From Mesorhizobium sp. NZP2298 (lineage in GTDB: Bacteria > Pseudomonadota > Alphaproteobacteria > Rhizobiales > Rhizobiaceae), in assembly GCF_013170825.1 (NCBI RefSeq), contig NZ_CP033365.1:62001-126000 (forward strand): a stretch of DNA of 64,000 nucleotides, written 5' to 3'. This document shows, in pieces, positions 1-64,000 of this stretch. A model generated the notes under the pieces. It was not told the origin of the DNA. It worked only from the letters and a program-made list of their open reading frames with translations, and searched no databases. The translations under genes were made by a program, and so were the position numbers. Every line of letters begins with the position of its first letter. Position 1 is the first letter of the stretch.

Positions 1-1138
1 CCATCTCGGCGGCACTCACGGGCCGATTGGAGGACTGCACTTCGGGAATGCCCTTGAGCAGCATCTGCCAGGTCCGCGACAGCACCCTGACCGACAGCGC
101 CCTGGCGAAATCGGCGCCGCGCTCGCGCTCGTCCTGCGACAGCGAAGCATCATCCATGGCGGTCGGCACGAAACGCAGCCGGGTGACAAGGTGGTTGAAC
201 TCGGCAAGATCGGTCAACACGGCGGCCGGATCTGCGCCGGTGTCGTATTGAGCGCGGAATTCGGCGAGTGCCGCCGCCACATCGCCCTTCATCACATGTT
301 CGAACAGATCGACGATGCGGGCGCGGTCGGCCAGGCCCAGCATGGCCCGCACGGCCTCGGCGCTGACGGAGCCAGCGCCGTGCGCAATCGCCTGGTCGAG
401 AATGGAGAGCGAATCGCGAGCGGAGCCTTCGGCCGCGCGCGCAATCATCGCCAGCGCGTCGTCGTCGACCGAAATGCCTTCCTGGCCGGCGATCGAGGAA
501 AGATGCGCGACCAGCGATCCCGCATCGATGCGTCTCAGGTCAAAACGCTGGCAGCGCGACAGGACGGTGATCGGCACTTTGCGGATTTCGGTGGTGGCGA
601 AAATGAATTTGACGTGCGGCGGCGGCTCTTCCAGCGTTTTCAGCAGGCCGTTGAAGGCCTGCGTCGACAGCATGTGCACTTCGTCGATGATGTAGACCTT
701 GTAGCGCGCCGAGACCGGCGCATAGCGCACACGCTCGATGATGTCCCTGATGTCGTCGATGCCGGTGTGCGAGGCGGCGTCCATCTCGATGACGTCGACA
801 TGGCGTCCTTCCATGATCGCCTGGCAATGCTCGCCGAGCACGGCAAGGTCGACCGAAGGCTGGTCCACGGTCGCGGTCTTGTAATTCAGTGCCCGCGCCA
901 GGATGCGCGCCGTCGTGGTCTTGCCGACACCCCGAACGCCGGTCAGCATCCAGGCTTGGGCAATGCGGCCGGTGGCAAAGGCGTTGGTGAGGGTGCGCAC
1001 CATCGGCTCCTGGCCGACCAGCTCGGAAAAATTCGACGGACGGTATTTGCGCGCCAGCACGCGATAGGCAGCGGCCTTTCCATTCTCCGGGCCTTTTGGC
1101 TCCAGGCTTTTTGGCCCCGAATTTCCGGCTTCGCTCAT
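1..1138 (-). CDS. dnaX: DNA polymerase III subunit gamma/tau (partial, C-terminus outside window)
   Basis: This is the clamp-loader ATPase subunit of the replicative polymerase. Translating the minus strand from the ATG at 1138 gives about 379 residues with no stop before the window edge, so the 3' part is missing. Visible family features are an RPSNFSELVGQ-type start, the Walker A segment GVRGVGKTT, the DEVHMLS Walker B box and the SRC sensor-1 motif (SRCQRFDLRR). Long open frames on the opposite strand are codon-bias shadows. It lies just downstream of the SRP RNA, the usual ffs-dnaX order in alphaproteobacteria. Confidence 0.96.
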   Translation of the reverse strand, partial: MSEAGNSGPKSLEPKGPENGKAAAYRVLARKYRPSNFSELVGQEPMVRTLTNAFATGRIAQAWMLTGVRGVGKTTTARILARALNYKTATVDQPSVDLAVLGEHCQAIMEGRHVDVIEMDAASHTGIDDIRDIIERVRYAPVSARYKVYIIDEVHMLSTQAFNGLLKTLEEPPPHVKFIFATTEIRKVPITVLSRCQRFDLRRIDAGSLVAHLSSIAGQEGISVDDDALAMIARAAEGSARDSLSILDQAIAHGAGSVSAEAVRAMLGLADRARIVDLFEHVMKGDVAAALAEFRAQYDTGADPAAVLTDLAEFNHLVTRLRFVPTAMDDASLSQDERERGADFARALSVRVLSRTWQMLLKGIPEVQSSNRPVSAAEM

Positions 1139-1242
1139 TCGCCCGTTAAGCTCCAAAAGGCCGCGCCCAAAGGCGCCGATTCCTGCGCATAGTCTCGCCC
1201 GCGCTGCAATGCGTCGTCAATGTCGCGAGGAGGGCCGATGAG

Positions 1243-1340
1243 GTGGGAGGCTGGAACAATGACCCGTTCCGGGCTCGTTAGGGCTGCTTCCTTCCGGACC
1301 TGACCCGGTTGGCGAGTGGATCGTCCACCACCAACCTCCC
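1243..1340 (-). ncRNA. ffs: Signal recognition particle RNA (4.5S, small type)
   Basis: The minus strand carries the near-invariant SRP RNA core CAGGTCCGGAAGGAAGCAGC (the Ffh-binding domain IV loop region). Flanking complementary arms close the hairpin: GGGAGG at 1245-1250 pairs with CCTCCC at 1335-1340. The RNA pairs with Ffh to target nascent membrane proteins. The exact ends are estimated from the pairing. The remainder of the 1139-1493 gap shows nothing else I can support. Confidence 0.93.
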
Positions 1341-1493
1341 GCTGTCCATATCGGCAATTGCGCGATGAAATGCAAGTGCGCAGGCGATTTGGCGCACCAA
1401 ACCGTGAGAGGAACAATGATTCGCTTGCAGCCCCAGTGCCGCCGCTCTAGCGTCATCAGTTCGAGGAAACCAAGAAAAGCAAGGGAAACGCCG

Positions 1494-1913
1494 ATGCTGC
1501 CGGGCCTGAAGGCCGGATTCATGCTGGATGCCCGGTTGGAGGCGGACAGCGAGCAGTTGATGTGGCTTGGGCTGTGCGAATTGCGGGTAATGAACGATCG
1601 CCGCTGGCCATGGCTGCTTTTGGTACCGCAGCGGCCGGGCGCGGAGGAAATCCACGACATGACGCCGCTCGACCAGGCCATGCTGACCTTCGAGACCAAC
1701 ATGGTGGCGCAGGCGCTCAAGAAAGTCAGCGGTTGCACCAAGATCAACACGGGCGCGCTCGGCAACATCGTGCGCCAATTGCATATCCATATCATCGCCC
1801 GGTCCGAAGGCGATCCCGGCTGGCCCGGCCCGGTGTGGGGGCACGGCCTGCGCGAGCCCTATGAGCGCTCCGACCTGCGCCGGTTTGCCGAAACGATAAG
1901 GGCGGCGCTATAA
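1494..1913 (+). CDS. HIT family protein
   Basis: This 139-residue histidine-triad-like protein belongs to a nucleotide-binding hydrolase/transferase superfamily. The HIT segment QLHIHIIAR is followed by an EGDPGWPGPVWG stretch typical of this rhizobial subgroup. The third position of the triad is Ile rather than His, so activity is uncertain. The frame is open further upstream, but the ATG at 1494 has a purine-rich AAGGGAAA before it and fits the family length. Its substrate cannot be inferred. Confidence 0.85.
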   Translation: MLPGLKAGFMLDARLEADSEQLMWLGLCELRVMNDRRWPWLLLVPQRPGAEEIHDMTPLDQAMLTFETNMVAQALKKVSGCTKINTGALGNIVRQLHIHIIARSEGDPGWPGPVWGHGLREPYERSDLRRFAETIRAAL

Positions 1914-1965
1914 GCTCCCCTGTGTTCATTCCAAAACATGTCCATCCCAAAGAACCAGAGTCCGC

Positions 1966-2910
1966 ATGAGCTTCAGCCTGTTTGACGCGCCCCTGCGCGA
2001 GCCGAGCCAGTTTGTCGGCTTTGCCGGCAACACCATCGACCGGCAATCCGAGAACCGCGCCGACGATTCGGTCGACAAGACGCTGGCCGATCCAACGACG
2101 CGGCTGCTGTTGATGAATGGCGGCCGGCTCTATCTGAAGTTGGGAAATGGCAGCGGCCTTGATCCCTGGTTCGGCGTCTCCGAGAGCCAGCCTTTCAAGC
2201 CTTCTTTCGACCAAAGCGTCCTGCTCGGCTTTTCCGACCAAGGACCGGTGCTTGCGGTGCCGGTGGGCGTTGACGCCGAACAGCTGCCGGAGACAGTCAA
2301 GGCGATCGACTACCGGTCGGTCTACATGCAAGGGCTGATCGACGAAGCGGCCGCCGGCGCGATGGCGCAAGGGGCCGCCCTGCTCGCCTGGCACGCCAGC
2401 CACCGTTTCTGCAGCAAGTGCGGCACCCAATCGCAGATGCGGGCCGGCGGCTACAAGCGCCATTGCCCGAATTGCGGCACCGAGCATTTTCCACGCACCG
2501 ACCCGGTGGCGATCATGCTGACGGCGACGCGGGAGAAATGCCTGCTTGGGCGCGGCCGGCACTTCGCGCCGGGCATGTATTCGGCGCTCGCCGGCTTCAT
2601 CGAGCCGGGAGAGACGATCGAGGCGGCGGTGCGCCGCGAGACGCTGGAGGAGGCCGGCATCCGGCTCGGCCGCGTCGTCTACCACGCCAGCCAGCCTTGG
2701 CCGTTCCCCTACTCACTGATGATCGGCTGCTTCGGCGAGCCGCTCAATGAGGACATCCAGGCCGACCTCAACGAGCTGGAGGACTGTCGCTGGTTTGGCC
2801 GAGACGAGGTGCGCCTGATGCTGGCCAGGGAGCATGCCGATAATCTGGTCACGCCGCCGAAAGGGGCGATCGCGCATCACCTCATACGCGCCTGGGTCGA
2901 CAGCGAATAG
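1966..2910 (+). CDS. nudC: NAD(+)/NADH diphosphatase
   Basis: NudC hydrolyses NAD(H) to NMN(H) and AMP and can remove NAD caps from RNA. The 314-residue protein has a zinc ribbon (Cys149, Cys152, Cys167, Cys170), a Nudix box at about 210-232 (GFIEPGETIEAAVRRET followed by LEEAG), and downstream the family hallmark SQPWPFPYS at about 242-250, which separates NudC from other Nudix enzymes. The start is the first in-frame ATG after the HIT gene, 52 bases away. Confidence 0.95.
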   Translation: MSFSLFDAPLREPSQFVGFAGNTIDRQSENRADDSVDKTLADPTTRLLLMNGGRLYLKLGNGSGLDPWFGVSESQPFKPSFDQSVLLGFSDQGPVLAVPVGVDAEQLPETVKAIDYRSVYMQGLIDEAAAGAMAQGAALLAWHASHRFCSKCGTQSQMRAGGYKRHCPNCGTEHFPRTDPVAIMLTATREKCLLGRGRHFAPGMYSALAGFIEPGETIEAAVRRETLEEAGIRLGRVVYHASQPWPFPYSLMIGCFGEPLNEDIQADLNELEDCRWFGRDEVRLMLAREHADNLVTPPKGAIAHHLIRAWVDSE

Positions 2911-2941
2911 CCGATATTGAAAGTCATTGCAGGAGAGACAA

Positions 2942-3247
2942 ATGATCCGCCACACCGTCGTCTTCACGCTGAAGCACGCGCCGCATTCGCTGGAGGAAAA
3001 GCGATTCCTCGTCGATGCCAGGAAAATCCTCACCGCGATCCGGGGCGTCACGCATTTCGAGCAATTGCGGCAGATCAGCCCCAAGAACGACTATCGGTTC
3101 GGCTTCTCGATGGAGTTCGCCGACCAGGCCGCCTACACCAGATACAACGACCATCCCGACCATGTCGCCTTCGTGCGTGACCGCTGGGTGCCGGAGGTCG
3201 AGAAATTTCTCGAGATCGACTATGTGCCGCTGGGCGCGGTGATCTAG
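2942..3247 (+). CDS. Dabb (stress-responsive A/B barrel) family protein
   Basis: This is a 101-residue small dimeric alpha/beta-barrel protein. The opening MIRHTVVFTLK and the later HPDHVAFVRD...FLEIDYV pattern are typical of Dabb proteins. The ATG at 2942 is preceded by AGGAGA at a good distance, so the five extra upstream codons are not used. Family members include stress-responsive proteins and small lyases or cyclases. No substrate can be assigned here. It lies 31 bases after nudC and may be co-transcribed. Confidence 0.85.
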   Translation: MIRHTVVFTLKHAPHSLEEKRFLVDARKILTAIRGVTHFEQLRQISPKNDYRFGFSMEFADQAAYTRYNDHPDHVAFVRDRWVPEVEKFLEIDYVPLGAVI

Positions 3248-3284
3248 AGTTCACCGTTCACGGAAACGGCGGCCCGCTCCAACT

Positions 3285-3343
3285 CTTTGTTTTGACGCAT
3301 TCCCAAAGGAAAGTGCTAAGCACTTCTCCTGGAATTGCCCTAG
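3285..3343. repeat. Palindromic intergenic element between convergent genes
   Basis: The interval between the Dabb gene and pheA contains TTTTGACGCATTCCC...GGAATTGC, with a central perfect dyad AAGTGCTAAGCACTT at 3311-3325. The layout (TTTGACGCATTCC, G/A-rich middle, TCCTGGAATTGC) resembles a small interspersed palindromic sequence I recall from Mesorhizobium and related intergenic regions. Copy number cannot be checked here. It may also act as a bidirectional terminator. Confidence 0.5.
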
Positions 3344-4203
3344 TCCGCCACCTTCCATTGCTCGCGCGACTGGCTGGCCGGATAGACGCCCAGGATGCGC
3401 ACCTCACGGGAGAAGAAGCGAAGCTCGTCCAGCGCCAGCTTGACCAGCGGATCGTCGGGATGGCCCTCGATGTCGGCGTAGAAAAGCGTCGCAGTGAAAG
3501 CGCCGAGCTGGTAACTCTCCAGCTTGGTCATGTTGATGCCGTTGGTGGCAAAGCCGCCCATCGCCTTGTAGAGCGCGGCCGGCACGTTACGGACGCGGAA
3601 GATGAAGGTCGTCATCATCTTGGTGTCGGCCGTCGGCCGTTCGGCCCATTGCTTGCTCTTGGTCAGGACGACGAAGCGGGTGACGTTGGAATCGGTGTCC
3701 TCGACGTTCTCCTCGATGATGTCGAGCCCATAGAGCGTCGCGGCCAGTGCCGGCGACAGGGCGGCCATCGTGCGGTCCTTGACCTCGGAGATCATCTTGG
3801 CGGCACCCGCAGTATCGCCGGCCACGACCGCCTTCCAGCCGTTCTTGCGGATGTATTTGCGGCACTGGCCAAGCGCATGGATGTGGCTGTGCACGGTCTT
3901 GATTTCGTCGCGGCTGACGCCGGGCAGCACCATCAACTGGAAATGGATCGGCAGGAAATACTCGCCGACGATGTGCATCCTCGATTCCGGCAAGAGATGG
4001 TGGATGTCGGCGACGCGTCCGGCGATGGTGTTCTCGATCGGGATCATGGCGAGATCGGCCTTGCCGGTCTCGACCGCGTTGAACGCATCCTCGAAGGTCG
4101 GGCACGGCAACGGCTCCATCGAGGGATAGACGTTGCGGCAGGCGGTATCGGAATTGGCACCCGGCTCGCCCTGGAAGGATATTCTGTTGGTTTTTTCAGG
4201 CAT
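3340..4203 (-). CDS. pheA: Prephenate dehydratase
   Basis: Prephenate dehydratase converts prephenate to phenylpyruvate in phenylalanine synthesis. The 287-residue monofunctional enzyme has an N-terminal dehydratase domain (FQGEPGANSD, the IPIENTIAG motif and the catalytic TRF in SNVTRFVVL) and a C-terminal ACT domain from about residue 200 (ESYQLGAFTATLFYADIEG). The ACT domain is the site of Phe feedback control in the family. It follows kdsB by 14 bases on the same strand, so the two are probably one transcript. Confidence 0.95.
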   Translation of the reverse strand: MPEKTNRISFQGEPGANSDTACRNVYPSMEPLPCPTFEDAFNAVETGKADLAMIPIENTIAGRVADIHHLLPESRMHIVGEYFLPIHFQLMVLPGVSRDEIKTVHSHIHALGQCRKYIRKNGWKAVVAGDTAGAAKMISEVKDRTMAALSPALAATLYGLDIIEENVEDTDSNVTRFVVLTKSKQWAERPTADTKMMTTFIFRVRNVPAALYKAMGGFATNGINMTKLESYQLGAFTATLFYADIEGHPDDPLVKLALDELRFFSREVRILGVYPASQSREQWKVAD

Positions 4204-4217
4204 GGCGAAGGAATTTC

Positions 4218-4946
4218 TCAGTTTGAAAGGATGGTTCGGGCGCGCTCAAGGTCTTGCGGCGTGTCGACGCCTAGCGGCAGCGACCGGACGATCTCGGCAT
4301 CGATGCGCATGCCGGCTTCCAGCGCCCGCAGCTGCTCCAGCCGCTCGCGGCGTTCCAGCGGCGACGGCTTCAGCGCGACGAAGCGCTCGAGTGCCGCGCG
4401 GCGATAGGCGTAGAGGCCGACATGGTGATAGAGCGGCCCCTCGCCCCAAGGTGCTGTGGCGCGGGTGAAATAGAGCGCCCTCAGCCTGGTGGCAGACAGC
4501 GGCGAGCCCACGATCTTGACGACATTGGAATTGGTCTTTTCCTCCTCGCGGACGATCTCGACACCGAGTGTGGCGATATCCACCGCCCCGTCCTCGAATG
4601 GCCTGAGCGAGGCGGCGATGACGCCGGGATCGATGGTCGGCAGGTCGCCCTGCACATTGACGATCGTTTCGACCTTTTGTCCAGGATCGAGCGCGACCAG
4701 CGCCTCGTGGATGCGATCGGAGCCGGATTCGTGGTCGATGCGCGTCATTACCGCCTCGAACCCATGCGCGCGCACCGCTTCGGCCACGCCTTGCGTGTCG
4801 GTCGCCACCACCACCCGGCCGAGGCCGGCTTCGGCCGCACGGCGGGCGACATGGACGATCATCGGCACGCCGGCGATGTCGGCCAGGGGTTTGCCCGGCA
4901 GGCGGGTGGAGGCCATGCGGGCCGGTATCAGGATCAAGGTGGACAT
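4218..4946 (-). CDS. kdsB: 3-deoxy-manno-octulosonate cytidylyltransferase (CMP-Kdo synthetase)
   Basis: KdsB activates Kdo with CTP to CMP-Kdo for lipopolysaccharide inner-core synthesis. The 242-residue product starts [20 protein letters not shown], the classical KdsB nucleotide-binding opening, and contains the [13 protein letters not shown] and NVQGDLPTI motifs. The reading frame is open far upstream, but the ATG at 4946 matches the family start. It is cytoplasmic and is followed closely by pheA. Confidence 0.96.
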
Positions 4947-5139
4947 CGCTATGACAAGGCGTTCGAAAAGAGGAGGGGAAAAGTGGCAAAAGGTCTCACT
5001 GGCAGCGTCCTTATAGGTGTTGCAACGCCCGAGCAAAAGACCTAGTTTCCGCCCGATTTGACCGGCTCTGGAGGGCAGGTCTCGATACCGACGGACGGAG
5101 TGGACGGTTCGGTCCGCCGGAAAAGGGAGCAAGGGGCGT

Positions 5140-5808
5140 ATGGATTCCAACGAAGTCAATAAACTGCTCGCCGGATTGCTCGGAACCGTTTTCGTCGTTT
5201 TCTCGGTCGGCCTGGTATCGGACGCACTGTTTGCCTCGCCGCCCCCGGAAAAGCCCGGCTTCGCCATTGAGGCGGCTGAGCCCGCCGAAGGCGGCCCGGC
5301 CGCGCCGGCTGCCGCCGCCAAGCCGATCGCCGACCTGCTGCAGACCGCCAATGTCGAGGCGGGCGCTGCCGTCTTCAAGAAGTGCCAGGCCTGCCATTCC
5401 GGCGAAAAGGGCGGCCCCAACAAGGTCGGCCCCGATCTGTGGGATCTCGTCGACCGTCCCGTCGCCGAACATGCAGGCTTCGCCTATTCGGCCGGCATGA
5501 AGGAATTCTCCAAGGGCGGCACCGAGAAGTGGACCTACGACAATATCAACCACTTCATCACCTCGCCGAAGAAATTCGTGAAGGGCACCGCCATGGGCTT
5601 CGCCGGCCTGCCCAAGGACGAGGACCGCGCCAACGTCATCGCCTATCTGCGCACGCTGTCGGACAATCCCAAGCCGCTGCCGGCACCTGGCGCCGCCGCG
5701 GACGCCAGCGCGCCCGCCAAGCCGGCCGATGCGGCCGCCCCGGCGAAGCCGGCTGAGGGCGCCGCACCGGCCAAGCCTGCGGCTCCAGCGCCGGCACCCG
5801 CCCAGTGA
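5140..5808 (+). CDS. Membrane-anchored c-type cytochrome (CycM-like)
   Basis: This 222-residue protein has an uncleaved N-terminal membrane anchor (about residues 8-30), a CQACH haem-binding motif at 82-86 and a probable axial Met152 in GTAMGFAG, making it a class I cytochrome c facing the periplasm. Family members carry electrons from the bc1 complex to aa3-type oxidases. The last 40 residues are an Ala/Pro/Lys-rich low-complexity tail with PAKPA repeats, longer than usual. A strong terminator follows. Confidence 0.9.
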
Positions 5809-5833
5809 ACAATTTGTAATCTCCACGATCTTG

Positions 5834-5861
5834 AAAAAGCCGGGTTCAACCCGGCTTTTTT
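5834..5861 (+). terminator. Rho-independent terminator after cytochrome c gene
   Basis: The stem AAAAGCCGGG / CCCGGCTTTT closes on a TTCAA loop and ends in a T run, about 25 bases after the cytochrome stop codon. This is a textbook intrinsic terminator. Confidence 0.92.
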
Positions 5862-5916
5862 GTTGGGAAGATCCAGGGTGCGGCGACAAAGCCGGTGCAT
5901 TACTGTTTTCACCAGC

Positions 5917-5953
5917 GCCAAATCATCTAGGATCGCGTCCTGGATGATCTGGC
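5917..5953. promoter_or_regulatory. Long inverted repeat in front of yejA1
   Basis: The arms GCCAAATCATCTAGGA (5917-5932) and TCCTGGATGATCTGGC (5938-5953) are complementary at 14 of 16 positions around a TCGCG loop. One mismatch would be a G-U wobble in RNA. It ends about 12 bases before the AGAGGA ribosome-binding site of yejA1. It could be a repressor operator or a leader-RNA hairpin. No T run follows, so it does not look like a terminator. Confidence 0.6.
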
Positions 5954-5976
5954 ACGCATCGCGAAGAGGATAGTGC

Positions 5977-7854
5977 ATGACGGTTGGCCGAACGCTTCTC
6001 AAGTCGCTGCTGGCGGCGGCCCTGCTGGCGGCGGGGTTGCAGACGACCCGAGCCGACGAGTGGCGGACCACCTCATCGCTGATCGGCCAATCCAAATATG
6101 GCGACAATTTCCAGCATTACGACTACGTCAACCCGAACGCTCCCAAGGGCGGCACGCTGAATTCGGTGGTGCTCGGCACCTATGACAGCTTCAACCCCTA
6201 TATCGTCCAGGGATCGCCGGCGGCGGGTTTGGTCGGCTTCGGCGGCGGCCTGCTCTACGACACGCTGATGGAGCAGGCGACGGACGAGGGCAGCACCAGC
6301 CACCCGCTGATCGCCGACGCCTATAAATATCCTGCCGACTACTCCTCGGCCACGTACCGGCTTGACCCGCGCGCGAAGTGGCATGACGGCCAGCCGATCA
6401 CCGTCGACGACGTGATCTGGTCGTTCCAGGTGCTGAAGGCCAACAGCCCGCAATACAACCGGTATTTCGAGAATGTCACCGACGCGGTGGCGATCTCCGA
6501 TCGCGAGGTCGAGTTCCATTTCAACCAGAAGGGCAATCGTGAACTGCCGAAGATCATCGGCGACCTCGTCGTTCTGCCGAAGCATTGGTGGGAAGGCACC
6601 GACGCCCATGGCAAGAAGCGCGACATCACCAAGGGAACGCTGGAACCGCCGCTGGGCTCGGCCGCATACAAGATCGCCAGCTTCAAGCCAGGCTCCGAAA
6701 TCGTCTGGCAGCGCGTGCCGGACTATTGGGCGGCCAAGTTGCCGGTGAAGATCGGCCGCGAGAATTTCGACACGCGCCGATACACCTACATCCTCGACGA
6801 CAATGCCGCCTGGCTGGCCTTCACCAAGGGCGGACTGGAAGACATAAACCGCGAATACAGCTCCCGCAAATGGGCGACGGCCTATAATTTCCCGGCCATC
6901 CAGGCCGGCGACGTTATCAAGAAGGACTTCCAGACCCAGTCGCCACAGCCGATGCAGGGCTTCGTCCTCAACCAGCGAAGGCCGCTGTTCCAGGACCGGC
7001 TGGTCCGCGAGGCACTGACCATGCCGTTCGATTTCGAGAGCATGAACCGCACCTTGTTCTTCGGCTTCAACACCCGCACATCGAGCTATTTCCAGGGCAC
7101 CGAACTGGCATCCAGCGGTTTGCCGCAAGGCAAGGAACTCGAAATCCTGGAAAAATACCGCGACAAGCTGCCGCCCGAACTCTTCACCCAGGAATTCAAG
7201 CTGCCCGTCTACGATTCGCCGCAAGCGGAGCGAAAGTACCTGAAGCAGGCTGTCGATCTCTTCGCCAAGGCCGGGTGGGTCATAAAGGGCGGCAAGATGG
7301 TCAACGCCAAGACAGGCGCGCCGTTCAAGTTCGAGATCCTCGGCTGGAACGACACCGACCAGGTAATCGCCAGCCCTTACATTGCCAATCTGCGCAAGAT
7401 CGGAGTCGACGCCACGCTGCGCATCATCGACCAGACGCAGTACATCAACCGCGTCAACAACTTCGATTTCGATGTCGTCACGGGCCTGTTCGGCCAGTCG
7501 GATTCGCCCGGCAACGAGCAGCGCGATTTCTGGAGTTCGAAGGCCGCCGACGCACCTGGTTCGCGCAATCTGATGGGCATCAAGGATCCGACCGTGGATG
7601 CGCTGGTCGACCGCATCATCTTTGCCACGGACCGCGATGATCTCGTTGCCGCCACCCATGCACTCGACCGGGTGCTGCTGTGGAACTTCTACGTCGTGCC
7701 GCAATATCACCGGTCGGCGGTCTGGCTAGCCTATTGGGACAAGTTCAAATTTCCCGACAAGCAGCCTGCCTATGTCGGTGTCGATATCGATTCCTGGTGG
7801 ATCGACATCGACAAGGAAAAGGCGCTGGCGGCCAAGTACAAGGGCGGCAATTGA
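5977..7854 (+). CDS. yejA: Peptide ABC transporter substrate-binding protein, YejA1-like
   Basis: This 625-residue periplasmic receptor of the SBP_bac_5 family has a Sec signal peptide (MTVGRTLLKSLLAAALLAAG, processed near ADEWRT). The FDYVNPNAPKGG-like opening (here YDYVNPNAPKGG) and the large size are typical of YejA. YejABEF imports microcin C-type and other peptides. In Sinorhizobium meliloti a yej system with two receptors is linked to tolerance of nodule NCR peptides. It is first in a five-gene operon, starting at an ATG behind AGAGGA. Confidence 0.9.
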   Translation: MTVGRTLLKSLLAAALLAAGLQTTRADEWRTTSSLIGQSKYGDNFQHYDYVNPNAPKGGTLNSVVLGTYDSFNPYIVQGSPAAGLVGFGGGLLYDTLMEQATDEGSTSHPLIADAYKYPADYSSATYRLDPRAKWHDGQPITVDDVIWSFQVLKANSPQYNRYFENVTDAVAISDREVEFHFNQKGNRELPKIIGDLVVLPKHWWEGTDAHGKKRDITKGTLEPPLGSAAYKIASFKPGSEIVWQRVPDYWAAKLPVKIGRENFDTRRYTYILDDNAAWLAFTKGGLEDINREYSSRKWATAYNFPAIQAGDVIKKDFQTQSPQPMQGFVLNQRRPLFQDRLVREALTMPFDFESMNRTLFFGFNTRTSSYFQGTELASSGLPQGKELEILEKYRDKLPPELFTQEFKLPVYDSPQAERKYLKQAVDLFAKAGWVIKGGKMVNAKTGAPFKFEILGWNDTDQVIASPYIANLRKIGVDATLRIIDQTQYINRVNNFDFDVVTGLFGQSDSPGNEQRDFWSSKAADAPGSRNLMGIKDPTVDALVDRIIFATDRDDLVAATHALDRVLLWNFYVVPQYHRSAVWLAYWDKFKFPDKQPAYVGVDIDSWWIDIDKEKALAAKYKGGN

Positions 7855-9737
7855 TGGGGCGGCAATCGATGACGGCCCTGCCCCGCCGTGATTTTCTCGT
7901 GCTTGGCGTGGCGGCGGCGGCCGCCGCCTTGTCGCCCGCAAAGGCCTTCGCCGACATTGCGACCGGCACCAAGCTGCATGGCCTGTCCGCCTTTGGCGAC
8001 CTCAAATACGGACCGGATTTCACCCATTTCGACTATGTGAATGTCGACGCACCGCCCGGCGGAATTTTCAATTTCTCGCCGCCGAACTGGGGCTACAACC
8101 AGGACACACAAACCTTCAACACGATGAACTCCTTCGCCGACAAGGGCGATGCGCCGCCGCGCATGGAGATGTGTTTCGACGGGTTGATGGTGCGCGCACT
8201 CGACGAGCCCGACGCCGTTTACGGCCAGATCGCCGACGGCGTGACACTGTCGGAAGACCGCAACTCCTTCACTTTCTCGCTCCGCCCCGAGGCGCGCTTC
8301 CACGACGGCACGCCGCTGACCGCTCATGACGCCGCCTTCACCTTCAAGCTTTACAAGGACAAGGGCCATCCCGACCTGTCGTTGTCCCTGACGCACATGG
8401 TCGACGCCGTTGCTGCCGACGACCGCACGCTGCGGCTCACCTTCTCCGGCAAGCAATCGGCCCGCACCGTGCTCAACGTTGTGGAATTCCCCATCCTGTC
8501 GAAGGCCTTCTATGCGGCCAACCCTTTCGACTCTTCGCAGTTGAACCCGCCGCTCGGCTCCGGCGCCTACAAGGTCGGCCGGTTCTCGGCCGGCGCATGG
8601 ATCGAATATGATCGGGTCGCGGACTATTGGGGCCGTGATCTGCCGGTCAATCGCGGCCAGAACAATTTCGACCGTATCCGCATCGAATTCTACCAGAACC
8701 GCACCGCCGGCTTCGAAGCCTTCAAGAAGGGCGAAATCACCTACCGCGAGGAATTCACCTCGCGCGTCTGGGCGACCGCCTACGACTTCCCCGCGCTGAC
8801 CGCCGGCAAGGTGGTCAAGCACGAATTCCCCGCCGAGAAGCGGCCGACCATGCAGGGAACGGCGCTCAACCAGCGACGCGAACAGTTTCGCGACGCTCGC
8901 GTGCGCCAGGCGATCGCGCTCTGCTTCGATTTCGAATGGACGCGGCGCAATTTCTTCTACGGCTCCTACGAGCGCTCGCAATCCTGCTTCGAGAAATCGG
9001 ATTTTCGCGCCGAAGGTGTGCCATCAACACAAGAGCTGGCGCTGCTGGAGCGGCTGCGAAGCCAGGTGCCGGCGGAGGTCTTCGGCCAGGCCGTGGCCCA
9101 GCCGGCATCCGACGGTTCCGGTCGCGACCGCAAGCTGCTTGGCCAGGCGGCAAAGCTTCTGGCCGCAGCCGGCTGGAAACGGTCGGGCGATTTCGTCGTC
9201 AACGGCAAAGGCGGCCGGCTTTCGGCCGAATTCATGGTCGACGACGACACTTTCGTGCAGGTCTATTCGCCCTGGGTCGCCAACATGAAGGCGATCGGCA
9301 TCGATGCCACGATCCGGCTGGTGGATTCGGCCCAATACCAGGCCAGGCAGGCGACCTTCGATTTCGATCTGCTGTCAGCTGCTTTCTCGTTCAGCGCGAC
9401 ACCGACACGCGACGATCTCGAAGGCTTCTTCCATTCCAGGACGGCCAACCTCTCCGGTTCGCGCAATCTGCCGGGCACCTCAGACCCCGCGATCGATGCG
9501 CTGATCGACACGGTGGGCGCGGCAAAAGACCGTGAAAGCCTGACGGTCGCGATGCGAGCGCTCGACCGGGTCTTGCGCGCGCGGTGCGATTGGATTCCAA
9601 GTTGGTTCCTGGCGAATCACCGAAGCGCCTATTGGGACATGTTCGGCTTTCCCGAGCAAAAGCCCGATTTCGGCTTTCCGGTCGAAACGCTGTGGTGGTT
9701 CGATAAGGGCAAGGCGGCAAAAATTGGCAAAGGCTGA
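7854..9737 (+). CDS. yejA: Peptide ABC transporter substrate-binding protein, YejA2-like (Tat-exported)
   Basis: This is a second YejA paralogue of about 627 residues. It differs from the first in carrying a twin-arginine signal (LPRRDFLVLGVAAAAAALSP ending at AFA), so it is probably exported folded. The FDYVNVDAPPGG opening parallels YDYVNPNAPKGG of its neighbour. The ATG at 7854 overlaps the upstream TGA; an alternative is ATG 7869, five codons in. Two receptors feeding one permease pair would widen the peptide range. The frame runs open further upstream inside yejA1, which I discount. Confidence 0.9.
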   Translation: MGRQSMTALPRRDFLVLGVAAAAAALSPAKAFADIATGTKLHGLSAFGDLKYGPDFTHFDYVNVDAPPGGIFNFSPPNWGYNQDTQTFNTMNSFADKGDAPPRMEMCFDGLMVRALDEPDAVYGQIADGVTLSEDRNSFTFSLRPEARFHDGTPLTAHDAAFTFKLYKDKGHPDLSLSLTHMVDAVAADDRTLRLTFSGKQSARTVLNVVEFPILSKAFYAANPFDSSQLNPPLGSGAYKVGRFSAGAWIEYDRVADYWGRDLPVNRGQNNFDRIRIEFYQNRTAGFEAFKKGEITYREEFTSRVWATAYDFPALTAGKVVKHEFPAEKRPTMQGTALNQRREQFRDARVRQAIALCFDFEWTRRNFFYGSYERSQSCFEKSDFRAEGVPSTQELALLERLRSQVPAEVFGQAVAQPASDGSGRDRKLLGQAAKLLAAAGWKRSGDFVVNGKGGRLSAEFMVDDDTFVQVYSPWVANMKAIGIDATIRLVDSAQYQARQATFDFDLLSAAFSFSATPTRDDLEGFFHSRTANLSGSRNLPGTSDPAIDALIDTVGAAKDRESLTVAMRALDRVLRARCDWIPSWFLANHRSAYWDMFGFPEQKPDFGFPVETLWWFDKGKAAKIGKG

Positions 9738-9767
9738 GATGTTGGTCCGCAGAGGGCAGGAAGCCTG

Positions 9768-10862
9768 ATGGGCGCCTATATACTGCGCCGCATCCTTTTG
9801 ATGATCCCGACCCTGTTCGGCATCATGGCGATCTCCTTCGCCGTCATCCAGTTCGCGCCGGGCGGACCGGTCGAGCAGGTCATCGCCAAGCTGACCAATC
9901 AAGGCGGCAGCGACCGCCTCGGCGGTGGCGGCGGCGATGCGGGCGGCTCCAACTTCGACGCCGCCGGCGACGTCAGCTCGAAATATCGCGGCGCGCAGGG
10001 GCTCGATCCGGAATTCATCAAGAAGCTGGAGAAGCAGTTCGGCTTCGACAAGCCGCCGCTCGAGCGCTTCGGCATGATGCTGTGGAACTATGCCCGCTTC
10101 GATTTCGGCAACAGCTACTTCCGCGACATCTCGGTGCTCGACCTGATCCTGGAAAAGATGCCGGTGTCGATCTCGATCGGGCTCTGGATCACGCTTCTGT
10201 CCTATCTGATTTCCATCCCGCTCGGTATCCGCAAGGCGGTGAAGGATGGCTCGCCTTTCGACGTCTGGACCAGCGGCATCGTCATCGTCGGCTATGCCAT
10301 TCCCGGCTTCCTGTTCGGCATCATGTTGATGGTGCTGTTTGCCGGCGGCTCGTTCTGGGACTGGTTTCCGTTGCGCGGCATCGTCTCGGACAATTGGGAC
10401 CAGTTGTCCTGGCCGGCCAAGATCGCCGACTATCTCTGGCACATGACCTTGCCGCTGACGGCGCTGGTGCTGTCGGCCTTCGCCACCACCACGCTACTGA
10501 CCAAGAACTCGTTCCTGGAGGAGATCCGCAAGCAGTATGTGGTGACGGCGCGCGCCAAGGGCCTGTCGGAGCGGCAGGTGCTCTACGGCCATGTCTTCCG
10601 CAACGCCATGCTGATCGTCATCGCCGGCTTCCCCGGCGCCTTCATCTCGGCCTTCTTCACCGGTTCGCTGCTGATCGAGAACATCTTCTCGCTCGATGGC
10701 CTGGGACTGCTCGGCTTCCGGTCGGTGGTCGAGCGCGACTATCCCGTGGTGTTCGCCAATCTCTACATCTTCTCGCTTCTCGGCCTGTTCGTCGGATTGT
10801 TGTCCGACCTCATGTACACCTGGGTCGATCCGCGCATCGATTTCGAGCGGAGAGACATCTGA
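9768..10862 (+). CDS. yejB: Peptide ABC transporter permease, YejB-like
   Basis: This 364-residue inner-membrane protein begins [19 protein letters not shown], typical of DppB/YejB permeases, with a long periplasmic insertion after the first helix (Gly/Asp-rich, about residues 45-75) characteristic of YejB. The cytoplasmic EAA loop is recognisable around [26 protein letters not shown] precedes the ATG. Its stop overlaps the start of yejE. Confidence 0.93.
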
Positions 10863-12007
10863 TGTCGGAGGCAAGCGTGACCGCCGGAGTGGTGCCGGAG
10901 CGGATGCCACGGCCATTCCTGTCGCCGCTCAACAAGCGCCGTCTGCAGAATTTCAAGGCCAACCGGCGCGGCTACTGGTCATTGTGGATTTTCCTCGTCC
11001 TGTTCGTACTGTCGCTGTTTGCCGAATTCATCGCCAACGACAAGCCGATCATCGCCTCCTACAAGGGCGAGATCCTGTTTCCGGTGCTGGTCGCCTACCC
11101 CGAGGAAAAGTTCGGCGGCTTCTATGCCGTCACCGATTATCGCGACCCGGTGATCCAGGACGAGATCAACGCCAATGGCTGGATGATCTGGCCACCGATC
11201 CGCTATTCCTACCAGACCGTCAACAACGCCATTCCGGAGGCCGCACCCGCCAGGCCGTCCTGGCAGTATGACGCCGCGAAGCGCTGCAACCAGTATCCGC
11301 AAGGGGCTGCCGACCCGGCCTGCATCGTCGGCAACTGGAACTGGCTCGGCACGGACGACCAGGCGCGCGACGTCCTGGCGCGGGTCATCTACGGCTTCCG
11401 TATTTCGGTGCTGTTCGGGCTGATCCTGACCGCGGGCTCGGCGCTGATCGGCGTCGGCGCCGGCGCCTTGCAGGGCTACTTCGGCGGCTGGACGGACCTG
11501 CTGTTCCAGCGCTTCATCGAAATCTGGTCGGCGATCCCGGTGCTCTATCTCTTGCTCATCGTCGCCGCGATCCTGCCGCCGGGCTTCTTCATCCTGCTCG
11601 GCCTGATGCTGTTGTTCTCCTGGGTGGCACTGGTCGGCGTGGTGCGGGCCGAGTTCCTGCGCGCCCGCAACTTCGAATATGTCAACGCCGCCCGCGCGCT
11701 CGGCGTGCCCAACCGAACCATCATGTTCCGGCATTTGTTACCCAACGCCATGGTGGCGACATTGACCTTCCTGCCCTTCCTGCTCTCAGGCTCGATCTCG
11801 ACGCTGACCTCGCTCGACTATCTCGGCTTCGGCCTGCCGCCAGGTTCCGCCTCGCTGGGCGAGTTGCTCAAGCAGGCGCAGCGCAACCTCAATGCGCCGT
11901 GGCTCGGCATTTCCGGCTTCGTCGTCATCTCGCTGATGCTGTCGCTGCTCGTCTTTGTCGGCGAGGCAACGCGCGACGCCTTCGATCCGCGCAAGACGTT
12001 CAAATGA
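10862..12007 (+). CDS. yejE: Peptide ABC transporter permease, YejE-like
   Basis: This 381-residue DppC/YejE-type permease has an N-terminal cytoplasmic segment (LNKRRLQNFKANRRGYWSLW), a first helix, a roughly 100-residue periplasmic region and five more helices. The EAA loop lies at AARALGVPNRTIMFRHLLPNA. The start ATG shares bases with the yejB stop (TGATG) and the end overlaps yejF (ATGA), so translation is coupled. The frame opens upstream inside yejB, but that part is spurious. Confidence 0.93.
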   Translation: MSEASVTAGVVPERMPRPFLSPLNKRRLQNFKANRRGYWSLWIFLVLFVLSLFAEFIANDKPIIASYKGEILFPVLVAYPEEKFGGFYAVTDYRDPVIQDEINANGWMIWPPIRYSYQTVNNAIPEAAPARPSWQYDAAKRCNQYPQGAADPACIVGNWNWLGTDDQARDVLARVIYGFRISVLFGLILTAGSALIGVGAGALQGYFGGWTDLLFQRFIEIWSAIPVLYLLLIVAAILPPGFFILLGLMLLFSWVALVGVVRAEFLRARNFEYVNAARALGVPNRTIMFRHLLPNAMVATLTFLPFLLSGSISTLTSLDYLGFGLPPGSASLGELLKQAQRNLNAPWLGISGFVVISLMLSLLVFVGEATRDAFDPRKTFK

Positions 12008-13635
12008 GCGAAGCGCCTTTGCTCAGCGTACAGGACCTCAGCGTCGCCTTCAGCCAAGGCGGCGGCCAGTCTGTCGCCGTCGACCACGTCTCCTTCGACA
12101 TCGCGAAGGGCGAGACAGTGGCGCTGGTCGGGGAATCCGGCTCCGGCAAGTCGGTCTCGGCGCTGTCCGTGCTGAAGCTCCTGCCTTACCCCAGCGCCAG
12201 CCACCCCTCGGGAAAAATCCTGTTCCGGGGCACCGACCTGCTGGCGATGACCGAGAAGCAGCTGCGCCAGGTGCGAGGCAACAAGATCACGATGATCTTC
12301 CAGGAGCCGATGACCTCGCTCAATCCGCTGCACACGATCGAGCATCAGATCGTCGAGATCCTGAAGCTGCATCAAGGCATGGCCGATCGCCCGGCCAGGG
12401 CGCGCACGCTGGAACTGCTGAACGAGGTCGGCATCCGCGACCCGCAAAAGCGCCTCGACGCCTATCCCCACCAGCTTTCGGGCGGCCAGCGCCAGCGCGT
12501 GATGATCGCCATGGCGCTGGCCAACGAACCGGAACTGCTGATCGCCGACGAGCCGACGACCGCGCTCGACGTCACCGTGCAGGCGCAGATCCTCGAACTG
12601 CTCGCCGGCTTGAAAAGCCGCAAAGGCATGTCGATGCTGTTCATCACCCACGATCTCGGCATCGTGCGCAAGATCGCCGACCGGGTCTGCGTGATGACCA
12701 AGGGCAAGATCGTCGAGACCGGACCGACCAAGGAGATCTTCGCCAACCCGCAGCACCCCTATACGCGGCACCTTCTGGCGGCCGAACCGAAAGGCAAGCC
12801 GCCGGCGGCCAATGCCGACGCCAAGCCGGTGATGACCGGCAAGGACATCAAGGTCTGGTTCCCGATCAAGCAAGGCTTCTTCCGCCGCACGGTCGACCAT
12901 GTGAAGGCGGTCGACGGCATCGATGTCACCGTGCGCGCCGGCCAGACGCTGGGCGTGGTCGGCGAATCCGGTTCGGGCAAGACCACGCTCGGCCTGGCGC
13001 TGGCGCGGATGATCTCGTCGACCGGGACCATCCAGTTCAACGGGCGCGACATCAACCAGCTCACCTTCAACGCCATGCGGCCGCTCAGGCGCGAATTGCA
13101 GATCGTCTTCCAGGATCCGTTCGGCTCGCTCAGCCCGCGCATGTCGATCGCCGAGATCATCGAGGAAGGGCTCAAGATCCACGAGCCGAAGCTGTCGCCC
13201 GATGAACGCGACGACAAGGTTGCGGACGTGCTGAAGGAGGTCGGCCTCGATCCGGCGACCCGCAACCGCTATCCGCACGAATTTTCCGGCGGCCAGCGCC
13301 AGCGTGTCGCCATCGCACGCGCCATGGTGCTCAACCCGCGCTTCGTCATGCTGGACGAGCCGACATCGGCGCTCGACATGAGCGTACAGGCGCAGGTCGT
13401 CGACCTCTTGCGCAATCTGCAGGCCAAGCACGACCTCGCCTATCTCTTCATCAGCCACGACCTCAAGGTCATCCGGGCGCTTGCCAACGATGTCATCGTC
13501 ATGCGCAATGGTCAGATCGTCGAAGCCGGCCCTTCCCAGCAGATTTTTGAAAATCCGCAAACCGACTATACTCGGGCGCTGATTTCGGCGGCCTTCAAGA
13601 TAGAGACGGCGCCAGTCGGCATCGTCAGTCAGTGA
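12004..13635 (+). CDS. yejF: Peptide ABC transporter ATP-binding protein, two-domain YejF-like
   Basis: This 543-residue protein is a fusion of two nucleotide-binding domains. Domain 1 has Walker A GESGSGKS, signature LSGGQRQR and Walker [13 protein letters not shown]; domain 2 has [17 protein letters not shown] and [12 protein letters not shown]. It energises the YejBE channel from the cytoplasm. The start overlaps the yejE stop (ATGA). It is the last gene of the yej operon. Confidence 0.95.
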
Positions 13636-13658
13636 TTAGAGGGACTAAACGAACAACG

Positions 13659-14600
13659 ATGGAAAAAGGCCGCATCCTGCTTGCCGTCACCGGCTTTCAC
13701 CCGCAGCGCTGGCGCGACCTGTTGTCGGCCGAGCGCGAGGTGGTTCTGGAGCCGGACGGCGCCAAGGATCCATCGATCACCTATGCGGTGGTGTGGAAGC
13801 AGAAGCCGAACCTGTTGTCGTCGCTGCCCAACCTGCGCGCCATCTTCTCGATCGGCGCCGGCGTCGACCATATTTTCGCCGATCCCGGCCTGCCCGACGT
13901 GCCGATCGTCAAGGTTGTCGCCGACAACCTCACGCAGTACATGACGGAATATGTCGTCTGGCGGGTGCTCGATCACCATCGCCACGGCCTGCTCTACCGG
14001 TCGCAGCAACCGAAGAAGATCTGGCACGAGGCGCAACAGAGGCCGGCCGGCGACATTTCCGTTGGCATTATGGGGCTCGGCAATCTCGGCCGCGCCGCGG
14101 CCTCGGCGCTTCTTTCGCTCGGCTTTGCCGTCAATGGCTGGTCGCGCAACGACCGGCCGATGCAGGGCGTCGCGACCTATTCCGGCGAGGCCGGCTTGAT
14201 CCCGTTCCTCAAGGCAACCGACATACTCGTCGTGCTCTTGCCGCTGACGCCCGACACGCAGGGCATCATCAATTATGGCGTTCTGAAGGAACTGCGCAAG
14301 CGCAACGGCCTTGGCGGCTCGGTGCTGATCAACGCCGGACGCGGCCGCCTGCAAAAGGACGCCGACATCGTGCGGGCGCTGGACGATGGCACGTTGAAGG
14401 AGGCGAGCCTCGACGTGTTCGAGGTCGAGCCGCTGCCGAAGACCAGCCCGCTATGGAGCCATCCGAAGGTGTTCGTGACGCCGCACGCCGCTGCGACCTC
14501 CGATCCGATGCACCTGGCGCCGATCATGCTGCGCCAGATGGATGCCTTCGAGCGCGGTGAAAAGCTCGACAACCTGGTGGACCGCAAGGCGGGATACTGA
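13659..14600 (+). CDS. Glyoxylate/hydroxypyruvate reductase A-like D-2-hydroxyacid dehydrogenase
   Basis: This 313-residue NAD(P)H-dependent 2-hydroxyacid dehydrogenase most resembles GhrA. It has the Rossmann motif GLGNLG (residues near 130), the catalytic Arg in NAGRGRLQ, Glu in FEVEPLP and His in TPHAAATS. GhrA enzymes reduce glyoxylate and hydroxypyruvate. ATG 13659 is preferred; a GTG at 13632 overlapping the yejF stop is possible. It follows yejF closely and may be read through from it. Confidence 0.85.
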   Translation: MEKGRILLAVTGFHPQRWRDLLSAEREVVLEPDGAKDPSITYAVVWKQKPNLLSSLPNLRAIFSIGAGVDHIFADPGLPDVPIVKVVADNLTQYMTEYVVWRVLDHHRHGLLYRSQQPKKIWHEAQQRPAGDISVGIMGLGNLGRAAASALLSLGFAVNGWSRNDRPMQGVATYSGEAGLIPFLKATDILVVLLPLTPDTQGIINYGVLKELRKRNGLGGSVLINAGRGRLQKDADIVRALDDGTLKEASLDVFEVEPLPKTSPLWSHPKVFVTPHAAATSDPMHLAPIMLRQMDAFERGEKLDNLVDRKAGY

Positions 14601-14617
14601 CCAGGTCCCTTACCTGG
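14601..14617. terminator. Hairpin between convergent genes
   Basis: A perfect CCAGGT-CCCTT-ACCTGG stem-loop begins right after the reductase stop and reaches into the end of the convergent P-loop gene. It lacks a T run, so any terminator role is tentative. Confidence 0.4.
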
Positions 14618-15137
14618 CCAGATCCCATTGCCTGAAGCATTGTTTGACTGCTCTCACGGACGATAGCTGCAGCTTTGGCAGGTCGAGCTCTTCGAACATC
14701 GCCTGGTATTTCTGGCGGTTTTTCGGCGTGGTCACGGCAATATGGTGGATCATGTCCCATTTGACGCTGTCGCGCCCGCCCTCCAAGGCACCGCGCCTGT
14801 TCGTCTCAAACCAGCTTCGCCTGAAATAGCGCAACAAACTTGCCGGCGTGGAGATATCCAAGAGGATCAGTCCCGTCGCCCGCCGTAAGCGTTGCGGCAT
14901 GCAAACGGAATAATTTCCGTCCATCACCCAGCGCTCACCGGCGATTGCGGCGTCGTGCAAGGCGATGAATTCGCTCTTTGGACGCGGCTCCCAGTCGGTG
15001 TTGGGCAGATGATGAAGCAGATCGAGGTGAACCGGCTCGAGGCCACGCTTGCGGGCAATTGCGTCGGCCAGGGTCGACTTGCCGCTGTTGGACGGCCCCA
15101 GAATGCAGATGCGGTCGCCAAGGTCCGAGAGTTTCAT
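14610..15137 (-). CDS. P-loop NTPase, adenylate-kinase/topology-modulation-like
   Basis: This 175-residue cytoplasmic protein has a Walker A motif near the N-terminus (GPSNSGKST) and the pattern HLDLLHHLPNTDWEPRP...WVMDGNYS seen in AAA-type, FlaR/topology-modulation-like small kinases. The middle RRATGLILLDIS strand would be Walker B-like. The substrate is unknown. It is encoded convergently to the GhrA-like gene. Confidence 0.75.
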   Translation of the reverse strand: MKLSDLGDRICILGPSNSGKSTLADAIARKRGLEPVHLDLLHHLPNTDWEPRPKSEFIALHDAAIAGERWVMDGNYSVCMPQRLRRATGLILLDISTPASLLRYFRRSWFETNRRGALEGGRDSVKWDMIHHIAVTTPKNRQKYQAMFEELDLPKLQLSSVRAVKQCFRQWDLAR

Positions 15138-15206
15138 CGATCGTACCCCTTAGGAGGACGCGACCTGCTGTCCGCGGCAAAGTCCGACCAATTGCTGTTT
15201 CGTACT

Positions 15207-15569
15207 TCAACTGGGCAGAGCGAACTTCTTCTTCTGATTGTCCGGCTTGCCGCAGTCGCGGCGGTCGATGGACCGGTTCATGGCGTCGATCTCGCCAGCC
15301 GCCTTGTCGCTGTCGCGCTGGGCTTTGGAGCGCATGTCGGGCGTGAACGGACCGAAACCCATCGCTGGATTGGAGAAGGTCGGCTTCACGGTCGTCGCAA
15401 GATTGTATTGCTGTGCCAACCCATTGCGCCGCGCCAGCAGCTGATCGCACGGCACGGTGTCGTATTGCAGGGAGGATTCTATGTTGGCGTCCTGCCGCTC
15501 GGACATCGAATTGCCGACGCAGCCGGCCGTTGCCAGGCAAGAGGCCAAGACCATCATGTTCCAGCGCAT
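15207..15569 (-). CDS. Small predicted lipoprotein
   Basis: This 120-residue protein of unknown function opens MRWNMMVLASCLATAGC, a short lipoprotein signal ending in a lipobox (ATAGC) with Cys17 for lipidation. It is predicted to be membrane-anchored in the periplasm. The rest is polar with two more Cys residues (in VPCDQLL and RRDCGKP) that might form a disulphide. An AGGAGGAG ribosome-binding site sits just before the ATG at 15569 and decides the start against a longer frame. Confidence 0.75.
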   Translation of the reverse strand: MRWNMMVLASCLATAGCVGNSMSERQDANIESSLQYDTVPCDQLLARRNGLAQQYNLATTVKPTFSNPAMGFGPFTPDMRSKAQRDSDKAAGEIDAMNRSIDRRDCGKPDNQKKKFALPS

Positions 15570-15701
15570 ATGATATGCTCCTCCTGATATCCCGCCCCTG
15601 ACGCGACCAGATCGCAAATATCAGTCGCGCACGCAAATCGGACTTTTTCGCAGCAGCGCAGAGCGGTGACGGGATTCAACCGCACAATGATCATGCACAC
15701 T

Positions 15702-16616
15702 TCAAGTGGCGTGAGCCTTCAGGGCCAAAACGACCAAGCCTTTGACGGGTTCGCGGCGATCCTGCCGAATGGTCGTTGGCTCCAGCGCCAGGATTGAAAG
15801 CCCGTTGGCCTCGAGTGTCCGCCTGACATAGCTGTCCGAATGGGCGTAGCGCCGCGAGGGCTGCAGCGCGAAGTCGCCGCTTGCAAGGCTCTCGACAGAG
15901 AAAGCAAACAGGCCGCCGTCGGCGAGCAGACCGGCGACCCTCTCGATCAGGCCTTCGAGTGCGCCGACATAGATCAGGACGTCGGCCGATGTCACCAGAT
16001 CGGGATTTTCGCCTGAGTGGGAAAAACCCTGCAGATCAGCCTTTGTCAGCGTGTCATAGATGCCTTTCGTCCGCGCCTTCTTCAGCATCCTGGCAGAGAT
16101 GTCGATCCCCTCCAGCCGGTCGACGATCGGCCTCAGCCTCTCGCCCATCAGCCCAGTGCCGCAGCCCAGGTCGAGCGCCAGACGGAAGCGGCCCGGCCTT
16201 GCCTTGCGAATCACCTGCTCGAGGACTTCGGGCAACCGGTAGTCGAGCTTGCCGACCAGCATCTCTTCGAATGTCTCGGCGTAGTGGTCGAACAGCGCTT
16301 CGACAAAGGCGCTGGGCGGCGCGCTGGAAACCGGGCGTTTGCCGATCAGCTGCAATTTGAGGGCCGCGCCCTGGCGATCGGCTGGATCCAGGTTCAGCGC
16401 CATCACCCAGGCCTGCGCCGCCAGGTCGAGCCTGCCTGATGCCTCCTGCATCTCGCCAAGGCGAAACCAGCCCATTGCCCATTGCGGCGTCAATTCCAAT
16501 GCGCCGAGCAGGAGTTCGGCCGCCGCCACGTGATCGCCGGAGGCAAAGAGCATCTCGGCATAGTCGGCACGGCGATCGGCGTTCAAATCGCCCGATGAGG
16601 TCTGCAACGGCTTCAT
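15702..16616 (-). CDS. TPR-containing class I SAM-dependent methyltransferase
   Basis: This protein of about 304 residues has an N-terminal TPR-like helical region (ADYAEMLFASGDHVAAAELL, then ALELTPQWAMGWFRLGEM) followed by a Rossmann methyltransferase domain with the SAM motif LALDLGCGTGLMGERL. Similar TPR-methyltransferase fusions are common in rhizobia, but the substrate is unknown. The start is unsure: ATG 16616 is used here, and ATG 16655 in the same frame is possible. It is divergent from the exonuclease gene. Confidence 0.8.
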   Translation of the reverse strand: MKPLQTSSGDLNADRRADYAEMLFASGDHVAAAELLLGALELTPQWAMGWFRLGEMQEASGRLDLAAQAWVMALNLDPADRQGAALKLQLIGKRPVSSAPPSAFVEALFDHYAETFEEMLVGKLDYRLPEVLEQVIRKARPGRFRLALDLGCGTGLMGERLRPIVDRLEGIDISARMLKKARTKGIYDTLTKADLQGFSHSGENPDLVTSADVLIYVGALEGLIERVAGLLADGGLFAFSVESLASGDFALQPSRRYAHSDSYVRRTLEANGLSILALEPTTIRQDRREPVKGLVVLALKAHAT

Positions 16617-16770
16617 GATGGCGGGTTCCGCCGGCGGAGGCAGCCGGGCCACCATCTCTGTAATGCAAAGGATGCGGAAGCTGAACCGAATTGAGCGTTC
16701 TTTGCCAGGAGAGTCAGCAGTCTCCGACGACAGGCTTCCCGCAGCGGAATTATATCCTATCTTGCAGACC

Positions 16771-17778
16771 ATGCGCGCCAGCGACCTGCTTCATCCCCGG
16801 CCAGAAGGCCTTTATTGCCCGCCGGGCGATTTCTTCATCGACCCGGTGCGGCCGGTGGGCCGGGCGCTGATCACCCACGGTCATTCCGACCATGCTCGTT
16901 CCGACCACCGCTCGGTGCTGGCGACGCAGCAGACGCTCGACATCATGGGGCTGCGCTATGGCGAGGGCTTTGCCAGCACCACGCAACCAGCCCGGCTCGG
17001 CGAGACGATCGTCCTCGACGGCGTCAGCGTCAGCTTCCATCCGGCCGGCCATGTGCTGGGCTCGGCACAGATATCGGTCGAACATCAGGGCATGCGTATC
17101 GTCGCTTCCGGCGACTACAAACGGCGAAAGGACGCGACCTGCGTGCCGTTCGAGCCAATCCGCTGCGACGTGTTCATCACCGAGGCGACCTTCGGCCTGC
17201 CGGTGTTTCGCCACCCGCCCGACACGGAAGAGATCGCCCGCCTGCTGAAATCGGCGGCGCAGTTTCCCGAACGCTCGCATCTGGTCGGCGCCTATGCGCT
17301 GGGGAAAGCGGAGCGGGTGATGCGGCTGTTGCGCGACGCCGGCTACGACAGGCCGCTCTATATCCATGGCGCACTGGCCAAGCTCAGCGAGTACTATCAA
17401 AGCCAGGGCATCGACCTCGGCATACTCGAACCGGCGACGGTGGAAGGCGGCAAAGGGGATTTCGCCGGCGCCATCGTGGTCGGCCCGCCATCGGCCTTCG
17501 CCGACCGCTGGGCGCGGCGTTTCCCCGATCCGATCTCGTGCTTCGCGTCCGGCTGGATGCGTATCCGCCAGCGCGCCAAGCAGGGCGGTGTCGAACTGCC
17601 GCTGATCATCTCGGACCATGCCGACTGGGACGAGCTCACCGCCACCATCAAGGAGACCGGCGCCGAGGAAATCTGGGTCACGCATGGCCGTGAGGAAGCA
17701 CTGGTGCGCTGGTGCGAACTCGAAGGCATTGCCGCCCGGCCATTGCATCTTGTGGGCTATGAGGACGAAGGCGATTGA
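16771..17778 (+). CDS. Ligase-associated DNA exonuclease (metallo-beta-lactamase/beta-CASP)
   Basis: This 335-residue metal-dependent nuclease has the HxHxDH motif (THGHSDHARSD), a second histidine motif (FHPAGHVLGSAQ), GDYKRR and a C-terminal SDHADWDEL/VTHGREE segment, all typical of the exonuclease encoded beside bacterial ATP-dependent DNA ligases. It probably processes DNA ends in repair with the adjoining ligase. ATG 16771 is chosen because homology begins at MRASDLLHPRPEGLYCPPGD; the frame is open upstream. Confidence 0.92.
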   Translation: MRASDLLHPRPEGLYCPPGDFFIDPVRPVGRALITHGHSDHARSDHRSVLATQQTLDIMGLRYGEGFASTTQPARLGETIVLDGVSVSFHPAGHVLGSAQISVEHQGMRIVASGDYKRRKDATCVPFEPIRCDVFITEATFGLPVFRHPPDTEEIARLLKSAAQFPERSHLVGAYALGKAERVMRLLRDAGYDRPLYIHGALAKLSEYYQSQGIDLGILEPATVEGGKGDFAGAIVVGPPSAFADRWARRFPDPISCFASGWMRIRQRAKQGGVELPLIISDHADWDELTATIKETGAEEIWVTHGREEALVRWCELEGIAARPLHLVGYEDEGD

Positions 17779-17782
17779 TGGC

Positions 17783-19384
17783 ATGAACCGCTTCGCCGAA
17801 CTCCTCGACCGCCTGGTGCTGACGCCGTCGCGCAACGGCAAGCTGACGCTGCTGGTCGACTACTTCCGCAGCGTCGAGGACCCGGATCGCGGCCTGGCGC
17901 TGGCCGCCATCACCGGCGATCTGAACATCGCCGCGGTCAAGCCGGCGATGCTGCGCACCCTTGTCACCGAACGCATGGACCCGGTGCTATTCGGCTATTC
18001 CTACGACTATGTCGGCGACCTCGCCGAGACGGTGTCGCTGGTCTGGCCGCAAACCCCCGGCAAAATCCCCAACCGTGAGCCGACACTCGGCGAGGTCGTG
18101 GCCAAGTTGCAGGCGGCAAGCCGCTCCGACGGACCGAAGGTGCTGGCTGGGCTGCTCGACAGCGCCGGCATTTCGGCGCGCTTCGCCATTATCAAGCTGG
18201 TCACCGGCGGCCTGCGCATCGGAGTGTCGGCGCGGCTCGCCAAGCAGGCGCTGGCGGATTTCGGCAAGGTCGACGTCGCCGAGATCGAGGAACTCTGGCA
18301 CGGGCTGTCGCCACCCTATACGGCGCTGTTCGCGTGGCTGGAGGGCAAGGCTGAAAAACCCCGCAACACGGCGATGGCGCTGTTCAGGCCGGTGATGCTG
18401 TCGAACCCGGTCGGCGACGGCGATCTGGAAAAGCTCGATCCGGCGGACTATGCGGCCGAATGGAAATGGGACGGCATCCGCGTCCAGGCAGTGGCGGAAG
18501 GCGGCATCCGCCGGCTCTATTCGCGCACCGGCGACGATGTCTCCGGCGCCTTTCCCGACCTTGCCGACGCGATGCATTTTTCCGCGACGCTGGATGGCGA
18601 GTTGCTGGTTGGCGATCCCCGACAGGCGACGGGGACGTTCTCGGACCTGCAGCAGAGGCTGAACCGCAAGACGGTGACACCGAAGATGCAGCAGCAATAT
18701 CCGGCCTTCATGCGCTGTTACGATTTGCTGCAGATCGGCGCCGAGGATTTGCGCGGGCTATCCTTCCGCGAGCGGCGCGACCACCTCGAAGCCTTCGTCA
18801 AGACGCTCGACCCCAGCCGTTTCGACCTGTCGCCCTTCGTCGACTTCGCGGATTGGCAGGCGCTGGAGGAGATGCGCCGCGCGCCGCCGCACCCGATCAT
18901 TGAAGGCGTGATGCTGAAACGCTGGGATTCGCCCTATGTCGCCGGGCGGCCGAAAGGCCCGTGGTTCAAATGGAAGCGCGATCCGCACACAGTGGATGCC
19001 GTCCTGATGTATGCCCAGCGCGGCCATGGCAAGCGCTCGAGCTTCTACTCCGACTACACGTTCGGCGTCTGGTCCGGGGCCGAGGGCGAGGAGGAACTGG
19101 TGCCGGTCGGCAAGGCCTATTTCGGCTTCACCGACGAGGAGCTGAAGCAGATCGACAAATATGTCAGGGACAATACGGTCGAGCGCTTCGGCCCGGTGCG
19201 CTCGGTGCGGGCGGACCGCGACAATGGCCTGGTGCTGGAAGTCGCCTTCGAAGGGCTCAACCGCTCGACCCGGCACAAATCCGGTGTCGCCATGCGCTTT
19301 CCCCGCATTTCACGGCTACGCTGGGACAAGCCGGCCAACGAGGCCGACCGCATCGAGACGCTGCAGGCGCTGCTCGCTCGCTGA
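17783..19384 (+). CDS. ATP-dependent DNA ligase (LigB/LigC type)
   Basis: This 533-residue ligase has an N-terminal DNA-binding domain, a nucleotidyltransferase domain with catalytic lysine motif I EWKWDGIRVQ and LDGELLVG, and a C-terminal OB fold with motif VI-like LNRSTRHKSGVAMRFPRI. It seals nicks using ATP in repair. It starts 4 bases after the exonuclease stop. The Lhr-type helicase and phosphoesterase that commonly complete this operon are absent; the next gene is on the opposite strand. Confidence 0.94.
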   Translation: MNRFAELLDRLVLTPSRNGKLTLLVDYFRSVEDPDRGLALAAITGDLNIAAVKPAMLRTLVTERMDPVLFGYSYDYVGDLAETVSLVWPQTPGKIPNREPTLGEVVAKLQAASRSDGPKVLAGLLDSAGISARFAIIKLVTGGLRIGVSARLAKQALADFGKVDVAEIEELWHGLSPPYTALFAWLEGKAEKPRNTAMALFRPVMLSNPVGDGDLEKLDPADYAAEWKWDGIRVQAVAEGGIRRLYSRTGDDVSGAFPDLADAMHFSATLDGELLVGDPRQATGTFSDLQQRLNRKTVTPKMQQQYPAFMRCYDLLQIGAEDLRGLSFRERRDHLEAFVKTLDPSRFDLSPFVDFADWQALEEMRRAPPHPIIEGVMLKRWDSPYVAGRPKGPWFKWKRDPHTVDAVLMYAQRGHGKRSSFYSDYTFGVWSGAEGEEELVPVGKAYFGFTDEELKQIDKYVRDNTVERFGPVRSVRADRDNGLVLEVAFEGLNRSTRHKSGVAMRFPRISRLRWDKPANEADRIETLQALLAR

Positions 19385-19395
19385 GTTCCAGCCGA

Positions 19396-20565
19396 CTAAG
19401 GCTCGATCGAGACGCGGATCTCGTAGATGTTGACCGCCTTGCCCTGCTTGTCGAAATCGGAATTGACGGCGATGGTTCCGGCCGAGCCCGGCCGCTTGTT
19501 GGGGAACTGCACGTCGAACAGATATTCGTTGCGCTGCTGGCCGACCGCGTAGCGTTTGCGGCCACAGTCGCCGAGTTCGCCGAAATTGCAGTCGACGGAT
19601 ATCTGCGTGTCCTTGCCGTCCTCGGCGCGGGCGATGATATCGAACACGGCATGCTTGCCGGCGAGCTTTTCCAGCACGCCTTGCCCGACATCGAAGGCGA
19701 TCGCCGAACCGGAGGCGCCGGACCGGATGCGCAGGAACGGACCGGTGTCGTCCTTCATCACCTCGGCCTTGGCGTCCGACGGGGCGGCGACATGTGTGGG
19801 ATCGGTCGGCGAGAACACATTGATCCAGTCGCGCGATTGGTCCGCGGCGCCAGGCTTTGCCGGCGCATTGGCGCCGTCGGCCGGCGTGAAATCGTCGTCC
19901 TCCACGGTTGGCGGCGCCTCCGGCGGTGCCGTATCGAGTTGCGCCGCAGTCTTGAAAACACCGGTCTGCATGGCGAAAAACAGGCCGATGCCTACCGCCG
20001 CAAGCAGGGTCACGGTGAAGAAGATGGCGGTCAGCGGCAGGCGACGACCGCGAATGCGGCGTTCGTCGCGATCGGGCGCCACTTCCGCTGCGGCTCCCGA
20101 AGCGGCGGGAGCCGACATGTCGATGGCCGGCGCGCCGGGCAGCGTGGCGTCCGGCATGATGTCGGGAACGACCGGCAGCACGCGCGAGCGCGGCGCGTCG
20201 GATGCGGGCTGCGCGGGGCCGGCGACGGCGACCGCGGGCGACGGCGTCCTGTCGCCGATCTCGATCGCGGGCGCCGCGGTGGCCGCGGGCTCGCCCGCCG
20301 GGGAATCGACTTGCGGACCAACATCCGGCACCGCCGGCAGGAACTCGGATTCGATTTCGGCGATCTTCGCCTGGATCGCCTTGCGGCGCTTGATGGCGAC
20401 TTCCACGGTCACGCCGGGATTGGCCTGGAGCGCACGATCGAGCGCGGCAAAGGCCGACCGGTAGACCTTCTCGCGGAACGCGCGGTCCTCGGCATTGCCC
20501 TTGTCCAAGGCGTTCCGGATCGCTTTTTCGATCGCGTCCAAGCGAGATCCCTCTGCAAATTGCAC
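19396..20565 (-). CDS. Hypothetical single-pass membrane protein with Ala/Pro-rich linker
   Basis: I do not recognise a named family. The 389-residue product has a charged helical N-terminus (about 1-70), a Pro/Ala-rich linker, one transmembrane segment (LTAIFFTVTLLAAVGIGLFF) and a C-terminal extracytoplasmic domain of about 140 residues with paired Cys (DCNFGELGDCG). The start GTG at 20565 has GGGAAG upstream; TTG 20568 is also possible. There is no good ATG in the conserved-looking part, although the frame is open further upstream. It may be a cell-envelope protein. Confidence 0.7.
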   Translation of the reverse strand: MQFAEGSRLDAIEKAIRNALDKGNAEDRAFREKVYRSAFAALDRALQANPGVTVEVAIKRRKAIQAKIAEIESEFLPAVPDVGPQVDSPAGEPAATAAPAIEIGDRTPSPAVAVAGPAQPASDAPRSRVLPVVPDIMPDATLPGAPAIDMSAPAASGAAAEVAPDRDERRIRGRRLPLTAIFFTVTLLAAVGIGLFFAMQTGVFKTAAQLDTAPPEAPPTVEDDDFTPADGANAPAKPGAADQSRDWINVFSPTDPTHVAAPSDAKAEVMKDDTGPFLRIRSGASGSAIAFDVGQGVLEKLAGKHAVFDIIARAEDGKDTQISVDCNFGELGDCGRKRYAVGQQRNEYLFDVQFPNKRPGSAGTIAVNSDFDKQGKAVNIYEIRVSIEP

Positions 20566-20831
20566 CAATCTTCCCTGATGGTTAGCCGTAGGCGACCAAT
20601 CAATCAACGGGCGTGCGGCTGCATTCTGCCTCGACGGGCCGTCCAAAGTCCATCTTGGCGATGTTCCGGCAAATAAAATCGGACTATCCCGGCGATTCTT
20701 CGCAGGCAGCGACGCCCCAACCCTGGTTTCGACCGTGTTGGGCGCTCGTGCATGATTTGCCAAGTCGCATCTTGAATTCACGGCCGGTTGAGTCTATCAC
20801 CCAGCCCATCTTGGAGGCCTTGGCCTCCCGG

Positions 20832-20907
20832 GCCGCTTTAGCTCAGTTGGTAGAGCACATCATTCGTAATGATGGGGTCGCGTGTTCGAGTCACGCAAGC
20901 GGCACCA
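20832..20907 (+). tRNA. tRNA-Thr (anticodon CGT)
   Basis: This is a 76-base cloverleaf with acceptor GCCGCTT/AAGCGGC, a D-arm with GCTCAGTTGGTAGAGC, an anticodon loop TTCGTAA on an ATCAT/ATGAT stem, and a T-arm with GTTCGAG. CCA is encoded at 20905-20907. tRNA-Thr genes are common integration targets, and decayed mobile-element material lies directly downstream. Confidence 0.97.
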
Positions 20908-20956
20908 AAATTTCCCAAGGGTTTGCGGGTTCCAGAGGCGTAGGGCGAAAAACGCC

Positions 20957-20978
20957 CTGCCAACACTCTGCCAACATT
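20957..20978. repeat. Tandem TGCCAAC repeats downstream of tRNA-Thr
   Basis: CTGCCAACACT and CTGCCAACATT lie head to tail (11-base period), 50 bases after the tRNA, next to a small hairpin AGGGCG-AAAAA-CGCCCT at 20942-20958. Short direct repeats like these next to a tRNA 3' end resemble integrase arm-binding sites. No integrase gene remains in the window. Confidence 0.45.
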
Positions 20979-20986
20979 TCCCGAGC

Positions 20987-21233
20987 TCATTTGTTCGCCC
21001 TTTGTAGCGCATCGACAAGGGCTCGGCTGAACACTTCGCGGGCGTCTAGACCTATGGCGCGCGCCCGAATGGCCTTTTGAAAGGTCGTAGGGACGGCCTG
21101 GCTTGTCCTAAAACCATCGGCGGACCCCGAGGGCTTCGGCCATGGCGTGAAGCTCGGCGAGTGAATCGGCCGCCATATGGCACCATCACCATCGGGCGAG
21201 GCGCCAGCGCGGCCGGTCAACGTTGACCGTCAT
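20987..21233 (-). pseudogene. DUF4031 family gene remnant
   Basis: From ATG 21233 the minus strand reads MTVNVDRPRWRLARW, a TGA (21186-21188), then in the same frame WCHMAADSLAELHAMAEALG VRRWF and TAG (21108-21110). The cysteine/histidine segment and DSLAELHAMA pattern match DUF4031 proteins, small phage- and plasmid-borne proteins of about 80-100 residues. A C-terminal continuation (FQKAIRARAIGLDAREVFSR) is found in another frame ending at 20987. One nonsense mutation and one frameshift make it a pseudogene. Confidence 0.65.
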
Positions 21234-21370
21234 GCGAAGGCCTTCGGTTCGGTGTCCCCGCTGATATAGAGCGAGTGCCCCGGAAAGCCGGCGGCTGTCA
21301 CCTTGAGGGCGAGCGGGGCGGCGCCGGCATCGCGCATGACGGCAAGGGCGCAGCCGCCACAGTAATCGTC
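21230..21370 (-). pseudogene. Truncated small phage-like ORF
   Basis: On the minus strand a frame reads VDDYCGGCALAVMRDAG, then ...LKVTAAGFPGHSLYISGD, and stops at 21230-21232, where its TGA overlaps the ATG of the DUF4031 remnant. That kind of coupling is typical of phage gene arrays. The 5' end is lost at the junction with the neighbouring methyltransferase stop near 21373. I do not recognise the family. Confidence 0.45.
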
Positions 21371-21372
21371 CA

Positions 21373-22059
21373 CTATCTAGCCGCTTTGACGGAGCGTTTG
21401 CGTTGCCGCAGCCTCCGCAAAATGAAAGAGTTGATGGCAGAGCGGACATCGAACCTTCCGCCATCGACTTTCTGCGCTACGATTTGGTGCCCGACATGGA
21501 GAACTTTAATTTCCTTGCGTCTGGAAGCCACGAAAACATTGATGGCTTCTTCCGGCCTCGTTTCGATCGGTTGTTTCCGTTCCCAAGCGTAATCGTCCCA
21601 GATAATGGTTCCGCCATTCTTGAGTAGAGGCCACGCCAGAAGGGAATCGACGTGAACCGCGTCCCGCTCGTGGGCACCATCGATATAGATCAGGTCGTAA
21701 GATCTTTTTTGGTCCTGCAGGTCGATCAATGCTTTGCTGGAAATCGACTTCAGCTTTGTGACGCGCCCGGGATACGAGGCCGTGTTGGCATCGAAGCGCT
21801 GTTCTACTTGGGTAAATCCGCCGGCCGAAGTTACGTATTCGTTCTGCCCTCCAACGAACGGATCGATGCACGTAATCCGCGACAGATGGCAGTACTCAAG
21901 AAAAAAGATCGCAGAACGTCCTTCCCAAGATCCGATTTCCAAGATGTCGAGAGGTCGATCCCGCATACTTGCAAGGCAAGCGCTCCAGACACGGAAATTA
22001 TTAGACGTCCAATCGGAGGAAAACTCTTTCCCTTCGTACCACTTAGCAAAATCGACCAC
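21373..22059 (-). CDS. Class I SAM-dependent methyltransferase
   Basis: This 228-residue protein has the SAM-binding motif ILEIGSWEGRSAIFFLEY and acidic motif YDLIYIDGAHERDAV followed by GGTIIWDDY. It matches the methyltransferase family of sugar or secondary-metabolite clusters with a bound metal. The A/T content looks higher than that of neighbouring genes and it lies inside the tRNA-Thr island, so recent acquisition is likely. The target is unknown. A strongly charged C-terminus (RRLRQRKRSVKAAR) ends the protein. Confidence 0.8.
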   Translation of the reverse strand: MVDFAKWYEGKEFSSDWTSNNFRVWSACLASMRDRPLDILEIGSWEGRSAIFFLEYCHLSRITCIDPFVGGQNEYVTSAGGFTQVEQRFDANTASYPGRVTKLKSISSKALIDLQDQKRSYDLIYIDGAHERDAVHVDSLLAWPLLKNGGTIIWDDYAWERKQPIETRPEEAINVFVASRRKEIKVLHVGHQIVAQKVDGGRFDVRSAINSFILRRLRQRKRSVKAAR

Positions 22060-22230
22060 TGCTAACCCCTCTATATTCGCGGCGAGCTAGCGCGGCTCAC
22101 GTATCGCCAGGTATATTGACGCCGCTTCAGCGTCAATGTTGGATCTGAACCGACGTCCCTGCCGCCGGCAAAGTGCGCCGCCCCGGCAATTCGTCGGTAC
22201 CCAGGCCCCAGCTTTCGGCAGTCACTGCCC

Positions 22231-22392
22231 GCCCTGTGGATGTGGGTTTCGGTCATCATCCTCATCGCCGGGGCCGCAATCAATGCGGAGATGGAGCATC
22301 AGACCGCCGTCGACTCCACCACAGGGCCGGCTCGCCCGATGGGCAAGCGCGGCGCCGTCGTCGCCGACACGTTGGGCAAGACTGCGGATTGA
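22231..22392 (+). pseudogene. C-terminal fragment of a YihY/UPF0761 membrane protein
   Basis: The plus frame reads LWMWVSVIILIAGAAINAEM, then EHQTAVDSTTGPARPMGKRG, and ends at TGA 22390-22392. This matches the last helix and tail of YihY proteins (A.IN.E.EHQTA.D.TTG..RP.G.RGA). No upstream coding part is present, so it is a stub left by a deletion or insertion in the island. Confidence 0.7.
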
Positions 22393-22491
22393 TGGCTGGC
22401 CTGATGGCTCCGCTGCCGGCGACCCATATCCGCCATTGTCGCGACTCAGCTTTGGTGGGAAACTCGCGGGCCTCAGCATGGGAGGTCCGAA

Positions 22492-22680
22492 ATGCCCAAC
22501 ACTTTCAAGACCGGAGACGTCGTCAAGCTGAAGTCGGGAGGGCCGAAGATGACGGTCAGCGATGGGGCCGCTTCCGGCATGTATCTCTGCCACTGGTTCA
22601 ACAAGGAAGGCGACGTTTGGACGCCGCAGCATGCGGGTTTCAAACCCGACCAGTTGGTCGCCGCCGATCAACCTGCGTAA
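22492..22680 (+). CDS. YodC-like DUF2158 family protein
   Basis: This 62-residue protein opens MPNTFKTGDVVKLKSGGPKM and contains CHWFNKEG, the typical DUF2158 pattern (VKLKSGGP.MTV ... C.W...). Members are small, probably SH3-like beta proteins of unknown role, often on mobile DNA. GGGAGG lies at a suitable distance before the ATG. Confidence 0.85.
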   Translation: MPNTFKTGDVVKLKSGGPKMTVSDGAASGMYLCHWFNKEGDVWTPQHAGFKPDQLVAADQPA

Positions 22681-22901
22681 TCCCTGCCCGTCCACTAGGA
22701 ACGGTGGCCGGCCCGGCGTGAATTCAGGCGGCGCGGGAGGATGCGTCACGGCGGTCGCTCTTGGGAGCGACGTCGAGTCGGTATCGCAATCGAAGGTATC
22801 CGTACAGGCGACCGACGGATTTTCCCCATCTCGGCGTTTAACGGTTGAAGCGTGACCACGGCATGGGCCGTGGCCGACGCGCCAACCGGAGACGCCGAAG
22901 C

Positions 22902-23330
22902 ATGATACGCCGTTCGATCCTTGCCGTTGCCTTGAGCCTGCTGACCGTCGCGGCTCTCGCCCAGACAGCGACACAGCCCCCGGCTGCCACGCCTCCGGCC
23001 GCCGCTCCTGCCGCATCAAATGCCAAGTCTGAACTCACGCTGGCCAAGTTCCAGAAGCGGCGGGAGAAGGCGGTCATGGCCGCCGACACGGACGGTGACG
23101 GCAAGATCAGCCTTTTGGAATGGGAAGCCTTTCAAGCCAAGCGCAACGTCAAGGGAGACGCCGCCAAATCCTTCGCCCGTATCGATTCCAATCATGACGG
23201 CTTCATCGATCGCGCCGAGCTCGATGCGTTCTTCGCCAAGCGTTTTGCCAGGCTGGACAAGAACGGCGACGGCGTTCTGACAGCCGATGAGATGTCAGGC
23301 CACAAATCCGCTCCCAAGCCGGAGCAATGA
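22902..23330 (+). CDS. Exported EF-hand calcium-binding protein
   Basis: This 142-residue protein has an N-terminal signal peptide (MIRRSILAVALSLLTVAALA), an Ala/Pro-rich spacer, and three EF-hand loops: about 62-73 (DTDGDGKISLLE), 95-106 (DSNHDGFIDRAE) and 119-130 (DKNGDGVLTADE), each with all liganding positions intact. It is a predicted periplasmic Ca2+-binding protein. It stands 45 bases upstream of an ECF sigma gene and may be co-expressed with it. Confidence 0.9.
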   Translation: MIRRSILAVALSLLTVAALAQTATQPPAATPPAAAPAASNAKSELTLAKFQKRREKAVMAADTDGDGKISLLEWEAFQAKRNVKGDAAKSFARIDSNHDGFIDRAELDAFFAKRFARLDKNGDGVLTADEMSGHKSAPKPEQ

Positions 23331-23375
23331 CCAAGAGGCTATGACGCGTGATGGATATCGGGAGTGCGCGAGCCG

Positions 23376-23912
23376 ATGAGCGCCGATCCGGACGAGGAGC
23401 TGGTTCGTCGGGTCGGAGCTGGCGATCCCGCGGCGGTGCAGACGCTCGTCGCGCGCAAATTGCCGCGCATCCTTTCCCTTGCCGTGCGCATGCTGGGCGA
23501 CGCGGCGGAGGCCGAGGACGTCGCGCAGGAAACCTTCGTGCGCATCTGGCGTCATGCCTCCAGCTGGCGGCGCGGCAATGCACGCTTCGACAGCTGGATC
23601 CACCGGGTGACGCTCAACCTTTGCTACGACCGGTTGCGTCGGCGCCGCGAGGTGGTGACCGACAATCTGCCGGACATGGCCGACCCTGCCCCGCTTCCCG
23701 ACGCCCGCGAAGAGCCACACCGCGTCGAGCAAGCCTTGCAGGCGATCGCGCCGCGCCAGCGCGAGGCGATCATCCTGGTCTACTATCAGGAGATGTCCAA
23801 CATAGAGGCGGCCGCGACACTGGAGATCAGCGTCGACGCCCTGGAGAGCCTGCTTTCGCGCGGCCGTCGGTCCTTGCAGATGATTCTGGCCAGGGACGGC
23901 GTCCATGACTGA
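23376..23912 (+). CDS. ECF RNA polymerase sigma factor
   Basis: This 178-residue sigma-70 family member is of the extracytoplasmic function type, with region 2 at about 25-90 (AEAEDVAQETFVRIWRHA) and region 4 at about 115-170 (LQAIAPRQREAIILVYYQEM), and no regions 1 or 3. The following genes encode a likely membrane anti-sigma factor and a periplasmic sensor, a layout like the cnrYXH/CpxP-linked modules. ATG 23376 is favoured; GTG 23364 would add four codons. Confidence 0.92.
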   Translation: MSADPDEELVRRVGAGDPAAVQTLVARKLPRILSLAVRMLGDAAEAEDVAQETFVRIWRHASSWRRGNARFDSWIHRVTLNLCYDRLRRRREVVTDNLPDMADPAPLPDAREEPHRVEQALQAIAPRQREAIILVYYQEMSNIEAAATLEISVDALESLLSRGRRSLQMILARDGVHD

Positions 23913-24025
23913 GAAAGGCGCGATCATGGATGCCGGACATTCATCGCGCCCCGCGGGCGCCCGGTGGGGCTGCCTCGTTTCCAACCCGCGTGGGCACGCG
24001 GCACCAAGGGGCAAGGGGAAAACAC

Positions 24026-24472
24026 ATGGCTGAAGACATCGAGGACGGCCCGGCAATGGATGCCAAGCGCTTCGCGGCGCTCGCCGAAGCCTATGGCGGC
24101 GATCTGCGGCGCTGGCCGCAAGCGGAGCGTCAGGCAGCCACCATTTTTGCTTCAACCGAGGCGGGCCTAGCCATTTCGCGGCATGCCGGCACGCTTGACG
24201 CCCTGCTTGACAGCTATGGCGTCCCGCACCCCGGCAAGACACTGCACGACACCATCCTGCGGACCGCCAGCCGGCACATCGTCCGGGGCCGGCATAAGCG
24301 GTTCTGGTGGCTCGGGCTGGGGTTGGCCGGCATTGGGCTCGCCGGCGCCATCGCCGGATTGGCCCTGGTGGCCGTCGTTACGCCGGAGGTTCAGCCCGAC
24401 CACTATGTGCTCGACGCCAACGCGACGGCCTTCGGCGACGCCGGACCCGACACGATCGAGGAAGACCTATGA
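24026..24472 (+). CDS. Probable membrane anti-sigma factor
   Basis: This 148-residue protein has a cytoplasmic N-terminal helical part (FAALAEAYGGDLRRWPQAER) and a single membrane segment (about 93-115, WWLGLGLAGIGLAGAIAGLA) followed by a short periplasmic tail. The GGDLRRWP pattern is common in small proteins encoded behind rhizobial ECF sigma genes. The anti-sigma role is inferred from position and topology, not from a recognised catalytic motif. The start is ATG 24026 behind AAGGGG. Confidence 0.65.
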   Translation: MAEDIEDGPAMDAKRFAALAEAYGGDLRRWPQAERQAATIFASTEAGLAISRHAGTLDALLDSYGVPHPGKTLHDTILRTASRHIVRGRHKRFWWLGLGLAGIGLAGAIAGLALVAVVTPEVQPDHYVLDANATAFGDAGPDTIEEDL

Positions 24473-24924
24473 GCACCGGCCGTAACCTCCTCATCGCGTC
24501 GGTGGTGGTGAATGTCTTCCTGGCCGGTGCGCTTGCCGGCGGAGCCGTCTGGATAAGAAGCGGCAAGCCGGCCCAGGGCTATTCGCTGGAAGCGGCCGGG
24601 GGCCGCCTGCCCGACCAGCAGCGTACGCTGTTCCGCAAGGCGTTGCGCGAAGTCCGCCAAGAGTCGCGCGAAATCATTCGCGACGGCCAGCAGGCGAGGC
24701 GCGAGGCGGCGGATTTGCTGCGGCAGCCCGTCCTCGACACGGCGGCCCTGTCGGCCGCCCTGGAGCGGGCCCGCAATGCCGACGTCACCGTGCGCACGCG
24801 GCTTGAGCAGCGCATCGTCGAGTTCGCGGCAGCAGCGTCCACCGAGGATCGCAACATGCTGGCCGAGGGCCTCGCGAGACGCAGCGGGACGCAGCCATCG
24901 GCCAAGCCAAAAAAATCGCCGTGA
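24469..24924 (+). CDS. Periplasmic heavy-metal sensor-like protein (CpxP/CnrX family)
   Basis: This 151-residue protein has an N-terminal membrane anchor (LLIASVVVNVFLAGALAGG) and a long alpha-helical periplasmic domain (LPDQQRTLFRKALREVRQES, then RNADVTVRTRLEQ) typical of the metal-resistance sensor domain shared by CnrX, ZraP and CpxP. Its ATG overlaps the stop of the anti-sigma gene (ATGA), so the two are translationally coupled. It probably modulates release of the ECF sigma factor. Confidence 0.75.
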   Translation: MSTGRNLLIASVVVNVFLAGALAGGAVWIRSGKPAQGYSLEAAGGRLPDQQRTLFRKALREVRQESREIIRDGQQARREAADLLRQPVLDTAALSAALERARNADVTVRTRLEQRIVEFAAAASTEDRNMLAEGLARRSGTQPSAKPKKSP

Positions 24925-25032
24925 CGACCGACGGAAATGCCGATGGCGCCCGTTTAACGAGATGAAGGGCAGGATCTGCCGGACCATCTGGCGCCGACAG
25001 GTTTCAACCTCGGACAACTTCGGAGTTTGGCC

Positions 25033-25311
25033 ATGAACTATCTGGCAAAATACGCGATCACCGCCGCTCTCGCGGTGACCGGAACGGCTGCGACCGTTGC
25101 GGCGTCCTCGGCGATGCCGCTGGCGCCGCTTGCCGCCCCGGCGGTGGTGGAGCAAGTCGCCTGGGGTTGCGGCCCCGGCTGGCACCCCAATCCCTGGGGG
25201 CGTTGCGTCCCCAATCGCGTGGTGGTCTATCCCCGCTATCACTACTGGCACGGCCCGGCTTATTACGCCTGGCATCCGCACCGCCACTGGCACCGCTGGC
25301 ATCGCTGGTAA
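25033..25311 (+). CDS. GCG_CRPN-type small secreted protein
   Basis: This 92-residue protein has a signal peptide (MNYLAKYAITAALAVTGTAA) and a mature part with GCGPGWHPNPWGRCVPN followed by a His/Trp/Tyr-rich tail (HRHWHRWHRW). The GCG...CVPN signature defines a family of short exported rhizobial proteins of unknown function. The His cluster could bind metal. ATG 25033 is used rather than the TTG two codons upstream. Confidence 0.8.
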   Translation: MNYLAKYAITAALAVTGTAATVAASSAMPLAPLAAPAVVEQVAWGCGPGWHPNPWGRCVPNRVVVYPRYHYWHGPAYYAWHPHRHWHRWHRW

Positions 25312-25425
25312 GGGCCATGGGGCCGCCCACCGCGCCGGCTCCATGATCCCAGCTGAGCAGGCACGAACCGGCTCGAATGGGCTTCAGGCGCTGCTCGCCG
25401 GAAGCCCCAGCAATGGAGAGCTGAC

Positions 25426-26919
25426 TTGGCTATCCCGGCCTCCAATTCCCCGCCAGATCCGGCCCTCGTCGCTTGCAACCGCTTCGGACTCGGGGCAAGG
25501 CCCGGCGACCGCGACAGGATTGCCGGCGACCCGCGCGGCTATCTGAAGGCGGAACTGCGGCAACCCGACATCGCCCTGATCCCGCTTGACGATCCGGCCT
25601 ATGCGGGCCTGGTGGGCAGCACACCGGCTATCCAGGCCAGCATGGCGGCAAATGTCCAGCGCAAGCTCGAGCGCGAGCGCATGGCCGCGGCACAGCCGGC
25701 GATGGCAACGGCGAGCATCCAGAACATGCCTGCCGAAGCCGCGCCGGCCCAGCCCGTCCAACCCATGCCGTCGCCCGCGGCGCCGCCAAAGCCAGCCGTT
25801 CCGCCGGTCGAGGCCACGCTGTTCCGCGCCGAAGCCCAGGCGCGCTTCGACAAGGCTCTGCGGGCCGATGCCGGCTTTGTCGAACGTCTGGTCTATTTCT
25901 GGTCGAACCATTTCTGCGTTTCCGTGGCGAAGGACAACGTCGTGCGGGCGAGCGCCGGTGCCTTCGAACGGGAAGCGATCCGCCCTTTCGTGCTCGGCCG
26001 TTTCGCAGACATGCTGATGGCCGTGGAGCGGCATCCGGCGATGCTGTTCTATCTCGACAACCAGCAGTCGATCGGCCCGGATTCCCGCGCCGGCAAGAAC
26101 CGCCAGCGCGGCCTCAACGAGAACCTCGCCCGCGAGATCATGGAACTGCATACGCTCGGCGTCGGCAGCGGCTATACCCAAGCCGATGTCACCAGCTTTG
26201 CGCGCATCCTGACCGGCTGGACGATGGCCGGGCGTGAAGGTCGGCTGGGTGAACCCGGCAGTTCCGTCTTCAACGCCAATGCGCATGAGCCGGGCGACGC
26301 GGTGCTGCTCGGCAAGACCTATCCGGCCGGGGGCATGGCCCAGGCCGAGGCGGCACTCAACGACATCGCCGGCCACCCGGCGACGGCGCGGCACATCGCC
26401 ACCGAGCTTGTCCGCCATTTCATATCCGACGATCCGCCGCCGGCCGCGGTGGCGCGGCTGGCCAAGGTTTTCGCCAAGAGCGACGGCAATCTCAGGGCAT
26501 TGGCCACGACCCTCATCGATATGCCGGAGGCCTGGTCGACGCCACTGGCCAAGATGCGCTCGCCGTTAGACTACATTGCCGCCATCCGGCGGGCGGTCGG
26601 CCCGGGTCCGGCGAACGATCCGGGCCAATCGCTCAACTGGCTTAACGTGCTAGGCGAGCCGCTCTGGCAGCCACCGGGGCCGAACGGCTTCTCCGACCAG
26701 GCGGACAGCTGGGCGTCGGCGGAAGGCATGAAGGTCCGCCTCGACATCGCCTGGCAGGCGGCCCGCCAGGTCAAGGACATAGGCAATCCCAACGACATGC
26801 TCGACGCCGCCATTGGGCCTTCCGCCTCGCCGGAGACGCGGCAGGCGATCGCCCGCGCCGAGTCCAAGCAGCAAGGCCTGGCGCTGCTGCTGATGGCGCC
26901 CGAATTCCAGAGACGATAG
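25426..26919 (+). CDS. DUF1800 domain-containing protein
   Basis: This 497-residue protein matches DUF1800: an N-terminal NRFGLGARPGD helix, the core VERLVYFWSNHFCVSV, the conserved RGLNENLAREIMELHTLGV and the FARILTGWT segment, then a C-terminal LAKMRSPLDYIAA. An Ala/Pro-rich insert lies at about 85-130. DUF1800 genes are nearly always followed by a DUF1501 gene, as here; the function is unknown. The start is TTG 25426 with GGAGAG upstream. Confidence 0.9.
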   Translation: MAIPASNSPPDPALVACNRFGLGARPGDRDRIAGDPRGYLKAELRQPDIALIPLDDPAYAGLVGSTPAIQASMAANVQRKLERERMAAAQPAMATASIQNMPAEAAPAQPVQPMPSPAAPPKPAVPPVEATLFRAEAQARFDKALRADAGFVERLVYFWSNHFCVSVAKDNVVRASAGAFEREAIRPFVLGRFADMLMAVERHPAMLFYLDNQQSIGPDSRAGKNRQRGLNENLAREIMELHTLGVGSGYTQADVTSFARILTGWTMAGREGRLGEPGSSVFNANAHEPGDAVLLGKTYPAGGMAQAEAALNDIAGHPATARHIATELVRHFISDDPPPAAVARLAKVFAKSDGNLRALATTLIDMPEAWSTPLAKMRSPLDYIAAIRRAVGPGPANDPGQSLNWLNVLGEPLWQPPGPNGFSDQADSWASAEGMKVRLDIAWQAARQVKDIGNPNDMLDAAIGPSASPETRQAIARAESKQQGLALLLMAPEFQRR

Positions 26920-26965
26920 CTCGAGCGATAGATCCGGCGCCGACAACTCCCATGGAGACCAAGCC

Positions 26966-28204
26966 ATGAGCCTGCTGTGTGAAACCCCTCATCCCTCCCG
27001 CCGTGCCGTGCTGATGACCGGCGGCGCGCTGTTTGCCTGGGCCTATCTGCCCCGCTTCGCTCGCGCCGCCGACAATCGCGACCCACGCCTGATCGTCATC
27101 GTCCTACGCGGCGCGCTCGACGGCCTGTCAGCGGTCGGCCCGGTCGGCGATCCCGACTATGCGGGCCTGCATGGCGACATCGCTTTGTCGCTCACCGGCT
27201 CGCACGCGGCGCTGCCGCTCGATGGTTTCTTCGTGGTCAATCCGGCGATGCCGGTGTTCGCGCGGCTGTTCAAGGCAAGCCAGGCGGCGGTGGTGCATGC
27301 GGCCGCGACGGGCTATCGCGAACGCTCGCATTTCGACGGGCAGGATGTGCTGGAAAGCGGTTTTGCCGGACCCGGCCATGTCGCCACCGGATGGCTCAAC
27401 CGGGCGCTGGAAAGCCTGCCGGCGGGCGATCGCGTGGCCGCGCTTGGTGGTCTCGCCGTCGGCCCGTCGACGCCGCTGGTGATCCGTGGTGCCGCCCCCG
27501 TGCTCGGCTGGGCGCCGCAATCCCTGCCGGAGCCGGCCGGCGACCTCGCAGCGCGGGTTCTCGATCTCTACCAGCATCGCGATCCGGTGCTGGCGGTGGC
27601 GCTGCAAAAAGGCCTCGATGCCGACCGCATGGCGCTGGACGACCAGATGGGTGCCAAGGCGATGAAACCGAAGGGCGGCCTCGACAGCGCCGCCGGCATG
27701 CGGCAGGCCGCGCAAGGCGCCGCCAAGCTGATCGCGGCCGATGACGGTCCGCGTGTCGCCGCACTGGCCTTTGACGGCTGGGACACGCATGTCAACGAAG
27801 GCGGCGCGACAGGCCGGCTCGCCACGCTGCTCGGCGGCCTCGACGGCGCCTTCGAGGAGTTCGAGAAGGGCCTGGGCGAACGCTGGAAGGACACGGCGAT
27901 CGTCGCCATCACCGAGTTCGGGCGCACGGCACAGATCAACGGCACGGTCGGCACCGATCACGGCACCGGCACGGTGGTGCTGCTCGCCGGCGGCGCGATC
28001 AAGGGCGGCCGCGTCATCGCCGACTGGCCGGGATTGAAGCCGGCTCAGCTTTACCAACAGCGCGACCTCGCCCCGACCAGCGATGTCAGGGCGGTGCTGA
28101 AGGGGTTGCTCGCCGACCAGTTCGGCCTTTCCGCAACCGTGCTCGGCGACAAGGTGTTTCCGGAGTCCACGCAAGTGAAGCCGATGCGAGATCTCGTCGC
28201 CTGA
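26966..28204 (+). CDS. DUF1501 domain-containing protein (Tat-exported)
   Basis: This 412-residue protein has a twin-arginine signal (SRRAVLMTGGALFAWAYLP ending at ARA) and the DUF1501 core: LIVIVLRGALDGLSAV, FDGWDTHVNEGG and ITEFGRTAQINGTVGTDHGT. The family is related to the alkaline-phosphatase/sulfatase fold and is exported. It pairs with the upstream DUF1800 protein, and the two probably work together in the periplasm in an undefined role. Confidence 0.9.
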   Translation: MSLLCETPHPSRRAVLMTGGALFAWAYLPRFARAADNRDPRLIVIVLRGALDGLSAVGPVGDPDYAGLHGDIALSLTGSHAALPLDGFFVVNPAMPVFARLFKASQAAVVHAAATGYRERSHFDGQDVLESGFAGPGHVATGWLNRALESLPAGDRVAALGGLAVGPSTPLVIRGAAPVLGWAPQSLPEPAGDLAARVLDLYQHRDPVLAVALQKGLDADRMALDDQMGAKAMKPKGGLDSAAGMRQAAQGAAKLIAADDGPRVAALAFDGWDTHVNEGGATGRLATLLGGLDGAFEEFEKGLGERWKDTAIVAITEFGRTAQINGTVGTDHGTGTVVLLAGGAIKGGRVIADWPGLKPAQLYQQRDLAPTSDVRAVLKGLLADQFGLSATVLGDKVFPESTQVKPMRDLVA

Positions 28205-28221
28205 TGGCCTGAACGAAAGAC

Positions 28222-28245
28222 ACCCGCGCCGTTTCCGGAGCGGGT
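28222..28245. terminator. Hairpin between convergent genes
   Basis: ACCCGC and GCGGGT flank a short GC-rich loop and are followed by ATTTC, between the DUF1501 gene and the convergent GCG_CRPN gene. It is a plausible bidirectional terminator, though weak in T residues. Confidence 0.45.
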
Positions 28246-28276
28246 ATTTCGATCGCCCGTCCGATCGCTCGAGGGA

Positions 28277-28543
28277 TCACCAGCCCCAATAGCCGGGGTG
28301 CCAACGGTGATGGGCCCAGAAGCCGGGATGCCAATGGCGCGCCGGCCGGATCATCATGCGGCGGTTCGGCACGCAATTGCCCCAACGGTTCATGTGCCAG
28401 CCGGGACCGCAGCGCCAGCCGACCGTTTCGATCGGCGCCGGCGCGGCACTCGGCCTGGCCATCGGCATGGCCTGCAAGCCGGCGCCGGACAGCATCAAAG
28501 TGCCGGCCGCCAGTGCAAAGGGCAGCAAGTATCTTGTGAACAT
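28277..28543 (-). CDS. GCG_CRPN-type small secreted protein (second copy)
   Basis: This 88-residue paralogue of the protein at 25033 has a signal peptide (MFTRYLLPFALAAGTLMLSG), RCGPGWHMNRWGNCVPN, then a His/Trp-rich tail (RHWHPGFWAHHRWHPGYWGW). ATG 28543 gives the best signal peptide. Together the two copies bracket the DUF1800/DUF1501 pair, suggesting shared expression or function. Confidence 0.8.
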   Translation of the reverse strand: MFTRYLLPFALAAGTLMLSGAGLQAMPMARPSAAPAPIETVGWRCGPGWHMNRWGNCVPNRRMMIRPARHWHPGFWAHHRWHPGYWGW

Positions 28544-28732
28544 GTGTTGTCTCCGTGGTTTCGTCCCTAACCACCGTGAAACGCGGCACACGGCCGAAAC
28601 CCGTCGCAGCGAGACGGATCACATCTTCGTTAGATCTCTACAGCGTTCCGAATTCAGCACACGGTGCCTCGCGATTCATACCGGCCGCCCGCCGAAAGCT
28701 TCGATCGGCGGCGGCGTGGCTTCGTCAATGAC

Positions 28733-28773
28733 AGGGCAGGCCCCCACCTTTGATAGGGCAGGCCCCACCTTTG
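28733..28773. repeat. Two-copy direct repeat
   Basis: AGGGCAGGCCCCCACCTTTG (28733-28752) is followed after two bases by AGGGCAGGCCCCACCTTTG (28755-28773), differing by one C. It lies just upstream of an FNR/FixK-type box in the 346-base gap before the PPOX gene. The function is unknown. Confidence 0.7.
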
Positions 28774-28785
28774 CAGCTTGGCAAA

Positions 28786-28799
28786 TTGATCCAGATCAA
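28786..28799. promoter_or_regulatory. FNR/FixK-type anaerobox
   Basis: TTGATCCAGATCAA is a perfect TTGAT-N4-ATCAA palindrome, the consensus site for FNR, FixK and Anr regulators. It is centred about 98 bases before the ATG of the PPOX gene, leaving room for a class II promoter with its start near 28834. This predicts low-oxygen control of that gene. No fixK/fnr gene is in the window. Confidence 0.8.
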
Positions 28800-28890
28800 T
28801 GAGCGATGACAGGTCCGCGCTAGGGTTGGTGGAAACCAATTGACAGAAATGCTCAGGCTGAAGGCCATGTAAGACCAGGAGATCACGCCG

Positions 28891-29337
28891 ATGATGATCC
28901 GCACGCTCTCTACTTTGGAATGCACGAAATTGCTGGCGGCCAACCGCACGGGCCATCTGGCATGCGCGAAGGACGGACAACCCTACGTCGTGTCCTTCAA
29001 CTACGCCTACGCCGACAGTCACCTCTATGCATTCTCCTTGCTGGGTAAGAAGATCGACTGGATGCGGGCCAATACCCTGGTGTGCGCCCAAGTGGAAGAA
29101 CATACAGAGGGGCGCGGATGGAGAAGCGTGATTGTCGACGGCCGCTATGAGGAACTGACGGACCGGATCGGCCACAAGGTTCAACGGGACCATGCATGGT
29201 CGGTGTTGAGCACGCACGTGGACTGGTGGGAGCCTGGTGCTCTCAAGCCTGTCACGCCTCTGATGTCAGACAGCTTGCCGCACGTCTTTTTCCGGATCCT
29301 TGTCGAAAAAGTTTCTGGACGGGAAGCAAGCGAATAG
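28891..29337 (+). CDS. Pyridoxamine 5'-phosphate oxidase-family protein
   Basis: This 148-residue FMN-binding split-barrel protein has the typical opening RTLSTLECTKLLAANRTGHL and ACAKDGQPYVVSFNYAY. It is much shorter than PdxH, so general flavin-linked reduction or binding is more likely than vitamin B6 synthesis. AGGAG precedes the ATG. The upstream FNR/FixK-type box suggests induction under microaerobic conditions. Confidence 0.88.
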   Translation: MMIRTLSTLECTKLLAANRTGHLACAKDGQPYVVSFNYAYADSHLYAFSLLGKKIDWMRANTLVCAQVEEHTEGRGWRSVIVDGRYEELTDRIGHKVQRDHAWSVLSTHVDWWEPGALKPVTPLMSDSLPHVFFRILVEKVSGREASE

Positions 29338-29365
29338 GTCTTGTCCACCGTTCGATGCTTGCATC

Positions 29366-29500
29366 CGGCGCCGCCTCGCGCAGGCGCCGGATCCGGCCGA
29401 TGGCGGCATCGCGACGTTGGACGGAATCGAGCGTCGACAGCATGTGGTCGAATTTCGACTGGGCACGGGGCATGGGTGTCGCTGTTGGCCTTTGATCACG
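29366..29500 (-). pseudogene. Fragment of indolepyruvate oxidoreductase beta-subunit 3' end
   Basis: The minus strand encodes AQSKFDHMLSTLDSVQRRDA and then RIRRLREAA, closely matching AQSKFDRVLSALPMLKGRAD...WIRRLREAA near the C-terminus of the intact IorB at 33164. The preceding IKG-SDTH part is frameshifted by two bases. This is a decayed duplicate of about 130 bp, and the final codons and stop of aas fall inside its end. It is not expected to be functional. Confidence 0.75.
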
Positions 29501-32500
29501 CTGCCTCGACCTTGGCCACCGGCACATCCTCCCCACGTACCAGTTTGGTCACGCCGGCAAAATCGAGCTTGCCGGAGCCCAGCACCGGCACTTTCTGGAC
29601 GACGCGCACTTCGGCGGGCACCATGAGGTCCATGGCACCGTTCGCCTTGGCGAAGGCCAGGAACTCGGCACGTGTGGCGCCGGGGACTTCGGTGATGAGA
29701 ATGAGCTTCTCGCCCTTGCGCGCATCCGCCACAGCCGCGACGGCCGACAACGAGCCCTTCCACAATTCACCCGCCAGCGCTTCGACGGCGGCGAACGAAA
29801 TCATCTCTCCACCGATCTTGGCGAAACGCTTGGCGCGGCCGCGAATGGTGATGAACCCTCCGTCGTCGACCGAGACGACGTCACCGGTGTCATGCCAGCC
29901 ATCCGGCAGCGGTTCGAGCACGCCCGGCTTCTCGGCGCGCAGATAACCCGCCATCACGTTGGGCCCACGGACATGCAGCCGGCCGCCATCGTCGACACCG
30001 GGCACCGGATCGAGACGATACTCCATGCCGGGCATGACCTTGCCGACACTGCCGGAGCGGTTGTACATCGGCGTGTTGATGGAGATCACCGGTGCGGTCT
30101 CGGTGACGCCATAGCCTTCCAGGATACGTACGCCGAACTTCTCCATATAGGTCATGCGCGTGGACGCCTTGACCGGTTCCGCGCCGGCAAAGCAATAGCG
30201 TATCGATCGGAAGTCGTACGGGTGCGCGGTCCGCGCATAGCCGCTGAGGAACGTGTCGGTGCCGAAGATGATCGTCGCGTTGGATGCGTAGATCAGTTCC
30301 GGCACGATTCGGTAGTGCAGCGGCGATGGGTAGAAATAGACCGGCACGCCCGAAATCAGCGGCAGCACCGTGCCGGCCGTCATGCCGAAGGAATGGAAGA
30401 TCGGCAGCACGTTGAACACCTTGTCGCCCGAGTGGAAGTCGATGCGCGAGGCCGCCTGCGCGGCGTTGGCCAGAATGTTGCGGTGAGTGAGCACGACGCC
30501 CTTCGGCGTGCCTTCCGAACCCGAAGTGAACAGGATTACCGCCGGGTCGTTGGGCTTGCGCGGCGCGCGCGGCGTCGACTTGCGCAGCAGGCCGAGCAGC
30601 TTGTCCTTGAGACCGATCGTCTTGCGCAAATCGTCGAGCCAGACGATATCGATCGAGCGGCCGATTTCCTCGACCACCGCGCCGAGCTTTGCCTGCTCGA
30701 CAAACGCGCGGGACGTGAGCACCGTGCGCACCTCGGCGGCCTTGCAGGCGGACAGGATATTGGCGGCGCCTGCGGTGAAGTTGATCATCGCCGGCACCTT
30801 GCCCGCCGACATCACGCCAAGCAGCGTCGCGCATGAGCCGTTGGCGTTGGGCAGCATGACGCCGAGCGTCTGCTGATCGGCATAGAGGTTCTCGAATTTC
30901 TCGCCAAGCACGGCGGCCGCCGTCAGCAGCTTGCCATAGCTTAGCGAGCCGGTGACCGGATCCTGCACGGCGAGCCGTTTCATGCCGCGTTCGTTCGCGG
31001 TCAGGATGATCTTTTCCAGGACCGTCCTGTCGATGTCCTGGGTGCGGAAGACGAGATCCGACATGACCTGATAGAGGGCGGCACCCGCCGCGGCGCGGCG
31101 CTGGCGGCCTTTCAGCTCGGGCGGCACTTCCAGCTTGACCGGCTCCAGAATGGTCACCTTGACCTTCGGGAACAGGCGGCGGCGCACATGCTGCGACGTC
31201 AGCCGGGAGAACGGGCTTTTCTCCAACCCGTCGATGCGGATCGGCACGACCATCGAGCCGGTCCTGTCGGCCACCATGGCGGCGCCGTCATAGACCTTCA
31301 TCAGCCCGCCGGTGACGGTGATGCGGCCTTCGGGGAAGATGACCAGCGGATCGCCGCCCTGCACGATCTTGATCAGCGTGCGGGTCGACATCGGCTTGGC
31401 CGGATTGAGCGGCAAAGCGCGGGCGAGCTTCATGAACGGCTTCATCCACCAGGCCTGGGCAATGGCGTAGTCGATGGCGAAGACCGGCTCCTCATCGGTC
31501 AGCGTCAAGGCGAGCGGACCGTCGAGGAAGCTGACATGGTTGAGCGCCAGGATCGGCGCCTTGCCGGCCGCCTTGAGGTTCTCCATCCCTTCGACCTCCA
31601 GGCGCAGGAAGGCGCGGAACAGGATGGAGACGAAGTCGCGGAACGCGTTGGTCGGCAGGAATTTCAGCATCAGCCAGGCTGCAATGGCATTGGCTACGGC
31701 CAAGCCGAAAAGGATGCCGCCGGTGGAGACTTTCGTCTGGATCACGGCGACAACAATGCCGCCGACCGTCATGAAGCCGGCATTGACGATGCTGACGGCG
31801 GCGACGACGCGGGCGCGGCGCGCTTCGGGCGACCAGGCCTGCACGGCGGCGAAGGTCGGCACGACGAGGAAGGCGCTGGCGATGGCCATGCCGGCGAGGT
31901 CGATCGCGACACGGATCGTGTTTGGCCCGGCGAAGAACAGGGCAAGGGTCTCGGCCCTCGGCGAAGGCTGCATGCTCCAGATGGTCCAGGCCAGATGCAG
32001 GCCGAACAGCGCCAGCAGAGCCGTGCCCACCGGCGCGGGCAGCAGCACGATGCGCCCCTGCGACATCCAGGCGGCAATGGCCGAGCCGATGGCGATCGAG
32101 ACGGCAAAGACCGCGAGATAGACGGTGACGGCGATCTCGTTGCCACCGAGCGAATCCTTGATCAAGGTCGGCAGGATCGAAAGCACGATGGCGCCGATGA
32201 GCCAGAACCACGAAGTCATCAGGCCGGCGCGCCAGATGCGCTTGTCGGTGCGCAATTCGCTGACCTGGCGCCAGGTCGAGCGGAAGATGTTCTTGTCGAT
32301 GACAAGGTCGGGCGCCGCGGAACCCGTGGACGGAATGTAGCGGCTGACAAACCAGCAGCCGACCGCCAAGGCCATCATGATCGGCCCGAACACCGTGACG
32401 CCAATGCCATCGGCCGAGACGACGCCGCCGGCAATGGTGCCGCCGAGGATGGCGGCAAAAGTGGCCGACTCGATCCAGGCGTTGGCCTTGGGCAGTTCCT

Positions 32501-32903
32501 TGCGCTCGAGGTGATCAGGCAGGATGCCGTATTTGATCGGCCCGAACAGCGCCGAGATGATGCCGAACATCAGCAACGCCGTCATCAGCACCGGGATCGA
32601 CGACAGCGCGATGCCGGCGACAGAGACAGCCGCGGCGGCGATCTCGACGAATTTGAGCCGCCGGGCGATGAGGGCCTTGTCGAAGCGGTCGGCGATCTCG
32701 CCGCCAAGCGCGGACAACAACAGGAAGGGCGCCATGAAGACGGCCCCTGCCAAAGTGACCAACGAAGCCGCCTGATCGGCGGCCAGCGTGAAGAGAATCA
32801 GGAACACCAGGGTGTTCTTGAGGAAATTGTCATTGAAGGCGGACAGGAACTGCGTCCAGAACAGGGGCGCAAAGCGCCGGGACAACATCAGATGCGTGTT
32901 CAT
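29496..32903 (-). CDS. aas: LplT-Aas type lysophospholipid transporter / acyl-ACP phospholipid acyltransferase
   Basis: This large 1135-residue protein has three modules: an MFS transporter (about 1-410; SAFNDNFLKNTLVF) resembling LplT, a PlsC acyltransferase (NHVSFLDG with H-x4-D, then FPEGRI), and an AMP-binding acyl-ACP synthetase (LFTSGSEGTPKGVVLTHRN). Together they flip lysophospholipid inward, activate a fatty acid and re-acylate it, repairing membrane lipids. ATG 32903 is favoured; ATG 32915 is possible. Three palindromes upstream may be its operators. Confidence 0.92.
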   Translation of the reverse strand: MNTHLMLSRRFAPLFWTQFLSAFNDNFLKNTLVFLILFTLAADQAASLVTLAGAVFMAPFLLLSALGGEIADRFDKALIARRLKFVEIAAAAVSVAGIALSSIPVLMTALLMFGIISALFGPIKYGILPDHLERKELPKANAWIESATFAAILGGTIAGGVVSADGIGVTVFGPIMMALAVGCWFVSRYIPSTGSAAPDLVIDKNIFRSTWRQVSELRTDKRIWRAGLMTSWFWLIGAIVLSILPTLIKDSLGGNEIAVTVYLAVFAVSIAIGSAIAAWMSQGRIVLLPAPVGTALLALFGLHLAWTIWSMQPSPRAETLALFFAGPNTIRVAIDLAGMAIASAFLVVPTFAAVQAWSPEARRARVVAAVSIVNAGFMTVGGIVVAVIQTKVSTGGILFGLAVANAIAAWLMLKFLPTNAFRDFVSILFRAFLRLEVEGMENLKAAGKAPILALNHVSFLDGPLALTLTDEEPVFAIDYAIAQAWWMKPFMKLARALPLNPAKPMSTRTLIKIVQGGDPLVIFPEGRITVTGGLMKVYDGAAMVADRTGSMVVPIRIDGLEKSPFSRLTSQHVRRRLFPKVKVTILEPVKLEVPPELKGRQRRAAAGAALYQVMSDLVFRTQDIDRTVLEKIILTANERGMKRLAVQDPVTGSLSYGKLLTAAAVLGEKFENLYADQQTLGVMLPNANGSCATLLGVMSAGKVPAMINFTAGAANILSACKAAEVRTVLTSRAFVEQAKLGAVVEEIGRSIDIVWLDDLRKTIGLKDKLLGLLRKSTPRAPRKPNDPAVILFTSGSEGTPKGVVLTHRNILANAAQAASRIDFHSGDKVFNVLPIFHSFGMTAGTVLPLISGVPVYFYPSPLHYRIVPELIYASNATIIFGTDTFLSGYARTAHPYDFRSIRYCFAGAEPVKASTRMTYMEKFGVRILEGYGVTETAPVISINTPMYNRSGSVGKVMPGMEYRLDPVPGVDDGGRLHVRGPNVMAGYLRAEKPGVLEPLPDGWHDTGDVVSVDDGGFITIRGRAKRFAKIGGEMISFAAVEALAGELWKGSLSAVAAVADARKGEKLILITEVPGATRAEFLAFAKANGAMDLMVPAEVRVVQKVPVLGSGKLDFAGVTKLVRGEDVPVAKVEAA

Positions 32904-33049
32904 GGCGATTTCCATTTGGCGGAACCCTACGACGGCGTGCCGGTGGGCCCTGCGGGGTTGCAGGCGCTGTTTCAATCTCAGTGATATCAGTGAGCTGATT
33001 AAACTTCCTTACTGCGCTTGATGCTCATCCGTGGCTTTCGACGCGGAAA

Positions 33050-33118
33050 TGAACATCGTTCACAACCGAAGTCTATCATTTTTTGAACAGCGTTCAAGCG
33101 GAAAATGAACAACGTTCA
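33050..33118. promoter_or_regulatory. Triple TGAAC-N3-GTTCA operator array
   Basis: Three palindromes, TGAACATCGTTCA (33050-33062), TGAACAGCGTTCA (33084-33096) and TGAACAACGTTCA (33106-33118), share identical 5-base arms. They lie 147-215 bases upstream of the aas start and just past the iorB stop. The form fits a TetR-family dimer site. A further imperfect dyad CTCAGTGATATCAGTGAG is at 32977-32994. No TetR gene is visible in the window. Confidence 0.7.
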
Positions 33119-33163
33119 CCGCAACTTGAAGCAGCGACGGCGGCCAGCGGCGTTTGTAAGGGG

Positions 33164-34753
33164 TCAGGGCGCCCCAATTGCCGGGCCTGCTCCGAGCGTC
33201 GCCACTGTCTTCAGCGCGCCGTCGAGCATGTCGCCCTTCTCGTCCTTGAGGGCCGCCTCGCGCAGGCGGCGGATCCAGTCGGCGGCATCGGCTCGGCCCT
33301 TGAGCATGGGAAGCGCCGACAGCACGCGGTCGAATTTCGACTGGGCGCGGACATGGGTGTCGCTGTAGCCCTTGATCAGCCGGCGACAGTTGAGGATTTC
33401 GACGGCGAGCGCATGGTCCTGGGACACATGGGCGAGCGCCAGCGCGTACCAGCGATCGAGATGGCTCATCTCGACCTTGTGGCGCAGCAGGCTGCGGCGC
33501 CAGCGGCGCAGGCCGCCGATGAACCAGAGGGCCGCAAAGCCGGCAAAGCTGTCGGTGCGGATGCGGCGGCCGTGGTTGATGCGCCGGTCGAGAAAGGCGG
33601 CGAGCTTCGGCCGGTTCTCAATGTAGCTGCCGAGCCCCGCCGGCAGTGTGCCGCAGAACTCTTCGATGCGCGGATGGAAATATTCGGTCACCTGCAGGAC
33701 CGAGCCCTCCTTGACGCCAACCTCCTTGCGCACACGCCGATCACGGGTCGAACGCGTCTTCAGATCGGCAACGCGGATCATGTCGTCATAGCAGAGCGCG
33801 TTGGCGAGATGCTTGGCGGCGGCGATGGACAGCGCATGGGCATGGTCGGCGCTATCCAGCGCGACGGCCTTGTCCAGCCGGTCAAGATACTCGCCACCAT
33901 AGGCGATGTCCTGATAGTCGACGACCTTCCTCAGGCCCCGTAGCGCCATGTCGCGCACGGCGACGGGCATCAGGTCGATGCGAGCGGCGAGCACCTGCCA
34001 GCCCTGCAGCAGGCTTTGCGGGCCGGTCACGCGTCCCGCACCCAATGCGGATTCGACAATCACAGGCTCCGCCTGTTTTGGCGCAGATCCGGCCGTGCCG
34101 CGCGCGCGGTCAAACGCGGCGCCAAAGGCGGCAAGACTCGCCTGGACGCCACGGCCCCCGGCGCCAATCGCCTGTTCATAGCTTTCGCGCGTGAACGGCA
34201 GCGCGTCTGACCCCGCCAGCGCGCCAAGCAGGCTGGCCGAGATCATCGAACCGTTGTCGGCGGCGATCTTTTCCATGTCGAAAGCGATGAAGCGCTTCGA
34301 TGCGGCCTCCGCCGTCGCATGCACCTTGGAGGACGAGGCTCGGCCATCCCCCGGCTCGATTTTTTCCGACACGGCGGCGATGCGATGCGACGAGGCGATC
34401 AGTGTCGTGCGCTCGGGCGTGACGAAGCCGCGGATGATGGCGCGGCCGGCCTCCATCAATTCGGCGGCGATCAGGATGTCGACATCGCCTTGCGAGGGCG
34501 ACAGTGCGAAGACCGGCAGCCGGCCGGTGTCGCGGGCCATCTCGACATAGTAGATCGTCGCGCCGGTGCGCTGGGCGACGCCGGCGACCGAGGTCGATTG
34601 CGCGACATAGCCATTGCGCTCGGCGACGTCGGTGATCCAGTCGGCCAGCACACCGCCGCCCTGGCCACCGACCGCCAGCACGGCGAGCTTGATGACGCGC
34701 TCGTCGTCCTGGGCGCTGGCCTTGGCGCGAAGTGGCGGGACAGCGTCAAGCAT
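33164..34753 (-). CDS. iorB: Indolepyruvate:ferredoxin oxidoreductase, beta subunit family (with C-terminal extension)
   Basis: This 529-residue protein has an N-terminal pyruvate-ferredoxin-oxidoreductase gamma-like domain (LAVLAVGGQGGGVLADWI, about 20-200) joined to a long helical C-terminal domain (the DUF6537-like region) found in proteobacterial versions. With IorA it oxidatively decarboxylates aryl pyruvates to aryl-acetyl-CoA, passing electrons to ferredoxin. Its start overlaps the iorA stop by 8 bases. The 3' end has a decayed copy at 29366-29500. Confidence 0.92.
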   Translation of the reverse strand: MLDAVPPLRAKASAQDDERVIKLAVLAVGGQGGGVLADWITDVAERNGYVAQSTSVAGVAQRTGATIYYVEMARDTGRLPVFALSPSQGDVDILIAAELMEAGRAIIRGFVTPERTTLIASSHRIAAVSEKIEPGDGRASSSKVHATAEAASKRFIAFDMEKIAADNGSMISASLLGALAGSDALPFTRESYEQAIGAGGRGVQASLAAFGAAFDRARGTAGSAPKQAEPVIVESALGAGRVTGPQSLLQGWQVLAARIDLMPVAVRDMALRGLRKVVDYQDIAYGGEYLDRLDKAVALDSADHAHALSIAAAKHLANALCYDDMIRVADLKTRSTRDRRVRKEVGVKEGSVLQVTEYFHPRIEEFCGTLPAGLGSYIENRPKLAAFLDRRINHGRRIRTDSFAGFAALWFIGGLRRWRRSLLRHKVEMSHLDRWYALALAHVSQDHALAVEILNCRRLIKGYSDTHVRAQSKFDRVLSALPMLKGRADAADWIRRLREAALKDEKGDMLDGALKTVATLGAGPAIGAP

Positions 34754-36899
34754 CGGCGAAAGTCAGGCGCCGGCTTTCGCGGCGGCGCTGCAACAGGCTG
34801 ATCACGGCGCGGCGCGCGCTTTCCAGGAAGCGGTCCCAACGGCTCGGATTGTGCACGACGTCGGCACGATAGAAGGACGGGCAGAGCACCGCCGCATCGG
34901 CGACCTCGCCGCAATTGCCGCAACCGACGCAGTTCTGGTCGATGGACGCCACCGGATCGTCGCGCAGCGGATCGTCGAGCGACTTTACCGACAGCGACGG
35001 GCAGCCGGACAGCCGCATGCAGGCATGGTCGCCTGTGCAGATGTCCTCGTCGACGCCGAATTTCGGTTTGACGACCCTTGTCCCGCCCTTGATCGCCTTG
35101 TCGACCAGCGGCTTTTCGCGGCGCTGGCGGTTGAGCATGCATTCGGACGAGGCGACGATGACCTTCGGCCCCTTCTCCTCCGTCGTCAGCGCCTCGCGCA
35201 GCGTGGCTTGCATCTTGCCGACATCGTAGGTGCGGTCGACATGACGCAGCCATTTGACGCCCATGCCCTTCACCGCTTCGGTGATCGGATGTTTTGTCGA
35301 CTTGGTCTTGTTGCCCGCGCGCGACGACAGGATGTCCTGCCCACCGGTGGCGGCCGAATAGAAATTGTCGACGATGACGATGACGCCGTCATTCTTGTTG
35401 AACACGGCATTGCCGATCGAGGAGGTCAGGCCGTTGTGCCAGAAGCCGCCATCGCCGACGAAGGAGATCGAGCGGCGCTTGGCGTCGGGCGAATTGAACG
35501 CCGAGGCCGAGGCCGGGCCGAGACCATAGCCCATCGTGGTGGCGCCGAGTTCGAAAGGCGGCATGATCGAGAACAGATGGCAGCCTATGTCGGAGGCGAT
35601 GTGGTGCTTGCCGAGTTCCTGCTCGACCAGTTTGGTCGCGGCGAAGATCGGCCGCTCCGGGCAGCCGATGCAGAAGCCCGGCGGGCGGCCCGGCACGACG
35701 TTGACGAGGTCCGCGGTGTCGACGCCATCGCCGACCTTGTTGGGCGCGCGCACTTCACCTGGGAGCAGATGCGGCGCCTCGGCGCGCAGGAACGTGCCGA
35801 TGCCGTCGAGCATGACCTGGCCGGTGTATTCGCCGGCCATCGGCAGATGCTCCTTGCCGACCAGCCTGGTGCCGCGCCCGGCCTTGTGCAGCATCGAAGC
35901 AAAGGCCTGTTCGATGTAGTTGGGCTGGCCTTCCTCGACGACCAGCACCGCCTGCTTGCCCTCGCAGAACGACAGGAACTCGTCGTCGATCAGGGGATAG
36001 ACGGCGTTGAGCACATAAAGCGGCACGTCGGTGTCGCCATAGGTGTCGGCAAGACCGAGACGCTGCAAGGCACGGATGACCGAATTGTACATGCCGCCCT
36101 GCATGACGATGCCTACCGAGCCGTGGTCCGACCCGAAGAATTCGTTGATCTTGTTCTTGGCGATGAAATCGACCGCCGCCGGCCAGCGCTTCTGCACCTT
36201 CTCCTTCTCATGCAGGAAGGAGGCGGGCGGCAGCACGATGCGGCCGGTGTCGCGGCGCGGTGCTTCCAACGCATCGGCCACCGTCATCGGCGGCCGCTTG
36301 TTGTCCTTGGCGATGAAATGGCCGTGGACGTGGCAGCAGCGGATGCGAACCTGCAGCATGACCGGCGTGTTGGAAATCTCGGACAGCTCGAAGCCGTCCT
36401 CAACCGCCTTGACGATCGACGGCAGGTTCGGACGCGGGTCGAGCAGCCAGACCTGGCTCTTCATGGCAAAGGCATGGCTGCGCTCCTGCATGATCGAGGA
36501 GCCCTCGCCATAGTCCTCGCCGACGATGATCAGCGCGCCACCGGTGACGCCGCCAGACGCGAGGTTGGCGAGCGCGTCGGAGGCGACGTTGGTGCCGACG
36601 GTCGACTTGAAGGTCGCCGCGCCGCGGATCGGATAGTGCACCGAGGCGGCCAGCATGGCGGTGGCGGTCGCTTCCGAGGCGCTGGCCTCGAAATGCACGC
36701 CGAGTTCGCCCAGAATGTCCTGCGCGTCGGCCAGCACATCCATCAGATGGCTGATCGGCGCGCCCTGATAGCCGCCGACATAGCCGACGCCGCATTGCAG
36801 CAGCGCCTTGGTGATGGCGAGGATGCCTTCGCCGGCGAATTCCTCGCCTGCGCCGAGCCTGAGTTTCTCGACTTCCTTGGCAAAAGACCGTTCGGCCAT
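34746..36899 (-). CDS. iorA: Indolepyruvate:ferredoxin oxidoreductase, alpha subunit
   Basis: This 717-residue catalytic subunit has an N-terminal GYVGGYQGAPISHLMD pyrimidine-binding domain, a thiamine-diphosphate domain (FVGDGGFWHNG...DN) and a C-terminal ferredoxin-like domain with two Cys clusters (CTGDHACMRLSGCP and NCVGCGNCG...C). The second supports a [4Fe-4S] centre; the first is modified. GGAAGGA precedes ATG 36899, ruling out the longer frame. It is the catalytic partner of IorB and lies behind a MarR gene. Confidence 0.94.
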   Translation of the reverse strand: MAERSFAKEVEKLRLGAGEEFAGEGILAITKALLQCGVGYVGGYQGAPISHLMDVLADAQDILGELGVHFEASASEATATAMLAASVHYPIRGAATFKSTVGTNVASDALANLASGGVTGGALIIVGEDYGEGSSIMQERSHAFAMKSQVWLLDPRPNLPSIVKAVEDGFELSEISNTPVMLQVRIRCCHVHGHFIAKDNKRPPMTVADALEAPRRDTGRIVLPPASFLHEKEKVQKRWPAAVDFIAKNKINEFFGSDHGSVGIVMQGGMYNSVIRALQRLGLADTYGDTDVPLYVLNAVYPLIDDEFLSFCEGKQAVLVVEEGQPNYIEQAFASMLHKAGRGTRLVGKEHLPMAGEYTGQVMLDGIGTFLRAEAPHLLPGEVRAPNKVGDGVDTADLVNVVPGRPPGFCIGCPERPIFAATKLVEQELGKHHIASDIGCHLFSIMPPFELGATTMGYGLGPASASAFNSPDAKRRSISFVGDGGFWHNGLTSSIGNAVFNKNDGVIVIVDNFYSAATGGQDILSSRAGNKTKSTKHPITEAVKGMGVKWLRHVDRTYDVGKMQATLREALTTEEKGPKVIVASSECMLNRQRREKPLVDKAIKGGTRVVKPKFGVDEDICTGDHACMRLSGCPSLSVKSLDDPLRDDPVASIDQNCVGCGNCGEVADAAVLCPSFYRADVVHNPSRWDRFLESARRAVISLLQRRRESRRLTFADA

Positions 36900-36959
36900 T
36901 TCTTCAATCCTTCCGTTACCGCCCAGCCCGTTATCGGCTGGCACTGGCGGCGCGTAGGT

Positions 36960-37442
36960 CTAGATGTCGTGCTTGCGAATGTTCTTCAGCATCTTCTGCA
37001 GCGTCGCGATGAGTGCCGCGTATTCGGCATCGTCGACATCGTCGAACATTGCCTCGAACGCATCATGCATGGCCGGCCAGGCGCGCGTGAACTCGGCGCG
37101 ACCCTCGTCGGTCAGGAACACATGGCGGATGCGGCTGTCGGTGACGCCCTGCTCGCGCCGCACGAAGCCCTGCCCCTCCAGCGTGTCGAGCGTGCGGCTC
37201 AAGGTCGACTGCTCGATGACCGTATAGACCGAGAGGTCGTTGACGGTGACGCCGTCCGTGACCGACAGAACGGCCAGCGTGCGCACCTGCGGAATGGTCA
37301 GGCCCTGCTTGCGGAAATCGTCGCGCAAGGTGGCGTTGTAGCGGCCCATGATGCGGTTCATCAGATAGGGCGCGAATTGCTGCAGGCCGATCTGCCCCAG
37401 GGTCGACATGCGCTGGCGCTTCTCCCCAACCTTCTGCTCCAT
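36960..37442 (-). CDS. MarR family transcriptional regulator
   Basis: This 160-residue regulator has a winged helix with recognition segment VIEQSTLSRTLDTLEGQGFV and the MarR wing RREQGVTDSRIRHVFLTDEG. It probably binds palindromes near the divergent promoter at 39957 and responds to an aromatic effector. The ATG overlaps the stop of the upstream FAD oxidoreductase (TGATG), placing it in the cyclase-oxidoreductase-marR-iorAB operon. Confidence 0.92.
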   Translation of the reverse strand: MEQKVGEKRQRMSTLGQIGLQQFAPYLMNRIMGRYNATLRDDFRKQGLTIPQVRTLAVLSVTDGVTVNDLSVYTVIEQSTLSRTLDTLEGQGFVRREQGVTDSRIRHVFLTDEGRAEFTRAWPAMHDAFEAMFDDVDDAEYAALIATLQKMLKNIRKHDI

Positions 37443-39013
37443 CACAGCCTCCCCGCCAGGAGAAAGCCGGAACCGCCGCCGAGGCCTGCACCCGGATGGG
37501 TCGAGGCGCCGATATGGTAGAGGTTCTTGATACCGGTCTGGTGATTGCGGCTGGTCTTGAACGGCCGCCACAGGAAGGACTGGTCGATGGTCGAGGAGCC
37601 GCCATAAGGGTCGCCGCCGACCAGATTGATGTTCATCGCCTCGAGATCGGCCGGCGAATAGGCGCGGCGGGCAATCACACTGTCCTTGAAACCGTCAATG
37701 TGGCCGGCGAGGATCGCTTCGGCGCGATCGGCGTAGGCCTCGCGCAGCGCCTCGGTCCATTGCCCGTCAGCCGGGGCCTGCAGCTTGCCGGCGGCGTCGC
37801 CCTTGATGTACCGGGGCGCCTCGGGCAGTTGCAGCCAAAGGATCGCCTTGCCCGCCGGACAGCGCGAGGGATCGAGCGCATGCGGCTGGCCGACACAGAT
37901 GGTGGGCACCTCCGGCAGCATGCCGCGCACCGCCTCGTTGCAGGCCTTGGAGACGCCATCCAGTCCCGGCGTCAGATGCAGCAACGCCACCTTGTCCAGC
38001 CCCTCGCCGCGCCATGCCGGCGGCTTGTCGAGGGCGTAATGGATCTGGAAATTGCCCTTGCCGTAGCGATATTTCCGCGTCGCATCGACATCGGCTTGGG
38101 CAGCATCCGTGCCGAGCAGCCGACCGTAAAGCTGTGTCGGCGTGACCGAGCAGATCACGCTCTTCTTCGCATGAACCGTTTCGCCCGAGGCCAGCCGCAC
38201 GCCGGTGGCGCGGCCCCCGGCCAGGATGATGGAAGCAACGTCCGCTCCTGTGGAGATGACGCCGCCGCGCTCGGTGATCAATGCCTCGAAAGTCGACAGC
38301 AGGTTCCTTGCCCCGCCCTTGACGATCGGCGCGCCGGCCGCCTCGAGCGCGAAGGCAATCACCTTGGCGATCTGGCCGGAGAACGCATCCTCGGGGCCTA
38401 GTCCGGCATGCAGTACCCAGGGCGCCCAGAGCGCCCGGATGGTTTCGGACTGGTAAGTACCTTCCAGCCAGCCACGCGCCGGCACCAGGGCGTCGCCGAG
38501 AAAGGCGGCAAGGCCGCGCGAGCCACGCCGCCAGGCATCACCGGCCAACAGCTTCGCCGTCGGATAAGACCAGAGCGCCCCGCCGAGCAGACCGAACAGC
38601 AGGCCGGCATTGCGCTCGATGCCGCCGACATCGTCCGCGTGCCGATCGCCGTCACCCGCCGCGATTGCGTTGAGTGCGGCGACATTGGCGGCACGGTCGG
38701 TGCCGAGCACCGCATGGCTGCCATCCGGCCGAAGCACACCGGTCGGCGTTGCGGTGTGGCAGAATTCCAGCCCATGCCGCGCCAGGTCCTTGCCGAGTGC
38801 GGCGAAGGCCGGCGAGGTGATGAACAGCACGAAGGTGGTCGCCATCACATCGTGGACGAAGCCGGGCGCGGTGATCTCCTCGGTGCGCATGCAGCCGCCG
38901 ATGCGGTCGTTGCGCTCGAGAACGAGCACATCGGCGCCCTTGCCGCCAAGCATCGCCGCGCAAACCAGCGCATTGATGCCGCTGCCGACGATGATGTGGT
39001 CGGGCGCTTTCAT
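37442..39013 (-). CDS. FAD-dependent oxidoreductase, phytoene-dehydrogenase-like
   Basis: This 523-residue flavoprotein has the N-terminal FAD dinucleotide motif (DHIIVGSGINALVCAAML...VLERNDRIGG) and C-terminal FAD motif (NLYHIGASTHPGAGLGGGSG) typical of amine-oxidase/phytoene-desaturase enzymes. It is a paralogue of the gene at 39987, encoded divergently across the shared control region. The substrate is unknown; context suggests an indolic or aromatic nitrogen compound. ATG 39013 is the conserved start. Confidence 0.88.
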   Translation of the reverse strand: MKAPDHIIVGSGINALVCAAMLGGKGADVLVLERNDRIGGCMRTEEITAPGFVHDVMATTFVLFITSPAFAALGKDLARHGLEFCHTATPTGVLRPDGSHAVLGTDRAANVAALNAIAAGDGDRHADDVGGIERNAGLLFGLLGGALWSYPTAKLLAGDAWRRGSRGLAAFLGDALVPARGWLEGTYQSETIRALWAPWVLHAGLGPEDAFSGQIAKVIAFALEAAGAPIVKGGARNLLSTFEALITERGGVISTGADVASIILAGGRATGVRLASGETVHAKKSVICSVTPTQLYGRLLGTDAAQADVDATRKYRYGKGNFQIHYALDKPPAWRGEGLDKVALLHLTPGLDGVSKACNEAVRGMLPEVPTICVGQPHALDPSRCPAGKAILWLQLPEAPRYIKGDAAGKLQAPADGQWTEALREAYADRAEAILAGHIDGFKDSVIARRAYSPADLEAMNINLVGGDPYGGSSTIDQSFLWRPFKTSRNHQTGIKNLYHIGASTHPGAGLGGGSGFLLAGRL

Positions 39014-39076
39014 TGACAGTTTCTCTCGACCGTCGGGGCTGCGCGCATGATCTTCTCCCGAAGACCCCACCTCGCT

Positions 39077-39868
39077 CTATTTGCCCGATACCAGCGCCAA
39101 TGCGCGGATCGGGCTGCCGGTGCCGTGCTCGATCTTGAGCGGCGCCGCGATCAGGATCGCGCCCTTCGGCGGCAACTGATCGAGATTGCAGAGGCTGGCG
39201 AGGCCGTAGCGGTTGGCCTTGTGCATCAGCGTGTGCGCCGGGAATGGCGGTTCCATGCCGCCGGCCTTGCCGGCGTCGGTGCCAATGGTCTCCGAGCCCC
39301 AGCCCTTGATGTCCTTGCTGATCAGGAACTGGATGGCTTCAGCCGTCGGGCCGGGCGTATGCGGGCCGGTCTCGTTGGCGTTGAGGAACTCGGCTTCCGA
39401 GCCGTTGCGCTTGTACCAGTCGGTGCGCATCACCACCCACTCGCCGGCGTTGATGGCGCCATGCTTGGCTTCCCATGCCTTGATGTGGTCGACGGTGAGC
39501 AGGAAATCGGGATCGGCGGCGGCTTCCTTCGAGCAGTCGATGACATTGACCGGGCCGACGAAGTTCTGCGCCGGAATGGTGTCGGTGGCGCCGTCCGGGT
39601 AATCCTTGCCGCTGATCCAGTGCTGAGGCGCATCGAAATGCGTGCCCGAATGCTCGCCAAGCTTCAGCCAGTTCCATGCCCACCAGGGACCGTTCTTGTC
39701 GTAACGGGAGATGTTATGGATCTCGACCTTCGGCGTGTCGACCGCGAGTTCCGGCGGCAGCTTGATCAGCGGTGTATCGGGACCGAGCGGTGCCGACAGG
39801 TCGACCACCTTGATGGCGCCGGAAAGAAGCTGGCCGGCGACCTCGCCGAGGAGTTTTTGGGTGTCCAT
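39077..39868 (-). CDS. Cyclase-family metal-dependent hydrolase (isatin hydrolase/kynurenine formamidase-like)
   Basis: This 263-residue protein has the metal-binding motif HSGTHFDAPQHW (HxGTHxDxPxH) and later HTPGPTAEAI and GTDAG. The family opens amide or cyclic bonds. The overall pattern (VDHIKAWEAKHG, VVMRTDWYKR) is, from memory, closer to isatin hydrolases than to classical KynB. Isatin hydrolysis yields isatinate on the way to anthranilate, which fits the 2-aminobenzoyl-CoA genes nearby. The assignment to isatin is an inference. It leads the minus-strand operon. Confidence 0.75.
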   Translation of the reverse strand: MDTQKLLGEVAGQLLSGAIKVVDLSAPLGPDTPLIKLPPELAVDTPKVEIHNISRYDKNGPWWAWNWLKLGEHSGTHFDAPQHWISGKDYPDGATDTIPAQNFVGPVNVIDCSKEAAADPDFLLTVDHIKAWEAKHGAINAGEWVVMRTDWYKRNGSEAEFLNANETGPHTPGPTAEAIQFLISKDIKGWGSETIGTDAGKAGGMEPPFPAHTLMHKANRYGLASLCNLDQLPPKGAILIAAPLKIEHGTGSPIRALALVSGK

Positions 39869-39956
39869 GGTCTCTGTTCCCTCTTTTCGATGATGATCAA
39901 GGCTCGTCGCGGCCCTTAATATCCTACTAGACGAAAACATATGCATCTGCAATTAT

Positions 39957-39970
39957 CTTTAAGCATAAAG
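39957..39970. promoter_or_regulatory. Putative MarR-type operator, site A
   Basis: CTTTAAGCATAAAG has perfect CTTTA/TAAAG arms and lies in the divergent promoter region between the cyclase gene (39868) and the FAD oxidoreductase (39987). It matches the YTTYAAGCNTRAAA pattern also seen at 47590, 54753 and 55646, except at the last position. Confidence 0.55.
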
Positions 39971-39986
39971 GAAATGGGAACGGGGC

Positions 39987-41561
39987 GTGAGCGAGTTCGA
40001 CGCCATCTTTGTCGGGGCGGGCCACAACAGTCTGGCATGCGCCGCGCATCTGGCGCTCAAAGGCTGGAAAACCGGGATCTTTGAGCGCAATGCAACAATC
40101 GGTGGCGCTGTCCAGACCCGTGAATTCACCCTTCCCGGCTTCCGCCACGATTTCGGCGCGATGAATCTGAGCCTGTTTGCCGGCTCCGCCTTCCATCGGA
40201 AATATGCAAATGGATTGAAAGCGCAGGGGCTGGAGTTCGCGCCCGTCGCCGACTGCTTTGCCAGCGCGTTTCCGGATGGACGCTGGTTCGGCGTCAGCAA
40301 CGATCTGGAAAAGACCGCAACGCGCATGGCCGCTTTCTCCGCTGCCGACGCAGCGACATGGCGCAAGCTGGTCGCAGCCTTCCCGGCGGAAGCCGAGCAT
40401 CTGTTCCGGCTGCTCGGCTCGCCGATGGGCGCTCGCGCGCTTGCCGGCACGGCGTGGAACCTGTGGCGCAAGAAGGGTGTCACCGGCGCACTCGACACCG
40501 GTCGGCTGCTGTTGTCGTCGCCACGCGCCTGGCTCGAGGAGACTTTCGAGTCCCCACATGTGCGGGCAACGCTCGCCACCTGGGGCATGCATCTCGATTT
40601 CGCGCCCGATATCGCCGGCGGTGCAGTGTTCCCCTACCTGGAATCGATGGCGAACCAAAGCTTCGGCATGGTGCTGGGCAAGGGCGGGGCGGACACCATC
40701 ATCCGGGCTCTGGCCGGCATGGTGACCTCCGCCGGCGGCCAGATCGTCACTGGCGCCGATGTGGCCGAGATCACCGTATCCGGCGGCAAGGCGACGGGGG
40801 TGCGACTCGCTTCCGGTGAGACGCATACCGCCACCAAGGCGGTCATCGCAGGCGTCGCACCCCGGGCGCTGACCGGCAAGCTGCTGCCCAACGGTTCCGG
40901 CGACGCCGGCTTTGACACGTCGATGAAAAAGTTCCGCCACGCACCAGGCACGATGATGATCCACCTGGCGCTCGACGATCTGCCGGACTGGAGCGCGGGG
41001 GCCGAGCTTAGGCAGTTCGCCTATGTGCATCTGTCGCCCTCGCTCGACGCGATGTCGCGCACCTATCAGCAGGCGATGGCGGGCATGCTGCCGGACGAGC
41101 CGGTGCTGGTCGTCGGCCAGCCCTCCGCGATCGACCCGTCGCGCGCGCCTCAGGGCAAGCATGTGCTGTGGGTGCAGGTGCGCATGCTGCCAGCCGACAT
41201 CCTGGGTGATGCATCGGCCAGGATCGCGCCCGCGCATTGGGATCAGGCCAAGGAGGCCTACGCCGGGCGCGTGCTCGACATCATCGAGACCTATGCGCCC
41301 GGCCTGGGGGGCAAAATTCTCGGCCGGGCGGTGTTCTCGCCCATCGACCTCGAACGCGAGAACCCGAACCTCGTCGGCGGCGACCAGGTCTGCGGCAGCC
41401 ACCATCTGGCGCAGAACTTTTTGTTCCGCCCGGCGCGCGGCTATGCCGGCTGGAACACGCCGGTCAATAATCTGCATCTAACGGGCGCCGCGACATGGCC
41501 GGGCGCCGGCACCGGTGCGGCCTCCGGCTTCATGCTCGCGCAACAGCTTGGCGGGAGGTAG
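39987..41561 (+). CDS. FAD-dependent oxidoreductase, phytoene-dehydrogenase-like (paralogue)
   Basis: This 524-residue protein is related along its whole length to the one at 37442. It has the FAD motif DAIFVGAGHNSLACAAHL...IFERNATIGG and the C-terminal HLTGAATWPGAGTGAASG. The start is GTG 39987 with GGAACGGGG before it. It heads the plus-strand transcription unit ahead of a peptide-type ABC importer, so its substrate is probably the imported compound or a product of it. The substrate is unknown. Confidence 0.88.
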   Translation: MSEFDAIFVGAGHNSLACAAHLALKGWKTGIFERNATIGGAVQTREFTLPGFRHDFGAMNLSLFAGSAFHRKYANGLKAQGLEFAPVADCFASAFPDGRWFGVSNDLEKTATRMAAFSAADAATWRKLVAAFPAEAEHLFRLLGSPMGARALAGTAWNLWRKKGVTGALDTGRLLLSSPRAWLEETFESPHVRATLATWGMHLDFAPDIAGGAVFPYLESMANQSFGMVLGKGGADTIIRALAGMVTSAGGQIVTGADVAEITVSGGKATGVRLASGETHTATKAVIAGVAPRALTGKLLPNGSGDAGFDTSMKKFRHAPGTMMIHLALDDLPDWSAGAELRQFAYVHLSPSLDAMSRTYQQAMAGMLPDEPVLVVGQPSAIDPSRAPQGKHVLWVQVRMLPADILGDASARIAPAHWDQAKEAYAGRVLDIIETYAPGLGGKILGRAVFSPIDLERENPNLVGGDQVCGSHHLAQNFLFRPARGYAGWNTPVNNLHLTGAATWPGAGTGAASGFMLAQQLGGR

Positions 41562-41670
41562 GCCGACAATTTTATCGGGGCGACGAGAGGCAAGGCGCTG
41601 CTGCCCACGAAGCCTGAACCAATGACCTGACACTGCCGCGCAAAGACAATAACCAACAAGGGGAACGACC

Positions 41671-43200
41671 ATGACAATCAACAGACGCGAATTGCTTGGA
41701 TACAGTGCCGCCGCACTTGGTGTGGCCGCCGTTGGCCTGCCGCGGATCGCCAAGGCGGCCGCCGGCGAACTGACCATCGCCTACAATGTCAACCTGCCCT
41801 CCTGGGATCCGACCACCGGACCCTCGGCCGTCAACCCGACGATCCAGGGCCTCTATCAATCGGTCTTCGACCAGTTCATCCCACAGAAGCCGGACCTGTC
41901 CTTCGCGCCGGGCCTGCTCACCGAATGGGGCTGGAACGACGACCGCACCAAGGTGACGATGACGGTGCGCGAAGGCGTGACCTGGCATGACGGCTCGCCG
42001 TTCACGCCCGAGGACGTGGTCTGGTCGCTGCAGCGGGCAGGCGACGAAAAGACCGGCAATCCGATCCAGTTCGTCTGGAAGAACGTCAACAACTTCAAGA
42101 TCGACGGCAACAAGATCACCGGCGACGTCGTGCAGTTCGACCCGGTCTATTTCAAGTGGATGTCGTTCCTGACCGGCTACATCCTGCCGAAGGCCTATTA
42201 CGAGAAGGTCGGCGCCGAAGGTTTCGAGAAGGCGCCGATCGGCACCGGCCCGTACATGGTCGAAAAGTTCGAACGCAACGCCTTCCTGCGGCTCAAGGCC
42301 AATGCGAACTATTGGGGCGGCAAGCCGGCCTTCGAGAATGTGACGATCAAGTTCGTCACCGACGCGGCGAGCCGCGTGGCCGAGATCGAGTCCGGCTCCT
42401 CGCAGGTGACGCTCGAAATCCCGTACGAGGAATATGACCGGCTGATCGCCAAGGACGGGCTGGCCGGCTCGTGCAAGAACGTATCCGACATCGGCATGAT
42501 CTTCTTCAACAACAAGGACGCCATGCTGGACAAGAATGTCCGGCAGGCGGCCGTGATGGCAGTGGACAAGGAGCTTCTGGTCAAGCGGCTGCTGCGCGGC
42601 TACGGCCAGCCGATCGCGACGCTGGAGACGCCGGAATACGCGGCCTTCGACCCATCGATCAAGGTCGAGCACAATCCGGAAAAGGCCAAGGAGTTGCTCG
42701 CCGCCTCCGGCTACTCGCCGGAGAAGCCGGCCAAGGTCACCATCCAGACGACCAAGGGCTTCAAGCCCAAGGACTACGAGATGGTGCAGGCGATCGTCGG
42801 CATGTGGCGCAAGGTCGGCATCGAGGCGACGATCGAGGTCTACGAGATTGCCAAGCACTATGAACTGCGCGCCGCGCACAAGCTGGCGCCGGCGGCCTTC
42901 TACAATTGGGGCAACGCCATCGGCGATCCGACCACCTCGACCGGTTTCGCCATGTTCGGGCCGTCGCCGCACTCGTCCTGGAAGACCGACGATCTCGACG
43001 CCAAGATCGGTCCGCTCTGGGGCGAGAAGGACGAGGCCAAGCGCATCGCCGGCTGGAAGGCGGTCGACAAATACATCGCCGAGCAGGCCTATGTGCTGCC
43101 GCTGCTGCAGTTCGCCCAGCCGATCGTGCATGCCAAGGGCGTCAACGTCGTGCAGCATATCTCGGGCGCGCTGCTGCCGGCGCTGATGACCCCGGCCTGA
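41671..43200 (+). CDS. ABC transporter substrate-binding protein, peptide/opine type (Tat-exported)
   Basis: This 509-residue SBP_bac_5 receptor has a twin-arginine signal peptide (INRRELLGYSAAALGVAAVG, ending at AKA). The EGVTWHDGSPFTPEDVVWSLQ segment is the family signature. Such receptors bind peptides, opines, nickel chelates or other small compounds. The catabolic context suggests an aromatic or amino-acid derivative. A hairpin terminator follows, probably giving excess receptor over permease. Confidence 0.92.
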   Translation: MTINRRELLGYSAAALGVAAVGLPRIAKAAAGELTIAYNVNLPSWDPTTGPSAVNPTIQGLYQSVFDQFIPQKPDLSFAPGLLTEWGWNDDRTKVTMTVREGVTWHDGSPFTPEDVVWSLQRAGDEKTGNPIQFVWKNVNNFKIDGNKITGDVVQFDPVYFKWMSFLTGYILPKAYYEKVGAEGFEKAPIGTGPYMVEKFERNAFLRLKANANYWGGKPAFENVTIKFVTDAASRVAEIESGSSQVTLEIPYEEYDRLIAKDGLAGSCKNVSDIGMIFFNNKDAMLDKNVRQAAVMAVDKELLVKRLLRGYGQPIATLETPEYAAFDPSIKVEHNPEKAKELLAASGYSPEKPAKVTIQTTKGFKPKDYEMVQAIVGMWRKVGIEATIEVYEIAKHYELRAAHKLAPAAFYNWGNAIGDPTTSTGFAMFGPSPHSSWKTDDLDAKIGPLWGEKDEAKRIAGWKAVDKYIAEQAYVLPLLQFAQPIVHAKGVNVVQHISGALLPALMTPA

Positions 43201-43218
43201 TATCGGCCTGGAATTGCC

Positions 43219-43250
43219 GCGCGCCGTCCATAGCGACGGCGCGCATTTTT
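43219..43250 (+). terminator. Intra-operon terminator/attenuator between receptor and permease genes
   Basis: A perfect 10-bp stem GCGCGCCGTC / GACGGCGCGC around CATAGC is followed by ATTTTT. It lies 19 bases after the receptor stop and 42 bases before the permease start, so it would end most transcripts after the receptor gene. Confidence 0.88.
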
Positions 43251-43291
43251 CTATCAGGCATACGAGCCCGTGGGCTCCTGCAAAGATTTAC

Positions 43292-44299
43292 ATGCTCCTG
43301 CAACGATTCCTGATCCGTCTCCTGACGATGCTGATCACGCTGTTCGGCGTGGCCATCGTCGTCTTCGTCGTGATCCGCGTCGCGCCCGGCGATCCGATCG
43401 CCATGATGCTGCCGCCCGGCGCGACGGATGCCGACATCGCCCGCCTGCGCGCGCTGTACGGGCTCGACAAGACCATCGTCCAGCAATTCTTCATCTGGCT
43501 GTCCGGCGTGGTGCGCGGCGATTTCGGCACCTCGATCTCGCTGCGGCAAGACGTGCTCGGCCTGGTCTTCAACCGGCTGCCGGCGACGTTGGAGCTCGCG
43601 ATCGTCGCGCTGGTCATGGCGGTGGCGCTCGGCGGCACGACGGCGATCCTCGGCGCGCGTGAGCGTGGCACGGCGGTCGAGGCCGGCATCGACATCGCCA
43701 GCGGTGCGGCACTCTCCATTCCCGATTTCCTGTGGGGCCTGGTGCTGATCCTTTTGTTCGGCGTTCTGGTGCCGATCTTCGACATTTCCGGCCGGGTCTC
43801 TCCACAGCTCGATTTGCCCTTCGTCACCCAGTTCTATTTCTTCGAGAGCCTGCTTCGGCTGCGCTTCGACCTGACCTGGGATCTGTTGAAGCACATGCTG
43901 ATGCCGGCCGTTGCGCTGGCGCTGCCGCTGGCTGCAATCATCGCGCAGTTGCTGAAACAGTCGCTGAAGGAAGTGCTCGACCTCGACTATGTCGTGCTGG
44001 CCCGGGTGAAAGGATTTTCGGAGACGCAGGTCATCTTGCGCGAAGCGCTGAAGAACGCCGCTTTGCCGACCCTGACCCTGGTCGGCGTGCAGTTCACATT
44101 CCTCATCGGCGGCACGGTCATCGTCGAGCGGCTGTTCTCCTACGAAGGCCTCGGCAACATGGCGATCGATGCCGTCATCAACCGCGACCTGCCGCTCATC
44201 CAGGGCATCGTGCTGGTCTTCGCGCTGCTGTTCGTGCTGATCAACCTCGCTGTCGACATGATGTATGCGCTGCTTAATCCGAGGCTGCGCCATGGCTAG
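43292..44299 (+). CDS. Peptide-type ABC transporter permease (DppB-like)
   Basis: This 335-residue inner-membrane protein has six predicted helices, the opening MLLQRFLIRLLTMLITLFGV and the EAA loop VKGFSETQVILREALKNAAL. It is the first permease of the importer that starts at 41671. ATG 43292 is used; the frame upstream crosses the terminator and is not coding. It overlaps the next permease by 8 bases. Confidence 0.92.
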   Translation: MLLQRFLIRLLTMLITLFGVAIVVFVVIRVAPGDPIAMMLPPGATDADIARLRALYGLDKTIVQQFFIWLSGVVRGDFGTSISLRQDVLGLVFNRLPATLELAIVALVMAVALGGTTAILGARERGTAVEAGIDIASGAALSIPDFLWGLVLILLFGVLVPIFDISGRVSPQLDLPFVTQFYFFESLLRLRFDLTWDLLKHMLMPAVALALPLAAIIAQLLKQSLKEVLDLDYVVLARVKGFSETQVILREALKNAALPTLTLVGVQFTFLIGGTVIVERLFSYEGLGNMAIDAVINRDLPLIQGIVLVFALLFVLINLAVDMMYALLNPRLRHG

Positions 44300-45134
44300 A
44301 GCCACAAGACGCGGACTGAGCCCCAGGCTGTGGCTCGCCGGCGGCTGGCTGCTGCTGGCGCTGCTGGCGGCGATCTTCGCGCCACTGGTCGCGCCGCAGG
44401 ATCCGCTGGCACAGGATCTGATGCTGGAGCGGCTGCCGCCTTTCTGGCTCGATGGCGCCGAGCCCGGCTATTGGCTGGGCACCGACAGTCTCGGCCGCGA
44501 TCTGTTGTCCAGGCTCATCTTCGGCGGCCGCATCGCCTTCATCGTCGCCTTTGCCGCGGCCATCGCCGCCTGCCTGGTCGGCTCGACACTCGGGCTGATC
44601 GCGGGCTATTTCGGCGGCTGGGCCGACCGCGTCATCTCGCGCATCGTCGATGTCTGGATGGCGTTTCCGCCAGTGCTGTTCGCTATCCTTTTGGTGGCCG
44701 TGCTGGGAACGGGCTTGAGCTCCGTCATCCTGGCCATTGCCATCATCGACTGGACGCGCTTTTGCCGGGTGATCCGCGCCGAGGCGATGGGCCAGTCGCG
44801 CATGGACTATGTCGAAAATGCCCGCATCGCCGGCTATGGCCGCATCGGCATCATGCTGCGCGAAGTACTGCCCAATGTGGTGCCGTCGATCGTGGCGCTG
44901 CTGTCGCTGGAGATGGGCATCGCCGTCATCGTCGAGGCGATCCTGTCCTTCGTCAATCTGTCGATCTCGACCGACGACCCGACCTGGGGCGGCCTCATCG
45001 CCGAGGGCCGGCTGTCGATCCACCAGGCGTGGTGGGTGCTGGTGTTTCCGCTGATCACGCTCATCCTCACCGTGCTGTCGTTCAGCCAGTTCGGCGAAGC
45101 GTTGAAGACGCGTTTCGATCCGGTGCTGCGATGA
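44292..45134 (+). CDS. Peptide-type ABC transporter permease (DppC-like)
   Basis: This 280-residue permease has the DppC hallmark LGTDSLGRDLLSRLIFGGR and EAA loop ENARIAGYGRIGIMLREVLP. It has six helices in the inner membrane and pairs with the preceding permease. The start is inside the upstream gene end, and its stop overlaps the ATP-binding gene (ATGA). Confidence 0.92.
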   Translation: MARATRRGLSPRLWLAGGWLLLALLAAIFAPLVAPQDPLAQDLMLERLPPFWLDGAEPGYWLGTDSLGRDLLSRLIFGGRIAFIVAFAAAIAACLVGSTLGLIAGYFGGWADRVISRIVDVWMAFPPVLFAILLVAVLGTGLSSVILAIAIIDWTRFCRVIRAEAMGQSRMDYVENARIAGYGRIGIMLREVLPNVVPSIVALLSLEMGIAVIVEAILSFVNLSISTDDPTWGGLIAEGRLSIHQAWWVLVFPLITLILTVLSFSQFGEALKTRFDPVLR

Positions 45135-46009
45135 ACGCCTGTCTCGACATCGCCAATCTCAGCGCCGTGCTGCCGAACGGCGCCCGCGTGCTGCGCTCGG
45201 TGTCCCTCTCGGTGCAGCCCGGCGAGGTCCGCGCCCTGGTCGGCGAGAGCGGCGCCGGCAAGACAATGATAGGCAAGGCGGTGCTTGGCGTGTTGCCATC
45301 AAGCGTGCGCATCGTCGAAGGCGACATGCTGCTTGAAGGCGAAGCCCTCGGCAAATTGCAGCCAAAGGCGCGGCGTACGCTGATCGGCGCGCGCACCGCA
45401 CTGATCCCTCAGGACCCGCTGACCGCGCTCAACCCGTCGCGTCGCATCGGGCCGCAGATGACCGACCGGCTGGTGCGCATTCTCGGCTGGAGCAGCGACA
45501 AGGCCGACACACGGATCCGGCACTTGCTTGACGAGGTGCAGATCCGCGACCCCGACCGCGTGCTGAAAAGCTATCCGCATGAGCTCTCCGGCGGCATGCG
45601 CCAGCGTGTGCTGATCGCCGCCGCCTTCGCCGCCGAGCCCCGGCTGATCGTCGCCGACGAACCGACCACGGCACTCGACGTCACTGTGCAGAAGCAGATC
45701 CTGCGGCTGATCGCTGCGTTGCAGCGCGAGCACGGCACCGCGATCCTGTTCGTCACCCACGATCTCGGCGTCGTCGCCAAGATCAGCCAGAAGGTCTCGG
45801 TTCTCTATGCCGGCAAAGTGGTGGAGGAGGCTGAGACGGCCGCTCTCTTCGCGACGCCGCGGCATCCCTATACGCGCGCGCTGATGGCGGCGACGCCGCG
45901 CTACACCGATCCATTCGCCTCGCTGAAACCAGTGGACGAAGCGGTGCTGGCAGGGCTTGCGGCGGAGATCGCGGCGGCGGACCAGGCGTGGAGGCCCAGC
46001 CATGGCTGA
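45131..46009 (+). CDS. Peptide-type ABC transporter ATP-binding protein (DppD-like)
   Basis: This 292-residue nucleotide-binding subunit has Walker A GESGAGKTM, signature LSGGMRQR, Walker [13 protein letters not shown] and H-loop VTHDLG. It has the C-terminal HPYTRALMAATPR region of oligopeptide importers. It overlaps both neighbours by a few bases, so translation is coupled. Confidence 0.94.
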   Translation: MNACLDIANLSAVLPNGARVLRSVSLSVQPGEVRALVGESGAGKTMIGKAVLGVLPSSVRIVEGDMLLEGEALGKLQPKARRTLIGARTALIPQDPLTALNPSRRIGPQMTDRLVRILGWSSDKADTRIRHLLDEVQIRDPDRVLKSYPHELSGGMRQRVLIAAAFAAEPRLIVADEPTTALDVTVQKQILRLIAALQREHGTAILFVTHDLGVVAKISQKVSVLYAGKVVEEAETAALFATPRHPYTRALMAATPRYTDPFASLKPVDEAVLAGLAAEIAAADQAWRPSHG

Positions 46010-46838
46010 ACCGCTGTTTTCCGTGCGCGGGCTGAAGGTCGCGCTGCCAGACATGACACGCAAGCCGCTGATCGGCCGCGCGCCCTTGGCCGAGATCTTG
46101 AAGGGCCTGGATTTCGACCTGCCCAGGGGTTCGGTGACCGGCATTGTCGGCGAATCCGGGTCCGGCAAGTCGACGCTCGGCCGCGCTTTGGTGCGGCTCT
46201 TGGAACCCAGCGCCGGCTCGATCAGCTTCGACGGCCGCGATATCACGCATCTGCCGGAAGCGGAGTTGCGGCCATTGCGCCGCGACCTGCAGATGATTTT
46301 CCAGGATCCGATGTCGTCGCTCAATCCGCGCCGCACCATCGCCAGCATCATTGCCGCGCCGCTCAAGCAGAACGGGCTTGGCGACAGGCTCAAGGAACGC
46401 GTCGCCGAGGCGCTGCAGCGCGTCGGGCTGCCGCAAAGCTTCGCCACCCGCTATCGCCACGAACTGTCGGGTGGCCAGCGCCAGCGGGTCGGCATCGCGC
46501 GCGCCCTGGCGCTGTCGCCGAAATTCGTGCTGGCCGACGAGATCGTCTCCGGCCTCGACGTGTCGACACAGGCGCAGATCCTCACCCTTCTGGAAAAGCT
46601 GGCGGCGGAGATGGGCCTGACCGTCGCCTTCATCAGCCACGATTTGTCCGTCATCCGGCGGCTGTGCCGGCAAGTGATCGTCATGCGCGAAGGCGTGATC
46701 GTCGAAGCCAGCGCCACCGACGCTTTGTTCGACAGCCCTGGAAAGGCCTACACGCGCGATCTCATCGCAGCCATTCCGCTGCCCGAGATCGATGCCGGCT
46801 GGCTGGACATCCCTTCAGCCGGCAAGGCGCCGCCATGA
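46002..46838 (+). CDS. Peptide-type ABC transporter ATP-binding protein (DppF-like)
   Basis: This 278-residue second ATPase has Walker [10 protein letters not shown], signature LSGGQRQR, Walker B VLADEIVSGLD and H-loop ISHDLS. The Walker B region reads DEIVSGLD rather than DEPTSALD, a tolerated variant that keeps the catalytic Glu. It completes the importer 41671-46838. An exported VOC protein follows. Confidence 0.93.
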   Translation: MAEPLFSVRGLKVALPDMTRKPLIGRAPLAEILKGLDFDLPRGSVTGIVGESGSGKSTLGRALVRLLEPSAGSISFDGRDITHLPEAELRPLRRDLQMIFQDPMSSLNPRRTIASIIAAPLKQNGLGDRLKERVAEALQRVGLPQSFATRYRHELSGGQRQRVGIARALALSPKFVLADEIVSGLDVSTQAQILTLLEKLAAEMGLTVAFISHDLSVIRRLCRQVIVMREGVIVEASATDALFDSPGKAYTRDLIAAIPLPEIDAGWLDIPSAGKAPP

Positions 46839-46916
46839 TTGCATACGCACGCCGAAAAGCGGGCCTCGGACGTGCGACCGGCAAACAACCAGGTCCCGCC
46901 AATGGAGAGGACTGAC

Positions 46917-47516
46917 ATGAAGACGATACTTCGAAACGCAACGCTCGCCGCCGCTGTCCTTGGCAGCGCCGGCATGGCCTCGGCGGATTCGATCCCCGGC
47001 ATGCGCGGCCACGATCACACCGGCATCACCGTTCCCGACATGAAGCAGGCGGTCGACTTCTTCACCGAAGTGGTCGGCTGCAAGAAGGCGATGTCCTTCG
47101 GCCCATTCGCCGACGACAAGGGCACCTTCATGCAGGATCTTCTGGGCGTCGATCCCAAGGCTGTCATCGAACAGGTCACCATGGTTCGTTGCGGCTATGG
47201 ATCGAACATCGAGCTGTTCAAATACACCGCGCCCGACCAGAAGAACCTGACGCCGAAGAACAGCGACATTGGCGGTTTTCACATCGCCTTCTATGTCGAT
47301 GATGTCGCCGCGGCGAAAGCCTATCTCGACGGCAAGGGCGTCAAGACGCGCATGGGGCCCTTGCCGGTGAAGGAAGGCCCTGCCGCCGGCCAGACCATTC
47401 TCTATTTCCAGGCTCCCTGGGGACTGCAACTGGAAGCGATCAGCTATCCCGACGGCATGGCCTATGAGAAGGGTGCCGAGACAGTGCTGTGGAGCCCGAA
47501 GAACCCGGACAAGTGA
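46917..47516 (+). CDS. VOC (glyoxalase-fold) family protein with signal peptide
   Basis: This 199-residue protein has an N-terminal signal peptide (MKTILRNATLAAAVLGSAGM, cut near ASA-DS) followed by a vicinal-oxygen-chelate domain (GHDHTGITVPDMKQAVDFFT, GGFHIAFYVDD, GLQLEAISYPDG) with His and Glu metal-ligand candidates. Exported VOC proteins are uncommon. A role in periplasmic ring-cleavage, detoxification or ligand binding for the importer is possible but unproven. GGAGAGG precedes ATG 46917. Confidence 0.85.
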   Translation: MKTILRNATLAAAVLGSAGMASADSIPGMRGHDHTGITVPDMKQAVDFFTEVVGCKKAMSFGPFADDKGTFMQDLLGVDPKAVIEQVTMVRCGYGSNIELFKYTAPDQKNLTPKNSDIGGFHIAFYVDDVAAAKAYLDGKGVKTRMGPLPVKEGPAAGQTILYFQAPWGLQLEAISYPDGMAYEKGAETVLWSPKNPDK

Positions 47517-47523
47517 CCACCCG

Positions 47524-47556
47524 GCGCGCGCTTGCGGTTCGACACGCAAGCGCGCC
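47524..47556 (+). terminator. GC-rich hairpin after VOC gene
   Basis: GGCGCGCGCTTGCG and CGCAAGCGCGCC form a strong stem-loop 8 bases after the VOC stop. No T run follows, so it is a weak or factor-assisted terminator that separates the importer unit from the 2-aminobenzoyl-CoA operon. Confidence 0.5.
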
Positions 47557-47589
47557 GCCCAATACCCGCACAATGATTTCGATATAGAA

Positions 47590-47603
47590 CTTTAAGCTTG
47601 AAA
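47590..47603. promoter_or_regulatory. Putative MarR-type operator, site B
   Basis: CTTTAAGCTTGAAA lies 58 bases before ATG 47661, in the promoter region of the 2-aminobenzoyl-CoA operon. It shares the AAGC centre and flanking TTT/AAA with sites A, C and D. The operon encodes its own MarR protein. Confidence 0.65.
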
Positions 47604-47660
47604 TATCTTGCCGCCGGCGCGATACTTGAAGACACAGCAAGCGAAGAGGAGATCGCACAC

Positions 47661-49955
47661 ATGAAGGTTGCGGTTCTCGGCGGCGGACCAGCCGGCCTCT
47701 ACTTTGCCATTTCGATGAAGCTCCGGGACGCCGCCCACGATGTGACGGTGTTCGAGCGCAACCGCGCCGACGACACATTCGGCTGGGGCGTGGTGCTGTC
47801 GGCCGAAACGCTTGAGAATCTCGCGAAGAACGATCCAGTCAGCGCCGTCTGGATCAAGAAGCATTTTGCCTATTGGGACGACATTGCCGTCATTCATGAC
47901 GGCGTGCGCACGGTCTCGTCAGGCCACGGCTTCTGCGGCATCGGCCGCAAGCGGCTGTTGATCCTGCTGCAGCGCCGCGCCCGCGAACTCGGCGTCAAGC
48001 TGATGTTCGAGACCGATATCGCCGATCCCCGCCCCTATATGGAGACGCATGATCTGGTCGTCGCCGCCGACGGGCTGAACTCCAGGGCGCGCAACACCTT
48101 CGTCGACGTCTTCAAACCCGATATCGACACCCGCAAATGCAAGTTCGTCTGGCTCGGCACCCACCAGAAATTCGACGACGCCTTCACCTTCATCTTCGAG
48201 AAGACCGAGCATGGCTGGGTGTGGGCGCACGCCTACCAGTTCGACAGCGACACCGCGACCTTCATCGTCGAGTGCAGCGAACAGACCTGGGCTGCCTTCG
48301 GCTTCGGCGCGATGACGCAGCAGGAATCCATCGCGGTGTGCGAACGCATCTTCGCCAAGCATCTCGGTGGCCATGCGCTTATGACCAATGCCAACCATAT
48401 CAGGGGTTCGGCCTGGATCAATTTCCCGCGCGTGCTTTGCGAGCGCTGGTCGTATAAGAACCTGGCACTGATGGGCGATGCCGCCGCATCGGCGCATTTC
48501 TCGATCGGCTCAGGCACCAAGCTGGCGCTGGAAAGTGCCGTGGCGCTGGCCGACTATGTCGAAACCGAGCCGGATCTCGACGCGGCGTTCCGTAAATATG
48601 AGGACGCCCGCCGCACCGAGGTGCTGAAGCTGCAATCGGCGGCGCGTAATTCGCTCGAATGGTTCGAGGAGGTCGAGCGCTATCTCGGCCTCGACCCGGT
48701 GCAGTTCAACTATTCGCTGCTGACCCGCTCGCAGCGCATCAGCCACGAGAATTTGCGGCTGCGCGATGCCGAATGGCTGGGCGGCGCCGAGGAATGGTTC
48801 CAGCGCCAGGCGGGTGCCGGCGGCAACAGGCTGCGCCGGGCGCCGATGTTCGCGCCCTTCAAGCTGCGCGACCTCAGGCTCAACAACCGCGTCGTCGTCT
48901 CGCCGATGGCGCAGTACAAGGCCGTCGACGGCTGCCCGACCGACTGGCATTTCACCCATTATGCCGAGCGCGCCAAGGGCGGCGCCGGCCTCGTCTATAT
49001 CGAGATGACCTGCGTCAGCCCGCAAGGGCGCATCACACCCGGATGCCCCGGCTTCTACGCGCCTGAGCACGAGGTGGCGTGGAAGCGGCTGGTCGACTTT
49101 GTCCATACCGAGACCGAGGCGAAGATCTGCGCTCAGATCGGCCATTCCGGTGCCAAGGGTTCGACCCGGCTGGGTTGGGAAGGCACCGACGTGCCGCTGG
49201 CCTCGGGCAACTGGCCGATCATGGCCGCATCGGCCGTCGCATGGTCGCCCGAAAACCAGGTCCCGAAGGCGATGGACCGAGCCGACATGGATCTGGTGCG
49301 CGACCAGTTCGTGGCTTCTGCCGAGATGGCTGATCGCTGCGGCTTCGATATGCTGGAGATCCACGCCGCGCACGGCTATCTCCTGTCGTCCTTCATCACG
49401 CCGGTCACCAACCGGCGCACGGACGCCTATGGCGGTTCGCTTGAGAACCGCATGCGCTATCCCCTTGAAATCTTCCACGCGGTGCGCGCCGCCTGGCCGG
49501 CACAAAAGCCGATCTCGATGCGCATCTCGGCCAATGACTGGGTCGGCATCGAAGGCGTGACACCGGCCGATGCGGTCGAGATCGCGCGGCTGCTGCATGA
49601 AGCTGGCGTCGACATATGCGACGTCTCGGCCGGCCAGACTTCGGCACTGGCAAAGCCGGTCTACGGCCGCATGTTCCAGACGCCTTTTTCCGACCGCATC
49701 CGCAACGAGGTCGGCATGGCGACGATGGCGGTCGGCAACATCTACGAGCCGGACCATGTCAATTCGATCCTGATGGCCGGCCGCGCCGACCTGGTGGCGC
49801 TGGCACGGCCGCATCTTGCCGACCCCTACTGGACGCTGCATGCGGCAGTGACGCTTGGTGACCGCGCCGTCAAATGGCCCGATCCCTACCTGCCCGGGCG
49901 CGACCAGCTCTATCGTCTGGCGGAGCGCGATGCGGCAGCGGGGCTGAAAGTATGA
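47661..49955 (+). CDS. Bifunctional 2-aminobenzoyl-CoA (anthraniloyl-CoA) or salicylyl-CoA monooxygenase/reductase
   Basis: This 764-residue fusion has an N-terminal FAD aromatic hydroxylase domain ([37 protein letters not shown]) and, from about residue 394, an Old Yellow Enzyme-type FMN domain ([27 protein letters not shown]). This matches the 2-aminobenzoyl-CoA monooxygenase/reductase described from Azoarcus evansii, which hydroxylates and reduces the ring of the CoA thioester. Databases often label it salicylyl-CoA 5-hydroxylase. ATG 47661 follows GAGGAG. Confidence 0.88.
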
Positions 49956-50725
49956 CGGCCGCAACAGCGATCTCCGGCAAGCATGCGCTGGTCACCGGCG
50001 GCGGCTCCGGCGTCGGCCGGGCCATCGCGCTGGCACTGGCTGGCGCTGGCATCAATGTGACCATCTGCGGCCGCCGTGAAGCAGAACTCGCAAAAGTTGC
50101 CGGCGAAAGCGAAGGCATTTTCGGCATCGCTGCCGATGTCACCAGCGAGGCATCCATGGCCTCGCTCTACGAGACGGCGCAAGCCGCGCGCGGGGCCTTC
50201 GACATCGTCGTCGCCAATGCCGGCATGGCCGGCAGCATGCCGGCGCACAAGACCGCGCTGGCCGACTGGCAGAAGACGCTCGACGTCAACCTGACCGGCG
50301 CCTTCCTGACTGTGAAGCCAGCGCTGGCCGGGATGGCCGCGCGCAAGGCAGGCCGCATCGTGTTTATCGCTTCGACGGCGGGATTGAAGGGCTACGCCTA
50401 TGTCGCGCCTTACGTCGCGGCCAAGCATGGCGTCGTCGGCCTGATGCGGGCGCTTGCCGCCGAGACGGCGAAATCCGGCGTCACCGTCAACGCCGTGTGC
50501 CCGGGCTTCGTCGAGACCGACATGCTGGAGGAGTCCATCCAACGCATCGTCGAAAAGACCGGTCGCTCGGCCGGTGAGGCGCGGGCAAGCTTAGCCTCGA
50601 CCAATCCGCAAGGCCGCTTCATCCAGCCGCAAGAGATCGCCGCCGCCGTGCTGTGGCTGTGCGGCGACGCGGCGGCATCGATCACCGGACAGGCAATTTC
50701 GATCTCAGGAGGCGAGACATGGTAG
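49952..50725 (+). CDS. SDR family oxidoreductase (3-hydroxyacyl-CoA dehydrogenase-like)
   Basis: This 257-residue short-chain dehydrogenase has the cofactor motif [11 protein letters not shown] in VVANAGMAG and the catalytic S-x-Y-xxx-K (Ser in IASTAG, then YVAAK). In this operon it most likely acts on a hydroxyacyl-CoA intermediate of a beta-oxidation-like route. The start overlaps the preceding stop (ATGA) and the end overlaps the MarR gene. Confidence 0.9.
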
Positions 50726-51189
50726 CCGGCCCGCTGCCCGCACCGTCGGGACCCGGCAAGGACAGGCTGCGCCTGTGGATCAGGCTGCTGCGTGCCTCGC
50801 GCACGATCGAGGCCGAACTGCGGGAGCGCCTGAAGAAAGAATTCGATACGACCTTGCCGCGCTTCGATGTGATGGCAGCACTCTACCGCGCCCCCGAAGG
50901 CATGCTGATGAGCGACCTGTCGCGCTTCCTGCTGGTCTCCAACGGCAATGTCACCGGCATTGTCGATCGGCTGGTTTCGGAAGGGCTGGTCGCCCGCGCC
51001 CGCCGCAATGGCGACCGCCGCACCTCCATGGTGCGGCTGACGGAGGAAGGCACCAAATCCTTCGCCACCATCGCCGCGGCGCATGAGGGCTGGATCGGTG
51101 AATTGCTGGGCAAGGTCAGCGAGGAAGATGCGCGCCGGCTGACCGGCATGCTGACCTCGTTCCGCAGCAACTGGGAGGGACGCGAATGA
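50719..51189 (+). CDS. MarR family transcriptional regulator
   Basis: This 156-residue winged-helix regulator has recognition helix [20 protein letters not shown] and wing [19 protein letters not shown]. Being inside the CoA-thioester operon, it is likely an aryl-CoA-responsive repressor that binds the CTTTAAGCTTGAAA site upstream. AGGAGGCG precedes the ATG. It is a diverged paralogue of the MarR at 36960. Confidence 0.92.
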
Positions 51190-51997
51190 CCGGGATGGCC
51201 GGCCTCAAGCCGAAGCATTTCCTGTGGGAGGTCGAGGGCAGGATCGCGAAGGTCCGGCTCGACCGGCCGGAGCGCAAGAACCCGCTGACCTTCGACAGCT
51301 ATGCCGAGTTACGCGATACGTTCCGCGACCTTGTCTATGCCGACGATATCGACGCCGTGGTGTTCCTCTCCAATGGCGGCAATTTCTGCTCCGGCGGCGA
51401 TGTCCACGACATTATCGGCCCGCTGGTCAAGATGGACATGAAGCAGCTCCTCGCCTTCACCCGCATGACCGGCGATTTCGTCAAGGCGATGCTGAATTGC
51501 GGCAAGCCGATCATCGCGGCTGTCGACGGTGTGGCGGTCGGCGCCGGCGCCATCATCGCCATGAGTTCCGATATCCGCATCGCCACGCCGGAAGCCAAGA
51601 CCGCCTTCCTGTTCACCCGCGTCGGCCTCGCCGGCTGCGACATGGGCGCCTGCGCGATCCTGCCGCGCATCATCGGCCAGGGCCGTGCCGCCGAACTGCT
51701 CTACACCGGCCGCACCATGACGGCGGCCGAGGGCGAGCGCTGGGGCTTCTACAACAGGCTGGTCGATGCCGCATCGCTCGAGGCCGACGCGCTCGACATG
51801 GCAGCGCGCATCGTCTCCGGTCCGACCTTCGCCCATGGCATCACCAAGACGCAACTCAACCAGGAATGGTCGATGGGCCTCGATCAGGCGATCGAGGCGG
51901 AAGCACAGGCGCAAGCGATCTGCATGCAGACACGCGACTTCGAACGTGCCTACAAGGCGTTCGTGGCCAAGGAAAAGCCGGTGTTCGAGGGCAATTG

Positions 51998-51998
<1 letters not shown>
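51186..51998 (+). CDS. Enoyl-CoA hydratase/isomerase family protein
   Basis: This 270-residue crotonase-fold protein has the oxyanion-hole motif [13 protein letters not shown] and the second conserved segment [20 protein letters not shown]. It probably hydrates a ring-derived or ring-opened enoyl-CoA in the aminobenzoyl-CoA route. The ATG overlaps the MarR stop, and its TGA overlaps the acyl-CoA dehydrogenase start. Confidence 0.9.
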
Positions 51999-53146
<1,148 letters not shown>

Positions 53147-53206
53147 CAGCGACATTGACGGCATTCGATTTTGACACTTGGTTTTTGGAATACGGGGAGG
53201 CTTGAA

Positions 53207-53602
53207 ATGCACGAGGTTCTGCAGCCTGAAGGCTGGGCCAAACCGGTCGGCTACGCCAATGGCGTCGCGGCGCGTGGGCGTCTCATCTTCGTCGGCGGAC
53301 AGGTCGGCTGGAACGGGCAATGCCAGTTCGAGACCGACGACTTTGTCGGCCAGGTGAAACAGACACTGGAGAACATCGTGGCGGTGCTGGCGGAGGCAGA
53401 CGCCACGCCTCAGCACATCACCTCGATGACCTGGTATTTCACCGACAAAGCCGAATATCTGGCCAATCTCAGGGGCATCGGCGAAGCCTATCGCGAGGTG
53501 ATCGGCCGGCATTTTCCGGCGATGGCCGCCATGCAGGTGGTGGCACTGGTCGAGGACCGCGCCAAGGTGGAAATCCAGGCGACCGCGGTCATACCGGATT
53601 AA
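53207..53602 (+). CDS. RidA-family protein lacking the canonical catalytic Arg
   Basis: This 131-residue member of the Rid/YjgF/UK114 family (PVGYANGVAARGRLIFVGGQ ... ITSMTWYFTDKAEYLANL) follows the acyl-CoA dehydrogenase by 60 bases with GGGGAGG before its ATG. At the position of RidA Arg105 (F-P-A-R-S) it has Met (F-P-A-M-A), so ordinary imine deaminase activity is doubtful. Such variants occur in catabolic operons and may act on a pathway enamine or imine by another mechanism. Confidence 0.87.
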   Translation: MHEVLQPEGWAKPVGYANGVAARGRLIFVGGQVGWNGQCQFETDDFVGQVKQTLENIVAVLAEADATPQHITSMTWYFTDKAEYLANLRGIGEAYREVIGRHFPAMAAMQVVALVEDRAKVEIQATAVIPD

Positions 53603-53612
53603 TCTGTCGTCA

Positions 53613-54704
53613 TTACCCGCGAAGGCCTGCCTGCCTCAGCAGCGGCAGAACGTGATCGCAGAAATAGGGCAGCTCCTGCGTGTAGTTGACGAAGGAAAGC
53701 GCGATGCCCTGATAGCCGTGCCCGGCAATGGCGGCCATGTCGGCGGCAATCGTTTCCGGGGTTCCGATCAGGGGATAGGTGCCGGCGCCGCCGGCGAAGC
53801 GCTGGCGGTAGCGGTCATAGGCGTGCGGGTCGTGCGACCGCGAGAATTCCTTCTTGCCGGCCATATGGGCATCGACCGCGTCATGGTCGGCCAGATCGAC
53901 CGCGTAGCGCGTGTAATAGGCCTGCGCCTCTTCCATCGTCGGGCGGCAGACGACATGCGCCACCGTATAGACGCCGACATCACGGCCGACCTTGTCGGCC
54001 CGTTCGCGGATGTCGGCGACATGTTTGCCGGCATCGCTCATTTCGGAAAAGGTCGTGAACAGATAGTCGCACCGGGCGGCGGCGAAATCGCGGCCCGGAC
54101 CGCCGAATGCGGCATTCATGGTCACCGGACGCGGGATCTGCAAACTGGCTGGCCGACTGACCGCTTCCTTGAGACGATAGTAGGTGCCTTCATAGTCGAG
54201 AGGCTCGGTAGAGGCATAAAGCTTTTCGAGGATTTCGATCCATTCGGCCGCCTGGTCGTAGCCCTTTTCGACGAGCGGCGTGCCGAACATGCCGAATTCC
54301 TTCGGGTTCCAGCCGCAGACGATGTTGAGGCCGGCGCGGCCCTGGCTGATGTGGTCGACCGTCGCCAGCGCCTTGGCGGCATAGAGCGGATGCACCAGCG
54401 GCACATGCACGGTCATGAACAGGCCGATCTGCTCTGTGGCGACGCTAAGCGCCGCCGCCCAGGTGAAGGTCTCGAACGACCATTCGCGCACCTTGTTGCG
54501 GCCGCCAAAGCCGCGCCAGCGCGCGATCGGCAGCAGAAACTCCAGCCCGGCACGATCGGCGATTTGCGCCGCCGTCAGATTGTCCTGCCAACTCGCCGTC
54601 CAGCGTTCCGACACATCGGTGATGGCAAGCCCGCCATCGGCATTGGTCGAAAAGACGCCGAGTTTCAGTTTGTTCGAACCGTGCAGGGGATGCGCTTTGA
54701 TCAT
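53613..54704 (-). CDS. LLM-class FMN-dependent monooxygenase, RutA-like
   Basis: This 363-residue bacterial-luciferase-like (two-component FMNH2) monooxygenase has segments LKLGVFSTNADGGLAI, RWRGFGGRNKVREWSFETFT, DHISQGRAGLNIVCGWNP and AAFGGPGRDFAAARCDY, similar to RutA and related N-heterocycle or sulfone monooxygenases. A partner flavin reductase is not seen. It is convergent with the Rid gene and divergent from the aldolase, across operator site C. ATG 54704 is the homology start. Confidence 0.85.
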   Translation of the reverse strand: MIKAHPLHGSNKLKLGVFSTNADGGLAITDVSERWTASWQDNLTAAQIADRAGLEFLLPIARWRGFGGRNKVREWSFETFTWAAALSVATEQIGLFMTVHVPLVHPLYAAKALATVDHISQGRAGLNIVCGWNPKEFGMFGTPLVEKGYDQAAEWIEILEKLYASTEPLDYEGTYYRLKEAVSRPASLQIPRPVTMNAAFGGPGRDFAAARCDYLFTTFSEMSDAGKHVADIRERADKVGRDVGVYTVAHVVCRPTMEEAQAYYTRYAVDLADHDAVDAHMAGKKEFSRSHDPHAYDRYRQRFAGGAGTYPLIGTPETIAADMAAIAGHGYQGIALSFVNYTQELPYFCDHVLPLLRQAGLRG

Positions 54705-54752
54705 CTCGGGAACTCGCGGCGGGAGGCTACACGCTAGGCTCGCACCAGAATA

Positions 54753-54766
54753 TTTCAAGCCTGAAA
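54753..54766. promoter_or_regulatory. Putative MarR-type operator, site C
   Basis: TTTCAAGCCTGAAA, flanked by A and T, gives six-base perfect arms ATTTCA/TGAAAT. It lies between the divergent LLM monooxygenase (54704) and aldolase (54828) genes and matches sites A, B and D. Confidence 0.65.
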
Positions 54767-54827
54767 TAGCTTCGCCTCGCGGTCGTTTGCGGATATGGAT
54801 TTGAGCAAGTCGAAAAAGAGGATGGAC

Positions 54828-55589
54828 ATGAGCGAGTTCCGCCAGAAATGCATCGGCAAGACGAACCTCGTCGGTTCCTTTGCCGCCATTCCCCATCCCG
54901 TTGCGGTCGAAGTGATGGCGCTATCCGGCCTCGACTTCCTCTGCATCGACTGGGAGCATGCCCAGATTTCGCGCGACATGATCGAGACCATGGTGCGAGC
55001 CGCCGATGTGCATCGCGTGCCGGCGATGGTGCGCGTTCCCGGCCATGCGCCGGAGGCGATCCAGGCGGCGCTGGACAGTGGCGCGCAAGGCGTGCTGGTG
55101 CCGCGCGTCTCGACCGCCGCCGAGGCGGCGATGGCCGCCAAAGCCTCGCGCTATCCGCCGTTGGGCGAGCGCGGCGTCGGACCCGGCCGGGCCGCGGGCT
55201 ATGGCTATCGCATTCCCGAATATCTTGCCGGCGCCAACGACAGAACCGTCGTTGCGGTCCAGGTCGAGACTGCGGCGGGGCTCGCCAACATCGAGGCGAT
55301 CGCGGCGGTCGACGGCGTCGACGTGATCTTCGTCGGCCCTGGCGACCTTTCGGTGTCGATCGACGCGATCGGACCGCAAGGCGCCGACAAGCTCAATGCG
55401 GCGATCCGGACGATCATTGCCGCTACGATCGCACATGGAAAGACATCAGGCATATTTTGCGCCAGCCCACAGACGATCGGCCGTTGGGCAGCCATCGGTG
55501 CGAGTTTCTTCGTGCTGGCCAGTGACACGATGTTTCTGGGCGCCGGCGCGGCGGCCAACTTTGCCGCGGCGCGCGACGAATTGGCATGA
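54828..55589 (+). CDS. HpcH/HpaI aldolase family protein
   Basis: This 253-residue class II, metal-dependent aldolase-fold protein has DFLCIDWEHAQIS, the loop ERGVGPGRA with a conserved Arg, and metal-ligand segments VQVETAAGLANIE and DVIFVGPGDLSVS. Relatives cleave 4-hydroxy-2-ketoacids released in aromatic ring degradation into pyruvate and an aldehyde. AGAGGA supports ATG 54828; in-frame ATGs at 54795 and 54822 are alternatives. Confidence 0.88.
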   Translation: MSEFRQKCIGKTNLVGSFAAIPHPVAVEVMALSGLDFLCIDWEHAQISRDMIETMVRAADVHRVPAMVRVPGHAPEAIQAALDSGAQGVLVPRVSTAAEAAMAAKASRYPPLGERGVGPGRAAGYGYRIPEYLAGANDRTVVAVQVETAAGLANIEAIAAVDGVDVIFVGPGDLSVSIDAIGPQGADKLNAAIRTIIAATIAHGKTSGIFCASPQTIGRWAAIGASFFVLASDTMFLGAGAAANFAAARDELA

Positions 55590-55645
55590 AACGGGCGCAT
55601 TGGGGCAAAAAAGGCGTATCGCCAGGGCAACAGGCCACCCAAACT

Positions 55646-55659
55646 TTTTAAGCTTAAAA
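55646..55659. promoter_or_regulatory. Putative MarR-type operator, site D
   Basis: TTTTAAGCTTAAAA is a perfect 14-base palindrome about 118 bases upstream of the aminotransferase start. It shares the AAGC-centred pattern with sites A to C and suggests that the aminotransferase-ABC-class V unit belongs to the same regulon. Confidence 0.6.
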
Positions 55660-55776
55660 CTTTCGCCTTGAAAAGTGCGGCACTTTGGATAGCATCCAAG
55701 GATCGATGGTGACCGCGATGCCGGAGGGGTTGCCGGCCAGTCCATCGCAGTGCTTCGGGTGGGAGGGGTTCAGTCC

Positions 55777-56976
55777 TTGTCGTTCATGCTGCCCCAGTCA
55801 TCGTCCAGCGCGCGCTATGCTTTCGATGGCGTACGCGCGCAGATTCGTGATCTCCATACCGAAAACATCGCCAACCTTGCCGTGCGCGCGCGTGAATTGG
55901 GCGACGTCATCGCGCTCTGGTACGGCGAAGGCGACATGGTGACGCCCGCCTTCATCCGCGACGCCGCCAAGGCGGCCTTCGACGAAGGTCAGACTTTCTA
56001 CGTGCCCAACATGCGCGGGCTCGGAGCTCTGAATGAAGCGCTGTCGGAGTACCAGACGCGCATCCACCGCCGGCCGATCCCGATCACACGGACCACCGTC
56101 ACGCCGGGCGGCATGCAGGCGCTATACCTTGCACTGGAACTGCTGGTCGATACCGGCACAAACGTCGTCTACGTCGCGCCGCAATGGCCTAACATCCACA
56201 ACGCAATCCACCTGATCGGCGGCGAACCGCGACCATTTTCGCTCGACTTCGAGGGTGACTGGCGTCTCGACCTCGACAGGCTGTTCGCAAGCTGCGACGC
56301 CCGCACCCGCGCCATCTTCCTGTCGACGCCGTCCAACCCGACCGGCTGGACCGCCTCGGCCGAGGAGATGCGGGCCCTGCTCGATTTCAGCCGGCGCACC
56401 GGCATCTGGATCATTTCCGACGAGGTCTATGGCCGGCTCTATCTCGACGGCGACGTCGCGCCCTCGATCCTGCAAATCGCCGAGGACGGCGACCGGGTGC
56501 TGTCGGTCAACAGTTTCTCCAAGGCCTGGGCCATGACCGGCTGGCGCATCGGCTGGCTGACGCATCCATCGGGAGTGGCCGACCAGCTCGGCGCCATGAC
56601 CCAATACGTCAACAGCGGCACTGCCGCTCCTATCCAGGCTGGCGCCGTTGCCGCAATTCGCCAGGGCGAGCCACTGGTCGAAGAAATCCGGCAGCGGATC
56701 AGGACCGGCCTCGACCTCGCCTATATCAGGCTGGCACAGATTCCGGGCGTCATTTTGCCGACGAAACCGCGTGGCGGCATGTATGCCTTCTTTGCCATGG
56801 AAGGCGAAAGCGATGCCAGTCGCGCCTGCGCCAAAATCCTGGAGACGGCGCGTGTCGGGCTGGCGCCCGGCCATCTCTTTGGAAGCTCGGCAACGGCATT
56901 CCTGCGCATGTGCGTCTGCCGTGACCGCGACCAGATAGCGACCGCGCTCGACCGCATGGTCGCTGCCATGAATTGA
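55777..56976 (+). CDS. Class I/II PLP-dependent aminotransferase
   Basis: This enzyme of about 399 residues has fold-type I markers: LSTPSNPTGWTAS, IISDEVYGRLYLDG and the PLP lysine in NSFSKAWAMTGWRIGW. It transfers amino groups from an amino acid or amine, with specificity unknown. TTG 55777 lies 8 bases after GGGAGGGG; ATG 55786, three codons in, is the alternative. It is followed by an amino-acid receptor gene and probably uses an imported amino acid. Confidence 0.88.
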   Translation: MSFMLPQSSSSARYAFDGVRAQIRDLHTENIANLAVRARELGDVIALWYGEGDMVTPAFIRDAAKAAFDEGQTFYVPNMRGLGALNEALSEYQTRIHRRPIPITRTTVTPGGMQALYLALELLVDTGTNVVYVAPQWPNIHNAIHLIGGEPRPFSLDFEGDWRLDLDRLFASCDARTRAIFLSTPSNPTGWTASAEEMRALLDFSRRTGIWIISDEVYGRLYLDGDVAPSILQIAEDGDRVLSVNSFSKAWAMTGWRIGWLTHPSGVADQLGAMTQYVNSGTAAPIQAGAVAAIRQGEPLVEEIRQRIRTGLDLAYIRLAQIPGVILPTKPRGGMYAFFAMEGESDASRACAKILETARVGLAPGHLFGSSATAFLRMCVCRDRDQIATALDRMVAAMN

Positions 56977-57066
56977 CGCCCCGCTGGGAGGCGGGACGGC
57001 AAGAAACCGTGCGGGGCCAGCCCCGTCCGATCAACAACCAGAGGGAACACCCCAGAGGGACGACCA

Positions 57067-57864
57067 ATGAAGCTCACCCGTCGCAATCTGATCCTGCTCG
57101 CCGCCGCCGTCGGCATCGCCGCCGGCCCCGCCACCGCCTATGCCGCCGATGTGCTCAATGTCGGCGCCTACCCGACCAATCCGCCCTTCGAATACAAGAA
57201 CGAGAGCGGCACTTTCGAGGGCTTTGAAGTCGATATCGTCAACGAAGCGGCCAAGCGCATCGGCATGACCACCGACATCGCCGACCTCGGCTTCCAGGCG
57301 CTGTTCGCGGCCACCACCTCGAAGCGTATCGATGTCGCCATCTCCTCGATCACCATCACCCCGGAGCGGCTGAAGTCGCAGTCCTTTACCCAGCCCTACT
57401 ATGATTCCGACATGGGCATCGCCACCAAGACCGATAGCGCTGTTAACACCGAGGCCGACCTCAAGGGCAAGATCGTCGGCGTGCTGTCCGGCTCGACCGG
57501 CGAGACCTGGGTCAAGGCGCATCAGGAAGCCGATGGCTTCAGCGACGTGAAGGGCTATGACACCCAGCAGAACCTTTTGCTCGACCTCAGCGCAGGCCGC
57601 GTCGACGCCGCCGTCAGCGACATTCCGGGCATGGAATACTCCTTCACCAAGATGAAGGACCTGAAGGTGAAGCAGCGCATCAAGACCGGCGAACAGTACG
57701 GACTGATGATGACCAAGGACCACCCGCTGCTCGGCAAGCTCAACGACGCGCTGACGGCGATGAAGAAAGACGGCACGCTGGCCGCGATCCACAAGAAGTG
57801 GTTCGGTAGCGACGCGCCGGCCGACTCGTCGACCGTCAAGGAAATGCCGATGCCGAAGGCCTGA
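57067..57864 (+). CDS. Amino-acid ABC transporter substrate-binding protein
   Basis: This 265-residue SBP_bac_3 family receptor has an RR-containing signal peptide (LTRRNLILLAAAVGIAAG, cut after AYA), NPPFEYKNESGTFEGFEVDI and the DVAISSITITPERLKSQSFT signature. It binds a polar amino acid or similar ligand in the periplasm. It is linked to the permease at 58028, and a terminator-like hairpin separates them. Confidence 0.92.
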   Translation: MKLTRRNLILLAAAVGIAAGPATAYAADVLNVGAYPTNPPFEYKNESGTFEGFEVDIVNEAAKRIGMTTDIADLGFQALFAATTSKRIDVAISSITITPERLKSQSFTQPYYDSDMGIATKTDSAVNTEADLKGKIVGVLSGSTGETWVKAHQEADGFSDVKGYDTQQNLLLDLSAGRVDAAVSDIPGMEYSFTKMKDLKVKQRIKTGEQYGLMMTKDHPLLGKLNDALTAMKKDGTLAAIHKKWFGSDAPADSSTVKEMPMPKA

Positions 57865-57882
57865 GCGGCAACCCAGAACAGG

Positions 57883-57917
57883 GGCGTGCCGGCTTAAAAG
57901 GCCGGTACGCCTCGTTT
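57883..57917 (+). terminator. Intra-operon terminator/attenuator after amino-acid receptor gene
   Basis: GGCGTGCCGGC pairs with GCCGGTACGCC (one G-U) around TTAAAAG, followed by TCGTTTT. It starts 19 bases after the receptor stop and resembles the hairpin at 43219, again placed to favour receptor over permease. Confidence 0.75.
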
Positions 57918-58027
57918 TCGTTGATGATCCTTCCCCGGAGCCACAGGTCAGCGCCGCAAAACCGCTTTCGGTGTTTCCGGGCCCTGCTCCAGCGTCACGG
58001 GACGCAAAACGGTTCGGGAACGCTCCC

Positions 58028-58702
58028 ATGTCGCTGATCGACACCTTCTTCAACGCCGACGTCATCGCGTCGAGCCTTCCTGCGCTGCTGCGCGGATTCC
58101 TGAACACGCTGCTGCTCGGACTGCTCAGCATCGGCATCGGCATTCCTATCGGCCTGGTGATCAGCCTGCTGCGGCTCTATGCGCCGAAGCCGCTGCGATG
58201 GCTGGCGGTCGGCTATACCGACATTTTCCGCGCCTTGCCGGTGCTGGTGGTGCTGATCCTGATCTACTACGCGCTGCCCTTCCTCGGCATCCGCCTGTCG
58301 TCCTGGGCGTCCGCGGTGACGGCGTTCGCCATCATCATGTCGGCCTATTCGGCGGAAGTTTTCCGATCCGGCATAGAGAGCATTCCGCGCGGCCAGTTCG
58401 AAGCTTCGCAAGCGCTCGGCCTGCCGTTCCTTTTGACCTTGCGCAAGGTGGTGCTGCCGCAGGCCGTGCGCGTGGTCATCCCGCCGATGACCAGCAACTG
58501 CGTCTCGATGTTCAAGGACACCTCGCTCGCCTCGACCGTGGCGCTGCCGGAACTCTTGAAGGAAGCGACCAACGCGCAGTCGCTCTACGCCAATCCCTCG
58601 CCGCTGATCGGCGCGGCACTCGTCTATCTCATCTTCCTCTGGCCGATGGTCCGCCTCGTCAGCCTGCTTGAAGCCCGCTTCAAGACCGAAAAGACGCGCT
58701 GA
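58028..58702 (+). CDS. Amino-acid ABC transporter permease (HisM/GlnP family)
   Basis: This 224-residue inner-membrane permease has the EAA-type loop [20 protein letters not shown] and a first segment [19 protein letters not shown]. It forms the channel for the receptor at 57067. No ATP-binding subunit follows; the next gene encodes a PLP enzyme, so the ATPase must be borrowed or encoded elsewhere. ATG 58028 gives the usual permease N-terminus. Confidence 0.9.
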
Positions 58703-58743
58703 CCATCAGACCGTTCGCCATAGCACTTCGCAGGAGACATCCC

Positions 58744-60012
58744 TTGAGCAATTCCCAGGCCACCGCCACCGACGGCTTCCCCGTCGCCACCATCCGGGCC
58801 ATGTTTCCCGCCCTGCAGCGGGCGGGCGATTTCATCTTCCTGGACAACGCCGCCGGTGCGCAGATTCCGCAGAGCGTGCTCGACGCGGTGACCAACCACC
58901 TTGTCTCGCACAATGTGCAGCGCGGCGGCCGCTATGGCCGCAGCGTCACCGTCGACCAGTCGGTCGCCGATGCCCGCACAAGCGTGGCGCTGCTGATCAA
59001 CGCCTACAGCCCGGCGGAGATCTGCTTCGGCATGAACGCCACCTCGTTCATCCGCCTCGTCAGCCTCGGCATCGGCCAGATGCTGCAGGAGCGTGACGAG
59101 ATCGTCATCACCGACATGGACCACGACGCCAACATCGCCACCTGGCTGGCACTGGAATCCGCCGGGGCGAAATTCAAGTGGTGGCGCATGCGTGAGGACG
59201 GCAACCTGCATGTCGACGATCTGCGCCCGCTGGTTTCCGACCGCACCCGCCTCGTCGCCTGCACGGTGACCGCGCATTCGATCGGCTCGATCGTCGATGT
59301 GGCTTCCGTGGCCAAGATCGCGCATGCGGCCGGTGCCGAGGTGTTCCTCGACTGCGTGCATTACGGGCCACATGGGCTGATCGACGTGCGAGCCTGGGAT
59401 TGCGACTACCTCGTCTGCTCCGGCTACAAGAACTTCTCGCCGCATATGGGCTTCCTCTGGGGCCGCTTCGACACGCTGAAGCGGCTGCCGACCTTCCGGG
59501 AGGATTTCATTCCGGACGAACCGCCCTACAAGGTGGAGGCCGGTACATTCATCTACGAGAATGTCTCCGGCATGGACGCGGCCGTGCAGTATCTGGAACT
59601 CATCGGCCGCAATCTCGCGCCCTCCAACAACCGCTCGCGGCGCGAAAACATCGTTGCCGGCATGACCGCAATCCGTGACTACGAGCTGGTTCTGGCGCGC
59701 GAGATGCTTGGCGTGCTCAAGGGCTGCGGCGCGACCATCTACGGCGTCGCGGACGAGGCCCGCATCAACGAGCGTGTGCCGACCTTCTGCTTCAACATCG
59801 GCAAGCTGTCGCCGCAAAGGATCGTCGAGGAGATGGCCGAGATGCAGATCGGCATCCGCGACGGCCACATGTACGCGCCACGCCTGATGAAGCGCCTCAA
59901 CCTGTCGATGGACAGCGGCGCCATCCGTGCCTCGTTGGTCCACTACAACACGGTCGAGGAGATCCACCGCTTCGGCGAGGCGCTGCGCGCCATCATCGCC
60001 AAGCTGTCCTGA
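58744..60012 (+). CDS. Cysteine-desulfurase-like class V PLP enzyme without the catalytic Cys
   Basis: This 422-residue fold-type I PLP enzyme has [13 protein letters not shown], the conserved [21 protein letters not shown] and the PLP lysine in [12 protein letters not shown]. The loop that carries Cys in NifS/SufS (GHHCAQP) reads GHMYAP here, so true desulfurase activity is unlikely. It could be a lyase or aminotransferase for the imported amino acid. The start is TTG 58744 behind AGGAGA. Confidence 0.85.
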
Positions 60013-60024
60013 TGGACGAAGGGT

Positions 60025-60054
60025 GCCTGACGGCTGCGGCTCGCAGCCTCAGGC
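60025..60054. terminator. Bidirectional hairpin between convergent operons
   Basis: GCCTGACGGCTGCG and CGCAGCCTCAGGC form a stem of about 13 bp with one bulge, in the short gap between the class V enzyme and dppF. It overlaps the last bases of dppF. It probably ends transcription from both sides, though without a long T run. Confidence 0.55.
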
Positions 60055-60882
60055 GGCCGCCTTCTTCTTCGCCAACCGCGCTTTGATCGAAGCGACGTCG
60101 GCGCGCGGGGTCGCGGCGAACAACGTCCGGGTGTAGCTGTGCTTGGGGTCGGAAAAGACCTCGTCGCGCGAGCCGTATTCGACCGCCTCGCCGAAATACA
60201 TCACCATCACATCGTCGGCGATGTAGCGCACCACGGACAAATCGTGGCTGATGAAGACATAGGTCAGCTGGAATTCGTCCTGCAGGTCGGCAAGCAGGTT
60301 GAGCACCTGCGCCTGCACCGAAAGATCGAGCGCGGAAACCGGCTCGTCGAGCACCAAGAGGCTCGGGTTCAGCATCAGAGCGCGGGCGATGGCGATGCGC
60401 TGGCGTTGGCCGCCCGAGAACATGTGCGGATAGCGGTTGTAATGTTCGTGACCGAGGCCGACCTTCTTCAGCATCTTCATGGCGAGGTCACGCCGCTCGG
60501 CGGCCGATTTGTCGGTGTTGATCAGCAGCGGCTCGCCCAGCACGTCTCCGATCTTCTGGCGCGGATTGAGCGAGCCGTAGGGGTTCTGGAAGACGATCTG
60601 CACCTTGCGGCGCATCTCCTTGGTCAAGCCGCCCTTGGCGATGTCGACCTTGTTGCCGTCGATGAACAGATCGCCCGCGGTCGCCGGATCGATCAACGTG
60701 ATGATGCGGGCAAGCGTGGACTTGCCGCAGCCGCTTTCGCCGACGATAGCGAGCGTCTTGCCCTTGTCCACGGTGAAGGAGACGCCCTTGACCGCATGCA
60801 CGGTGCGCGGTCCGGTGAAGAGGCCGCCGCCGATGTGATAGTCGCGAACAATGTTCTTGCCTTCGAGGACCGTGGTGCTCAT
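60049..60882 (-). CDS. dppF: Dipeptide ABC transporter ATP-binding protein, DppF
   Basis: This 277-residue ATPase has Walker A GESGCGKST, signature FSGGQRQR, Walker B LLVLDEPVSALD and the C-terminal HSYTRTLFAATPR region. An Ala/Lys-rich tail (RLAKKKAAA) ends it. It energises the DppBC channel. The gene is last in the dpp operon and overlaps dppD. Confidence 0.94.
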   Translation of the reverse strand: MSTTVLEGKNIVRDYHIGGGLFTGPRTVHAVKGVSFTVDKGKTLAIVGESGCGKSTLARIITLIDPATAGDLFIDGNKVDIAKGGLTKEMRRKVQIVFQNPYGSLNPRQKIGDVLGEPLLINTDKSAAERRDLAMKMLKKVGLGHEHYNRYPHMFSGGQRQRIAIARALMLNPSLLVLDEPVSALDLSVQAQVLNLLADLQDEFQLTYVFISHDLSVVRYIADDVMVMYFGEAVEYGSRDEVFSDPKHSYTRTLFAATPRADVASIKARLAKKKAAA

Positions 60883-61736
60883 GCGGAAGCTCCAGCGGCA
60901 GAGGGAGCGGGCTCGAACAGCATGTCGGACACGGTCGGCAGCCGGTCGCCGACGGCGTTTTCCGGCAGCGCCGACAGCAGCGCGCGCGTGTAGTTGCTCT
61001 TCGGCGATTCAAACAGCGATAGCACGTCGGCCTCTTCCATCTTGCGGCCCTTGTACTGGACGATCACGCGGTCGGCGGTCTCGGCCACCACGCCCATATT
61101 GTGGGTGATCATGATCAGGCCCATGCCGTATTTGGCCTGCAGCGAGACCAGCAGATCAAGGATCTGCTTCTGGATGGTGACGTCGAGTGCGGTCGTCGGC
61201 TCGTCGGCGATCAACAGCTTAGGATTGCAGGCAATGGCGATGGCGATCATGACGCGCTGGCACTGGCCGCCCGACATCTGGTGCGGAAACGAGCTCAGCC
61301 GTTCCTCCGGATCGGCAATGCCGACCAGCTTCATCAGTTCGATGGCCCGCGCCCGGCGCTGGGCGCGATCCATGCCCATGTGGAAGCGCAGCACCTCCTC
61401 GATCTGGAAGCCGACCGTGAAGCACGGATTGAGGCTGGCGATCGGTTCCTGGAAGATCATCGAGATATCCTTGCCGACGATCTTGCGCCGTTCGGACGGA
61501 CTGAGCTTCAACAGATCGACGCCATCGAAGGTCATGCGGTCGGCCCTGACCGTCGCCGTGTTGGGCAACAGCCCCATCACCGCCAGCATCGACACCGACT
61601 TGCCGGAACCGGACTCGCCGACGATCGCCAGCACCTCGCGCGGTTCGATCGAAAGGTCGATGCCTTGCACGGCCATGAACGGTCCGGCCGCGGTGTCGAA
61701 GGAAACGGTGAGGTTCTTGATCTCGAGCAGGGGCAT
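60879..61736 (-). CDS. dppD: Dipeptide ABC transporter ATP-binding protein, DppD
   Basis: This 285-residue ATPase has Walker A GESGSGKS, signature MSGGQCQR (Cys in place of the usual Arg/Ser) and Walker [13 protein letters not shown]. It is the second ATPase of the dipeptide importer. The start is ATG 61736, two bases after the dppC stop; the longer frame upstream lies inside dppC and is not coding. Confidence 0.94.
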   Translation of the reverse strand: MPLLEIKNLTVSFDTAAGPFMAVQGIDLSIEPREVLAIVGESGSGKSVSMLAVMGLLPNTATVRADRMTFDGVDLLKLSPSERRKIVGKDISMIFQEPIASLNPCFTVGFQIEEVLRFHMGMDRAQRRARAIELMKLVGIADPEERLSSFPHQMSGGQCQRVMIAIAIACNPKLLIADEPTTALDVTIQKQILDLLVSLQAKYGMGLIMITHNMGVVAETADRVIVQYKGRKMEEADVLSLFESPKSNYTRALLSALPENAVGDRLPTVSDMLFEPAPSAAGASA

Positions 61737-61738
61737 GC

Positions 61739-62662
61739 TCACGACCTCTTCAGCTTGGGGTCGAGCGCATCGCGCAGGCCGTCGCCGATCAGGTTGATGG
61801 CGAAGACGGTGATCAGGATGGCGAGGCCCGGGAAGGTCACCACCCACCAGGCGCGCAGGATGAACTCACGTGCTTCGGCAAGCATGGTGCCCCATTCCGG
61901 CGTCGGCGGCTGCGCGCCCATGCCAAGGAAGCCGAGCGCGGCCGCCTCGAGAATGGCGTTGGAGAAGGACAACGTCGCCTGCACGATCAGCGGCGCTATG
62001 CAGTTGGGCAGGATGGTGACCAGCATCAGCCTGAGATGGCTGGCACCGGCAACCTTGGCCGAGATGACATATTCGCGGTTCTTTTCCGCCATCACGGCGG
62101 CCCGAGTCAGCCGCGCGAAATGCGGCTGCAGCACGAAGGCGATGGCGATCATGGCATTGACGAGGCCAGGGCCAAGGACCGCGACCAGCACCAGCGCCAG
62201 AAGCAGCGACGGGAAGGCCAGGATGATGTCCATGATGCGCATGATCAGCGTATCGACCCAGCCGCGGCAATAGCCGGCGAGCAGGCCGAGGATGACGCCG
62301 GAGATCAGTGCCGTGGTGACGACGACGAAGCCGATGGCGAGCGAGAAGCGTGAGCCATAGATCAGGCGCGACAGCATATCGCGGCCGACGGCGTCGGTAC
62401 CGAGCAGGAACTGCGCATTGCCGCCAGCCTGCCAGGCCGGTGGCGTCAGGAAGAAGTCACGGAACTGATCGTCAGGCGAATGCGGGGCGAGCAGCGGCGC
62501 GAAAAGAGCGACCAGGATCAGCAACGCGAAGACGAAGAGCCCGATCACCGCGCCCTTGTTGATGGAGAAGTAGTGCCAGAATTCCGCGAACATCTGCAGC
62601 CGCGCGTCCTGCGGCTTGACGACGGTGGCGGCTTCGACGGTGGCTGGGCCTTCGTTGGTCAT
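61739..62662 (-). CDS. dppC: Dipeptide ABC transporter permease, DppC
   Basis: This 307-residue inner-membrane permease has an N-terminal cytoplasmic tail, LGTDAVGRDMLSRLIYGSR and the EAA loop AKVAGASHLRLMLVTILPN. Six helices are predicted. It lies one base from dppB and two from dppD. Confidence 0.94.
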   Translation of the reverse strand: MTNEGPATVEAATVVKPQDARLQMFAEFWHYFSINKGAVIGLFVFALLILVALFAPLLAPHSPDDQFRDFFLTPPAWQAGGNAQFLLGTDAVGRDMLSRLIYGSRFSLAIGFVVVTTALISGVILGLLAGYCRGWVDTLIMRIMDIILAFPSLLLALVLVAVLGPGLVNAMIAIAFVLQPHFARLTRAAVMAEKNREYVISAKVAGASHLRLMLVTILPNCIAPLIVQATLSFSNAILEAAALGFLGMGAQPPTPEWGTMLAEAREFILRAWWVVTFPGLAILITVFAINLIGDGLRDALDPKLKRS

Positions 62663-62663
62663 G

Positions 62664-63671
62664 TCAATTGGCCCGTATGCGCGGGTTGATGACGGCGTAG
62701 AGCACGTCGACGATGAGGTTCACCGACATGACGATCAGCGCGATCAAAAGCAACCCGCCCTGGACGGTGAAATAGTCGCGCTTGGAAATGGCGTCGATCA
62801 TCCATTTGCCGATGCCGGGCCAGGAGAAAATGCTCTCGGTCAGGATTGCGCCGGTGAGCAGCGTGCCGACCTGCAGGCCGATGGTGGTGACGACCGGAAT
62901 CAGCGCGTTGCGGAAGGCATGCAGGCCGACGACGCGGAAAGGGGTCAGACCCTTGGCACGCGCGGTGCGCACATAGTCCTCACCCAGCACTTCGAGCATG
63001 GCCGAACGCGTCTGCCTGGCAATGACCGCCAGCGGTATGGTGCCGAGCACGATGGTCGGCAGGATGAGGTGCGACACCGCCGAACGGAATGCGCCCTTCT
63101 GCCCGGAAATCAAGGAATCGATGGTCATGAAGCCGGTCACCGGCTTGAAGAAGTAGAGAAGGTCGATGCGGCCGGAGACCGGCGTCCAATGCAGCGTGCC
63201 GGAAAAGACGATGATCAGCAGCAGACCCCACCAGAAGATCGGCATGGAATAGCCCGCCAGCGCGGTGCCCATGGTGAGCTGGTCGAACCAGGAGCCGCGG
63301 CGGATCGCGGCAAAGATGCCGAAGGCGACACCGAAGACGACGGCGAAGATCATGGCGAAGATGGCGAGTTCGACCGTTGCCGGGAACCGCACCAGGAAAT
63401 CCTTGAGCACCGGGGTCTTGGTGGAAAACGAGGTACCGAAATCACCGCTGAGGATGTTGGTCAGGTAGGTCAGATATTGTTGCCAGATCGGCAGGTCGAA
63501 ACCGAACTGGTGCATCAGCGCCGTGTGACGTTCGGGCGACAGGCCACGTTCGCCCGCAAGCACCAGCACCGGATCACCGGGCAGGATACGCACGAAGCCA
63601 AAAGCGAGGATGGTTATCCCGATGAAGGTCGGGATGATGAGGGCGAGCTTGCCTAGGATATAACGCAGCAT
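62664..63671 (-). CDS. dppB: Dipeptide ABC transporter permease, DppB
   Basis: This 335-residue permease opens MLRYILGKLALIIPTFIGIT and has the VRILPGDPV motif and EAA loop ARAKGLTPFRVVGLHAFRNA. It is the first permease of the dpp operon and forms the channel with DppC. Confidence 0.95.
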   Translation of the reverse strand: MLRYILGKLALIIPTFIGITILAFGFVRILPGDPVLVLAGERGLSPERHTALMHQFGFDLPIWQQYLTYLTNILSGDFGTSFSTKTPVLKDFLVRFPATVELAIFAMIFAVVFGVAFGIFAAIRRGSWFDQLTMGTALAGYSMPIFWWGLLLIIVFSGTLHWTPVSGRIDLLYFFKPVTGFMTIDSLISGQKGAFRSAVSHLILPTIVLGTIPLAVIARQTRSAMLEVLGEDYVRTARAKGLTPFRVVGLHAFRNALIPVVTTIGLQVGTLLTGAILTESIFSWPGIGKWMIDAISKRDYFTVQGGLLLIALIVMSVNLIVDVLYAVINPRIRAN

Positions 63672-63721
63672 GGCGGGCGAGGTGGGGCGGCAGCTTGTGG
63701 CGCCGCCCCGTTTCGCGAACC

Positions 63722-64000
63722 TTATTCGGCGATATCGACGCCGTCAAAGCGGTGAATCCCGAGCGGATCCATCGCAAAGCCGGAGACGGTCTTCTGCATC
63801 GGCATGAACACCTTGGAATGGGCGAGCGTTGCCCACGGTGCCTGTTCCTTGAAGATGACCTGTGCCTGTTCGTAGAGCTTGGTGCGCTCGGCCTGGTCGG
63901 AAACCGTCTTGGCCTTGTTGATGAGCGCATCGAAGTCCTTGTTGCACCATTCCGCGCGGTTGTTCGAACCGACGGAAGCGCAACTCAGGAGCACGCCGAG
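63722..64000 (-). CDS. dppA: Dipeptide ABC transporter substrate-binding protein, DppA (partial, N-terminus outside window)
   Basis: Only the C-terminal part of about 92 residues is present; the frame continues past the window end. The LLSCASVGSNNRAEWCNKDF segment matches the DppA C-terminal lobe with its Cys pair, and the protein ends GIHRFDGVDIAE. It is the periplasmic receptor of the dppBCDF importer downstream and is 50 bases from dppB. Confidence 0.9.
   Translation of the reverse strand, partial: LGVLLSCASVGSNNRAEWCNKDFDALINKAKTVSDQAERTKLYEQAQVIFKEQAPWATLAHSKVFMPMQKTVSGFAMDPLGIHRFDGVDIAE

Follow-up and report, generated by a model that had tools for sequence, protein, structure and literature searches.

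Conserved AAGC-centred dyads point to a MarR-type regulon around anthraniloyl-CoA in Mesorhizobium

Five AAGC-centred dyads, four of them in a 64,000-nt stretch of the genome of Mesorhizobium sp. NZP2298 (termed the window, whose coordinates are used for its features) and one about 4.1 Mb away, are probably the operators of a single MarR-family protein, MarR-B, which would repress a set of pathway units. The initial annotation of the window had grouped the four local sites into one putative MarR-type regulon. A shared regulon is well supported, the sites being conserved and rare, whereas the regulator and the extent first given for it were incomplete.

All four palindromes were found where they had been reported. 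Dyad 1 (CTTTAAGCATAAAG, 39957..39970) lies in the gap between the isatin hydrolase and FAD-oxidoreductase genes, dyad 2 (CTTTAAGCTTGAAA, 47590..47603) upstream of abmA, dyad 3 (TTTCAAGCCTGAAA, 54753..54766) between the LLM monooxygenase and aldolase genes, and dyad 4 (TTTTAAGCTTAAAA, 55646..55659) upstream of a class I aminotransferase gene (AT1). They share the approximate form TTYAAGCTTRAA, and 12, 10, 12 and 14 of their 14 positions, respectively, are self-complementary. The consensus of the initial annotation, allowing up to two mismatches, gave 12 strand-matches in the window versus 2.07 expected, a count reached by none of 100 shuffled windows but partly circular, since the consensus was derived from the same four sites. 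The 7,336,816-base genome was scanned with the pattern YTTYAAGCNTRAAR, whose last base was set to R to admit dyad 1. We obtained 8 strand-matches at six places, and none with the reversed pattern. These places are the four dyads, position 4264374 and position 15479, the last being inside a 665-codon pnp-like reading frame that we take to be pnp. With the looser 12-mer TTYAAGCNTRAA, 12 strand-matches were found at 10 places (control 6); the five non-operator places each fall within an open frame of 164 to 761 codons, which suggests coding DNA, and this relaxed genome scan revealed no intergenic-looking place beyond the five operators. As to whether such sites might be equally frequent in random intergenic DNA, both genome scans show them to be rare elsewhere.

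Dyad 1 separates two divergent units. The gene to its left (39077..39868, minus strand), initially read as a cyclase, encodes by its sequence an isatin hydrolase: the product matches isatin hydrolase B (4j0n) with an E-value of 6.6e-129 and carries at residue 73 the sequence HSGTHFDAPQH, which fits the isatin hydrolase metal motif HxG[T/A]HxDxPxH (PMC6117287). Also on the minus strand are genes for a phytoene-desaturase-like FAD oxidoreductase (FAD2, 37442..39070; PF13450, PF01593), for the first of two MarR proteins, MarR-A (36960..37571, a 203-aa frame with uncertain true start), and for IorA-like and IorB-like subunits of a 2-oxoacid oxidoreductase (34746..36944, PF02775, and TIGR03336 at 271 bits, below its cut-off of 650.9; 33164..34753, NF006179 at 704.9 bits over 348). 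IorAB may act on isatinate, in the step to anthraniloyl-CoA. On the plus strand follow a second phytoene-desaturase-like FAD oxidoreductase (FAD1, 39987..41561; PF01593, PF13450), a family-5 solute-binding protein with two permeases and ABC ATPase(s) (41671..46838) and a VOC (glyoxalase-fold) protein (46839..47516; PF00903).

Dyad 2 precedes the abm operon, also on the plus strand. AbmA (47661..49955) is a bifunctional aryl-CoA hydroxylase/reductase that has the monooxygenase/reductase fusion and matches NF006101 (1262.9 bits over 1078), a model named salicylyl-CoA 5-hydroxylase/oxidoreductase; its substrate would rather be 2-aminobenzoyl-CoA, because the dyad is shared with an anthranilate-CoA-ligase-like gene. 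Downstream lie an SDR dehydrogenase frame with uncertain true start (49874..50725; PF00106), MarR-B itself (50719..51189, 156 aa), inside the operon, an enoyl-CoA hydratase family protein (51186..51998; NF006107 at 480.6 bits over 330), an acyl-CoA dehydrogenase whose start is approximate (51995..53146; PF00441, PF02770) and a Rid-family protein (53171..53602; TIGR00004 at 53.3 bits, below the cut-off of 106.25). The remaining two dyads would serve an LLM-class monooxygenase (53613..54704, minus strand; PF00296), an HpcH/HpaI-type aldolase (54795..55589, plus strand; PF03328) and AT1 (55750..56976, plus strand, start uncertain; PF00155, and NF004770 at 434.2 bits over 422), beyond which a family-3 solute-binding protein, a permease and a class V aminotransferase-like protein are encoded (57067..60012, plus strand). 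To our knowledge, LLM, aldolase and AT1 have no link to anthraniloyl-CoA.

The regulon is well supported as extending beyond the four units first proposed, the predicted fifth operator at 4264374 being located in a kynurenine/anthranilate cluster, where it separates divergently transcribed genes. On one side stand the genes for an anthranilate-CoA ligase and tryptophan dioxygenase, on the other that of an alpha/beta-hydrolase for which a formamidase role seems plausible. The ligase product (L087:6531-8156) appears to be anthranilate-CoA ligase-like: its closest solved relative, 4wv3, is an anthranilate-CoA ligase (E 2.3e-89), and it scores 375.9 against the benzoate-CoA ligase family TIGR02262 (cut-off 375.25).

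Conservation was counted at loci picked independently of the presence of the dyad; alignments selected by the exact site serve as illustration only. With up to one mismatch, the dyad was present in 72 of 74 regions upstream of abmA (exact in 57). It was also found upstream of LLM (29/29), aldolase (24/24), AT1 (22/22) and the anthranilate-CoA ligase (30/30), and in exact form at every one of 30 isatin hydrolase loci; in 8/8 diverged genomes the ligase dyad was located by coordinates. The dyads of the window are thus kept upstream of orthologous units, as a shared regulon had been expected to show, and nine other genes of these loci, some operon-internal, have no dyad in the 250 bp upstream. 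Over 81 genomes of the genus, this one among them, the pattern had 512 strand-matches and the reversed pattern 102, so that some matches in any genome are background; at least one match occurred in 73 genomes. A chance origin of the dyads is rejected on the basis of the shuffles, their rarity in the genome and their conservation upstream of orthologous units.

Promoter-like pairs were identified by eye in conserved columns at abm (47598..47626, plus strand: TTGAAA at 47598-47603, 17 bp, GATACT at 47621-47626) and at LLM (54731..54758, minus strand: TTGAAA at 54758-54753, 16 bp, TAGCGT at 54736-54731). The first TTGAAA coincides with the right half of dyad 2, the second falls within dyad 3, and the dyad overlaps such a -35-like box at the ligase as well. 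One dyad half being TTGAAA, 16-17 bp from a -10-like hexamer, at these three promoters, the dyads might be conserved parts of the promoters, such as a piece of the -35 box, and not operators. We regard this as very improbable given that both halves are conserved, that the distance of the dyads varies, that they occur both ways round between divergent genes, and that the nine dyad-less genes have none upstream. At AT1 dyad 4 precedes the -35-like box, and plain -35 occlusion therefore fails to cover every site.

Dyads of this kind are typical targets of MarR proteins, and the winged-helix domain of both candidates exceeds the curated cut-offs: PF12802 46.9/27 and PF01047 43.4/24.6 for MarR-B (in the longer frame 50653-51189), PF12802 47.2/27 and PF01047 44.2/24.6 for MarR-A. 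The nearest solved chains are 3boq (88.5 bits) for MarR-B and 3cjn (147.2 bits) and 7kym for MarR-A. A protein search with MarR-B, in which 7,906 of 8,000 scored candidates had E<=1e-20, showed among the best 120 listed no name more specific than MarR family. Both genes had been placed inside the set of sites; MarR-B does lie within 39957-55659, whereas MarR-A, at 36960-37571, is outside.

MarR-B was found in 71 of the 81 genus genomes and MarR-A in 70; as the two nearly always co-occur, co-occurrence within the genus cannot choose the binder. Pattern match and MarR-B were both present in 71 genomes, the match only in 2, MarR-B only in 0 and neither in 8 (Fisher p 1.4e-9, ignoring relatedness, with MarR-A nearly equal at 70/81). 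The match-only genomes are G012, whose abm operon is broken by contig ends, the lost part including MarR-B (L240, L241), and G064, which has one dyad and neither MarR nor abm genes nearby. G017 has both MarRs and a single exact match, in the isatin hydrolase gap.

That MarR-A, and not MarR-B, binds the AAGC dyads is suggested by its gene being part of the unit that follows dyad 1 and by its co-occurrence with the sites in 70/81 genomes. Against this, of 13 assessable genomes in which MarR-A had no match, 11 keep the abmA dyad. In G006 and G013, where neither MarR-A nor isatin hydrolase was matched, the dyad separates abmA from the neighbouring gene of a MarR-B relative, and the ligase dyad is also present. 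Some of these deciding genomes are drafts or MAGs, in which the lack of a MarR-A match may be an assembly gap. Furthermore, a different dyad marks the MarR-A loci. This second dyad, ATATGCATCTGCAATTATC (39939..39957), has its core TGCANNTGCA at 39942-39951 and is a candidate MarR-A operator; the core is found in 30/30 isatin hydrolase gaps of the genus and at 15 of 17 further MarR-A loci. Ten of these 17 loci have no AAGC dyad, at up to one mismatch, in the gap upstream of the MarR-A unit, and 8 of the ten carry TGCANNTGCA. The TGCANNTGCA dyad probably belongs to MarR-A, and the isatin hydrolase promoter may therefore read two signals. Since the operators persist where MarR-A was not found and a different conserved dyad marks its own loci, MarR-B is the likelier binder; MarR-A as the binder of all sites was rejected as the main reading and appears quite unlikely.

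We also considered an unlinked regulator of another family acting on the dyads, with both MarRs controlling something else. It would account for L061 and L067, where MarR-B is present and no abmA dyad was found at up to one mismatch, and for the single dyad of G064 without MarR-B. A regulator gene next to its operator is the usual MarR arrangement, and in the examined loci the MarR-B gene is within or beside the abm unit, even in lineages at 42-47% MarR-B identity, which makes such a regulator unlikely. Two further observations tell against MarR-B as the binder: in distant relatives the dyad core is often ATAC, ATGC or AGGC although the recognition helix of MarR-B is unchanged, and the diverged MarR-B relatives that adjoin perfect AAGC dyads have just 57% identity in this helix (79% in L312).

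With the supposed cyclase read as isatin hydrolase, the readable units make or use anthraniloyl-CoA, which would be the common theme of the regulon, supplied from isatin and from kynurenine. In the proposed mechanism, a MarR-B dimer would bind each AAGC dyad and repress, covering the -35-like box in the promoters of abm, LLM and the ligase, until released by a pathway intermediate. The units so controlled would be two for supply (isatin hydrolase with IorAB; anthranilate-CoA ligase with tryptophan dioxygenase and the alpha/beta hydrolase), the abm operon, which would break down anthraniloyl-CoA, and two others (LLM monooxygenase/aldolase; aminotransferase/transporter). Being encoded behind dyad 2, MarR-B would regulate itself. 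Our first guess for the inducer is anthraniloyl-CoA (2-aminobenzoyl-CoA), a suggestion to which we give a little less than an even chance. The same MarR-B regulon could instead respond to a free acid (anthranilate, isatinate or an indole acid), a serious possibility, if short of probable, as the related IAA-responsive MarR_73 of Variovorax is described as binding a free acid (PMC9613470). Gene content argues for the CoA ester, which would be common to both supply branches, from isatin and from kynurenine, and to the abm operon.

MarR repressors adjoining aromatic acyl-CoA pathways have a precedent in CouR, and CouR and other MarR proteins are reported to respond to aromatic CoA esters; CouR, however, belongs to another pathway and is only weakly similar to MarR-B in sequence (27.2 bits). 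Pseudomonas KynR- and AntR-type control of tryptophan-kynurenine-anthranilate catabolism is likewise substrate-responsive, but these regulators are of other families and act on the catechol route, not the CoA-ester route. Among solved relatives, 3boq and 3cjn are listed in the Protein Data Bank with no function, and 7kym, a MarR of Bradyrhizobium, is a relative of MarR-A. Among the open-licence papers listed, none describes a MarR regulon of the anthraniloyl-CoA pathway in its title or the start of its abstract; the regulon, itself well supported, appears to be new, MarR regulation as such being known.

A further likeness in arrangement is to the auxin-degradation locus iad of Variovorax, an indole-derived catabolic locus with IorAB homologues and two MarRs, IadR/IadR2 (MarR_73/MarR_50), one of which represses via a site upstream of catabolic genes; in the available part of that account, no ligand or site was found for IadR2/MarR_50 (PMC9613470). 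The two loci may differ in that a Pfam scan of 30 window ORFs detected no iadDE-type ring-hydroxylating dioxygenase, and that the AAGC dyads here form a second class, which would serve at least five places, the remote kynurenine cluster included. We tentatively propose that MarR-B, sensing anthraniloyl-CoA as a hub signal, could open the isatin (auxin-related), tryptophan-kynurenine and lower pathways together, that MarR-A, via TGCANNTGCA next to a MarR-B operator, could feed a signal from the indole side into the isatin hydrolase promoter, which would make it a two-input gate, and that IadR2/MarR_50 may likewise sense a downstream CoA ester, not auxin. The sites offer precise operator and regulator candidates for the breakdown, in Mesorhizobium and its relatives, of compounds derived from tryptophan and indole, would link two supply routes of distinct chemistry to a single CoA-ester intermediate, and provide a hypothesis for why such loci hold two MarRs, of which the iad paper, in its available part, explains the auxin-binding one only (PMC9613470).

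Two minor observations concern dyads in relatives. Of 34 SBP3 loci, three (L028, L029, L031) have the dyad within 250 bp, and LLM, aldolase and AT1 were not found in these three; L025 and L085 are also without these genes, yet have no dyad at SBP3. In several distant relatives two 14-mers stand head to tail upstream of abmA, the upstream copy being degenerate in the window.

The initial annotation had joined four AAGC-centred palindromic 14-mers, at window positions 39957, 47590, 54753 and 55646, into one putative MarR regulon, and sequence checks placed all four exactly there. As the consensus YTTYAAGCNTRAAR was built from these sites, the meaningful test is its behaviour elsewhere. The genome scan proposed in that annotation showed the motif to be rare, with eight strand-matches at six places in the whole 7.34-Mb genome versus none for the reversed control pattern. 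Four places are those already named, one lies within a long frame that we take to be pnp, and the sixth (TTTCAAGCCTAAAA, position 4264374), some 4.1 Mb away on the contig, occupies the gap separating two divergent transcription units. On one side lie a ligase, closest among solved structures to the anthranilate-CoA ligase 4wv3 (E 2.3e-89), and, in the same direction, a tryptophan 2,3-dioxygenase (TIGR03036, 432.3 bits over 390.7). Across the gap stands an alpha/beta hydrolase (NF058665, 361.3 over 320), a putative kynurenine formamidase. The nearby kynureninase (TIGR01814, 391.9 over 246.4) is on the strand opposite to the dioxygenase and is thus not behind the remote dyad here; in one relative, G055, it stands in line with ligase and dioxygenase. 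The motif of the 2-aminobenzoyl-CoA locus therefore leads to distant genes that make and activate anthranilate.

Conservation was examined in 80 loci collected by similarity to MarR-B (window 50719-51189, plus strand, inside the abm operon), not by presence of the site, scoring dyads within 250 bp upstream with up to one mismatch. The dyad precedes abmA in 72 of the 74 loci whose upstream DNA could be read (57 exact; L061 and L067 are the misses), the LLM-class monooxygenase in 29/29, the aldolase in 24/24 and the class I aminotransferase AT1 in 22/22, while mononucleotide-shuffled controls of the same stretches average at most 0.05 for these four genes. It was found in 3 of 34 loci for SBP3 and in none of the MarR-B loci for SDR, ECH, ACD, Rid, AT5, VOC, SBP5, Perm3 and ABC2, several of which are operon-internal. 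The isatin hydrolase gap carries CTTTAAGCATAAAG in 30/30 loci (own included; the best 30 among the 70 genomes that have the gene), and the ligase its dyad in 30/30 (own genome included; best 30 of 47); by coordinates, the ligase dyad is also present in eight diverged genomes (G005, G006, G013, G042, G051, G054, G055 and G076). Dyad columns are 99.5% identical versus 72.3% for the rest in the ligase-gap alignment (n=29; value reached by 4/287 windows), and 91.6% versus 54.5% upstream of abmA (n=50; 8/137 windows). On these comparative grounds the shared regulon is real, as first proposed, and larger than the extent then drawn, which lacked the remote fifth operator. L028, L029, L070, L072, L076 and other loci have two AAGC-like 14-mers in direct head-to-tail arrangement before abmA; in the window, the downstream copy alone is intact. 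A perfect dyad also occurs at G064:C11:160369-160382, in a genome that gave no match to either MarR; the 18 kb examined there contained no abm homologue.

The gene at 39077-39868, initially called a cyclase, is by sequence an isatin hydrolase (4j0n, E 6.6e-129; metal motif present). Such an enzyme yields isatinate (2-aminobenzoylformate); this is a 2-oxo acid, and 2-oxoacid:ferredoxin oxidoreductases of the IorAB class form acyl-CoA from such acids. Since IorAB-like genes follow downstream on the same strand (IorB-like above cut-off, IorA-like below), conversion of isatinate to anthraniloyl-CoA is plausible. In the abm operon are genes for a bifunctional aryl-CoA hydroxylase/reductase (NF006101, 1262.9 over 1078), an SDR, a hydratase, a dehydrogenase and, at its end after the acyl-CoA dehydrogenase, a Rid-family protein (enamine/imine deaminase-like, 53171-53602, below model cut-off). 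Judged by the content of the isatin hydrolase/IorAB, ligase and abm units, the readable parts of the regulon would form or consume anthraniloyl-CoA, a reading that does not extend to the LLM/aldolase and aminotransferase units. A class V aminotransferase-like protein (58744-60012; TIGR01976, 599.9 bits over 352.35) is kept beside the abm operon in many fetched loci, together with a family-3 solute-binding protein and a permease. The window also holds a tRNA gene (20832-20904, plus) and a bacterial small SRP RNA (1243-1339, minus).

Promoter hexamers, picked by eye and conserved in the alignments, read TTGAAA (the right half of the dyad), 17 bp and GATACT for abm, TTGAAA-17-GATCCT for the ligase and TTGAAA-16-TAGCGT for LLM. 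A dimer bound to the dyad would keep polymerase out. AT1 has a different geometry, with the likely -35 box (55668) immediately downstream of its dyad. Anthraniloyl-CoA may release the regulator, in agreement with the gene set; binding, repression and inducer are all predictions from sequence.

Within the genus, MarR-B (71/81 genomes) and MarR-A (36960-37571, minus strand; 70/81) nearly always occur together, so outlier genomes decide between them, several of these being drafts or MAGs. Of the 29 genomes that contributed the more distant loci, 17 gave no MarR-A match at E<=1e-20; abmA upstream DNA is readable in 13 of the 17, and 11 of these have the dyad with up to one mismatch (4 exact). G006 and G013 (99 and 100% complete) carry a MarR-B relative (42-47% identity) immediately before abmA, separated from it by a stretch with a perfect dyad, and have the ligase dyad too; MarR-A and isatin hydrolase gave no match there at the thresholds used. 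Across 19 orthologs the MarR-B recognition-helix stretch keeps 93-100% identity, against 14% in MarR-A. Against MarR-B as binder, diverged relatives beside perfect AAGC dyads share only 57% helix identity (79% in L312), and distant relatives with an unchanged helix often show the dyad core ATAC, ATGC or AGGC. MarR-B is nevertheless the likely regulator of the AAGC dyads.

The presence of two MarR proteins recalls the Variovorax iad loci, where MarR_73 acts as a repressor at a site between iadR and iadA, from which IAA releases it, and neither ligand nor site is known for MarR_50 (PMC9613470). One relative of MarR-A is 7kym, a MarR of Bradyrhizobium (PMC11630574). A Pfam scan of 30 window ORFs revealed no iadDE-type dioxygenase, and the locus was therefore not filed as an iad locus. 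Searching open-licence literature by title and abstract start, we found no publication describing a MarR regulon for the anthraniloyl-CoA pathway.

A candidate MarR-A site, ATATGCATCTGCAATTATC at 39939-39957 with core TGCANNTGCA, overlaps the first base of the dyad at 39957. Within the genus, 30/30 isatin hydrolase gaps contain the core, as do 15 of 17 additional loci selected for MarR-A (L319 and L320 lack it). The AAGC dyad, with up to one mismatch, occurs in 7 of these 17 gaps, and 8 of the 10 lacking it retain TGCANNTGCA. Most simply, TGCANNTGCA would serve MarR-A, and in some lineages MarR-B would have gained control of the isatin hydrolase promoter as well. A longer pattern, ATGCANNTGCAANTATC, matches the genome once exactly and three times with one mismatch (control 0); two of the one-mismatch matches lie directly at a third MarR-like gene, so a TGCANNTGCA-type dyad may suit several MarR proteins. 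At the start of that third gene, outside the window, L335 (G000:C1:3620653-3620696, own genome) holds two TGCANNTGCA-type dyads at a distance of 27 bp. In G100, a genome related to Chelativorans, an AAGC dyad (L307:6862-6875) and two TGCANNTGCA dyads share the gap that separates isatin hydrolase from a family-3 solute-binding protein.
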